Shown here one piece after another: positions 1 through 40,892 of a stretch of DNA of 40,892 bases. Below the pieces are notes generated by a model that was not told the DNA's origin, made no database searches, and saw only the letters and a program-made list of their open reading frames with translations. The translations under genes and the position numbers were made by a program. The DNA is taken from contig JANXSU010000133.1 of NCBI GenBank assembly GCA_025356545.1, forward strand, positions 1 to 40,892, written 5' to 3'. This DNA comes from Comamonadaceae bacterium. Lineage in GTDB: Bacteria; Pseudomonadota; Gammaproteobacteria; Burkholderiales; Burkholderiaceae_C. How positions within the stretch are numbered: position 1 is the first letter of the stretch; each line of letters begins with the position of its first letter.

Positions 1-95
1 GGGACAATCCAGACTGTTTTATTGAGAACTTGCGGGACAGACCAAGAATTACGCGCAGCGAATTTTGCTCTGTCCTCAACTGATTGGGATTGTCC
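1..95. repeat. Small element with inverted ends (MITE-like)
   Basis: The window opens with GGGACAATCC (1-10), and GGATTGTCC at 87-95 is its reverse complement over nine bases. Between them lies a complete copy of the palindromic repeat at 29-84. The whole looks like a short non-coding element with terminal inverted repeats, ending four bases before the ATG of the thioesterase at 99. The left end may extend beyond the window. No transposase is present, so mobility is inferred from structure only. Confidence 0.5.
29..84. repeat. Interspersed palindromic repeat, copy 1
   Basis: This 56-bp stretch matches, as its reverse complement, the stretch at 1891-1946 with only a few mismatches, and is partly shared with 3163-3214. 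It is an imperfect palindrome: GGACAGA near the left end pairs with TCTGTCC near the right end, with a GCGC-containing centre. It sits directly upstream of the thioesterase at 99. As RNA it would fold into a hairpin. Confidence 0.8.
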
Positions 96-98
96 TCC

Positions 99-524
99 AT
101 GTTTGAAAATTCATCTCCGCTTCCGGTCAGAACCACCACTCGCCCACCCTCGGACGAAGAGCTGGTGCTCAAGGTCATCCCCATGCCAGCCGACTGCAAT
201 GCCAATGGTGACATTTTTGGCGGCTGGGTCATGGCCCAGGTGGATCTGGCTGGATCGGTGATTCCCGCGCGCTATGTGGACGGGCGCATGGCCACGGTGG
301 CGGTGAACGAATTCATCTTCAAGCAGCCGGTGCGGGTGGGCGATATTTTGTCGTTTTATGCCAAGCTCAGCCGCATTGGCCGCACGTCCATCACGGTCAA
401 AGTTGAAGTCTATGCCGAGCGCTTTCGGGCACAAGGCACGTACATCAAGGTCACAGAAGCCTCGCTCACCTACGTGGCGATTGACGATGCAGGCCAGCCG
501 CGTGAAGTGCCTCGGCGCGCGTGA
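99..524 (+). CDS. Acyl-CoA thioesterase, hotdog fold (YciA-like)
   Basis: Predicted cytoplasmic thioesterase of about 141 residues that hydrolyses acyl-CoA to free acid and CoA. The N-terminal part has NANGDIFGGWVMAQVDLAG, the hotdog helix signature of the YciA/acyl-CoA hydrolase family with the conserved N..GD.FGG.....D pattern. VNEFIFKQPVRVGD and the following strands complete a single hotdog domain. The ATG at 99 is preferred over an in-frame TTG at 84, because 84 lies inside the repeat element. It is the only plus-strand gene and converges on a second, unrelated-looking hotdog thioesterase at 559-1047. The substrate chain length cannot be read from sequence. The family call is firm; physiological role in beta-oxidation is inferred from neighbours. 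Confidence 0.88.
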   Translation: MFENSSPLPVRTTTRPPSDEELVLKVIPMPADCNANGDIFGGWVMAQVDLAGSVIPARYVDGRMATVAVNEFIFKQPVRVGDILSFYAKLSRIGRTSITVKVEVYAERFRAQGTYIKVTEASLTYVAIDDAGQPREVPRRA

Positions 525-540
525 GCCCTTGTCCGTTCGC

Positions 541-563
541 CCTGAGGCTGCGACAGACTCAGG
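541..563. terminator. Weak hairpin between convergent genes
   Basis: CCTGAG (541-546) pairs with CTCAGG (558-563), and the inner CTG/CAG also pairs with one mismatch between. It lies between the two convergent thioesterase genes and overlaps the stop codon of the minus-strand one. There is no T-run on either side, so this is at best a weak terminator or an mRNA end-stabilising hairpin. Confidence 0.3.
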
Positions 564-1047
564 CAACGATGTAGGCGCCCGCGCCAGTGGACAGCAACAG
601 GTCGTCTGCCGCCACCAATTCCATGCGAATGGAAGCCACGCGTGAGCCCAGGCGCATAACCTCGGCGCGAAACTCAAAATACGCTCCAATGCCGGGACGC
701 AGATAGTCAACGCGCAGATCAATCGTGGCGACTCGGGACATGCGGTGAAGCCGCTGCTCCACTGGCTCGTCCATGTGCCGCGCACCGATAGCTGCCATCA
801 CGGCCAAGCCGCCAATCGCATCTAGACCCGCACTGATCACGCCACCATGCAAACGCTTGTGGGTGTAGCTGCCGATCAACTCAGGGCGCATGTCAATGCG
901 CGCTGACACACGCTCGGGATTGAGGCCGGTGACCTTTAACCCAAGCACCTGATTGAAAACAATTTTTTCTTCAAAAATTTGAGTGAGCGCAAGGGTGAAT
1001 TCGGGCTCAAAAACAGGCACAGGGGTAGCCGACCTAGATTTATTCAT
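559..1047 (-). CDS. PaaI/YigI-like hotdog thioesterase
   Basis: Predicted 162-residue hotdog-fold thioesterase. The family signature HGGVISAGLDAIGGLAVM, near residues 68-85, is the HGG....D hotdog motif in which the Asp acts in thioester hydrolysis. Later strands (RVDYLRPGIGAYFEFRAEV) match the PaaI/YigI type. The ATG at 1047 gives the usual length. It is the last gene of the minus-strand beta-oxidation run, 24 bp after the crotonase, so it probably releases acyl groups or clears dead-end acyl-CoA esters. Substrate is unknown. Confidence 0.8.
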   Translation of the reverse strand: MNKSRSATPVPVFEPEFTLALTQIFEEKIVFNQVLGLKVTGLNPERVSARIDMRPELIGSYTHKRLHGGVISAGLDAIGGLAVMAAIGARHMDEPVEQRLHRMSRVATIDLRVDYLRPGIGAYFEFRAEVMRLGSRVASIRMELVAADDLLLSTGAGAYIVA

Positions 1048-1071
1048 ATCAACTTGAAAGGCGCTTGAGCC

Positions 1072-1848
1072 TCAGACCTTAGAGAAATCCGGGCGGCGTT
1101 TCTCCATGAAGGCCGAGAACGCTTCTTTGGCGGCGGGCTCATGCAGCATGCGGGTAAAGCAGGCCCCCTCGTCATTGATTTGCTGCGCCACCAGCGCTGC
1201 TTGTCCTTTTTTCATGAGGCGCTTGGTTTCCATCAAAGAGGCCATGGGCTTGGCCGCGAGCTTGCGCGCTTGCACCTGAGCGTAGTTGGCCGCTTCGGTC
1301 GGTGGCAACACGCGGTTGACCAAGCCCACTTCCAGCGCCGCCTCGGCCATGAAGGGCTCCCCCAACAACAGCGCTTCTGCAGCCCGGTGGTAGCCCAACA
1401 TCTGCGGCAACAGCAAGGTGGAGGCCAGTTCTGGGCAAAGACCCAGGTTAACGAAGGGCAGGGCAAACGCGGCGTTGTCGCCTGCATACACCAGATCGCA
1501 ATGGAGCAACAAAGTGGTTCCGATGCCCACGGCCGGGCCGCACACGGCAGCTATTAAAGGCTTGGGAAAAGCCGACAGAGCGTGCATGAAACGGAATACC
1601 GGCGAGTCTGGCCCGCTTGGAGGGTGATTCAAAAAATCACCCAGATCGTTGCCCGCACTGAAGACTGTCTCGTGCCCTTGAATCAACACCACACGCACTT
1701 CAGCGTCGGTCTGCGCGTTGATCAAGGCGTCCGCCATGGCGGTGTACATGCTTGCAGTGATTGAATTTTTTTTATCCAACCGGTTCAAAGTCAAGGTCAC
1801 GACACCGGCTTCGGTGTGGGTCAGGATGTCGGGATGGGTATCACTCAT
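1072..1848 (-). CDS. Crotonase-family enoyl-CoA isomerase/hydratase
   Basis: Single-domain crotonase of 258 residues. The oxyanion-hole segments are FSAGNDLGDF (about residues 63-72) and CGPAVGIGTT (about 103-112). Classical enoyl-CoA hydratases have a catalytic Glu in a PE motif after the second segment; here the aligned position reads LPFVNLG, without that Glu. A Glu is instead present in GLCPELAST, the position used by delta3,delta2-enoyl-CoA isomerases of the ECI2/PECI type. I therefore favour an isomerase that moves double bonds of unsaturated acyl-CoA, although automatic annotation would say enoyl-CoA hydratase. An AAGGAG ribosome binding site precedes the ATG at 1848. The gene follows the thiolase across a 101-bp gap holding a palindromic repeat. 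Confidence 0.85.
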   Translation of the reverse strand: MSDTHPDILTHTEAGVVTLTLNRLDKKNSITASMYTAMADALINAQTDAEVRVVLIQGHETVFSAGNDLGDFLNHPPSGPDSPVFRFMHALSAFPKPLIAAVCGPAVGIGTTLLLHCDLVYAGDNAAFALPFVNLGLCPELASTLLLPQMLGYHRAAEALLLGEPFMAEAALEVGLVNRVLPPTEAANYAQVQARKLAAKPMASLMETKRLMKKGQAALVAQQINDEGACFTRMLHEPAAKEAFSAFMEKRRPDFSKV

Positions 1849-1890
1849 GTGGAGGCTCCTTGTTGTTGTGATTATCGTGCCGCATTTCTA

Positions 1891-1946
1891 ATCAGTTGAG
1901 GACAGAGCAAAGTTCGCTGCGCGTAACTCTTGGTCTGTCCCACAAG
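1891..1946. repeat. Interspersed palindromic repeat, copy 2
   Basis: Inverted copy of the 29-84 repeat with about four mismatches over 56 bp; arms are GGACAGA and TCTGTCC. It fills most of the gap between thiolase and crotonase and ends just before the thiolase stop codon at 1950-1952. In the minus-strand transcript it would form a hairpin between the two reading frames. Confidence 0.85.
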
Positions 1947-1949
1947 GCT

Positions 1950-3146
1950 TCAGATTCGCTCAAAAATACCTGCCGCCCCCTGCCCCATACCAACGCACAT
2001 GGTGATCATGCCGTACTTCAGGTTTTTACGACGTAAAGCATGAATCACAGTGGCTGCGCGGATAGCACCGGTGGCCCCCAGCGGGTGGCCCAGCGCAATG
2101 GCACCGCCCATGGGGTTGACCTTGGTGGGATCCAGCCCCAGCGTGTTGATAACAGCCAGCGACTGGGCGGCAAAGGCCTCGTTCAATTCAAACCAGTCGA
2201 TGTCGTTCTGCTTGAGCCCTGCGTACCGCAAAGCAGCCGGAATGGCCTCGATCGGGCCAATCCCCATGATGTGTGGCGGCACGCCCTTGCTGGCAAAGCT
2301 GACAAAGCGCGCCAGCGGTGTCAGGCCGAAGCGCTTCACCGCTGACTCGCTGGCCAAAATCAAAGCCCCTGCGCCGTCCGAGGTCTGCGAGCTGTTGCCC
2401 GCCGTGACCGAACCGCGCGCCGAGAACACGGTTTTAAGTTGGCTCAGGCCTTGCACGGTGGTGTCAGGGCGAGGCCCTTCGTCCAGGCTCACCACGTGGG
2501 TCTTGCTGATGACTTCCCCGGTGGCCAGATTCGGCGTGCGGTCTGTCACCTCCACCGGCGTGATTTCATCGCTGAACTCGCCCGCCTGCATGGCGGCCAG
2601 CGCCTTCATGTGCGAGGCGTAGGCAAACACGTCTTGCGCCTCGCGTGAGATCTTCCACTGCGTGGCCACTTTCTCGGCCGTCAAGCCCATGCCGTAAGCA
2701 ATGCCAATGTTGTCGTCATTCAAATACATGGCAGGTGAGAGTGAAGGCGTGTTGCCCATCATCGGCACCATGCTCATGCTCTCGGTGCCCGCCGCAATCA
2801 TCACATCAGCCTCGCCAACACGAATGCGGTCTGCCGCCATCTGAATTGCACTCAAACCCGAGGCACAAAACCGATTGACAGTAATGCCCCCCACGCTGGT
2901 GGGCAAACCCGCCAGCACCCCACTGATGCGTGCCACATTCAGGCCTTGCGGGCCTTCGGGAATGGCACAGCCACAGATGATGTCTTCAATCGCCTGCGGA
3001 TCTAGCGTAGGCACCTGACTCAAGGCCGACTGCAAGGCCTTTACCAGCAATTCGTCGGGCCGCATATTCCTGAAGAATCCCCGCTGCGAACGCCCGATAG
3101 GGGTGCGCGTGGCGGCCACGATGTAAGCGTCTTGAACTTGTTTCAT
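1950..3146 (-). CDS. fadA: Acetyl-CoA C-acyltransferase (3-ketoacyl-CoA thiolase)
   Basis: Thiolase of 398 residues, the usual family length. It catalyses CoA-dependent cleavage of 3-ketoacyl-CoA, the last beta-oxidation step. All catalytic elements are visible: nucleophile Cys94 in NRFCASGLSAI, NEAFAAQ, His354 in GHPLGATGA, and Cys384 in CVGMGQGAAG. It lies downstream of the fused FadN-type enzyme, as in the fadN-fadA-fadE set known from Bacillus, and presumably forms the trifunctional complex with it. The gap to fadN contains a third repeat copy. The symbol refers to the family; acyl-chain preference is unknown. Confidence 0.93.
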   Translation of the reverse strand: MKQVQDAYIVAATRTPIGRSQRGFFRNMRPDELLVKALQSALSQVPTLDPQAIEDIICGCAIPEGPQGLNVARISGVLAGLPTSVGGITVNRFCASGLSAIQMAADRIRVGEADVMIAAGTESMSMVPMMGNTPSLSPAMYLNDDNIGIAYGMGLTAEKVATQWKISREAQDVFAYASHMKALAAMQAGEFSDEITPVEVTDRTPNLATGEVISKTHVVSLDEGPRPDTTVQGLSQLKTVFSARGSVTAGNSSQTSDGAGALILASESAVKRFGLTPLARFVSFASKGVPPHIMGIGPIEAIPAALRYAGLKQNDIDWFELNEAFAAQSLAVINTLGLDPTKVNPMGGAIALGHPLGATGAIRAATVIHALRRKNLKYGMITMCVGMGQGAAGIFERI

Positions 3147-3162
3147 ACCAACCTCTTATTTG

Positions 3163-3214
3163 ATCAGTTGGGGACAGAGCAAATTTGCGTTGCAAATCTT
3201 GATCGGTCCCACAA
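3163..3214. repeat. Interspersed palindromic repeat, copy 3 (diverged)
   Basis: It begins ATCAGTTGGGGACAGAGC in the same orientation as copy 2 and ends with GGTCCCACAA. The centre differs and holds GCAAATTTGC, itself a palindrome. The outer arms are conserved with the other two copies while the core has diverged, which suggests selection on, or spread of, the arms. It fills the gap between fadN and the thiolase. Confidence 0.72.
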
Positions 3215-3219
3215 AGTTA

Positions 3220-5631
3220 TTAATTTCGCACCGGCTTGCCCGTACTCATCATGCCCATGACGCGCTCTTGTGTTTTGGGGTGGGTCAGCAGCGAGCAAAA
3301 GACTTGGCGCTCAAGCGTCATCAAATACGACTCACTCACCAGACTGCCTGTATCCACATCGCCGCCGCACACCACATGGGCAATCAGACTGGCGATATGA
3401 AAGTCGTGCGCGCTGATGAAGCCACCGTCGCGCAGGTTGACGAGTTGCCCTTTGATGGTGGCCACGCCGCTGCGCCCAGCCACCGGAAACAGGCGCTGGT
3501 GCGGTGCACGGTAGCCCGACTGGGCCATCGCCCTGGCTTGATTGAGGGCCACAAACAGCAGTTCGTCGATGTGCGGCACGATCACGTCGCTGTCCAACAA
3601 ATAGCCAAGCTTGCGCGACTCGATGGCGCTGGTACCGACCTTGGCCATCGCCGCTGCGGTGAAGCCCTCGGTGAGGAAGGGCAAGATGTCTTTGCCAGTG
3701 GAGTTTGCTGCATTTTCTGCGGCACGCCGTGCGATGTAAGTCAAACCGCCCGCACCGGGCACCAGGCCTACACCGACTTCGACCAGCCCGATGTAACTCT
3801 CCATCGCCACCACGCGCTTGGCGCAGTACACCGCCAGCTCACAGCCGCCACCCAGCGCAAGACCGCGCACCGCCGACACCGTGGGTACGCTGGCATAGCG
3901 CAGGCGCAGCATGAGCTGTTGCAAGGCCAGCTCCATGTCGTTAATCATGGCCGCGCCGCCTTGCATAAAGACCGGCAGCATGGCTTGCAAATCCGCCCCC
4001 GCAGAGAACATGTCATCTGGCGACCAGATCACCAGACCTGCGTGTTCTTTTTCAGCCAGGTCGATGGCCCGCGTGAGCCCCTCAGTCACTGCAGGGCTGA
4101 TGGCGTGCATCTTGGTTTTGATGCTGGCGATCAGCACGCTGTCAGTCCCAGCGTCGTCCAACACCCACAGGCGAATGGCCTCGTCTTCATGCACGGTCTG
4201 GCCTGCGGACTGGGCGAGTGTGGCGCCAGAACCGATCACGCTTTGCGGAAAATGCTGCCGTGCATGAACCGGCAAGCGGTGTTGTGGCACAAACTGAGCG
4301 GCCACAGGGCTCCATGAGCCTTGCGGTGTGTGCACCCCACCAGCGTCGGCGACAGGTCCAGTAAACACCCAATCGGGTAACGGCGCTTTGCACAGCGCAC
4401 GTCCCGCATCAATATCCTCTTGCACCATGCGGGCCACATCCAGCCAGCCCGCGTCTTGCCAGAGCTCAAACGGGCCTTGGCGCATACCAAAGCCCCAGCG
4501 CATGGCGTAGTCCACGTCACGCGCGGTCTCGGCAATGGTTGCCAGATGGACGGCGGCATAGTGAAAGCTATTGCGCAAAGTTGCCCATAGGAATTGGCCC
4601 TGAGCGTTCTCGCTATTGCGCAACAGCTTCAGACGCTCAGCCGCCGGTTTTTTCAAGATGCGGGTGAAGATGTCGTCGGCCTTTTGCCCAGCGGGCACGT
4701 AGTCGCCGCTGGGCACATCAAAACGCAGGATATCGCGCCCGATTTTCTTGAAAAAACCAGCCTTGCTTTTTTGCCCCAGGTTGCCGAGTTCAATCAACGT
4801 TTTGAGAACAGCGGGTGTGGCAAAGCTCTCATAAAAGGGGTCAGTCTGAGCGCTCAAAGTGTCCTGCAAAGTCTTGATGACGTGCGCCATGGTGTCCAGC
4901 CCGACCACATCGGCCGTGCGGAAAGTACCCGAGCTGGCCCGCCCCAGCTTCTTGCCAGTGAGGTCGTCCACCACGCCATACGTCAGCCCGTAGTTCTCCG
5001 CCTCCTTCATGGTGGCCAACATGCCCGCAATGCCGATGCGGTTGGCAATGAAGTTGGGCGTGTCCATTGCCCGCACCACGCTCTTGCCCAGAGCGCTGGT
5101 GACAAACGTCTCCAGATCGTCCAGCACTTGCGGCTGAGTGGTGGGCGTGTTGATGATCTCCACCAGCGCCATGTAGCGCGGTGGGTTGAAGAAATGGATG
5201 CCGCAAAAACGCGGCTTGATTTCCTCCGGCAAAGCTGCGCTCAATTGCGTGATGGACAAACCCGAGGTGTTGGACGCGAGCAGGGCGTGCGGGGCCACGA
5301 AGGGCGCAATTTTCTTGTAAAGATCAAGCTTCCAGTCCATGCGCTCAGCGATGGCCTCGATGATGAGGTCGCAGTCGCGCAACTGCTCCATATGCTCTTC
5401 GTAATTGGCCTGGCCAATCAGTGCGGCGTCTTCGGGCACACCCAGCGGGGCGGGACTGAGTTTTTTCAAGCCCTCGATGGCTTTGCTGACGATACCGTTT
5501 TTGGGCCCCTCTTTGGCGGGCAGGTCGAACAAGATGACGGGCACCCCGACATTGACCAGATGCGCCGCGATCTGCGCGCCCATGACACCTGCGCCCAGGA
5601 CAGCGACTTTTTTAACTTGATATTTCGTCAT
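3220..5631 (-). CDS. fadN: 3-hydroxyacyl-CoA dehydrogenase / enoyl-CoA hydratase, FadN type
   Basis: Bifunctional beta-oxidation enzyme of about 803 residues. The order is dehydrogenase first: an NAD-binding GAGVMGAQIAAH motif near residue 13, the dehydrogenase segment ASNTSGLSITQL, and the C-terminal dehydrogenase domain at roughly 190-460. The crotonase domain is at the C-terminus (about 490-700), with VRGLALGGGCELAVY as oxyanion hole and a catalytic-type Glu in GLVEVGVGLVPGAGG. This is the reverse of E. coli FadB (crotonase first) and matches Bacillus FadN. The ATG at 5631 is preferred over an in-frame TTG at 5637, since GAAGGA lies seven bases upstream of it. It follows the acyl-CoA dehydrogenase by 10 bp. 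Confidence 0.93.
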   Translation of the reverse strand: MTKYQVKKVAVLGAGVMGAQIAAHLVNVGVPVILFDLPAKEGPKNGIVSKAIEGLKKLSPAPLGVPEDAALIGQANYEEHMEQLRDCDLIIEAIAERMDWKLDLYKKIAPFVAPHALLASNTSGLSITQLSAALPEEIKPRFCGIHFFNPPRYMALVEIINTPTTQPQVLDDLETFVTSALGKSVVRAMDTPNFIANRIGIAGMLATMKEAENYGLTYGVVDDLTGKKLGRASSGTFRTADVVGLDTMAHVIKTLQDTLSAQTDPFYESFATPAVLKTLIELGNLGQKSKAGFFKKIGRDILRFDVPSGDYVPAGQKADDIFTRILKKPAAERLKLLRNSENAQGQFLWATLRNSFHYAAVHLATIAETARDVDYAMRWGFGMRQGPFELWQDAGWLDVARMVQEDIDAGRALCKAPLPDWVFTGPVADAGGVHTPQGSWSPVAAQFVPQHRLPVHARQHFPQSVIGSGATLAQSAGQTVHEDEAIRLWVLDDAGTDSVLIASIKTKMHAISPAVTEGLTRAIDLAEKEHAGLVIWSPDDMFSAGADLQAMLPVFMQGGAAMINDMELALQQLMLRLRYASVPTVSAVRGLALGGGCELAVYCAKRVVAMESYIGLVEVGVGLVPGAGGLTYIARRAAENAANSTGKDILPFLTEGFTAAAMAKVGTSAIESRKLGYLLDSDVIVPHIDELLFVALNQARAMAQSGYRAPHQRLFPVAGRSGVATIKGQLVNLRDGGFISAHDFHIASLIAHVVCGGDVDTGSLVSESYLMTLERQVFCSLLTHPKTQERVMGMMSTGKPVRN

Positions 5632-5641
5632 GTTCAATCCT

Positions 5642-7438
5642 TCAGGCCAAAGCCAGATCCGTGTCCATCAACACCTTGGCACCCGCACGTGCAGTGCGCG
5701 TCAACATGGCGGTCTCGGGCAAGAGTTTGGCGAAATAAAAGCGGGCGGTTTGCAACTTGGCGGGGTAGAAGGGATCAGGATTGCCTGCTGCTATTTCACG
5801 CAAGGCCACTTTCGCCATGCGGGCAAAAAAGTAGGAAAACACCAAGTGACCCGCCACTCGCAAATAGTCCACCGCCGCTGCGCCCACTTCGTCCGGGTTT
5901 TGCATGCCTTTAAAGCCGATCTCGGTGGTGAACTTGGTCATCTGCTCACCCAGCGTTGCCAGCGGGCCAATGAACTCGGCCATCTTCTCGTTCACACCTT
6001 CTTCTTCCACCAACGCCGCGATGAGTTTGCCAAATTTCTTGAGCGAAGCCCCCCCATTGCCCAGCACCTTGCGCCCCAGTAAATCGAGCGACTGGATGGT
6101 GTTGGTGCCTTCGTAAATCATGTTGATCCGGGCATCGCGCACATGCTGCTCCATGCCCCATTCCTTGATGTAACCGTGGCCGCCGAATACTTGCTGGCAC
6201 ATCGTCGTCGCTTGATAGCCGTTGTCGGTTAAAAACGCTTTGACGATGGGCGTCAACAACGCCAGCATTTCAGCACTGTCACTGCGCACTTTTTCATCCG
6301 GGTGGTTCAACTCCTTGTCCAGCAACAGGGTGCAGTAACAGGCCAGTGCGCGGCCGCCTTCGGCATAGGCTTTGGCGGTCAGCAGCATTTTGCGCACATC
6401 AGGGTGCACGATGATGGGGTCTGCTGGTTTGTCTTTGGCTTTGACGCCTGAAAGCGAGCGCATCTGCAAGCGATCTTTGGCATACGCCAGTGCGTTTTGA
6501 TAGGCGACTTCAGTCAGGCCAAGCGACTGGTTGCCCACCCCGAGTCGGGCGGCATTCATCATCACGAACATGGCGGGCAGGCCCTTGTTGGGTTGGCCCA
6601 CCAGAGTGCCCACCGCCTCATCCAGCACCATTTGGCAAGTGGAGTTGGCGTGGATGCCCATCTTGTGTTCCAGGCCCGCACAGTAAATGCCGTTGCGGCT
6701 GCTCAAGGAGCCATCAGCATTGACATTGAACTTGGGCACAGCAAACAGGCTGATGCCCTTGTTACCAGGCGGCGCATCGGGCAGACGCGCCAGCACCAGG
6801 TGCACGATGTTGGAGGCCAGGTCATGTTCACCCGCGCTGATGAAAATTTTGGCCCCGGTGAGTTTGTAGCTGCCGTCTGCCTGTGGCTCGGCCTTGGTAC
6901 GCAGCAGGCCCAGGTCGGTGCCGCAGTGCGGTTCGGTCAGGCACATCGAGCCTGTCCACTCGCCACTCACCATCTTGGGCAGGTAGGTTGATTTTTGAGC
7001 GTCGGTACCGTGCGCGTGCAAACACTCGTAGGCCCCGTGGCTCAGACCGGGGTACATGGTCCAGGCCTGGTTGGCTGAATTCAGCATTTCGTAAAAACAC
7101 TGATTCACCACAAAGGGCAGGCCTTGGCCACCGTAAGCCGGATCGCAACTCAGCGCGGCCCAGCCGCCTTGCACGTACTGGGCGTAAGCTTCTTTGAAGC
7201 CCTTGGGGGCGGTGACTTCATGCGTGGCTTGGTCCAGCTTGCAACCCTCGGTGTCGCCGCTGATGTTGAGCGGAAAGGTCACCTCAGTCGCGAACTTGCC
7301 GCCTTCTTCCAACACGGCATTGATCGTGTCAACGTCAATGTCAGCATGCTTAGGCAGCGCCTTGAGTTCATCGCTGACTTTGAGTACTTCGTGCATGACG
7401 AATTGCATGTCACGCAGGGGCGGGGTGTAGATGGGCAT
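5642..7438 (-). CDS. Acyl-CoA dehydrogenase, long C-terminal-extension class
   Basis: FAD-dependent acyl-CoA dehydrogenase of 598 residues, longer than the ~380-residue short-chain enzymes and typical of the ~600-residue class with an extra C-terminal domain. Visible features are the flavin/substrate-binding segment CLTEPHCGTDLGLL, GAKIFISAGEHD, and the QVFGGHGYIKEWGMEQ and IYEGTNTIQ region; the Glu of YEGTN is the usual catalytic base position. The reading frame is open 80 codons further upstream, but that part lies inside the TetR gene. The ATG at 7438 has a good AAGGAG ribosome binding site and conserved MPIYTPPLRDM start. It lies four bases after the regulator and performs the first beta-oxidation step. 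Confidence 0.94.
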   Translation of the reverse strand: MPIYTPPLRDMQFVMHEVLKVSDELKALPKHADIDVDTINAVLEEGGKFATEVTFPLNISGDTEGCKLDQATHEVTAPKGFKEAYAQYVQGGWAALSCDPAYGGQGLPFVVNQCFYEMLNSANQAWTMYPGLSHGAYECLHAHGTDAQKSTYLPKMVSGEWTGSMCLTEPHCGTDLGLLRTKAEPQADGSYKLTGAKIFISAGEHDLASNIVHLVLARLPDAPPGNKGISLFAVPKFNVNADGSLSSRNGIYCAGLEHKMGIHANSTCQMVLDEAVGTLVGQPNKGLPAMFVMMNAARLGVGNQSLGLTEVAYQNALAYAKDRLQMRSLSGVKAKDKPADPIIVHPDVRKMLLTAKAYAEGGRALACYCTLLLDKELNHPDEKVRSDSAEMLALLTPIVKAFLTDNGYQATTMCQQVFGGHGYIKEWGMEQHVRDARINMIYEGTNTIQSLDLLGRKVLGNGGASLKKFGKLIAALVEEEGVNEKMAEFIGPLATLGEQMTKFTTEIGFKGMQNPDEVGAAAVDYLRVAGHLVFSYFFARMAKVALREIAAGNPDPFYPAKLQTARFYFAKLLPETAMLTRTARAGAKVLMDTDLALA

Positions 7439-7442
7439 GAAC

Positions 7443-8150
7443 TTACTCCTTGATATTTTTGACGGACTTGCGGGTTTTGGGGGTTTGGGAACTGGGGCGA
7501 ACGTTACGGGACAACATGTGATCGAAACCGAGTTGAGCGCGCCCAACAGCGCCCGGGGTTTTGAGGAACCGGGCTTCGAAATGAATCGCCAGGATGAGGC
7601 CATGGATTTCAAAAACAATCTGATGCTCATCGGCATCGGCAGAAAGTTCACCGGTCTCTTTGGCCTGGGACACCGCACGACGCACGGCAGCTAACCAGGT
7701 TTGCACTGCGCTGACCAGTGCATCACGCACCGGACCCGGACGGTCATCAAACTCCACCGAACCGCTGATGAAAATGCACCCCGACTGGATCTCAATCGCG
7801 ACGCGCTTCATCCAGTGGGCAAACAAGGCACGAATGCGTGCCAAACCTCGGGATGCTTGCATGGCGGGGTAAAAAATCTCCTGCTCGAAGCGATGAAAAT
7901 ACTCACGAACCACGGAAATCTGCAACTCTTCGCGCGAACCGAAATGTGCGAACACGCCGGACTTGCTCATGCGCATGACTTCCGCCACCGCGCCAATGCT
8001 CAAACCCTCCAGCCCGATTTGTGTGGCCAAACCGAGTGCGGCATCCACAATGGCCAACTTGGTCTGCTGCCCTTTTTGCAAAGCGCGGCCTTCGGTCGCA
8101 GCAGCGACCGAAGCTCGGACTTTCTTGGCAGTGAGGGCGTGAACAAACAT
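7443..8150 (-). CDS. TetR-family transcriptional regulator of the beta-oxidation run
   Basis: Predicted 235-residue one-component repressor. The N-terminal helix-turn-helix is seen at GLSIGAVAEVMRMSKSGVFA (about residues 49-68) followed by HFGSREELQ, the TetR_N signature. The C-terminal ligand domain is not recognisable by eye. It is the first gene of the fad run and ends four bases before the acyl-CoA dehydrogenase start, so it is almost certainly cotranscribed. A near-palindrome at 8175-8198, 25 bp before its start codon, is a likely self-binding site. The simplest model, inferred, is acyl-CoA-responsive autorepression. Confidence 0.87.
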   Translation of the reverse strand: MFVHALTAKKVRASVAAATEGRALQKGQQTKLAIVDAALGLATQIGLEGLSIGAVAEVMRMSKSGVFAHFGSREELQISVVREYFHRFEQEIFYPAMQASRGLARIRALFAHWMKRVAIEIQSGCIFISGSVEFDDRPGPVRDALVSAVQTWLAAVRRAVSQAKETGELSADADEHQIVFEIHGLILAIHFEARFLKTPGAVGRAQLGFDHMLSRNVRPSSQTPKTRKSVKNIKE

Positions 8151-8174
8151 GCGGTGGACGGCTCAGACGAGCAT

Positions 8175-8198
8175 AAAATAGAACGACCGTGCTATTTT
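8175..8198. promoter_or_regulatory. Candidate TetR operator
   Basis: Imperfect 24-bp palindrome with 12-bp arms: AAAATAGAACGA on the left, and the right arm reads as AAAATAGCACGG on the opposite strand, so 10 of 12 positions agree. The layout (an AT-rich TATTTT-type outer part and an ACG/CGT centre) is typical of TetR-family operators such as that of NemR. It lies just upstream of the TetR start at 8150 and after the terminator at 8203-8238, so it also marks the promoter area of the fad operon. Confidence 0.68.
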
Positions 8199-8202
8199 GC
8201 AG

Positions 8203-8238
8203 CAAAAAAAGAAGGGGCGCAAGTCCCCTCTCAATTTT
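8203..8238. terminator. Intrinsic terminator after the FAH-family gene
   Basis: AGGGG (8213-8217) pairs with CCCCT (8225-8229) around a seven-base loop. Read on the minus strand, the stem is followed by a long T-run (A-run at 8204-8210 on the plus strand). A T-run also follows on the plus strand (8234-8240). It isolates the fad operon from genes upstream. Confidence 0.8.
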
Positions 8239-8243
8239 TTTGT

Positions 8244-9092
8244 TTACAGCTTGAAGGGCACGACCACTTGGCGCTGCTCCCCCAAGCCCTCAATGCCCAG
8301 CGTCATCACGTCACCCTTCTTGAGGTAGAGCGGCGGCTTGTGGCCCAAACCCACGCCCGGTGGCGTGCCGGTGATCACCACATCGCCCGGCATCAGGGTC
8401 ATGAACTGACTCAAGTGGCTCACGATCTTGGCTACGCTGAAAATCATGGTTTTGGTGTTGCCGGTTTGCATGCGCTGGCCGTTCAGATCCAGCCACATGG
8501 CCAACTTCTGCGGATTGGTGATCTCATCGCGCGTCACCATCCAAGGGCCGAGAGGGCCGAAAGTGTCGCAACCCTTGCCTTTGTCCCATTGCGAGCCGCG
8601 CTCCAGTTGAAATTCGCGTTCGCTCACGTCGTTGGACACGCAATAACCCGCTACATAACTAAGGGCGTCTTTTTGCGATACATAACGTGCTTTAGTGCCG
8701 ATCACCACAGCCAGCTCCACCTCCCAATCCCCCTTGACCGAGCCCTTGGGCAGCATCACGTTGTCGTCTGGCCCCTGAATACAGCTGATGGCTTTGGTGA
8801 AAACGATGGGCTCTTTGGGAATGGGCATGCCGGACTCAGCCGCATGGTCGGAATAGTTCAAGCCAATGGCAATGAATTTGCTCACACCGTTCACCGGGCA
8901 GCCCATGCGTGGCTTGCCGCGCACCAGAGGCAGCTTGTCAGTCTTGAGTTTGAGCAACTTGGCCAAGACCGCGTCGCTGAGTTGATCTGGGCCAATGTCC
9001 TTGATCACGGCGCTCAGATCGCGCAATTTGCCTGCGGCGTCGATCAGGCCGGGTTTCTCTTTGCCTGGATTGCCATATCGAACCAGTTTCAT
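8244..9092 (-). CDS. Fumarylacetoacetate hydrolase (FAH) family protein
   Basis: FAH-superfamily enzyme of 282 residues. The C-terminal catalytic domain shows IGLNYSDHAAESG, EPIVFTKAISCIQGP and WEVELAVVIG, whose acidic residues form the divalent-metal site, then VSNDVSEREFQ and VITGTPPGVG. The short N-terminal domain MKLVRYGNPGKEKPGLI is typical of the subgroup annotated as ureidoglycolate lyase or 2-hydroxyhepta-2,4-diene-1,7-dioate isomerase. Members act on acylpyruvate-type C-C bonds in sugar-acid or aromatic catabolism, and the exact substrate cannot be told. In this subgroup the neighbour is often a short-chain dehydrogenase; here that neighbour is a broken remnant. A strong terminator follows. 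Confidence 0.87.
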   Translation of the reverse strand: MKLVRYGNPGKEKPGLIDAAGKLRDLSAVIKDIGPDQLSDAVLAKLLKLKTDKLPLVRGKPRMGCPVNGVSKFIAIGLNYSDHAAESGMPIPKEPIVFTKAISCIQGPDDNVMLPKGSVKGDWEVELAVVIGTKARYVSQKDALSYVAGYCVSNDVSEREFQLERGSQWDKGKGCDTFGPLGPWMVTRDEITNPQKLAMWLDLNGQRMQTGNTKTMIFSVAKIVSHLSQFMTLMPGDVVITGTPPGVGLGHKPPLYLKKGDVMTLGIEGLGEQRQVVVPFKL

Positions 9093-9130
9093 CGTGTTTC
9101 CTTTCGGGGGTTATCGGTTGGAGCAGGGTC

Positions 9131-9430
9131 TCAATAGGTCGAGCGTCCGCCCGAAAGATCGAACACCGCGCCTGTGGAGAACGAGCATTCCTCTGTACAC
9201 AGCCAGGTCACCATGGCGGCAACCTCCTCAGGCTCACCAAAACGACCCATAGGAATTTTGGAGAGCATGAACTGGATGTGCTCGGGCGTCATTTGATCGA
9301 ACATGGCGGTCTTGACAGCAGCGGGGGTCACGCAGTTCACACGCACACCGGTATCAGCCAGCTCCTTGCCCAGACCCGCGCCGCCCCCAGTGATGACGGC
9401 GTGTCGGCCTTGAAGGTCAAGTTGGTTCAT
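9131..9430 (-). pseudogene. Short-chain dehydrogenase remnant with internal deletion
   Basis: An open frame of 99 codons joins the two ends of an SDR enzyme. It starts MNQLDLQGRHAVITGGGAG, the NAD(P)-binding TGxxxGxG region, and then jumps straight to GKELADTGVRVNCVTPAAV, which belongs about 140 residues later, just after the catalytic Tyr-Lys helix. The end, GRFGEPEEVAAMVTWLC to SGGRSTY, is a normal SDR C-terminus. The catalytic Ser, Tyr and Lys are all missing while the frame is kept. The protein cannot be an active reductase, so I call it a pseudogene with an in-frame deletion. The gene starts six bases after slmA ends and precedes the FAH gene by 38 bp, so readthrough for FAH expression may be preserved. 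Confidence 0.85.
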
Positions 9431-9435
9431 GGTTT

Positions 9436-10113
9436 TTAAAGCATCAGTGCCAGACTGGCTTCCAGATGCTCCGAGGGCAGACGCCGAAAACCCGAGCGCG
9501 CAAAGCGTTGCAAGCGCCCCGCGACAAAAGCGGTCAACACTGAGGCCCGCACCTGCGCATCCACACTGGGCGTGGCGGAGCTGCTGGGCGTGCTTGGTGA
9601 GGCCTGCGCACCGTCGCGCAGGCATTGCTTCAAGGTCGATTCGATTTTGTCAAAGAACTGATTCATGCGCTGTTGCAAGCGCTCATTCTCAAACACCAGC
9701 GCGTCACCCACCATCACCCGCGTCATGCCGGGGTTCTTCTCGGCGAATTGCATCAACATCGCGACCACTTTGCTGGCCTGGCGGGCACCACCGGCCGCAT
9801 CCATTGCCGGGCCTTCGCGCTCGGCAATTTGGTTGATCAGCGAGAAAACGGTTTGCTCAATGAACTCGATCAGTCCTTCAAACATCTGCGCCTTGCTGGC
9901 GAAGTGCCGGTATAGGGCGGCTTCGCTAACCTCCAGCTTGGCTGCCAGGGCCGCGGTGGTGATTCGCTCAGCACCGGGCTGCTCCAGCATGGCGGCGAGG
10001 GCTTGCAAAATCTGAACGCGACGCTCGCCTGGCTTAGGGCGTTTGCGCGCGGGGGGCGTCGTTTCGCCGGGTTCGGAGTCAGGGGATGATGAGGTGTGAT
10101 CAGCGTCAGACAT
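9436..10113 (-). CDS. slmA: Nucleoid occlusion factor SlmA
   Basis: TetR-family DNA-binding protein of 225 residues that in E. coli stops FtsZ ring formation over the nucleoid. After a charged, disordered N-terminus come GERRVQILQALAAMLEQPG and ITTAALAAKLEVSEAALYRH, the SlmA helix-turn-helix. Then FASKAQMFEGLIEFIEQTVF and the conserved segment GMTRVMVGDALVFENERLQ follow, and near the C-terminus GRLQRFARSGFRRLP. The ATG at 10113 is chosen over an upstream TTG at 10158. A low-complexity Ala/Ser/Pro insertion near residue 180 is unlike E. coli SlmA. It follows argB by 54 bp. Confidence 0.88.
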   Translation of the reverse strand: MSDADHTSSSPDSEPGETTPPARKRPKPGERRVQILQALAAMLEQPGAERITTAALAAKLEVSEAALYRHFASKAQMFEGLIEFIEQTVFSLINQIAEREGPAMDAAGGARQASKVVAMLMQFAEKNPGMTRVMVGDALVFENERLQQRMNQFFDKIESTLKQCLRDGAQASPSTPSSSATPSVDAQVRASVLTAFVAGRLQRFARSGFRRLPSEHLEASLALML

Positions 10114-10167
10114 GGGGCGTAGCGGAGTGATTATTGATTCTCGCACAGCGCTACCCAAGGGTTTTCC

Positions 10168-11058
10168 TCAGTGCGAGCGAATCATGGTCCCAAACGCCTG
10201 GTCTGTGAGTATCTCAAGCAACAAAGCGTGCGGCACGCGCCCATCAATGATGTGCACCGCGTTCACGCCGCTCTTGGCGGCATCGAGCGCACCGGCAATC
10301 TTGGGCAGCATGCCCCCGCTGATGGTACCGTCGGCAAACAATTCATCAATGCGGCGCGCTGTCAAATCGGTTAACAGTTGACCGGCTTTGTCCAACACCC
10401 CACTGATATTAGTCAGCATAAGCAGCTTTTCGGCCTTGAGCACAGTAGCCAGTTTGGCAGCCACCACGTCGGCATTGATGTTGTAGCTCTCGTTGTGATC
10501 GCCAAAACCAATCGGACTGATGACGGGGATGAAGGCGTCGTCCTGCAAAGCCTTGACCACAGCGGGGTCGATGGACTCGATGTCACCCACTTGACCGACG
10601 TCGTACTCCTTGGCAGGGTCTTTGCTGTCCATCATTTTGAGTTTTTTCGCGCGGATCATGCCGCCATCGCGCCCGGTCAGACCCACGGCCTTGCCCCCGG
10701 CCTGATTGATCAGACCCACGATGTCCTGCTGCACTTCTCCGGCCAGAACCCACTCCACAACCTCCATGGTTTCGGCATCTGTCACTCGCATGCCCTGGAT
10801 AAACTCCCCCTTTTTCCCTAAACGCCCCAAGGCCGCCTCGATCTGCGGGCCACCACCATGCACCACTACCGGGTTCATACCCACCAGCTTGAGCAGCACT
10901 ACGTCTTCGGCAAACGCCTTCTGCAAGGCCGGGTCGGTCATCGCGTTGCCGCCGTACTTGATAACCAGGGTTTTGCCGTGGAACTTTCGAATATAGGGTA
11001 ACGCTTGGGCAAGAACGTCGGCCTTATCGTGTGGAGTAATGGTTGAGGTGTTAGTCAT
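10168..11058 (-). CDS. argB: Acetylglutamate kinase
   Basis: Phosphorylates N-acetyl-L-glutamate with ATP, the second step of arginine synthesis; cytoplasmic. The 296-residue length is normal. Motifs include [17 protein letters not shown] near residue 31, [20 protein letters not shown] near 64, VGLTGRDGG, and [20 protein letters not shown] with [10 protein letters not shown] in the C-terminal nucleotide-binding half. Its ATG overlaps the TGA of the upstream dehydratase gene (ATGA), so translation is probably coupled to the last gene of the polysaccharide locus, an unusual partner for an arginine gene. Confidence 0.97.
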
Positions 11059-12941
11059 GGGACTGTATTGTCTATGGTTTGTGGCGCATAGCCATGCACA
11101 CAGGCCTGCAGCACAGCCTTCATCGCGCCAACATCCTGCTGTTCAGCAGCACAGTGCAAGACCTGTAGTTGAGCATCCAGTTCGGGCCAGCTCAAAAAAT
11201 CCTCATGCGCCTTCATGATGCGCGGGTGCGCGGTCGGCGTAGGGTTATCACCAATGAGCAACTCCTCATAAAGCTTTTCTCCGGGGCGCAAACCTGTCAC
11301 CTTGATTTCAATCTCCCCCTCGGGGTTGGCCTCATCCCGTACGCTCATGCCAGACAGCTCTACCATGCGGCGAGCCATGTCCATGATCTTGACGGGTTGT
11401 CCCATGTCCAGCACAAACACATCGCCACCCATCGCCATGGCACCAGCTTGAAGCACCAGCTCGGCGGCTTCAGAAATAGTCATGAAATAACGGGTTACAT
11501 CGGCGTGCGTTACCGTCAGAGGACCGCCATGGCTCAGCTGTCGACGAAACAGCGGCACCACGCTACCGCTGGAACCCAATACGTTGCCAAAACGCACCAT
11601 GCCAAAACGAGTGCTTTGTTCACCTGCTTGTGCAGCCAACGCCTGTAAGATGAGTTCAGCCATACGCTTGCTGGCCCCCATCACATTAGTGGGACGTACC
11701 GCCTTATCGGTGGACACCAAAACAAAGCGGGCCACACCACTGCCCAGCGCCGCTTGCGCCATGTTGAGCGTACCAAAGACGTTGTTAAAAATACCCTCTG
11801 CTGGGTTTGACTCCACCAGTGGCACGTGCTTGTAAGCCGCTGCGTGAAAGACCATGTCGGGATGGTGGGCTCGACAGATGTCTTGTAAACGCTGCATGTT
11901 GGCCACACTGCCCAGCAAAGGCACCAACTTGGAAATGATGCCTTTAGCGATGGCCAAAGCCTCCAACTCTTGATGAATGCTGTACAAACCAAACTCATTG
12001 TGATCCAACAGCAACAACTGGCGCGGGCGTTGCGTCAAAATCTGCCGACATAACTCACTGCCAATACTGCCACCCGCACCGCTAACGAGAACCACTTTTC
12101 CTGCCAAATTGCGCGCCAACAATTCAGAATCAGGAGGCACCGGGTCGCGGCCCAGCAAGTCCTCAATGTCGAGCTCCTTGAAATCCTGCACGGTGACGCG
12201 CCCACTGGCCAAATCAGCCAAACCGGGCAAAGTACGGATGTGCACGGGCACATGTCGCAGACTGTCGATGATTTTGTTGCGCCGCTCCCGGGTCGCGCTG
12301 GGCATGGCTAGCAGGATGTCAGTCACACCCTGACGAACGACCACATTCGGCACTTCTTCAGACGCATACACACGCACGCCGTTGATGCTACGCCCCACCT
12401 TGGCCACGTCATCATCCACAAAGCCGATCAATACAAACTGCCCCGAGATACCCAGAGCCGATGCAGTCTGCACACCAGCCGTCCCAGCACCAAATATCAA
12501 CAACCGTCCTTCGACCTGATGCCCCGCATGGTTCACCCCCGCCAGCCAGAAGCGGGCCATGGCACGACTGGCCCCCACCAACAGCAAAAATATCAAGGGC
12601 TGCAAGACACCCAAGCTGCGTGGCACACCCGGCCAACGCTGCAAAAGCAAAATGCCAAGCAACAAGCCGCCATAAATTGCCACCGCTTTCGCGGTAGCCG
12701 TCAATGCGGCTTGGCCGGTATAACGGAAAATAGCACGGTAAAGCCCTAATCGGATAAAGATCGGAACAGCCAGTACTGGGGACAAAAGATAAACCCACCA
12801 CTGTGGGCCTGAAGGCTGATGCAATACATCCAGACGCAAGGTGAAGGCAATCCAGGTGGCCAACAACGCCAGCACAACATCCAAACCCACCACCACAATA
12901 CGCTTAACAGGTCGAGGCCAGCCTAGTAATTTGCTTTGCAT
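11055..12941 (-). CDS. Membrane-bound UDP-sugar 4,6-dehydratase (WbpM/CapD/PglF type)
   Basis: Polysaccharide-synthesis SDR enzyme of 628 residues. Four membrane segments lie at about 15-38, 48-66, 82-100 and 108-128. A first Rossmann-like domain begins at [12 protein letters not shown] (149-160) and the catalytic extended SDR domain at [13 protein letters not shown] (285-297). The active-site stretch is [17 protein letters not shown] (409-425), where Met replaces the usual Tyr of YxxxK, as known for WbpM, FlaA1 and PglF. The family converts UDP-GlcNAc to the 4-keto-6-deoxy intermediate for QuiNAc, FucNAc or bacillosamine. Together with the epimerase at 13980 and the phosphoglycosyl transferase at 13423 it would make and load the first sugar. 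It is the last polysaccharide gene and overlaps argB by four bases. Confidence 0.92.
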
Positions 12942-12979
12942 CCATCCCCCAGAACGTCTATGCGCGCATTACTTTTAAC

Positions 12980-13354
12980 TTAAGCTTTGATTGCAAAGTC
13001 ATCCTTGACCTGACCTTGAGCCACCAGAGTGCTCAGCCAACGTGGGGTTAAACCACGGCCACTCCATGTTTCGCCATTAGGACCACGAAATTTTGGCGCA
13101 ACGGTTACGGTAGTTTCTGATTTCTTTTTGGCAACTTTGCCTACCCGCTTTGTGCCCGCTGCGACCTTGCTCGTCTTCGTCGCCTTGGATTTGCCGCGCG
13201 CCTTGTCTAGCTGCAAATCTTTCAGAGTAATGCCAAACGCTTGCATCTTTGCGCGAATTTCTCCAATGGTTTTGTCAAACTCTCGTGTTTTGATTTCGTC
13301 TGCCTGCTTTTGCAGTTTTTCAATTTGGTCTTGAATGTCAATGAGATTCACCAT
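12980..13354 (-). CDS. H-NS family nucleoid protein
   Basis: Histone-like protein of 124 residues. Residues 1-50 form the oligomerisation helices (IDIQDQIEKLQKQADEIK). A Lys-rich linker of about 35 residues (KSKATKTSKVAAGTKRVGKV) follows. The C-terminal DNA-binding module reads KFRGPNGETWSGRGLTPRWL, the Burkholderiales form of the H-NS AT-hook-like loop. AAAGGAG precedes the ATG. It sits inside the polysaccharide run, between the initiating transferase and the WbpM-like gene, where H-NS copies are unusual. It could silence the AT-richer genes around it. The family call is firm; local control is inference. Confidence 0.92.
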   Translation of the reverse strand: MVNLIDIQDQIEKLQKQADEIKTREFDKTIGEIRAKMQAFGITLKDLQLDKARGKSKATKTSKVAAGTKRVGKVAKKKSETTVTVAPKFRGPNGETWSGRGLTPRWLSTLVAQGQVKDDFAIKA

Positions 13355-13422
13355 AATGCTCCTTTAGGAATTTACAAAAACTCTTGCGTACATAATGTGA
13401 TCTACGGATGGAAAATTACCTT

Positions 13423-13983
13423 TTAATGAGAAACACTATCACGTTGAATAACCTTGATTGCTGTCAGAATTATGATTTTTAAATCTAATCTAAAGGATTT
13501 TTTCTTCAGATATTCGGCGTCAAGTTTAACCTTTTCAGGAATAAACAACTCATCCCGTCCATTTATTTGCGCCCAACCCGTCAACCCTGGCACTAATTCA
13601 TGTACACCACACTGTGTGCGCAAAGCAATCAGATCATTCTGATTGAACAAGGCTGGTCTTGGACCCACAAAACTCATATCACCTTTGAGAATGCTCCATA
13701 ACTGGGGTATTTCGTCCAAACTACTCTTGCGTAAGAAACCACCAATTGGAGTGAGATATGTATCAGGATTACTGAGCAAATGGGTCGCCACCGCTGGAGT
13801 ACCTATTCGCATACTGCGGAATTTTGGCATGCTGAATATGATGTTGTGACGTCCGATGCGGTCAGACCAATAGAGAATGGGGCCTTTGGAGCTCAGGCGC
13901 ACGGCCAGTGAAACCAGTACCACAGGTATGAGTAATAGACTTGCTGCCAGTATCGCCAGCATCAAATCAAACCATCTTTTCAT
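13423..13983 (-). CDS. Initiating phosphoglycosyl transferase (small, PglC/WcaJ-C type)
   Basis: Monotopic membrane enzyme of 186 residues that moves a sugar-1-phosphate from UDP-sugar to undecaprenyl phosphate, starting oligosaccharide assembly on the cytoplasmic face. The N-terminal re-entrant hydrophobic helix is WFDLMLAILAASLLLIPVVL (residues 3-22). Conserved motifs are KFRSMR, the catalytic Asp-Glu in LRKSSLDEIPQLWSILKGDM, FVGPRPA and PGLTGWAQINGRDE. It lacks the N-terminal membrane domain of full WcaJ/WbaP, like PglC and the Rhizobium WreU group. The gene is visibly AT-richer than its neighbours. It overlaps the epimerase stop by four bases and leaves a 68-bp AT-rich gap before the H-NS gene. 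Confidence 0.92.
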   Translation of the reverse strand: MKRWFDLMLAILAASLLLIPVVLVSLAVRLSSKGPILYWSDRIGRHNIIFSMPKFRSMRIGTPAVATHLLSNPDTYLTPIGGFLRKSSLDEIPQLWSILKGDMSFVGPRPALFNQNDLIALRTQCGVHELVPGLTGWAQINGRDELFIPEKVKLDAEYLKKKSFRLDLKIIILTAIKVIQRDSVSH

Positions 13984-14945
13984 GTATTTATCTTTGCGAC
14001 GGTACGCCGCAAACTTTCTTCAATTGATAGGGGTGGCGTCCAATCCAACATATGTCGGGCCTTGGAAATATCCACCTGCAAATCACCACACAAACGTTGC
14101 ACCGCAGCTCTTTTACCCAATAAGGAAGCACCTATGCGCAAAAAGCCCAGCGGCACGGGCCATAAACGCGCAGACACGCCAGCCGCCCGAGCCAAACCGC
14201 GCACCAGGTCTGCCGTGGACAAGTCATGCCCATCACTGACCAAAAATGTCTGATTCCCCGCCAACGGATGGACAATTGACGTCACGATCAAATCCAGCAG
14301 ATTGCCCAGCCCTACTAGGCTACGGCGGTTGTGTGTGATGGCACCCAGAGGCAAAGGCCAGCCACGCTGCACGGCGCACATCAGGGCGGAAAAGTTAGCC
14401 TTCACACCTGGGCCATAGACCAAGGGCGGTCGAATGATGACTAGTTCCATGCCTGTTTCAGCGGCGATCTGACGCAAACCTTGTTCCGCTTCGTATTTAC
14501 TCTGGCCATAGGCATCTTGTGGATTGGGTGTGTCGTTCTCCGTGAACGGATTTCCGGGTGCAGTGCTTTCACCGTTGACCTTGACCGAGCTGATGAATAC
14601 AAATCGCTGTACCCCGGCTGCTGCAGCTTGGCGGGCCAGGTTTAAGGTGACATCCACATTGGCTGCACGGAATTCGGCCAAAGAATCGGTGCTGGTGTCG
14701 TGCATGACATGCACGCGGGCGGCCAAGTGGACAACGCAAGTATGCCCCTGTAATAAAGTGTGGGCGTCTTCATAGTGCGTAAGACAGATCCAGCCCTGTG
14801 TGTGTGTCGCTGGTTGACTCCTGGACACTGCCGTCACCGCACAGCCATTCGCGATCAACTGGTGCATCAGCGCTTGCCCCAAAAAGCCACTGGCACCGGT
14901 CACTAGAACCGTCTTGTCACGCAGAATGAAATTCATCGCAGTCAT
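13980..14945 (-). CDS. NAD-dependent epimerase/reductase (WbpV/WreQ-like SDR)
   Basis: Extended SDR of 321 residues acting on nucleotide sugars. Cofactor motif TVLVTGASGFLGQALMHQL (about 13-31), catalytic Ser in FVFISSVKVNGEST, and the YxxxK pair in DAYGQSKYEAEQG. In loci that also have a WbpM-type dehydratase and a small initiating transferase, enzymes of this subgroup reduce the 4-keto intermediate to UDP-QuiNAc or epimerise UDP-GlcNAc/GalNAc. Either is possible here. The start is ATG 14945 or an ATG nine bases on. The stop overlaps the start of the phosphoglycosyl transferase (ATGA). Confidence 0.85.
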   Translation of the reverse strand: MTAMNFILRDKTVLVTGASGFLGQALMHQLIANGCAVTAVSRSQPATHTQGWICLTHYEDAHTLLQGHTCVVHLAARVHVMHDTSTDSLAEFRAANVDVTLNLARQAAAAGVQRFVFISSVKVNGESTAPGNPFTENDTPNPQDAYGQSKYEAEQGLRQIAAETGMELVIIRPPLVYGPGVKANFSALMCAVQRGWPLPLGAITHNRRSLVGLGNLLDLIVTSIVHPLAGNQTFLVSDGHDLSTADLVRGLARAAGVSARLWPVPLGFLRIGASLLGKRAAVQRLCGDLQVDISKARHMLDWTPPLSIEESLRRTVAKINT

Positions 14946-14961
14946 CTGATTTCAAAACGCA

Positions 14962-15726
14962 TTACCGAGTTGCCCGTAAGCACATCAGCTTTAAAAAGAT
15001 AGGGGAGAAAAAGAAACGCAACATGCTTCGAATATGAATCCAGAGGTAGCGGATTTTTGTATGACTGCTGCGCCGCGCCACATGGGTGGCCCTGACTTGC
15101 GGAATTAAAGCAACCGTCAAACCCTTGAGCCAAACTCTGGCACAAAGGTCAACGTCCTCGTAATACAAAAAGTACTTTTGATTAAAGCCATTGAGCTCTT
15201 TGTAAACCTCGCGTCGCAATACCATGAACATGCCACCAACCCAGTCGGGATAAATGAGAATATTACGAATCACATAATCACAACCGGTGCATCGGCCGAA
15301 GAGCTTGCACAGTATTTTGAATGGCGTAGGAAATCGACGTGCACTGTCTTCGATCGCACCCGAACCATCCACCACCATGGGTGCAACAATGCCGATACTT
15401 GCATCATGAAGACCGGCCATGAGGGGGGCGAATATATTAGCATTCATTCGGATGTCCGGATTGATGACACAAAAGAAATCGCCAGTCGCTTGCTCAAACG
15501 CACGATTGTGATTTTCACCAAAACCCAGAGGCACAGCGTTGTGAATAATTTTCAAGGGAAGCGTGAAATGCCTGAATGAATCGGGCAAGGGCTCCGGCAC
15601 GTTGACCGTCAACACAACCTCTATAGATTCATCCGCACAATGCTTTTGCAAGTCATTTAAAAGCTCGCTCACCAGGGAGGCCTGCCCATGGCTAACGACG
15701 GATACAGACAGGGTGGCGCGGTTCAT
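14962..15726 (-). CDS. Glycosyltransferase family 2 (rhamnosyltransferase-like)
   Basis: GT-A-fold transferase of 254 residues adding a sugar to a lipid-linked glycan on the cytoplasmic side. It opens with LSVSVVSHGQASLVSELLN; the nucleotide/metal-binding triad is in FFCVINPDIRMN (NPD instead of DxD), a form frequent in WbbL-type rhamnosyltransferases. VGGMFMVLRREVY and YFLYYEDVDLCAR (ED acceptor-side motif) follow. dTDP-rhamnose from the rfb genes here is a plausible donor. The C-terminus is basic and aromatic, suited to membrane contact. Codon use and base composition are AT-richer than in the fad or rfb genes. Its start overlaps the next upstream gene by four bases. Confidence 0.87.
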   Translation of the reverse strand: MNRATLSVSVVSHGQASLVSELLNDLQKHCADESIEVVLTVNVPEPLPDSFRHFTLPLKIIHNAVPLGFGENHNRAFEQATGDFFCVINPDIRMNANIFAPLMAGLHDASIGIVAPMVVDGSGAIEDSARRFPTPFKILCKLFGRCTGCDYVIRNILIYPDWVGGMFMVLRREVYKELNGFNQKYFLYYEDVDLCARVWLKGLTVALIPQVRATHVARRSSHTKIRYLWIHIRSMLRFFFSPIFLKLMCLRATR

Positions 15727-16565
15727 TTTGTCCCTTGATTCCGTGAATCACTCAAAGTAGAGAGTTTGCTTAACAGCACAATAAAAATACGCCGACAAAA
15801 TTTAAGCCATGAGTAGGCTTTGAGACAAAGAATCACAACAAATGGTATTTTTTTGGATTTCAACAAAAGATCATAGTTCTCCAGTTCACCGCACTGCATG
15901 GCCCAAAGCGACGCGCTCAAACCGGCCTCTCCAAAACTTTTTTTGAACGTCAAAGACAAAGGCAACGCAATCTTCATAATGGTCAAATCTGCAGCGGCCA
16001 CCTGCATTAGAAAGTAATGATCTTCCATATATCGTCTACCTGCAAGAAAACGGTAAGGCAAGTCGCGGCGCACCATGAATGAGGGTGTCACGAAAGGATT
16101 TTTCAACAACAGCGAGCACTTGGATACCGTTCGAAAATCCAACTCCCCCAGCGATCTCTCATCCAATGCCTGAGCCGCATTCACTTGAATGTGACCATGC
16201 CCCGAGACAGCCACATCAGGCCGGGCCTGCATAAATTGATACTGCAATTCAAGTTTACGCGGATGCCATGCGTCATCGGCATCTAAAAATGCGACGTAAT
16301 CACTCATGGACTGATCCCAGCCCGCATTGCGTGCGCTGGCCACCCCCACGTTTTGATCCAGCAACACCAGATGAATCCAGGCGACTGAATATCGGCTTTG
16401 CAAGGCATTCAAGACATCGCGGGTTTCATCTCCGCTGCCGTCATCCACCAAGATCAGCGCCAGTGGGCGCACGGTTTGCGAGACCACAGAGGTCACCGCC
16501 CGCTCTATCGTTTGAGCGCAACGGTAGCAAGGCAACACCACAGAAACGGGAACCAGTCTGGTCAT
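15723..16565 (-). CDS. Glycosyltransferase family 2
   Basis: GT-A transferase of 280 residues. Its N-terminus VPVSVVLPCYRCAQTIERAV, then LILVDDGSGDETRDVL and the metal-binding YVAFLDADDAWHPRKL, are the standard GT2 order of UDP-binding and DxD motifs. Donor and acceptor cannot be assigned. It is the second of three tandem GT2 genes whose ends overlap by four bases (ATGA) with both neighbours, which implies coupled translation in the order they probably act. The C-terminal third is basic and hydrophobic (KAYSWLKFCRRIFIVLLSKL), probably a membrane-associating tail. Confidence 0.88.
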   Translation of the reverse strand: MTRLVPVSVVLPCYRCAQTIERAVTSVVSQTVRPLALILVDDGSGDETRDVLNALQSRYSVAWIHLVLLDQNVGVASARNAGWDQSMSDYVAFLDADDAWHPRKLELQYQFMQARPDVAVSGHGHIQVNAAQALDERSLGELDFRTVSKCSLLLKNPFVTPSFMVRRDLPYRFLAGRRYMEDHYFLMQVAAADLTIMKIALPLSLTFKKSFGEAGLSASLWAMQCGELENYDLLLKSKKIPFVVILCLKAYSWLKFCRRIFIVLLSKLSTLSDSRNQGTK

Positions 16566-17392
16566 GCTTCAATCGCTCCCTTGAGCACGGCCTTGACGCG
16601 GTGCCAATGCCCCATCAATAGCCGTTTGACCAGCATCCGACCCAGCAACAATGTCATGGCGACCTGTGGGACTGGGGCATGCCGTTTGAAAAACCGAAAG
16701 GCCGATCGGGTGAAGTACTCGTCCAGCAAGGGGCTGCCTTTGCCCAGACTTGCCGATTGCTTGTGCCATACGCGGGAGTCATTGGCAACAGCCAGTTGCC
16801 ACCCCGCTTTGCGCAAACGAAAACCCAGGTCAGTGTCTTCCCAGTACATGAAAAAGGTGAGATGATCGAACAGGCCGACCTCCTCAAGCGCAGCACGGCG
16901 CAACAATATCGATGCGCCAGAGATGAAATCCAGCGCTCCGGCTGCCATCCGATGTTGTGATCGACCGAGCCCAAGATTGACCGTGCCACCGCCCCACAAC
17001 TGAACCCGATTGGGTTGATCGGCTTCGTAGAGAACCGAGCCCACGGCCCCCGCCTTGGGGAGGGTCTCGGCCTCGCGCACCAAGGCCGAAAGTGCCCCGG
17101 CATCGACGGTGGCGTCGCTGTTGATCAACCAAACATAGTCAACACCTCGGGCCAACGCATGCCGAAGCCCGACGTTGCAGCCACCACCAAAACCCAGATT
17201 GACACCCGTGGGCAGCAACTCCAAAGAGGGCATGGCCGCGCGGATGTGTTCAATCGAGCCATCAGTTGAGCCGTTATCCACCAGGAGCAGGCGAAAGTTG
17301 GGGTAATCCAGACGCTGTAAAGAGTTCAAACAGGTCAGCGTATCTTGCCAACCGTTCCAATTCAAAACCACCACATCAACGCGTTGATTCAT
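16562..17392 (-). CDS. Glycosyltransferase family 2 (rhamnosyltransferase-like)
   Basis: GT2 enzyme of 276 residues. Motifs: VDVVVLNWNGWQDTLTCLNS at the start, LLLVDNGSTDGSIEHIR, NLGFGGGCNVGLRHALARG, YVWLINSDATVDAGAL (donor/metal site), DFISGASILLRRAALEEVGL and FFMYWEDTDLGFRLRKAGW. The NLGF..GCN and WEDTDL patterns are shared with dTDP-rhamnose-using enzymes, which fits the rfb genes upstream. It overlaps the acyltransferase stop and the next transferase start by four bases each. The exact linkage is unknown. Confidence 0.9.
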   Translation of the reverse strand: MNQRVDVVVLNWNGWQDTLTCLNSLQRLDYPNFRLLLVDNGSTDGSIEHIRAAMPSLELLPTGVNLGFGGGCNVGLRHALARGVDYVWLINSDATVDAGALSALVREAETLPKAGAVGSVLYEADQPNRVQLWGGGTVNLGLGRSQHRMAAGALDFISGASILLRRAALEEVGLFDHLTFFMYWEDTDLGFRLRKAGWQLAVANDSRVWHKQSASLGKGSPLLDEYFTRSAFRFFKRHAPVPQVAMTLLLGRMLVKRLLMGHWHRVKAVLKGAIEA

Positions 17393-18429
17393 ACGCGCCT
17401 TGCTGTGGGTTTGAAGCGCAAAGCCTGCTTTTCAAGCAGATGCCAGGAGGCGAAGGCCAGAGCACCCGTCAACACAAACGAAAGCGCCAAAGAAACACCG
17501 AAACCCCAACCCGCCCCTTGCCCCCAATGCACCACGATCTGTTGCACAGGAAAGGCAAAAATATAAACGCCGTAAGACAAGTCTCCCAGACGATTCGTCA
17601 GCTTCGCACCAGCGGAAAATTTGAGCGCCACCTGTACCAACACAGCTGCGCAAACCAACATCGCGGTGCGTTCAAGTCCTCGGTCACTCCACAGGTAAAA
17701 ACCCAATAGGCTCAATGCGCCCAAGCCCCAAGCTAAGGCTTGGTTCAACGCGACATAGGTGTTTTTATCTTCCCCCTTGCTTTGAATAACGCCTGCGTAA
17801 TAAACCCCGGCCCAGAACACCGCGACCATTTCAAAATGAGGTACGAAACGCAGCCCCACCACTTGCGGCGCAAACGAAGCCAATAACACCGAGAGACCCA
17901 GGCCGAGCGCTATCAGAACTTGCCGTGAGCCCCAGGTGATGCACCCCAGTGCAGCCACCGTGATGTAACACAGGAACTCCACCCGCAAGGTCCACAGCGA
18001 ACCGTTCACCGCGGCAGAAAAGGGGTTGTCAGCAAAAACCCCCGGCAAGCTATGGTTTACCACCAACAGGGCGGTGCTGAGGTAGCGCCAGCTTGACGAG
18101 CTGGCCCAATAGTCCATCAGCCCCAGCGTTGAAAACACCGGGCCAAGCAAAAAGACAGTGACCAAAACGATCACCCAAAGTGCTGGGAAAATTCGTAATG
18201 AGCGGCGCATAAAAAATCGTCTGAGATCCTCATCACGCACCCAACTGGACCACACCAACATGCCGCTCAAAAAGAAAAAAATCGTAACGCCCGCGCCGCC
18301 AAAAGTCGTCCAACCAAAGAACAAAGGTTCAGCGTGTCCCATAAGTGCGTGCTGATGGCCGTATAGCACCCAACTAGCGGCAACCAAGCGCAGCAGATCA
18401 AGTGAATTCTTCTGAACAACAGGCATCAT
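17389..18429 (-). CDS. Membrane O-acyltransferase, acyltransferase-3 (OafA/NodX) family
   Basis: Polytopic inner-membrane protein of 346 residues with about ten hydrophobic segments, likely O-acetylating a sugar of the surface glycan. The family N-terminus is seen: NSLDLLRLVAASWVLYGHQH with the R and H used in catalysis, then FFLSGMLVWSSW and RRSLRIFPALW. WTLRVEFLCYITVAAL carries the conserved Glu after the W.L motif. Two ATGs lie next to each other at 18429 and 18426; either may be used. It heads the glycosyltransferase run and is 61 bp after the methyltransferase. The acyl group is assumed acetyl, not shown. Confidence 0.9.
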   Translation of the reverse strand: MMPVVQKNSLDLLRLVAASWVLYGHQHALMGHAEPLFFGWTTFGGAGVTIFFFLSGMLVWSSWVRDEDLRRFFMRRSLRIFPALWVIVLVTVFLLGPVFSTLGLMDYWASSSSWRYLSTALLVVNHSLPGVFADNPFSAAVNGSLWTLRVEFLCYITVAALGCITWGSRQVLIALGLGLSVLLASFAPQVVGLRFVPHFEMVAVFWAGVYYAGVIQSKGEDKNTYVALNQALAWGLGALSLLGFYLWSDRGLERTAMLVCAAVLVQVALKFSAGAKLTNRLGDLSYGVYIFAFPVQQIVVHWGQGAGWGFGVSLALSFVLTGALAFASWHLLEKQALRFKPTARRV

Positions 18430-18490
18430 CAGGCCGCAAACGTTTGTACAAGTGATAGTGAGTTTTCAGTCGGCATGAACGCGCAATTGC

Positions 18491-19147
18491 TCAGCCTTTT
18501 TTGCGCGCACACAACAAGTACTGATAGGTTAAAAGATCTTTGAAGACACCCGCCGTCAGCGTATTAAACCAGCTTTTGCGTGTGCCCCGCTCAAACTCTG
18601 CGCCAACACATTGCACCTTCTCTAAGTCTTTGTGCGAGATCAAGCGCAGCGCCGTGTTGCGCGTGAAAAATCGCAAATGCGTGCGATCCAGCAAACCCGC
18701 GTCCTCGTACTCCCAACGCCCCTGCAAGAGCAAGGAAAGAGCGACGCTGTAGTGCCGTACATTGGGTAGACTCAGCACCAAAGTACCCCCCGGTGCCAGG
18801 TAGTCGGCGACCAGTCGATCCATGACCGTCCAGGGATTGACCATGTGCTCCAGCACATCAAGGCATAAAACCAGATCGAATAGACCATGACCCTGGGGTA
18901 AATCTTCTTTCTCGAAGTCCAGACAGCTCACCTCTTCCGCATGGGCTCTTGCGCTGTGAGCGGCTGCCTCAAAAATCTCGACCCCCACTGTGTGGGAGGC
19001 TTGTTTGGTTTGACGCAGCCAGCCCAAGGTGGCACCCGAGCCGCAACCAATCTCCAAGACCCGGCCGCACTGCGGTGGAAGCAATGGCTCAATTTCTTTG
19101 CGCGCATAGGCGAAGTAATCATCCGTCTTGTCAACATAGCTTTGCAT
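18491..19147 (-). CDS. Class I SAM-dependent methyltransferase
   Basis: Cytoplasmic methyltransferase of 218 residues. SAM-binding motif I is GRVLEIGCGSGATLGWL (residues 29-45), the acidic post-I residue is in VGVEIFEAA, and motif IV region is LFDLVLCLDVLEHMVNPW, with LAPGGTLVLSLPNVRHYS after it. The LEHM and PNVRH patterns are common in methyltransferases of O-antigen loci. It could methylate a sugar or cap the chain; a capping methyltransferase would matter because no polymerase or chain-length gene is visible. It starts three bases after the flippase gene ends. Confidence 0.87.
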   Translation of the reverse strand: MQSYVDKTDDYFAYARKEIEPLLPPQCGRVLEIGCGSGATLGWLRQTKQASHTVGVEIFEAAAHSARAHAEEVSCLDFEKEDLPQGHGLFDLVLCLDVLEHMVNPWTVMDRLVADYLAPGGTLVLSLPNVRHYSVALSLLLQGRWEYEDAGLLDRTHLRFFTRNTALRLISHKDLEKVQCVGAEFERGTRKSWFNTLTAGVFKDLLTYQYLLCARKKG

Positions 19148-19150
19148 GAA

Positions 19151-20506
19151 TCAGTCCTTAATGCCTACACTCATTCGGTCTGTGTGACGCGCCCACAGCC
19201 AGGCCAGTACCGCGTAGTCCACAGCGCCTCTGAACAACCAGGCCCATGCCGCCCCTTCAATACCGAAATAAGAAATCGACCCCATCAACACAATTCCATA
19301 AGGCAGTAATTCTCCAACATGTAACAAGGCCACTGAGCGAGCCCGGCCACAGGCCTGGAGTGCGGTAAATGGGATTTGAGCCAGCGCATTGATACCAAAA
19401 GCCAGGAGCAGAATTTGCGTGACGTGTGTGCTCTGCTCAGCAAACTCAGGCCCCATCCAAACACGCAAGGCCCAGGGGGTAAGCACCCACGCAAAGGCAA
19501 GCACCGCGACCATCAGACCCGCACTGAACCCGCTAGAGCGACTCACCAAACGTCTAAGCACCTGTCCATCGCGCTGATTCATGACCACGTTGTGCGACAT
19601 GCGCGCCAATTCCGGCAACAAAACACTGCACAAGGAGGCGATGAGAATTGGCAAGCGAGACACGACATCAAAAGGCACTGCGTACAGCGTTACCGCACTC
19701 GCAGAAAGCAAGGCACTGATGACAAAGCGATCCACATACACAATCACCGGTCCGACGATATTGCTCAAGGTCACCCAGCCCCCAAAAGACAACAGTGGGC
19801 GCAGACTCGCCGCACTGTGCGAGCGCATCAACGAAGTCAAGAATGCACCAAAGTTCAAGTCCACCGCCTTGGCGACCAGGCTCAACAAGGCCACCACCTG
19901 CACCAGTCGAACCACCCCAATGCTGATACAAGCCCAACTCAAATCCGGTGTGTAAAGGGCGGTGAGGCAAGGCCCCAAAATCAACAGAGCCCCCGTTGGA
20001 ATGCGCAACAAATTCAAGGCGCGAAACGCACCTGCCCCCTCCAAATGTCCTCGAAGTGTGGACGACAAAAGCAACAAGGGCAGACTGGGCAACATCCACA
20101 ACAAGGCCTGTGCGACCTCTTGCGACAATTGCGGCGAGGACAAATGAAAGGGCTCGTCCCAAGTGATGATGCCCAGACTCAAAAGCAGGGAAATGGCAGT
20201 GCCCAGACCCACCAACAAGCTCGATACCGTGGCCAGGACACGCAACTCATGCACTCGACTTGATGAGCCTCCTTCTGCGCGAGAGGATGCCACCGCGACC
20301 GTCACAGCGCGGCCCAAGCCCATGTCCAGAAAGCTGAAGTAGCCCACCACCACCCAGATCAAAGACAAAACACCCAAGCGCTCTTGTCCGATGCGGTGCA
20401 AAAGAAAGGGCACGGCGGCCAGTGCCACGCCCATCGGCACTAGATTGCCCAACAAAGACCAGGCGGCTGATCTATACAGCGTCAAGGTGGATGTTGGTCG
20501 ATGCAC
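19151..20506 (-). CDS. Polysaccharide flippase (Wzx-like, MATE/MVF superfamily)
   Basis: Integral membrane protein of 451 residues with roughly twelve hydrophobic segments, predicted to turn undecaprenyl-linked oligosaccharide across the inner membrane. The family layout is visible from SAAWSLLGNLVPMGVALAAV, FLDMGLGRAVTVAVA (the Wzx first-loop motif) to GGWVTLSNIVGPVIVYVDRF midway. The start is a GTG at 20506; no better ATG exists before the first membrane segment. It lies between manC (33 bp) and the methyltransferase (3 bp). A Wzx without a visible Wzy is notable. Confidence 0.87.
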   Translation of the reverse strand: MHRPTSTLTLYRSAAWSLLGNLVPMGVALAAVPFLLHRIGQERLGVLSLIWVVVGYFSFLDMGLGRAVTVAVASSRAEGGSSSRVHELRVLATVSSLLVGLGTAISLLLSLGIITWDEPFHLSSPQLSQEVAQALLWMLPSLPLLLLSSTLRGHLEGAGAFRALNLLRIPTGALLILGPCLTALYTPDLSWACISIGVVRLVQVVALLSLVAKAVDLNFGAFLTSLMRSHSAASLRPLLSFGGWVTLSNIVGPVIVYVDRFVISALLSASAVTLYAVPFDVVSRLPILIASLCSVLLPELARMSHNVVMNQRDGQVLRRLVSRSSGFSAGLMVAVLAFAWVLTPWALRVWMGPEFAEQSTHVTQILLLAFGINALAQIPFTALQACGRARSVALLHVGELLPYGIVLMGSISYFGIEGAAWAWLFRGAVDYAVLAWLWARHTDRMSVGIKD

Positions 20507-20539
20507 GGCGTGAATAACGGGTAAATAATGAGCGAAGAC

Positions 20540-21967
20540 TCAACGTCGTCCATACGTGTCTTCAAACCGAATAATGTCGTCCTCACCCAGATAAGAGCCA
20601 CTTTGAACCTCAATGAGTTCCAGAGGCATCTTGCCGGGGTTGGCGAGGCGATGGATTTGTCCTAGCGGAATATAAGTGCTTTGATTCTCGCCCAGTAATG
20701 TCACCTTCTCTCCATTGGTCACTTCGGCTGTACCACTCACTACCACCCAATGTTCAGCGCGGTGGTGGTGCATTTGCAAAGACAGCGTCGCCCCCGGCTT
20801 GACGGTGATGCGCTTGACTTGATGGCGCGTACCCACATCTACGCTGTCATACCAACCCCAAGGGCGGGCAACGCGCCGATGCTGTAGGGCTTGAGAGGCA
20901 TCTAGCGCCTCCAAGTGGGCCACCACCTCCTTCACCCCCTCGGCGTGTGCAGCATCAACCACCAAAAGTGCATCGGGGGTATCAATGATGAGCAGATTGC
21001 TTGTGCCCAAGGCCACCACCGGGCGTTGACCACCCGCATGAATGTAGGTCTGCTCAGCTCGCAGGTGATGCGCATGTTGCGTCTCACCACCGGCCCGGTT
21101 ACCCTGGGCATCAGCTGGAGCCAGGTCGGCCACCGCGTTCCAGCTACCTACATCGCTCCATTGACCTTGAAAAGAAAACACACTAACGTTAGCGGCCTGC
21201 TCCATGACGGCATAGTCAATCGATTGGCTACGGCAAGTAGCAAACATGGCGACATCCGGGCGAGTAAACAATCCGTCAACTTGCGATGATTCCATCGCAC
21301 TACGACACACAGTCAGAATGTCGGCCGCATAGGTTTGCAGCGCCTCCAGCAATTGGCTTGCGCGCACCAGAAAAATACCTGCATTCCACAGGTACTGGCC
21401 ACTGATCAAAAATTCAGTGGCCTTGTCCAGCGCCGGTTTCTCAACAAACCGGGCCACGGCAAAACCACCAGCAGGCGCTGGCGCACCCTTCTGGATATAT
21501 CCATAACCTGTGCTGGGCGAGGTAGGCAACACCCCAAAGGTCACCAACCGACCGGCAAGCGCCGCAGGTGCCGCAGATCGAACCATGTCAACAAACGACT
21601 GGGTGTCAGGGATATGCTGATCCGCTGGACAGAACAGCAGTAACGCGTCAGCAGGCATCGCGAGGGCGGCCAGAGCCATCGCAGCAGCGGTATTTTTGGG
21701 TTGTGGCTCCAGTATTTGTCGGACATCAAAACCGGTCTTGGCTGCCACATCTGCCAACAAAAAACGGTGTTCATCCGCAGAAACGCACATCACACCCTGC
21801 GCTACACCCTGTGCCAAAGGAGCCACGCGCTCCAACGTAAGTTGGAGCAAAGACTTGTCCCCCAGCAGGGGAATGAATTGTTTGGGGAAAGACTTGCGCG
21901 ACAACGGCCATAGGCGCGTACCGCTTCCGCCACATAGGATAACGGGATGAATGATGGGGTTGGACAT
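20540..21967 (-). CDS. manC: Mannose-1-phosphate guanylyltransferase / mannose-6-phosphate isomerase
   Basis: Type II bifunctional enzyme of 475 residues making GDP-mannose and interconverting fructose-6-P and mannose-6-P. The pyrophosphorylase domain begins VILCGGSGTRLWPLSRKSFP (residues 9-28) and has FVEKP near 172. The C-terminal cupin isomerase domain carries RPWGWYDSVD, HQVKRITVKPGATLSLQMHH and EHWVVVSGTAEV, with metal-ligand Gln/His/Glu. No manB, gmd or fcl is in the window, so phosphomannomutase must be elsewhere and mannose itself may be the sugar used. It follows rfbC by 38 bp. Confidence 0.95.
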   Translation of the reverse strand: MSNPIIHPVILCGGSGTRLWPLSRKSFPKQFIPLLGDKSLLQLTLERVAPLAQGVAQGVMCVSADEHRFLLADVAAKTGFDVRQILEPQPKNTAAAMALAALAMPADALLLFCPADQHIPDTQSFVDMVRSAAPAALAGRLVTFGVLPTSPSTGYGYIQKGAPAPAGGFAVARFVEKPALDKATEFLISGQYLWNAGIFLVRASQLLEALQTYAADILTVCRSAMESSQVDGLFTRPDVAMFATCRSQSIDYAVMEQAANVSVFSFQGQWSDVGSWNAVADLAPADAQGNRAGGETQHAHHLRAEQTYIHAGGQRPVVALGTSNLLIIDTPDALLVVDAAHAEGVKEVVAHLEALDASQALQHRRVARPWGWYDSVDVGTRHQVKRITVKPGATLSLQMHHHRAEHWVVVSGTAEVTNGEKVTLLGENQSTYIPLGQIHRLANPGKMPLELIEVQSGSYLGEDDIIRFEDTYGRR

Positions 21968-22005
21968 GGATTTTAGGGAGGTAAAACAAGGTTTTATGCA
22001 AAAAT

Positions 22006-22551
22006 TTACGCAAATACTTCCGCATGAATTAGCGCGACTCCCGCCTTGTCTTTGGCAGAGAGTTGAGGCTCAGAAATCAAGGGCCACTGGATGCCTAGGT
22101 CAGGGTCGTTCCAGGCCAAGCAACGTTCAAACTCGGGCGCGTAATAGTCGGTGGTTTTATACACAAAGTCAGCACTCTCGCTGGTCACCAAAAAGCCATG
22201 GGCAAAGCCTTGGGGTACCCACAGCTGACGAAAATTTCCCTCCGTCAACTCGACACCTACCCATTGGCGAAAAGTTGCTGAGGACCGACGCAAATCGACC
22301 GCCACATCAAAAACCGAGCCGCGCAGCACGCGCACCAATTTGCCCTGCGTTTGTTTGATTTGATAGTGCAAGCCGCGCAGTACATGTTGGGCAGAGCGGC
22401 TATGGTTATCTTGCACAAACTCAAGCTCAAGGCCGGTAGCTTGATTGAAGGCGGCCTGGTTAAAGCTCTCCAAAAAAAAACCTCGCTCATCACCAAATAC
22501 TTTGGGTTCAATGATGAGGACTTCAGGGATGGCGGTAGGGATGACTTTCAT
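22006..22551 (-). CDS. rfbC: dTDP-4-dehydrorhamnose 3,5-epimerase
   Basis: Cupin-fold epimerase of 181 residues, third step of dTDP-L-rhamnose synthesis. Features: PEVLIIEPKVFGDERGFFLE, EFVQDNHSRSAQHVLRGLHY with the catalytic His in RGLHYQ, FDVAVDLRRSS carrying the Asp partner, LWVPQGFAHGFLV and YKTTDYYAPEFE. The frame is open 36 codons upstream, inside rfbA, but the ATG at 22551 matches the family N-terminus (MKVIPTAIPEVLI). It begins seven bases after rfbA ends. Confidence 0.95.
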   Translation of the reverse strand: MKVIPTAIPEVLIIEPKVFGDERGFFLESFNQAAFNQATGLELEFVQDNHSRSAQHVLRGLHYQIKQTQGKLVRVLRGSVFDVAVDLRRSSATFRQWVGVELTEGNFRQLWVPQGFAHGFLVTSESADFVYKTTDYYAPEFERCLAWNDPDLGIQWPLISEPQLSAKDKAGVALIHAEVFA

Positions 22552-22558
22552 TTGTAAC

Positions 22559-23440
22559 CTAACTCGGCTCAGCCAACATGCGCAGCAAATACTGGCCATA
22601 ACCGTTTTTGACCATCGGTTGTGCGAGCCGCTCAACTTGCGCGCTGGTAATCCAACCATTGCGCCAAGCGATCTCTTCAGGACAGGCGATCTTCAGACCC
22701 TGCCGGTGCTCCAGCGTGGCGATGAACTGGCTGGCTTCGAGCAAACTGTCGTGAGTTCCCGTGTCCAGCCAGGCATAACCCCGCTGCATGATCTGAACGC
22801 TGAGCTGCCCTTGCGACAAGTAGGCTTGGTTGACGGCTGTAATCTCCAGTTCGCCCCGGGCACTGGGTTTGACGGCCTTGGCAATATCCACAACCTGGCT
22901 ATCGTAAAAATACAGGCCTGTGACGGCAAAATTGCTTTTGGGTTGAAGCGGTTTTTCTTCGATGCTAATGGCCTTGCCGTGGGAGTCAAACGCCACCACA
23001 CCATAGCGCTCTGGGTCTTGCACATGGTAGGCAAACACGGTCGCGCCACTGGTTTTTTCGTCAGCAGCGCTCAGCAGGCCGGCAAGGTCATGACCATAAA
23101 AAAGGTTGTCGCCCAACACCAAAGCACTTGGCTGGTTGCCCACAAATCGTTCGCCAATAATGAAGGCTTGCGCGAGGCCCTCTGGCGAAGGCTGCACCGC
23201 GTACTGCAGGCTCAAACCCCAGGCGCTACCGTCACCCAGCAGTTGTGTGAAGCGCGGCGTGTCTTGCGGCGTGCTGATGATGAGGATGTCACGCATGCCC
23301 GCCAGCATAAGGGTGCTAAGCGGGTAATAAATCATGGGCTTGTCGTACACCGGCAGAAGCTGCTTGCTCATGGCCAGGGTAGCTGGGTGCAACCGGGTAC
23401 CGGAGCCACCGGCGAGGATGATGCCTTTGCGTTGGGTCAT
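22559..23440 (-). CDS. rfbA: Glucose-1-phosphate thymidylyltransferase
   Basis: Makes dTDP-glucose from dTTP and glucose-1-phosphate, the first step of the rhamnose pathway. 293 residues, normal length. N-terminal nucleotide-binding signature [20 protein letters not shown] (residues 5-24), then [29 protein letters not shown] with the catalytic Asp, [20 protein letters not shown] and [16 protein letters not shown]. It lies 15 bp after rfbD and is the third gene of rfbBDAC. Confidence 0.96.
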
Positions 23441-23455
23441 GCGTGTTTCCTGTAT

Positions 23456-24370
23456 TTAAAGAATCTCTCTCACCATGCGGGCCACACCGGCTTGCCAAGG
23501 TGGCAAGCTCAGGTCAAATGCGGCTTTCAGTTTAGCGGTGTTCAAACGCGAGTTGTGTGGACGTTGCGCGGGGGTGGGGTAAGCACTGGTGGGAATGGGG
23601 GTGATTTTTCTTGCTACTATTTTTATAGCTGGTTGTGCTTTTTTTGACTGGTCTATAACAGTTTTTGCGTACTCAAACCAAGTGGTAAATCCGCTAGCAG
23701 CCAGGTGGTACAAGCCCTGCAATTCGGGGCGTGGCAAAGCGCCTTCACCACGCCCAGTCACAGCGCACAAAGCATGGGCCGTCACATCGGCCAACAGATC
23801 AGCGCCAGTGGGAGCGCCCCACTGGTCATCAATCACCTTAAGTTCTTCACGCTCCTGCGCCAGCCGCAGCATGGTCTTGGCAAAGTTACCGCCACGTGCC
23901 GCATAAACCCAGCTGGTTCTAAAAATCAAGTACTTGCAACCGCTGAGCTGAATGGCTTGCTCACCCTGCCACTTGCTTCGACCATAGACGTTCAGCGCTG
24001 CGGGGGTGTCGGTCTCACACCAAGGTGCATCGCCGCTCCCATCGAAAACGTAATCGGTAGAGTAGTGCACCAACCAGGCACCGATCCGCGCGGCTTCTTG
24101 CGCCAACACGCCGGGAGCCAGCGCGTTGAGAGCGTGAGCCATATCTGGCTCGCGCTCGGCCTGATCTACAGCGGTGTGGGCGGCAGCGTTCACAATAATA
24201 TCGGGCTGCACCCGTCGTACTGTCTCGGCCAATCCCTTCAGATCAGCCAAATCACCGCACAACCCATTGGATTCATGACGGTCCAGCGCAACGAGTTCAC
24301 CCAACACACTCAGAGAGCGCTGTAGCTCCCAACCGACTTGGCCACCCTTGCCGAAGAGCAAAATTTTCAT
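23456..24370 (-). CDS. rfbD: dTDP-4-dehydrorhamnose reductase
   Basis: NADPH-dependent SDR of 304 residues, last step of dTDP-L-rhamnose synthesis. Cofactor motif [20 protein letters not shown] at the start, [24 protein letters not shown] with catalytic Thr, and [10 protein letters not shown] with the Tyr-Lys pair; [11 protein letters not shown] and [19 protein letters not shown] close the family pattern. The ATG at 24370 overlaps the rfbB stop (ATGA) and is chosen over upstream codons inside rfbB. Residues around [17 protein letters not shown] are encoded by an unusually AT-rich stretch (about 23590-23660), described separately. Confidence 0.95.
23613..23630. repeat. Short AT-rich palindrome inside rfbD
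   Basis: GCTACTATTTTTATAGC is a near-palindrome in a locally AT-rich part of the otherwise GC-rich rfbD. It resembles short dispersed AT-rich palindromic motifs (TATAG/CTATA type with AGC ends) that I recall from Comamonadaceae genomes; only one copy was noticed in this window. It is read in frame and encodes part of a variable surface segment of the reductase. Confidence 0.35.
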
Positions 24371-25422
24371 GTGTACTGTTTTTGCACCCACGCGCGGTAG
24401 GCACCGCTTTGTACGTTCGCCACCCACTTCGGGTTATCAAGGTACCACCGCACTGTTTTACGAATACCTGTTTCGAAGGTTTCTGCCGGTTTCCAGCCTA
24501 ACTCTTGCTCCAGCTTGCGCGCGTCAATGGCGTATCGGCGATCATGCCCAGGGCGGTCAGTGACATAGGTGATTTGCCTGCTGTAGGCTTGGCCATCGTC
24601 GCGCGGGCGAAGCTCATCGAGCAAGGTACAGACGGTGTGTACGATGTCGATATTGGGTTTTTCATTCCAACCACCCACGTTGTAGACCTCGCCCACACGA
24701 CCAGCCTCCAACACTCGACGGATGGCGCTGCAATGGTCTTTGACATAGAGCCAATCGCGCACCTGCATGCCATCTCCGTACACTGGCAAAGACTTGCCTG
24801 CGAGCGCATTCACGATGATGAGCGGTATGAGTTTTTCGGGGAAGTGATATGGCCCGTAGTTGTTACTGCAATTGGTGGTGAGTACCGGCAGGCCGTAGGT
24901 GTGATGCCATGCTCGCACCAGGTGGTCGCTGGCTGCCTTGCTCGCACTGTAGGGGCTATTGGGCTCATAGCTGTGGGCTTCAGTAAAGGCCGGCTCATCT
25001 TTAGTCAAAGAACCATAAACCTCGTCAGTGGAGACGTGCAGAAAACGAAAATTCTCTTTGGCGGATCCTTGCAAACCACCCCAGTAGGCACGCACGGCTT
25101 CGAGTAGGCGAAAAGTACCAACAACATTGGTCTGAATGAAATCTTCGGGCCCATGGATGGATCGGTCCACATGCGATTCAGCAGCGAAGTTGAGCACCGC
25201 GCGCGGCTGGTGGCGCGTCAGCAGTTCGGCCACCAACGTTGCATCACCCAGGTCGCCCTGAACAAAGGTATGACGGTCATCACCATCCAGGGTTGCCAAG
25301 TTTTCCAGATTTCCTGCGTAAGTCAGCTTGTCTAAATTAAGCACTGACTCACCAGCTGCGGCTAACCAGTCCAATACGAAATTGGCACCAATAAACCCGG
25401 CCCCGCCTGTCACGAAAATCAT
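24367..25422 (-). CDS. rfbB: dTDP-glucose 4,6-dehydratase
   Basis: Extended SDR of 351 residues converting dTDP-glucose to the 4-keto-6-deoxy form. NAD motif [20 protein letters not shown] at the start, [27 protein letters not shown] with catalytic Thr-Asp-Glu, and [20 protein letters not shown] with the Tyr-Lys pair. [15 protein letters not shown] and [12 protein letters not shown] are further family blocks. It heads rfbBDAC but lies only 25 bp after the tolC-like gene, with no terminator between, so the rhamnose genes may be transcribed together with the secretion genes. Confidence 0.97.
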
Positions 25423-25447
25423 ATACGCCTTTCCGTCTTAGCGTTGC

Positions 25448-26818
25448 TTATTCCGCTTGAAACGCCTGATTAATTTCAGCCACCGCCTGAGAGTCTGCTG
25501 CTCCCACTAAAGCCAGCAAGTTCAGTTTTGACACCAAATACATGTATCGCGCCTGTGCCAAATCACGTGAAACGACCATGCGCTGTTGCTGTGCATTCAA
25601 CACGTCAATCATAGTGCGATTCCCAGCCTGAAAAGATTTTTGATTCGAGACGATGAGCTGCTCCGCAGAGCGCAAAGCCTGTTCCAAAGCCCTGATTTTC
25701 GGAATATTCTCCGTGACGCCCCGAAACTGCTTGTGAACCTGCACGCCCAAATCCCGTCGGCCCGCCTCCAAAGCTTGCTCAGCGCGATCCACGTTCGCCA
25801 GAGCCTGGCGCACACCCGCATCCACGCCACCACCGGCAAAGATAGGAATGCTCAGTTGCAAACCGAGGCTCGTATTGGTGTACTTGGAACTAACATTGGT
25901 CACATTCTCACTCTCGCTACGCGACCATTGCGCCACCGCATCCAAAGTGGGGAGGTGCCCCGACTGGGCTTTGTCAACCTCCAGACGCGCCACATCCAGT
26001 TGCGCTTTGAAAGACATTAGCTTGGGACTGTTCAATTCTGCGCGCTCGGTCCAGTCCGTCAGACTCTCAGGCTTGGGTCCCACCAGGGTCAACTTGGCCA
26101 CATTCAGACTTTGCAAATCCTGCGCAGGCTCATTCACCAAAATCTGCACCTGGCGCAACGTGAAGTCCACGTTCTGTCGGGCTTCGATTTCTTGGGCCAC
26201 GACCAAATCCAGTCGGGCTTGGGCCTCATCCACATCGGTCCGTGTTCCGCCGCCTGCAGCATAAGTCTTGCGGGCTGCATCCACCTGGGCGGTGTATGCC
26301 GTACGTTGCGTCATCACCAAGGCCAGCTGCTCGCGTGAGAGTACCGCATCAAAATACGCGCCACTGACGCGAACTGCGAGATTTTGCTCATCCTGCGCCA
26401 ACGCTGCTTCTGCATCCTTGACCTGCTCCACGGCCTGCCGATACTGCGCCGTCAAGTAGGTACGAAACAAGGGCTGGCGCACCTGAAGCGTCTGGTTGCT
26501 ACTGGCGTAGGAGGAGTCAGTGATTTGTTCCACCCCTAAAAAGTTAGGGAGACTACTTCTCAACTGGTTGTTGTTTTGCGAGAGGTTGGCTGACACATTG
26601 GGCAACATTTGGGCAAACGCCTGAGGTAGTCGCTCACGCCCCGCCTGTGTCGCAGCGCGCGAGGCCAAGAGAGTGGGGTCTTGTTTTTTAGCGGCCTCAT
26701 AGGCCTGCAACAAGTCCATAGACAATGACGCCATTGAGCCCGACAACAAGGCCGCGCCCAACACCACATGAACCAAGCGCAGACCTTGAGGTCTTACGGA
26801 TACAGCATGGGTTGACAT
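25448..26818 (-). CDS. TolC-family outer membrane channel of the type I system
   Basis: Predicted outer membrane protein of about 456 residues forming the exit duct. An N-terminal signal peptide (about residues 1-31, hydrophobic core LVHVVLGAALLSGSMASL) is followed by LLQAYEAAKKQDPTLLASRA, the opening of the OEP repeat. Two alpha-hairpin repeats follow, the second beginning near SLGLQLSIPIFAGGGVDAGV, with GNRTMIDVLNAQQQR near the end, all typical of TolC/PrtF type I exporters. The ATG at 26818 has GGAG eight bases upstream; a GTG at 26827 is too close to it. It is the last secretion gene, five bases after the hlyD-like gene. Confidence 0.94.
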   Translation of the reverse strand: MSTHAVSVRPQGLRLVHVVLGAALLSGSMASLSMDLLQAYEAAKKQDPTLLASRAATQAGRERLPQAFAQMLPNVSANLSQNNNQLRSSLPNFLGVEQITDSSYASSNQTLQVRQPLFRTYLTAQYRQAVEQVKDAEAALAQDEQNLAVRVSGAYFDAVLSREQLALVMTQRTAYTAQVDAARKTYAAGGGTRTDVDEAQARLDLVVAQEIEARQNVDFTLRQVQILVNEPAQDLQSLNVAKLTLVGPKPESLTDWTERAELNSPKLMSFKAQLDVARLEVDKAQSGHLPTLDAVAQWSRSESENVTNVSSKYTNTSLGLQLSIPIFAGGGVDAGVRQALANVDRAEQALEAGRRDLGVQVHKQFRGVTENIPKIRALEQALRSAEQLIVSNQKSFQAGNRTMIDVLNAQQQRMVVSRDLAQARYMYLVSKLNLLALVGAADSQAVAEINQAFQAE

Positions 26819-26823
26819 GGGGT

Positions 26824-28200
26824 TCACTCCTCTTTCATCGAAGCGGCCAAGCGCTTGGTCAGTGGACTCAACAGGTAAGTCAACATGGAGCGCTCACCAG
26901 TGCGAAAAATAACTTCGGCAGGCATGCCTGGTTGAAGCTGGCGCTTGCCTAATTTTTTATACCCATCGGCGGTCACCCCGATACGTGCCAGGTAGTACCC
27001 CGCTCCCGTATGTTGATCCACCAGCAAATCGGCCGAGATCGACACCACATTGCCCTCCACCACCAACTGAGGAGTATGCGCAAAAGAAGAGAAGCGGACA
27101 TCCACCGGCAAGCCCTGATGCACGCGGTCAATCAGGTGTGGGGCTACGCGGGCCTCAATCAGCAAGGCTTGACCTTCAGGCACGACGTCCATCAATTTTT
27201 GTCCTGGGCCAATCACACCCCCCACCGTCTGAAACGCCAGACCGACCACCTGACCATCGGCCGGGGACTTGATTTCTATGCGCATCAGATCATCTCTTGT
27301 GGCATTGAATTTCTCCAGGTCACCACGCACCTCCCGACCAACATCAGCCAGTTGAGACTCCACCTCTTTGCGGTACTCTTGTTGGCGTGAGATAGCCCGT
27401 TGACGCACTTCCGAAATTGATCGTTTGGCCCGAATCGTATTGCCCTGTAGCTCGGCAATGCCAGAGCCCACCTCGGCCACCATGCGTTGCAACTCCAGTT
27501 GCCGATTACGCGGGGCATAACCCTCTTTCACCAGCTCACTCGTATTTTTAAGTTCTTCAGCAATCATTCCCTGTTGATCCTTGCGATTGATAAGCATTGA
27601 CTCATAGGCCTGAATCAAGCCCTCCTGCCCCTGAATGCTTTCATCCATTGCCTGCAAATCGGCCCGCAATGCGGTGCGCCGTGACACGAACAACTGCTCT
27701 TGCGTCAGCATCACCTGTCGGATCTGGAGGTCTTGACTGGCTTCTTGCACCTCTGAGCCGAACGCGATTTTGGCATCGCCACGCTGCTCGGCCATCAAGC
27801 GTGACTGCATGGCGCTCAAGCCCAAATAACGCTGACGCGCCGCCTCGAAGTTGGCACGCGCCACAGCAGCGTCCAAACGCACAAGCAGCTGCCCCTCTTT
27901 GACACGGTCTCCCTCCTTGACCAACACCTCTTTCACAATGCCACCGGTCAGGTGTTGTACGGCCTTGCTTTTGGTGTCAATCGTCACAGCCCCCGCGCCA
28001 GGCACGCCCTCATCCAAGGGGGCCAAGCCCGCCCAGAGTAAAAAACCGCCAAAACCAAGCCCCAAAGCCCACAAACCAATGCGTGCGGTACGGCCCATGT
28101 CTTGGGCCTGGTCTTGGTTTGCACGCCCCGAATCATTCGACCCCGCTTGCTTGGAAGACGACTGGGCACCGGGAAGTTTGAACATATCTAATTTGGACAT
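26824..28200 (-). CDS. HlyD-family type I secretion adaptor (PrtE-like)
   Basis: Inner-membrane-anchored periplasmic adaptor of 458 residues linking the ABC transporter to the TolC-type channel. A cytoplasmic N-terminus of ~40 residues precedes one membrane helix (about 40-61, IGLWALGLGFGGFLLWAGLA). VQHLTGGIVKEVLVKEGDRV is the lipoyl/barrel half-motif, residues about 130-300 are rich in heptads with long coiled coil, and SPADGQVVGLAFQTVGGVIG closes the barrel. The C-terminal PGMPAEVIFRTGERSMLTYL is the HlyD/PrtE signature. It starts 33 bp after the second ABC gene. Confidence 0.95.
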   Translation of the reverse strand: MSKLDMFKLPGAQSSSKQAGSNDSGRANQDQAQDMGRTARIGLWALGLGFGGFLLWAGLAPLDEGVPGAGAVTIDTKSKAVQHLTGGIVKEVLVKEGDRVKEGQLLVRLDAAVARANFEAARQRYLGLSAMQSRLMAEQRGDAKIAFGSEVQEASQDLQIRQVMLTQEQLFVSRRTALRADLQAMDESIQGQEGLIQAYESMLINRKDQQGMIAEELKNTSELVKEGYAPRNRQLELQRMVAEVGSGIAELQGNTIRAKRSISEVRQRAISRQQEYRKEVESQLADVGREVRGDLEKFNATRDDLMRIEIKSPADGQVVGLAFQTVGGVIGPGQKLMDVVPEGQALLIEARVAPHLIDRVHQGLPVDVRFSSFAHTPQLVVEGNVVSISADLLVDQHTGAGYYLARIGVTADGYKKLGKRQLQPGMPAEVIFRTGERSMLTYLLSPLTKRLAASMKEE

Positions 28201-28233
28201 ATCGGACTCAGCTAAAAAATGGAATAAAAATCA

Positions 28234-29973
28234 TCACGCCGGCACTGCTGCCGCATCCGGCAAAGTTGCAGCGGGCGCAGGGGTGTTCTGTAGCTTTTGC
28301 AAAGTCGCGATGACCTCGTCTCGCGGCCCCTCGACTTGCACTTGACCATCACGCAAAATCAAAATTCGATCGGCCATAGCCACCGCGCTGGGGCGGTGCG
28401 TAATGAGCAACACGGTTTTGCCCTTGCTCTTGAGTGACTTCACCGCCGCGAACAAAGCCGACTCACCCGCCTCATCCAGATTGGCATTTGGTTCGTCAAG
28501 CACGATCAACGCGGGATCTCCATACACAGCACGGGCCAGACCAATACGCTGACGCTGCCCCCCCGACAACAAACTGCCCGCTTCCCCAATTGAGGTGTCA
28601 TAACCTTTAGGAAAACGCAAAATCATTTCATGCAAACCCGCACTTTGAGCCGCTTCAATCACCCGCTCAGGATCCACCTCACCAAAACGGGCAATGTTGT
28701 CAGCAATCGAGCCCTCAAACAGCTCAATATCCTGCGGTAAGTAACCCAAGTGAGGGCCCAGCTCCATGCGATTCCAACCCTGAATCGGCAAGCCGTCGAT
28801 CAATACCTCTCCCGACACGTCCGGCCAGATACCCACCAAAACCCGTGCCAAGGTGGACTTGCCCGAACCCGAGGGGCCGAGAATGACCAGCACCGAACCC
28901 GAGGGCACGGCAAGGTTCACGTTTTGGAGAATCGGTTTGTCCCGCCCCGGGGCGATCGCCACAACATCACGCAACGTCAACTCACCTTTGGGTGACACCC
29001 GCTTGAGCGCAGGATCGCGTGGTGGGTGATCGGCCAACAAGGTCTCCAGCCGCGCAAAAGCCGCACGCATACCGATGAACTGGCGCCAGCTCCCGACAAT
29101 CATGTCAATCGGTGCCAAGGCACGGGTCATCAAAACGTTAGCCGCGATCATGCCGCCGGCTGATAGCTGGCCATCAATCACCAACAAGGCACCAGCACCC
29201 AAAGCCAAGGACTGCTGGGTGTAGCGAATGAACTTGCTGATGGCCGTGATGCGGTGCGTCAAGTGCTGCGCCACACCACTTTGTGCCAGTGCAGCTTGAT
29301 GTTTTTCGGCCCAACGCAATTGCAAATTTCTGACCATCCCCATTGACTCCAAGACCTCTGAATTTCGAAGCTTTCCCTGAAGAAAAGCACCGGCCTCAGC
29401 ATTGGCCTTGGCCGCATCCTCAGAGGGTGCCAGTGTGTGGCGATGTCCAAACCACGCTAACGCGGCTTGAATCAGAGCAAACACCACGCCCATCACGCCG
29501 AGCCAAGGATGCAACATGAACAGCACTGCCATGTAAATGGGGGTCCACGGCGCATCAAAGAAAGCGAAGATGCCATTGCCCGTTAGAAATTGACGAATCT
29601 GAATCAAGTCCCCAAACGCACGGGACGGGTTAGTACCTGACTGACTCAGGTGCGCCTCAAAACTAGCGTTGAAGACTTGCGTACACAGTTGCTCATCCAG
29701 TCGTACGCCCGTACTCACCAGCAGGCGCGAGCGCATCCACTCCGCAAACGCCATAACACCAAACAATAATAGGGTCAGCAATGACACCGCCAGCAAAGTC
29801 AACTCACTCTGACTGGCCAACACGCGGTCATAAACCTGGAGCATGTAAATGGTGGGTGACAACATCAGCAAATTAGCCACCATGCTGAAAATGCCCACAG
29901 CCACAAACTCGCGCCGGAAAAGCCACAGGGTGCGAGTTAAATCGCTGCGTTTAAAAAAATCGATTGTTTTCAT
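28234..29973 (-). CDS. Type I secretion ABC transporter, second of a tandem pair (PrtD-like)
   Basis: Half-transporter of 579 residues with membrane domain plus ATPase. Hydrophobic segments occur at about 23-45, 58-76, 147-175 and 250-290. The ATPase has Walker A GPSGSGKST (366-374), signature LSGGQRQR (469-476), Walker B ALIVLDEPNANLDE (488-501) and the H-loop LLITHRPSAVA. All ATP-site residues are intact. It is about 20 bp after the first ABC gene; motif positions coincide exactly between the two, so they are diverged duplicates that may form a heterodimer. No C39 peptidase domain is present. A Pro/Ala-rich tail ends the protein. Confidence 0.95.
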   Translation of the reverse strand: MKTIDFFKRSDLTRTLWLFRREFVAVGIFSMVANLLMLSPTIYMLQVYDRVLASQSELTLLAVSLLTLLLFGVMAFAEWMRSRLLVSTGVRLDEQLCTQVFNASFEAHLSQSGTNPSRAFGDLIQIRQFLTGNGIFAFFDAPWTPIYMAVLFMLHPWLGVMGVVFALIQAALAWFGHRHTLAPSEDAAKANAEAGAFLQGKLRNSEVLESMGMVRNLQLRWAEKHQAALAQSGVAQHLTHRITAISKFIRYTQQSLALGAGALLVIDGQLSAGGMIAANVLMTRALAPIDMIVGSWRQFIGMRAAFARLETLLADHPPRDPALKRVSPKGELTLRDVVAIAPGRDKPILQNVNLAVPSGSVLVILGPSGSGKSTLARVLVGIWPDVSGEVLIDGLPIQGWNRMELGPHLGYLPQDIELFEGSIADNIARFGEVDPERVIEAAQSAGLHEMILRFPKGYDTSIGEAGSLLSGGQRQRIGLARAVYGDPALIVLDEPNANLDEAGESALFAAVKSLKSKGKTVLLITHRPSAVAMADRILILRDGQVQVEGPRDEVIATLQKLQNTPAPAATLPDAAAVPA

Positions 29974-29992
29974 ATCAAATCATCGTTAGACA

Positions 29993-31729
29993 TCAAGCTC
30001 GAGCAGGCGTCGCGGTTGGGTTTGCGACCTGCTGCGCCTTGGCAGCCGCCTCAGACAGAGCTTTAAGCACCTCATCCCGGGGACCGAACATCTGCGCCTG
30101 CCCATCGCGCAAAACCAGCATCTTGTCTGCCACGCTCAGCACGCTAGTGCGGTGCGTCATCACCACAAAGGTGGTACCCAAAGCCTTTAGCTGGGCAATC
30201 GCCCCAGCCAACGCTGCATCCCCCTCCTCATCCAGACTGGAATTAGGTTCGTCCAGCACCACAAACGCCGGTTGCCCATAAATAGCGCGCGCCAGTGCTA
30301 CACGCTGACGCTGCCCCCCTGACAACATGGCACCGTCTCGACCTACCGGGTTTTCGTAGCCTATTGGCAAGGCCATGATGAACTCGTGCAGGCCAACCGC
30401 ACGGGCAGCAGCCTTGACCTTGACCATATCCACCGCGCCAAAACGGGCTATGTTCTCTGCCACCGTGCCTTCAAACAACTCAACGCCCTGAGGCAAATAA
30501 CCCAGATGCGGACCCAGCTCCAACTTATCCCAGGTGTACACATCAGCCCCATCCAGTCGCACCTTGCCATTGAGTGCTGGCCACAAACCCACCAGCAGGC
30601 GCGCTAAGGTGGTCTTGCCGGATGCAGAGGGACCTACCACCGCCAGCACCTCTCCCGGATTGAGTGCAAAGGCAACCCCTTTGAGAATCGGCGTCTGAGC
30701 TCCAGGCGCAGCCGCCATCACATTCTCGACCATCAGACGCCCCAGTGGGGCGGGCAGCTCCATACCCTGCGGCTTGATAGGCACCATGGCCAGCAAATTT
30801 TCCAGACGACCATAGGCATCCCGCACATTCACCACACCCTGCCACTGCGACACAATCTGAACCAAGGGGGCCAACACTCGTCCACCCAAAATGGAGCCCA
30901 CAATCATGTAAGCAGATCCGCCATTCAATTCATTTCTGAGCAATAACCAAGCCCCCAAACCCAACAGCATTGAGCTCACAACGTTTTGCAAGAATTTGGA
31001 TACGGCTTGAAAAAATCCGGCCCGGTCAGACGCTTGCGCCTGCAACGCTAAAAATTCGCGCTGCTTGTCCATCCAGCGGCGATGAATATCACGCAACATG
31101 CCCATCGACTCAATCACCTGTGCATTTCGCAAAGTGCCGTCGGCATATTGCTGCGCGGCAATGGCGCTGCGATTAGCGGCGAGCAGCGGTGGCTGGGTGC
31201 TGCGCTCATTGAGCCAGCCCACAAAGGTTTGAACGATGGCCGCCACGACAGCAGACCAACCCAAGACCGGACTAATAGCAAAAATGAGCACCAGGAAAAC
31301 CAGGGATACCGGGGCCTCCATCAAAGCCAGCAAGACCGGCGCGTGTAAAAAATCACGCACGATCCGAAAGTCATTCATCGGCTGACTCGATCCACCAGGC
31401 ATTTTTTTCAAATTAGCCTCAAAAATAGCGCTGAAAATCCGCTTGCTCATTCGACGGTCAAGCGCCATGGCGGCGTCGTGCATAACCTCAGAACGCACCC
31501 ACTCCAACACCTCCATCAAAATATAAGCAGCCAACACCAGAAGCGTGAGCATGGCCAAAGTCATGTGGTTACGGCTATTGACCACCCGGTCATACACCTC
31601 CAACATATAACCCGACGGCGCCAACACCAAGAGACTAGAAAATAGACTAAACCAAGCGGCCTGCTTGAAATAAGGCTGCAACGAGCCAATCGCTTCGCGC
31701 AGTTCTGACGGGGGTTTACTGGGATTCAT
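29993..31729 (-). CDS. Type I secretion ABC transporter, first of a tandem pair (PrtD-like)
   Basis: Half-transporter of 578 residues. Membrane segments lie at about 25-43, 57-75, 131-172 and 248-290. The ATPase has Walker A GPSASGKTT (366-374), Q-loop region GYLPQGVELF, signature LSGGQRQR (469-476), Walker B AFVVLDEPNSSLDE (488-501) and H-loop VVMTHRTSV. It lacks a peptidase or CLD N-terminal domain, so it belongs to the PrtD/RsaD type rather than HlyB. It overlaps the 201-residue upstream gene by four bases. It may act as a homodimer or pair with the second transporter; both ATP sites look functional. Confidence 0.95.
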   Translation of the reverse strand: MNPSKPPSELREAIGSLQPYFKQAAWFSLFSSLLVLAPSGYMLEVYDRVVNSRNHMTLAMLTLLVLAAYILMEVLEWVRSEVMHDAAMALDRRMSKRIFSAIFEANLKKMPGGSSQPMNDFRIVRDFLHAPVLLALMEAPVSLVFLVLIFAISPVLGWSAVVAAIVQTFVGWLNERSTQPPLLAANRSAIAAQQYADGTLRNAQVIESMGMLRDIHRRWMDKQREFLALQAQASDRAGFFQAVSKFLQNVVSSMLLGLGAWLLLRNELNGGSAYMIVGSILGGRVLAPLVQIVSQWQGVVNVRDAYGRLENLLAMVPIKPQGMELPAPLGRLMVENVMAAAPGAQTPILKGVAFALNPGEVLAVVGPSASGKTTLARLLVGLWPALNGKVRLDGADVYTWDKLELGPHLGYLPQGVELFEGTVAENIARFGAVDMVKVKAAARAVGLHEFIMALPIGYENPVGRDGAMLSGGQRQRVALARAIYGQPAFVVLDEPNSSLDEEGDAALAGAIAQLKALGTTFVVMTHRTSVLSVADKMLVLRDGQAQMFGPRDEVLKALSEAAAKAQQVANPTATPARA

Positions 31730-32331
31730 ACGGCCTCCTCGACCAACACATATTCCGGGACTTCAGCGCTTGCAGACAACTCCAGCTCAGGCGCTGATTT
31801 ATCTTGTTCATCAGACAATAAAAATGACAATTCGAATACATCATCCACACGGCGCGCCAGCACAATTTCACGCAACTTCATGGTCTTGAAGTTCGCCTCA
31901 TCGGCGGGCTGCAAGGCCAGCGCGAAATGCAGACGGCCCTCCAGCGTATACATCGACAGCTGTCCATCTTTCACACTCAAGGTGTGCCGGTCAAAATACA
32001 CAGGGCAGGTATCGGCAAAACGCAACAAAGGCAGCGGCCGGTCACCCAAGCTGACCAAGTTATAAGGGCTCTGCGGATGCTGAAACACCACCCGACACGT
32101 GCGCGACACTGAGTAAATGGCATTGCACACCATCTGCGAGCCCATCGCAGGAAAACGCTCGCGCAAGCTGCGATAGTTCAAATGATGCAAGGTCACCCGG
32201 TTCCACACCCGGGTTTGCTGCACCATCGGCGCTAACGCATTGCAAACCTGCGCAAACGCCGACTGCAGGGCCAGCAAGCTGGCCAACTGCTCTGCATTCG
32301 TGTTCAGCGGAATCCGCAGATTTAAATTCAT
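31726..32331 (-). CDS. Uncharacterised protein, first gene of the secretion run
   Basis: Protein of 201 residues that I do not recognise. It has no signal peptide or membrane segment. The N-terminal half is helical in character (LASLLALQSAFAQVCNAL), the middle has alternating hydrophobic residues suggesting beta strands (LPLLRFADTCPVYFDRHTLS), and the C-terminus is very acidic (ELELSASAEVPEYVLVEEAV). The stop overlaps the first ABC transporter start by four bases (ATGA), so it is translationally coupled to the exporter. An accessory role, such as cargo chaperone or transporter partner, is inferred. The start codon lies in a 14-bp inverted repeat, and there is no Shine-Dalgarno sequence in the six bases before the ATG and -10 box. 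Confidence 0.75.
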   Translation of the reverse strand: MNLNLRIPLNTNAEQLASLLALQSAFAQVCNALAPMVQQTRVWNRVTLHHLNYRSLRERFPAMGSQMVCNAIYSVSRTCRVVFQHPQSPYNLVSLGDRPLPLLRFADTCPVYFDRHTLSVKDGQLSMYTLEGRLHFALALQPADEANFKTMKLREIVLARRVDDVFELSFLLSDEQDKSAPELELSASAEVPEYVLVEEAV

Positions 32332-32364
32332 ATAGGAATTATAGAGTATGTCCTATATGAATTT
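32324..32364. promoter_or_regulatory. Perfect 14-bp inverted repeat over start codon and -10 box
   Basis: AAATTCATATAGGA (32324-32337) is exactly the reverse complement of TCCTATATGAATTT (32351-32364); the spacer is 13 bases. The left arm contains the start codon (32329-32331) of the 201-residue gene. As DNA it is an ideal repressor-type operator; as RNA it is an AU-rich hairpin that would hide the start codon. Confidence 0.7.
32338..32343 (-). promoter_or_regulatory. Consensus -10 box, possible leaderless start
   Basis: On the minus strand this reads TATAAT, in the spacer of the inverted repeat. It ends six bases before the ATG at 32331, so a transcript starting at the usual distance would begin at or next to the AUG, giving a leaderless mRNA. 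No TTGACA-like -35 box is seen 16-18 bases upstream, so strength or activator dependence is uncertain. Confidence 0.45.
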
Positions 32365-32395
32365 TTAAAATGCAGCCAAAAGCCGTTTCAGTTGT

Positions 32396-32905
32396 TTAAT
32401 GAAACGTCAGTCTTTTCGCGTTTACCACCTTGGTACCGCCTTCAAACCACTCGGGCCACATGTCCAAAGTCCACGCCGCCTTTTGACAAAGATCCCGCAA
32501 AATAGAAAGCCATTGACGCATCGGCGTAACTTCCAAATTCAACGTAGCCGCTTGCCCTGATCCATCTCTAAATGTCAGAGTCATAAGATTGGCAGAGCAA
32601 CCAACGTCCACAGACTGCACCAGCCAATTAGGCCCGTCCACCACGGCTCTAACTGGCGCTTGCGGCGTCAATTCGGATTGCGCCGTCTGCTGGGCAAATT
32701 CATGCAACAGATGGGCCCAGGTGGCATCACTACCCCTCTGCCCATCAAGCCACTGGATCAAGCTAGGCAACAGTCGTCCCAATAAGCGCTGGCTTAACCA
32801 CAAAACCATAGTGGCGTCACCGTGCACCTCTGCGACAAGACGAATCCGATCCTCAACCTCCACATACTCCGTGGTGATGCGTTGAAGCAGTGCAGGGCCC
32901 GTCAT
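32396..32905 (-). CDS. Uncharacterised protein beside type I secretion genes
   Basis: Soluble protein of about 169 residues, not recognised. No signal peptide or transmembrane segment. It starts with a strand-rich part (EYVEVEDRIRLVAEVHGDAT), then a helical WLSQRLLGRLLPSLIQWLDG, and a second strand-rich part (WLVQSVDVGCSANLMTLTF). The end is Trp-rich (AAWTLDMWPEWFEGG). The ATG at 32905 overlaps the preceding stop by one base (TGATG); a GTG directly before it is the alternative start. The stop is 64 bp before the 201-residue gene. Its constant place between cargo and exporter suggests an export helper, by inference only. Confidence 0.72.
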   Translation of the reverse strand: MTGPALLQRITTEYVEVEDRIRLVAEVHGDATMVLWLSQRLLGRLLPSLIQWLDGQRGSDATWAHLLHEFAQQTAQSELTPQAPVRAVVDGPNWLVQSVDVGCSANLMTLTFRDGSGQAATLNLEVTPMRQWLSILRDLCQKAAWTLDMWPEWFEGGTKVVNAKRLTFH

Positions 32906-33129
32906 CACCCCAGCTTAATCGTGTCCCCACCCGTGATTGACGGGGTGTTCAGAAGCACATCACTCAAACCCTTGGCATAGGCCGCGCGCGCGGTTTGCAG
33001 TACGGCCGCTTTGGCACTGAGACGTTGTAGCTCGGTATCGACAAACTGAAGGCTGGCCAGTTGAGCCTTGGCCTGATCGGGCAGCGTGTCAAGTTCGTAG
33101 TCTTTGTTGTCAATTTTGATGATCGGCAT
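32905..33129 (-). CDS. Small DUF6447-like protein
   Basis: Protein of 74 residues. It begins with a strand-forming MPIIKIDNKDYELDTLPD, followed by a helix AKAQLASLQFVDTELQRLSA and a second Ala-rich helix, AVLQTARAAYAKGLSDVLL. This pattern matches what I recall of the DUF6447 family of short proteins; the name is from memory and should be checked. Function is unknown; the LQFVDTEL..L coiled-coil look suggests a protein-protein contact. It opens the accessory gene set and is translationally linked to the 170-residue gene by a TGATG overlap. Confidence 0.72.
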   Translation of the reverse strand: MPIIKIDNKDYELDTLPDQAKAQLASLQFVDTELQRLSAKAAVLQTARAAYAKGLSDVLLNTPSITGGDTIKLG

Positions 33130-33156
33130 GGAGGCTTTCTTAAAGTCAAAACACCA

Positions 33157-33171
33157 CCGCTTTACAAGCGG
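33157..33171 (-). terminator. Small hairpin after the protease gene
   Basis: CCGCTT pairs perfectly with AAGCGG around a three-base loop. On the minus strand it is followed shortly by TGGTGTTTTGAC, a broken T-run. It lies in the 57-bp gap between protease and the DUF6447-like gene and is probably a leaky terminator or attenuator lowering expression of the secretion genes relative to cargo. Confidence 0.5.
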
Positions 33172-33186
33172 CAGACCAAGGCTGAA

Positions 33187-34398
33187 TTATCCAGCAAAGA
33201 TGCCGCCGTCATCATTCAAAATCGTCCGCATGGCCGTGAGCGTCACCACGCCCACCCCAAAGCTGCCGCCCACCGGGTTGGTGACATCCAGGTAGAAGGT
33301 TTCATTCGGCTCGGGGGTGGTATCCCCCATGATTTCCACCGGAATGACGGCCTGATTTTCGTTTGGGTATAGCACCAGCTTCCCAGCAACGCTCAAATAG
33401 TCCTGCCCCGCTGTGGCCGTTCCATCGCGCGTGGTGTAGTCCACGCTCAACCACTGGTTAGGGTCACTCCGCACCCCCGTGAATTGCAACAGAAAATAAG
33501 CATAACTTGTGCCGCTATTGCCCTCGATCACTGTCTTTTGCACGGCTGCGGCTTGGGTAGGTGCATTCGGGTAGTGCGCCCGCAGACTTTGGTCAATCCA
33601 CTGCTGGTAGGCGCTCACCCGCTGCCAAGCAGCGATCTCACCAAAACTGCTGTTAACCGCCCCATCCACATCCGGATGAACACTACCCAACGCCAAGCTG
33701 GCGGTGTAACTGGCAATGCCCGCAATCTGGCCATTGATAAACGCCGGCCCACCGCTATCGCCAGGGGCCACCAAGCCCTCGTTTTCTCCCAAGCCCAGTC
33801 CAGACTGATTAATCAACCGCCCCAAGGCATCTTGGTTGCTGGCGCCGCTGTCAAAATCTGCCACCAGCTGCGTACCCGCTATGGGCGTCCAAGCCATCAC
33901 CGCGCCCAGCGTGTTCTTTAGCGTGCCCATGTCCGCATCAAACTGGTTATTGGCTTTAAGACGCAAGGGTGGGCCGACGTAATTGCTCAATTGGCCCGTC
34001 GCACCCGTGCCCGGCAAACCATAGCCCACCATCGTCATGGTCTGGCCCAATTCGTCGCTGCTGCGGTACAGGGTGTAGCGCTGCGCCGTCACGGTGGCGG
34101 GGATGCTCAACCACACCAAGGCCAGATCGTTATTGTCTTGCACCGGATCGTAGCTGGGGATGAGTGAAACACCCGCCGAAGACAAACTCGCGTTGCCCGC
34201 CGTTGTTTCAAACAACACCGTCGCACTGGCAGCGTTGCCCTTGAACAAATGAGCTGCTGTCAGAACGGCATGACCGTCATACAGCAAAACCCCGGTGCCA
34301 TAGTTGCTACCCACCACCACGCGCACCACACCATCAAAACCCTCGCCCGCAGCGGCTCGGTTGCGTGGATCGGTGTAAGCGGTGACGGTAGTGACCAT
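33187..34398 (-). CDS. Trypsin-like serine protease with Calx-beta domain, likely type I cargo
   Basis: Predicted secreted S1-family protease of 403 residues. The catalytic triad is complete: His50 in AVLTAAHLF, Asp91 in NDLALVWL and Ser215 in APGDSGGPAF. Residues about 290-395 form a Calx-beta domain (VDYTTRDGTATAGQDYLSVA, then PEPNETFYLDVTNP), a calcium-binding fold common in RTX-type exoproteins. There is no Sec or Tat signal peptide; the protein starts directly with the protease fold. The C-terminal ILNDDGGIFAG is a plausible uncleaved type I signal. It sits between the S-layer-like gene and the exporter. It may process the surface protein or be an independent exoprotease. Confidence 0.9.
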   Translation of the reverse strand: MVTTVTAYTDPRNRAAAGEGFDGVVRVVVGSNYGTGVLLYDGHAVLTAAHLFKGNAASATVLFETTAGNASLSSAGVSLIPSYDPVQDNNDLALVWLSIPATVTAQRYTLYRSSDELGQTMTMVGYGLPGTGATGQLSNYVGPPLRLKANNQFDADMGTLKNTLGAVMAWTPIAGTQLVADFDSGASNQDALGRLINQSGLGLGENEGLVAPGDSGGPAFINGQIAGIASYTASLALGSVHPDVDGAVNSSFGEIAAWQRVSAYQQWIDQSLRAHYPNAPTQAAAVQKTVIEGNSGTSYAYFLLQFTGVRSDPNQWLSVDYTTRDGTATAGQDYLSVAGKLVLYPNENQAVIPVEIMGDTTPEPNETFYLDVTNPVGGSFGVGVVTLTAMRTILNDDGGIFAG

Positions 34399-34410
34399 GA
34401 GCCGCCTATT

Positions 34411-34447
34411 GTAAAAGCCACCGGTGAAGGTCAGCGGTGGCTTTTAC
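34411..34447. terminator. Strong hairpin between surface-protein gene and protease gene
   Basis: A perfect 13-bp stem: GTAAAAGCCACCG (34411-34423) and CGGTGGCTTTTAC (34435-34447), loop of 11 bases. The GC-rich part is flanked by A-run and T-run inside the arms, so it works as an intrinsic terminator in either direction. It lies 42 bp after the surface-protein stop codon and 12 bp before the protease ATG. It should cut most transcripts after the abundant cargo gene. Confidence 0.85.
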
Positions 34448-34489
34448 TTTCCCCAACAAAGATCGGAGTAAATGGTCGTGATCAGTTGC

Positions 34490-37294
34490 TTACGCAAGCG
34501 TGATCACGCCCGAAGTAATGGTGGCGCTCGTCAGATCAATTAAGCCCACCAGTTGCACAACGGTGTCGCTTCCATTCTGGAAGGTCCCCGCAGCAGAAGT
34601 GTCTTCAACTATATAAGTGCTGCCGGCGAACTGGAACCACTTGAAGATCGTATTGACACTACCATTGCCAGCGGTGGCGGCACTCAGGCCGGTCGCCAAA
34701 GAGGCGGCAGGGCTTGCCACCGCCGCTGTTCCCATCGCTATTTGAGCGGTAATTGTGGCCCCATTTTTCACACCGAACAGGTTGATCTTGTCGCCTGACG
34801 ACATGCCCGTGATGATCGTCATGTTGGCGAAGGTGGTTTGAATGCCATTCAGAATCACGGTATCAGTCCCGCTACCGACGTTGACGTTGTTTACGCCAGT
34901 CGCCGCGCCGATGGTGATCGTGTCATTGCCCAAGCCTGTTTTCACCGTGCTGCCACCCGTTCCTAGGGTTAGGGTCACTGCTGCCGTGGCAGCAGACAAA
35001 TCCAAGGTGTCAGTTCCGGCTGCGCTGCCCTTCACGGTTGCAGGTGCTGCCAATGCACCCGAGGTCCAAGTCAAGCCACCAAAAATACCACTCGTCGTCA
35101 AGCCAGAAGCGTCTAACGAGGTCAAGGCCGTCTGCGTCATGCCGCCAATCAGGCTCACGCCCATATTACCGGCCACAGTGACGGTAGTGGCCGCAGTCGC
35201 CGTAAGGGGTGTCACGATCAGGGCCGTCTGCGCGACCGCATCGGCATCGGTCGTTGTAATTTTGAGGCTTTCAACATTGGCAATGGTGATGGTTGCTGTG
35301 CTCGTAAACCCATTGGCCGCAATGTACGCCAAATTCACGTTATCACCACCACCTGTATCCACTGCCAACCCTACAGAACTGTCAAACGTCGTCGCACCGC
35401 GCTGCGTCAAGGTAAAGTCAGCGGCCGCATTGGTCACTGTCAAAGCAGCTCCCGTTGCACCTGCGATAGACAAGTTGTTAACACCCGCGTTGGCCATGTT
35501 GATGGCTGTGGCTGCGCCCGTTGCAGCGGACAAACTCAATACTTCAAAACCGGTCACCGCTGTTGCAAAAGCGGCTGAACCTGTCGCCGTCACCGCCTGC
35601 ACTGCCGTCATGCTGATGGTGTCGGTATTGGCCCCGCCGTTGATAGAGCCACCCACGCCCACTGGGCCACCGTAGGTCACAAAGTCATTGCCGGCCCCTG
35701 TCGCAATAGCGACGGTCGCACCGGTTGATGTGCTGATCGTGTCAATGCCAGAACCACCGGTGTAGCTGACACCTACAGCCAGCACAGGCACAAGGCTCAC
35801 ACTCGCCGTTGAGCCCGAAGCATTGACTGACGTGAGTGATGCCACGGAAGATAAGCTGTTGATCACCACATTGGCGCTTCCCGAAATAGTCAATGACGTT
35901 GCAGACCCAATGCTGGCGTCAGCCAGTGTGAGGGCTGCGCCAGTGGCATCGACACTCAAACTCGTGGCAGAAGCGGCACTCACACTGACGCCGGATGACA
36001 CAGCTCCTGAGTTTCTGACACTCACAGTCGTTGCAGTGGCATCCGTGATCGCGCCGCCGGTCACGCCATTGAGGTTCACGGTCAACGCACGCGCACCCGC
36101 AGCAGCTGTCACCGTGGCGTTTTGCGCCTCGCTGGTGAGTGAGAGCGATGTCAAACCATTGCTGACAAGACTGGCCGCCCCGGTGTTTCCATTCAAAGAA
36201 ACACTCGTCAAGCCGCTGCCTGTGACCGCAGACGCACCAGAGCGGTCTTGCAGGTTGACGGTGGTTCCGCCCACAACCGCCACGGACGTGACAGCATTGG
36301 CCACCGCCGTTTGCCCCAAGTTAACAGCACCAGCGCCCGTAGTAATTGACACAGCGCCACCGCCACCGACTACATCAACGGTCGAAGCCCCTGTAGCCAC
36401 AATGCCAAGTGCCGTCGTGTTTGCAGACGTGACGCTGATGGCCCCAGAAACCGAGTCCGTCACGTTGAGTTGCGTTAAGCCAGTGTAACCACTGGCAGCG
36501 GTGTCGACCGTGAAGCCGACGCCTGTTGTGGTGATGTTGATGGTTTCAACATTGGTGACTGTTACGCCAGCAGGAACCCCGACGCCCGTCAAGGTTGCTG
36601 TTAGCGTGTCGATACCGGCTGCACCGTCAATCGTGTCTGAGGCGCTCCAGGTATCGGCTGTACTGGCATTAATGGTGTCGCTTCCCGTCGTACCTTGAAC
36701 ATTATCTATACCGGATGTGAGGGTAAAAGTAGCAGTCTTGACGGTAGATAAGCTGGCCACTGTGGCTACTACACCCGCAATTGCGGTTGCAGCGGTGGTC
36801 TGGCTGGTAATGACGGCCAGATATGCACGCCCAGCAGCGGCAGCTGAACTATTAAGTTGCGAATAAGCGACATTAGCAGCAGGGTCAGTTAACGCATCGC
36901 TAAACACAGCCATGGCGACCAACTTGGATTGCGCAGGCAATTGATACGACGGGGGCACATTCGTTGCACCCAAGTAGCTCACGAAAATTGTCCATGCGGC
37001 TGAAGCTGCTGAGATGGTGCCGTTCGTAATCAAGTTGCCCCAAGCGGTTTTTTCAAACTCGCTGGCCGCAAAACCAAACTGATTCAGAAATATCTTATTG
37101 ACTAACGTGGACGTGCTGTCTGCGGTAGAAAAAACACCTTCAGCAATGGCCGCACTGTAAAAAGCGGCTAGCAACGCGGCCGAAGGTGCGTCACCCATTT
37201 GAGTGGTGATCGTGCTCGTGGCAGAGCGCCACTGAATATCGGCCGGACGCCCCATATAGGCCAAAAAAAGCTGATCAGCAACTGGTTGTGACAT
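34490..37294 (-). CDS. Large S-layer/RTX-like surface protein, type I secreted
   Basis: Protein of about 934 residues, very rich in Thr, Ala, Ser, Val and Gly and nearly free of Cys. There is no Sec signal. The N-terminal ~180 residues are helical and begin QPVADQLFLAYMGRPADIQW, resembling DUF4214-like segments at the start of surface proteins. Residues ~190-800 are beta-strand repeats with RTX-like calcium motifs (GTTGSDTINAS, GAGNDFVTYGG, GLGNDTITIG near 787). The last ~100 residues (WFQFAGSTYIVEDTSAAGTF, LVGLIDLTSATITSGVITLA) look like a type I C-terminal secretion region of S-layer proteins. The ATG at 37294 has GGGAG seven bases upstream; earlier codons lack this. Function as an S-layer or matrix protein is inferred. 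Confidence 0.85.
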   Translation of the reverse strand: MSQPVADQLFLAYMGRPADIQWRSATSTITTQMGDAPSAALLAAFYSAAIAEGVFSTADSTSTLVNKIFLNQFGFAASEFEKTAWGNLITNGTISAASAAWTIFVSYLGATNVPPSYQLPAQSKLVAMAVFSDALTDPAANVAYSQLNSSAAAAGRAYLAVITSQTTAATAIAGVVATVASLSTVKTATFTLTSGIDNVQGTTGSDTINASTADTWSASDTIDGAAGIDTLTATLTGVGVPAGVTVTNVETINITTTGVGFTVDTAASGYTGLTQLNVTDSVSGAISVTSANTTALGIVATGASTVDVVGGGGAVSITTGAGAVNLGQTAVANAVTSVAVVGGTTVNLQDRSGASAVTGSGLTSVSLNGNTGAASLVSNGLTSLSLTSEAQNATVTAAAGARALTVNLNGVTGGAITDATATTVSVRNSGAVSSGVSVSAASATSLSVDATGAALTLADASIGSATSLTISGSANVVINSLSSVASLTSVNASGSTASVSLVPVLAVGVSYTGGSGIDTISTSTGATVAIATGAGNDFVTYGGPVGVGGSINGGANTDTISMTAVQAVTATGSAAFATAVTGFEVLSLSAATGAATAINMANAGVNNLSIAGATGAALTVTNAAADFTLTQRGATTFDSSVGLAVDTGGGDNVNLAYIAANGFTSTATITIANVESLKITTTDADAVAQTALIVTPLTATAATTVTVAGNMGVSLIGGMTQTALTSLDASGLTTSGIFGGLTWTSGALAAPATVKGSAAGTDTLDLSAATAAVTLTLGTGGSTVKTGLGNDTITIGAATGVNNVNVGSGTDTVILNGIQTTFANMTIITGMSSGDKINLFGVKNGATITAQIAMGTAAVASPAASLATGLSAATAGNGSVNTIFKWFQFAGSTYIVEDTSAAGTFQNGSDTVVQLVGLIDLTSATITSGVITLA

Positions 37295-37587
37295 GTAAAA
37301 ACTCCCAGCAATTAGCTGTAATTCGTCGCCATTTCGATTATGAGTCACACCACGATAGCGATAGCCATATTAACAGTGCTTACGTATTTTTTTCTTCACG
37401 AAACCGGGAAATGGCAGTCGCCAGACGCAACTACTCAAGCAAGGACCAAGCAAGTAGGCTTGGTCCTGCCTGGAACTAAAGAGCTTTAGCTGTTTTTAAT
37501 GGATTTGCAACGTAAAGTCGCCTCGAAAGCCAAGAAGCCCACAGATTCAGGGTTGACCGATCCGGGTAGCACGCATTAAGTCAAGCA
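37295..37587. other. Intergenic region upstream of the surface-protein gene
   Basis: 293 bp without a convincing gene. It holds a perfect 10-bp hairpin, AGGACCAAGC (37442-37451) with GCTTGGTCCT (37458-37467), the probable end of erpA transcription though without a T-run. A second small hairpin, CTAAAG/CTTTAG (37476-37489), is followed on the plus strand by CTGTTTTT. The leader of the surface-protein mRNA should lie in 37295-37430, an AT-richer part with a poly-T tract at 37388-37394; no convincing -35/-10 pair was identified. Confidence 0.6.
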
Positions 37588-37953
37588 TCACGCCGAAAAA
37601 GAAGAACCACAACCACAGGTGGTGGTGGCATTCGGGTTCTTGATGACGAACTGGGCTCCTTGCAAGTCTTCTTTGTAGTCGATCTCCGCGCCCACCAAGT
37701 ACTGGTAGCTCATAGCGTCAATCAGCAAAGAGACGCCATTTTTGGTCATGGTGGTGTCGTCTTCATTGGTCACTTCGTCAAAAGTGAAGCCATATTGAAA
37801 GCCGGAGCAACCACCGCCTTGAACGAAGACGCGCAATTTCAGCTCAGGGTTGCCTTCTTCGGCAATCAAATCGGCCACCTTGGCGGCTGCGCTGTCGGTG
37901 AACAGGATGGGGCTGGGCATTTCGGTCTGGATATTTTCTGCAACGGCGCTCAT
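37588..37953 (-). CDS. erpA: Iron-sulfur cluster insertion protein ErpA
   Basis: A-type Fe-S carrier of 121 residues that delivers [4Fe-4S]/[2Fe-2S] clusters to target proteins. The three cluster-binding cysteines are present: Cys49 in [12 protein letters not shown] and Cys113/Cys115 in [10 protein letters not shown] at the C-terminus. [20 protein letters not shown] and the [20 protein letters not shown] segment are family blocks. The ATG at 37953 is preferred to a TTG four codons upstream. It is 61 bp after the bactofilin gene and starts the stable core region adjoining the accessory surface locus. Confidence 0.96.
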
Positions 37954-38014
37954 AAGAGACTCCAAAAAACGTGATTAAGTTAATAGTACAACAAATTAGT
38001 CAACCATTCAGTGG

Positions 38015-38413
38015 CTAACGATTTGCCGCCAGCATCAGTGTGGGCTTTATCTCAGCTTCGGGCTCTGACAAAGGCCGCATCTGGCCCGAGATGATGGCAC
38101 CTTGGTGCATTTCAAGCGCGGTGTAGTGCACGTCACCCGTGATTCGCGTTTTGGGCTGCAACTCCAGCATGCCCTTGGCGTACACAGGACCTGTGACCGT
38201 GCCGTTGATGATGACGTGATCCACATGAATCTCCCCGGTCACCGACGCAGTTTCTGAAATCACCAAGATACCTGGTTGCTCCGGGTTAGATCGAATGTCG
38301 CCCACTACCACGCCATCAATCCGCAAACCACCGGTAAAGGTCAGGTTGCCGTCAATATGCGTGCCATCAGCAATCAGACTTCTGATCGGTGGTTGCTTTT
38401 TCTTGTTGAACAT
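38015..38413 (-). CDS. Bactofilin (polymer-forming cytoskeletal protein)
   Basis: Small beta-helical scaffold protein of 132 residues. The core shows repeated six-residue turns: SLIADGTHIDGNLTFTGGLR, IDGVVVGDIRSN, ASVTGEIHVDHVIINGTVTG, with disordered ends, as in bactofilins that polymerise without nucleotide. Bactofilins position cell-wall or surface-structure enzymes at the membrane. It lies between erpA and the membrane coiled-coil gene, an order often seen in Burkholderiales. No link with the S-layer-like locus is shown. Confidence 0.92.
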   Translation of the reverse strand: MFNKKKQPPIRSLIADGTHIDGNLTFTGGLRIDGVVVGDIRSNPEQPGILVISETASVTGEIHVDHVIINGTVTGPVYAKGMLELQPKTRITGDVHYTALEMHQGAIISGQMRPLSEPEAEIKPTLMLAANR

Positions 38414-38434
38414 ATCGAATCCTTTAGGGGGCAG

Positions 38435-39166
38435 TCATAACTTGATTGACGCTGACGCTTTGGTCACGGCGCCGTCCATCACCTTGGCGCTGACGCCCTT
38501 GAGCTGGGTCTGCGCCGGCAGATCAAACAGACCTTCGCTCCTGGCGTATTGCCGCAGCTTGAGGGCTTGAGCCCCTTCTACCAAGCTGGCCGTCCATGGT
38601 TTGCCGCCCTGTAAACCCGTAAACACCAACTCCAGTCGCCCATTGAACTCGGGCGCATCTTTGACGGGCTGGATCACCAACACCTGCCATTTTACTTGGC
38701 GACCATTGGCCAGAACTTCGGCATGTAAACCGCGTATGGCCATGCCAGAGCCACCCACTGCGGGGATCAGCTTTTCAAAAAAACCCAGATCCGCGCGCAA
38801 AGACTGGTTTTCACTCTCCAGCGTCTTGTTCACAGACGCCAGCCGCTCCTGTGCCGCTCGTTCTGTGGTCAGTTGCGTCAATGAGATATCCGACACCGAC
38901 ACGGCCTTGTTTCGTTCCTCTTGCAGGCTGGCCAGTCTCTGCTGTAGGGCGCTCAATTCCGACCGCAACTTCACCACTTGCTCAGCGCTATCGGCATCAA
39001 TGCCAGCGATGTCTTTGCCAAACTGAAACGCCCACAGACCAATGGCCGCACAAAAACCAAACACCAGCGCCATCACGGCCCAGCGAAAAGGCCAAGGCAG
39101 CGCACTGCGCACCGCCATGCGGGGGGCACTGATGGTCAGGCGGCGGCGAAGCAGTCGAAATCTCAT
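38435..39166 (-). CDS. Membrane-anchored coiled-coil protein (DUF6776-like)
   Basis: Protein of 243 residues. A basic N-terminus (MRFRLLRRRLTISAPRMAVR) precedes one membrane helix (about 28-50, WAVMALVFGFCAAIGLWAFQ). A coiled coil of about 70 residues (VVKLRSELSALQQRLASLQE onward) is followed by a C-terminal beta-rich domain (WQVLVIQPVKDAPEFNGRLE). This fits DUF6776 as I remember it; no enzyme motif is visible. It is 21 bp upstream of the bactofilin gene, so it may be its membrane partner; this is inference. Confidence 0.8.
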   Translation of the reverse strand: MRFRLLRRRLTISAPRMAVRSALPWPFRWAVMALVFGFCAAIGLWAFQFGKDIAGIDADSAEQVVKLRSELSALQQRLASLQEERNKAVSVSDISLTQLTTERAAQERLASVNKTLESENQSLRADLGFFEKLIPAVGGSGMAIRGLHAEVLANGRQVKWQVLVIQPVKDAPEFNGRLELVFTGLQGGKPWTASLVEGAQALKLRQYARSEGLFDLPAQTQLKGVSAKVMDGAVTKASASIKL

Positions 39167-39196
39167 GGGGTGTGAAGTCTAGCAGTCCACAAGTAA

Positions 39197-39230
39197 AACG
39201 ACCGTCAGAATTTGCACTCTGACGGTCGTT
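39197..39230. terminator. Strong terminator after rpsI
   Basis: A perfect 13-bp stem, AACGACCGTCAGA (39197-39209) with TCTGACGGTCGTT (39218-39230), eight-base loop. On the minus strand the stem ends in GTCGTTTTAC, giving a U-run; on the plus strand TTGTTTT follows. It separates the ribosomal operon from the coiled-coil/bactofilin genes. Confidence 0.9.
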
Positions 39231-39270
39231 GTTTTGCAAGGTTTTGCGACAAGCGCAACTTGCGGTGAGA

Positions 39271-39663
39271 TTAACGCTTGCTGAACTGCTTGCGACGGCG
39301 AGCACCGTGCAAACCGACCTTCTTACGCTCAACTTCACGTGCATCACGTGTCACGAAACCAGCTTTGCTCAACTCAGGCTTGAGCGTTGCATCGTAGTCA
39401 ATCAGGGCGCGGGTAATGCCGTGGCGCACTGCACCCGCCTGGCCGGACTCGCCACCACCGGCCACATTGACCATGATGTCAAAGGTTTCGGCGTGATTCG
39501 TCAGCATCAAGGGCTGCTTGCAGATCATGATCGAGGTTGCACGACCAAAGAAATTCTCAATAGCCTTGCCATTGACAACGATCTGGCCTGAGCCTTTTTT
39601 CAGAAACACACGAGCGACGCTGGATTTGCGACGGCCGGTGCCATTGTTCCATTCACCGATCAT
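39271..39663 (-). CDS. rpsI: 30S ribosomal protein S9
   Basis: 130 residues, standard length. It begins [20 protein letters not shown] and has [36 protein letters not shown] and the invariant C-terminus [17 protein letters not shown], whose last residues reach the P-site tRNA. Its ATG overlaps the rplM stop by four bases. Confidence 0.98.
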
Positions 39664-40130
39664 TTGGCGGTCTCCCTTTTAACTGCATCGGCAGAAATGC
39701 CAGCAATTTCCAACACTTTAGGCTGCTGGGCGGTATGGGGATGCTCAGCACCGCCGTACACCTTGAGCTTTTTGATCATCGCGTAGCCCAGCGGCCCTTT
39801 GGGCAGCATGCCCTTGACGGCTTTTTCCAAAGCGCGGCCAGGGAACTTGGCTTGCATGTCGCGGAAGTTGATGGCGGAGATGCCACCAGGATAGCCGGAG
39901 TGGCTGTAGTAGATTTTGTCGATCGGCTTGGCGCCGGTGACACGCAGACGTGCTGCGTTGATGATGACGATGAAGTCACCGGTATCGACGTGAGGCGTGT
40001 AAATGGCCTTGTGTTTGCCGCGTAAACGGAGAGCAACTTCGCTGGCTACTCGTCCGAGGACCTTATCGGTCGCGTCAATCACAAACCACTCGTGCACGAC
40101 CTCAGCGGGTTTTGCGCTGAAAGTTGACAT
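39660..40130 (-). CDS. rplM: 50S ribosomal protein L13, with C-terminal extension
   Basis: 156 residues against the usual 142. The conserved protein ([65 protein letters not shown]) is complete. Fourteen extra residues, [14 protein letters not shown], follow the position where most L13 proteins stop. The extension reaches into and overlaps the start of rpsI by four bases (ATGA), so it creates translational coupling. GGAGGGTTT-type purine-rich leader and a promoter with a TATAAT box precede it. Confidence 0.97.
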
Positions 40131-40276
40131 GAGATTTCTCTTTTTAAAGGAGGGTTTGGCGGGTTCTTTTCCACGGTCGGCGTTCCTCTACTGGGAATCT
40201 CTTAGGTGGGGAGTGTCATGACGCAAGGTCATAACGGTCTTCGCCGCGGAACCACAAATGCGCTGCGAAGCTTTGG

Positions 40277-40282
40277 ATTATA
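40277..40282 (-). promoter_or_regulatory. -10 box of the rplM-rpsI promoter
   Basis: Minus-strand TATAAT in the context TTTTGTATAATCC, just after the stop codon of the gamma-glutamyltransferase gene. A recognisable -35 box is not seen; any such element would fall in the end of that gene. The leader to the rplM ATG would be about 140 bases, long enough to hold an autoregulatory site, which is not demonstrated. Confidence 0.6.
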
Positions 40283-40287
40283 CAAAA

Positions 40288-40892
40288 TCAGAAGCCAACC
40301 GGGTAGCCGTCCTTGCGGTGGTCTGATGCGGCGATATAGCCGTGCTCGGTTTTCATGGCCATTTGGGCACAGCCGAACTCAGTGTCAAAGCGTGGGGACA
40401 CCTTGACCGGGTGACCGCGTTGGATCAAGCCTTCAATCGCCTCGGGCGAGAAGTTCCACTCCACCGCCACGCCGTGGTTGTCGTCCATCACGCGCCAGCG
40501 TGGGGCGTCGCTGGCGACCTGGGGGTTCTGCCCATGGTCGGCCACGCGCACCGTCACCTGCACATGGCCTTGCGCCTGCATGGAGCCGCCCATGACACCA
40601 AAGCTCATCAGCGGCGCGCCGTTACACGTGAGGAAGCCCGGAATGATGGTGTGCGAGGGCCGCTTGCCCGGGGCCACTTGATTCGGGTGGCCCGGCTTGA
40701 GGTTGAAGCCCCAGCCCCGGTTTTGCAGGGCGATGCCGGTGTTGGGCACGACCACGCCCGAGCCAAAACCTTTGAAGTTGGACTGGATGAAGGAGATCAT
40801 CATGCCGTTTTTGTCCGCCGCCGTGAGGTACACCGTGCCGCCGTTGTGGGGTGAACCCGCGCGGGCCGGGGCGGCGCGATCCGGGTCGATCA
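40288..40892 (-). CDS. Gamma-glutamyltransferase family protein (partial, C-terminal part)
   Basis: About 201 residues of the small-subunit end of a gamma-glutamyltransferase; the start lies beyond the window. The visible frame begins IDPDRAAPARAGSPHNGGTV, then YLTAADKNGMMISFIQSNF; the Thr in HNGGTVYL aligns with the autoprocessing nucleophile. GSGVVVPNTGIALQNRGWGF, RPSHTIIPGFL and SFGVMGGSMQAQGHVQV match the YwrD/GGT-like bacterial subgroup. These Ntn hydrolases cleave gamma-glutamyl or related amides, and substrate is unknown. The gene ends five bases before the rplM promoter -10 box. Confidence 0.9.
   Translation of the reverse strand, partial: IDPDRAAPARAGSPHNGGTVYLTAADKNGMMISFIQSNFKGFGSGVVVPNTGIALQNRGWGFNLKPGHPNQVAPGKRPSHTIIPGFLTCNGAPLMSFGVMGGSMQAQGHVQVTVRVADHGQNPQVASDAPRWRVMDDNHGVAVEWNFSPEAIEGLIQRGHPVKVSPRFDTEFGCAQMAMKTEHGYIAASDHRKDGYPVGF

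What the first reader, a model, noticed from the sequence alone, without database searches (positions are those of the whole stretch)
32324..32364. Perfect 14-bp inverted repeat covering a TATAAT box and the start codon of the first export gene
The arms match at all 14 positions, with the -10 box in the 13-base spacer and the ATG in one arm. The -10 ends six bases before the ATG, so the mRNA could be leaderless, and no Shine-Dalgarno sequence lies in between. Three models fit: a repressor operator, an AU-rich start-codon hairpin (possibly temperature-sensitive) on readthrough transcripts, or both, giving different rules for the internal and the upstream promoter.
Basis: partly seen in the sequence, partly recalled or inferred. 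Interest (0 to 1): 0.75.

Follow-up and report, generated by a model that had tools for sequence, protein, structure and literature searches.

The report
Operator of a nuclease-less TnpB repressor
The inverted repeat is a pair of 11-bp sites around the promoter of a protein-export operon, and the operon's first gene encodes what looks like half of a transposon's RNA-guided DNA-cutting enzyme (the half that recognises DNA, with the cutting half lost), which most likely uses these sites to switch off its own operon.

Summary
The repeat is real: 14/14 arms, 13-nt spacer, TATAAT between them, ATG in one arm, found once in its genome. Orthologues show it is two copies of an 11-bp site, TTCATATAGGA. 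One usually sits 5-6 bp upstream of the -10 box (7 in the window); the other runs over the inferred transcript start and ATG. All 78 orthologous promoters examined have at least one copy within one mismatch. Copies can be flipped, tripled, or (two distant members) moved to a TolC gene that heads the operon, so this is an operator, not a conserved RNA hairpin. The first gene is not an export component. Its 201-aa product is a stand-alone WED-REC module of TnpB/Cas12f (predicted fold, Z up to 14.6; 43% identity over 128 aa to an IS200/IS605 TnpB), ending where RuvC begins. IS elements with related TnpBs in three genomes begin at TTCAT, their inferred TAM and the first five bases of the operator. 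Best reading: a transposon nuclease reduced to its TAM-reading half became autorepressor of a type I secretion operon in Comamonadaceae and relatives. Binding, repression and absence of a guide RNA are inferred, not shown. The nearest known kind, TldR, keeps RuvC and a guide RNA.

The parts
32351..32361 (-). operator copy A (TTCATATAGGA read on the minus strand), upstream of the -10 box
   Evidence: the copy nearest the -10 ends 5-6 bp before it in 54 of 74 loci that have one; 7 bp in the window
32327..32337 (+). operator copy B (TTCATATAGGA on the plus strand; TCCTATATGAA in gene orientation), covers the inferred transcript start and the ATG
   Evidence: a copy at this place within 2 mismatches in 67 of 77 loci
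32338..32343 (-). -10 box TATAAT between the two operator copies
   Evidence: -10 in orthologues
31726..32331 (-). putative regulator, 201 aa, stand-alone WED-REC module related to TnpB/Cas12f, no RuvC
29993..31729 (-). type I secretion permease/ATPase 1 (PrtD family), start overlaps the regulator's stop by 4 nt
28234..29973 (-). type I secretion permease/ATPase 2 (PrtD family)
26824..28200 (-). HlyD-family membrane fusion protein
25448..26827 (-). TolC-family outer-membrane protein
   Evidence: TIGR01844, 1.4e-85

Best explanation
The repeat is an autogenous operator. Two 11-bp sites (TTCATATAGGA) flank the -10 box of a leaderless sigma70-type promoter that drives regulator-ABC-ABC-HlyD-TolC. 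The 201-aa first product is the N-terminal WED-REC lobe of an IS200/IS605 TnpB that lost its RuvC nuclease and TNB domains. The lobe still reads its ancestral TAM, TTCAT, and needs six more fixed bases (ATAGGA). It binds each copy as an ordinary sequence-specific DNA-binding protein and blocks RNA polymerase, keeping the level of the export system in check by negative feedback. Shown by computation: the predicted fold and the homology, absence of RuvC, the conserved operator, its co-occurrence with the gene, and the match to the IS left boundary. Inferred: protein binding, direction (repression), the autogenous loop, leaderless start, independence from a guide RNA, and any signal that relieves it.
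For: Operator: 78 of 78 promoters have a copy within one mismatch; core near-invariant in 70 forward copies, 67 copies at the ATG and 20 upstream flipped copies of 77 loci. The inverted pair is found in 23 of 399 family genomes, all 23 among the 42 with a gene match, each beside the gene (farthest: G011, about 0.23 kb before the match), reversed-pattern control 0. The copies sit where they would block RNA polymerase. Moved sites: the upstream copy is flipped in 6 of 78 loci and others have extra copies; two distant members carry two copies before a TolC gene heading the operon. Protein: AlphaFold2 pLDDT 89.7; top PDB folds Cas12f/TnpB, Z 14.6 over 167 residues; BLASTP 43% over 128 aa, 2e-30, to a full-length IS-borne TnpB, which has OrfB_IS605 and TNB domains that ours lacks. 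TAM: six complete IS copies in one genome, two in another and one in a third have TTCATAGAA at the left boundary; in ISDra2 the TAM equals the target site left of the element (PMC8612924, passages) and is read by WED and REC (PMC10097598, passages). No ATAGGA pile-up near the gene.
Against: No binding or expression data. TTCAT is also the reverse complement of ATGAA, so in copy B the start codon alone would keep part of it (this cannot explain the other copies). The six bases after TTCAT equal in length the 6-nt seed reported for TldR (PMC13418256, passages), so an RNA guide is not excluded. Of five TnpB-bearing relatives inspected, two (G446, Methylomarinovum) showed no TTCAT left boundary that I could identify, and no empty site was found to fix the TAM. 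The -35 is weak (2.8 vs 2.3 matches at random places). The site is asymmetric, and how a monomer or dimer would read 11 bp is unknown.
Confidence: 0.74

Rival explanations
1. RNA-guided version: the WED-REC protein works with a trans-encoded guide RNA; TTCAT is the TAM and ATAGGA the seed, as in TldR.
For: TAM + 6 nt is exactly the conserved length; TldR repression has a 6-nt seed (PMC13418256, passages). Relatives are RNA-guided enzymes.
Against: In ISDra2 TnpB the guide scaffold is bound mainly by WED and RuvC (PMC10097598, passages) and RuvC is absent here. ATAGGA is rare in the stretches held around 77 loci (up to 6 kb each side; 39 hits, no 100-nt bin with more than 3) and TTTACATAGGA is absent; the own genome has only three matches to TTGTTTACATAGGA, all with 2 mismatches, against two in the control. 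The hexamer is the same in Comamonadaceae, Zoogloeaceae, Rhodocyclaceae and Sterolibacteriaceae loci, which programmable guides would not require. Rfam gave one match, far below its threshold.
Confidence: 0.14
2. The sites are bound by a different, unlinked transcription factor; the WED-REC protein does something else (for example, an RNA-binding or structural role in secretion).
For: The protein's DNA binding is untested; first genes of operons need not be regulators.
Against: The core occurs in the own genome only at this promoter; the inverted pair is absent from the 357 family genomes of the sample without a gene match; the site starts with the inferred TAM of related TnpBs; no exact extra copy in 0.79 Mb around 78 loci.
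Confidence: 0.09
3. Start-codon RNA hairpin (possibly a thermosensor) on read-through transcripts.
For: Window RNA folds at -20.8 kcal/mol, z -6.8; 43 of 58 loci with an inverted pair have both arms consensus.
Against: 19 of 77 loci have no inverted A/B pair; 13 of 58 that do have a one-armed change, 2 a matched change; direct repeats replace inverted ones in 6 of 78; sites move to another gene; a transcript starting at the internal promoter lacks arm A.
Confidence: 0.03

Closest known systems
TldR (TnpB-like nuclease-dead repressors; PMC13418256, passages read)
   Same: TnpB-derived, domesticated, linked to non-transposon genes, proposed here to repress transcription next to a TAM
   Different: TldR keeps an inactivated RuvC domain and an adjacent guide RNA and targets flagellin genes elsewhere; here RuvC and TNB are absent, no guide RNA was found near the gene, and the apparent target is the protein's own promoter with a fixed site
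TnpB of IS200/IS605 (ISDra2; PMC10097598, PMC8612924, passages)
   Same: WED-REC fold; 21-35% identity over the alignment to five IS-type relatives, 41-43% over the best 128-134 aa with two of them; TTCAT versus TTGAT as TAM
   Different: no nuclease lobe; sits in a conserved export operon rather than in a transposon
Cas12f and dCas12f (PDB 9i8y, 8j3r, 9n9c)
   Same: best structural matches, model residues 1-178 against about the first 216 residues
   Different: only the recognition lobe is present; a CRISPR array was not looked for

Membership tests
TldR (TnpB-like nuclease-dead repressor) | TnpB homologue | tested here: met
TldR (TnpB-like nuclease-dead repressor) | RuvC domain present but catalytically inactivated | tested here: not met
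   protein ends before RuvC; no OrfB_IS605 or TNB hit although full-length relatives hit both (one OrfB_IS605 score below its cut-off)
TldR (TnpB-like nuclease-dead repressor) | guide RNA encoded next to the gene | tested here: inconclusive
   no ATAGGA-bearing candidate recurs in the stretches held and nothing credible in Rfam; a guide elsewhere or with an imperfect match is not excluded
TldR (TnpB-like nuclease-dead repressor) | represses transcription at a TAM-flanked site | not testable with these tools
   site geometry only
TnpB (RNA-guided nuclease) | WED-REC lobe | tested here: met
   predicted fold
TnpB (RNA-guided nuclease) | RuvC nuclease and TNB domains | tested here: not met
autogenous repressor-operator | operator overlaps own promoter and is conserved with the gene | tested here: met
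autogenous repressor-operator | gene product binds the operator and lowers expression | not testable with these tools
   needs EMSA and reporter assays
RNA thermometer / start-codon hairpin | pairing kept across orthologues with compensatory change | tested here: not met
   19 of 77 without the pair; of 58 with it, 13 one-armed and 2 matched changes

The most novel reading that the evidence does not exclude
A new class of conventional, guide-free transcription factor: the TAM-reading WED-REC lobe of a transposon RNA-guided nuclease, ending just before RuvC, turned into a sequence-specific autorepressor whose operator is the ancestral TAM plus six bases. The recognition lobe of TnpB/Cas12 would then be able to read DNA by itself.
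Probability: 0.62. Interest if true: 0.92.

Novelty: new variant of a known kind. Interest (0 to 1): 0.86.

Why it matters
TnpB gave rise to Cas12 and to RNA-guided repressors (TldR); both kept the nuclease lobe and the guide. This family suggests a third fate, in which only the DNA-recognition lobe survives and works as a local regulator. It offers a natural minimal TAM/PAM reader with a defined 11-bp site, which makes the question of whether a WED-REC lobe can read DNA without RNA directly testable. It also names a likely regulator for a type I secretion operon that recurs across Comamonadaceae and related families.

Tried and rejected
RNA hairpin/thermosensor: rejected as the conserved function. 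Family libraries on the regulator: Pfam, NCBIfam, PHROGs and the PDB sequence search gave nothing significant; the fold search and the profile search of genomes revealed the TnpB link. Own-genome scan for further sites with the 16-bp near-palindrome: 14 places with up to 3 mismatches against 4 for the control, one with 2 mismatches besides the operator itself, none followed. Guide RNA search: negative; TTGTTTAC, the IS right-end sequence, occurs 9 times in the 77 loci and was not followed. Empty IS site in 61 genomes of G417's family: only the two flanks of G417 itself, so the TAM rests on where the copies' identity begins. Plasmid search: one hit, an IS200/IS605 TnpB of Methylomarinovum annotated 'transposase' beside tnpA; no TTCAT in the 400 nt before its tnpA (an IS4 transposase gene lies there), and no clear left end in G446. 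TAM-contact residues of ISDra2 were not mapped residue by residue. Literature (listings): searches showed no RuvC-less TnpB regulator, and no held paper has TnpB, TTCAT and TAM together as whole words; the original TldR report was not in the listing. 'Not in print' is not claimed. L148 first looked like a stand-alone member but is a TnpB cut by a contig end.

Full report
Observation. The 14-bp perfect inverted repeat exists at 32324-32337 / 32351-32364 with a 13-nt spacer, a TATAAT in the spacer and the minus-strand ATG in one arm. It occurs once in the 3.26-Mb genome, and the core TTCATATAKGA has no other exact copy there.

Orthologues. The gene 31726-32331 (201 aa) has a match in 42 of 399 genomes of its family (five of these are weak, E 2.6e-15 or weaker). 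A collection scan kept the best 80 of 154 named loci, mainly Comamonadaceae with some Thauera and Rhodocyclaceae. Of these, 77 with at least 100 nt upstream, plus the window, gave 78 promoters. Arrangements of the 11-bp unit ('>' = TTCATATAGGA in gene orientation, up to 2 mismatches): '><' 50, '<><' 8, '<<' 6, '<>' 6, '<' 3, '>' 3, '>>' 1, '>><' 1. The best copy is exact in 74 and has one mismatch in 4; 1 of 3,760 control windows of the same loci reached one mismatch; no exact extra copy occurs in 0.79 Mb outside the promoters. The core is near-invariant and asymmetric: TTCATATA, then mostly G, then GA, after an A-rich stretch.

Promoter. The best -10 hexamer ends 6-12 nt before ATG in 76 of 77 loci (mean score 10.1; random places 6.0), and an SD-like motif is found in 0 of 78, which points to leaderless or almost leaderless mRNA. 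The upstream copy ends 5-6 bp before the -10 in 54 of 74 loci that have one (7 bp in the window), and a copy overlapping the ATG is present in 67 of 77. The -35 is weak. This is where a repressor would block RNA polymerase; repression is inferred.

Hairpin tested. RNA of the window region folds strongly, but 19 of 77 loci have no inverted A/B pair, and of 58 that do, 13 have a change in one arm only and 2 a matched change. In two distant members (about 50% identical; L149, L150) the regulator's start has no site; two direct copies stand instead in front of a TolC gene that heads the operon. There the site follows the operon's head, not the regulator's start codon.

Specificity of the link. The inverted pair was sought in 399 family genomes: 23 have it, all 23 are among the 42 genomes with a gene match, every place lies beside the gene (in G011 about 0.23 kb before the matched part), and the reversed-pattern control shows none. 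Longer stretches of 16 RuvC-less loci, several of them the same places, show a copy within one mismatch in 13; L143, L151 and L155 have none (L143 has one with 2 mismatches, L155 likewise).

The protein. Family libraries find nothing significant. An AlphaFold2 model from 69 sequences has pLDDT 89.7 and pTM 0.86. Its best PDB matches are Cas12f and TnpB (Foldseek E 1.5e-6; Z 14.6, 167 aligned residues, rmsd 3.3 with SpCas12f1 residues 4-216; Z 11.4 with ISDra2 TnpB residues 3-173). In ISDra2 TnpB, WED is 1-12 and 117-176, REC 13-116, and RuvC starts at 185 (PMC10097598, passages), so the protein corresponds to the recognition lobe alone. A profile of the family has matches in 15 of 300 genomes of the order and 3 of 398 of the phylum; several are N-terminal parts of full-length TnpBs, some beside a tnpA-like gene. 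BLASTP gives 43% identity over 128 aa (2e-30) and 41% over 134 aa with two of them. The five full-length relatives have Cas12f1-like_TNB and OrfB_IS605 domains (the OrfB_IS605 score of L124 is below its cut-off). A tree puts the 42 sampled RuvC-less proteins on one side of a 100/97 branch (bootstrap not fully settled, one very long outlier), compatible with a single origin.

Operon. In 75 of 76 loci with at least 150 nt after the gene, the ABC ATPase gene starts within -40..+60 nt of the regulator's stop (the other at +77), in 62 with a 4-nt overlap; where the locus is long enough a second ATPase and HlyD follow, and in the window TolC. Upstream genes vary.

TAM. IS200/IS605 elements insert 3' of the target that serves as TAM for TnpB (PMC8612924, passages). 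In G417 six complete copies with different flanks all share TTCATAGAA at the left boundary (five also share a T before it); two copies in G544 become identical at TTCATAGAAATG (the third reads N there); a single copy in G698 has TTCATAGAACT 86 nt before its tnpA-like frame; right ends in G417 and G544 read TTTAC. In G446 and Methylomarinovum I found no such left end. I infer TTCAT as TAM; no empty site was found. The operator starts with TTCATA. Fourteen of 1,024 5-mers occur in the operator at all, and 2 of 1,024 sit at a 5' end of it. TTCAT is also the reverse complement of ATGAA, which could keep it in copy B, but not in the other copies.

Guide RNA. The six bases after TTCAT match the 6-nt seed length of TldR (PMC13418256, passages), so I searched for a guide: ATAGGA is rare around 77 loci (39 hits, at most 3 in any 100-nt bin) and TTTACATAGGA is absent; the own genome has three matches to IS-end + ATAGGA, each with 2 mismatches, against two in the control; Rfam shows nothing credible in 22000-40892. 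RuvC, which with WED binds the guide scaffold in ISDra2 TnpB, is also missing, so the guide-free reading is preferred but not proven.

Verdict.

Noticed in passing
34490-37348 (-): 952-aa repetitive protein without family hits upstream of the operon; by its look perhaps the exported, S-layer-like substrate. tblastn found relatives in 3 of 79 loci, many of which have short flanks.
   Followed up: no
33187-34398 (-): 403-aa protein with trypsin-like and Calx-beta domains next to the export operon; may be another exported protein.
   Followed up: no
32396-32908 (-): 170-aa protein without family hits; relatives (38-44% identity) lie upstream of the operon in L065, L070, L098, L102 and L110.
   Followed up: partly
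L142 (G362:C13:36500-41000): Second, apparently decayed copy of the regulator with an intact copy of the site at its ATG but no transporter gene behind it.
   Followed up: partly
L149:4211-4237 (-), L150:562-588 (+): Two direct copies of the 11-bp site in front of a type I secretion TolC gene that heads the operon in these genomes.
   Followed up: yes
L127: One of seven IS copies in G417 lacks the left part of about 0.2 kb but keeps tnpB and the right end.
   Followed up: no
L056, L107: Promoters with unusually wide spacing between copies A and B (38 and 33 bp centre to centre) while copy B keeps its place at the ATG.
   Followed up: no
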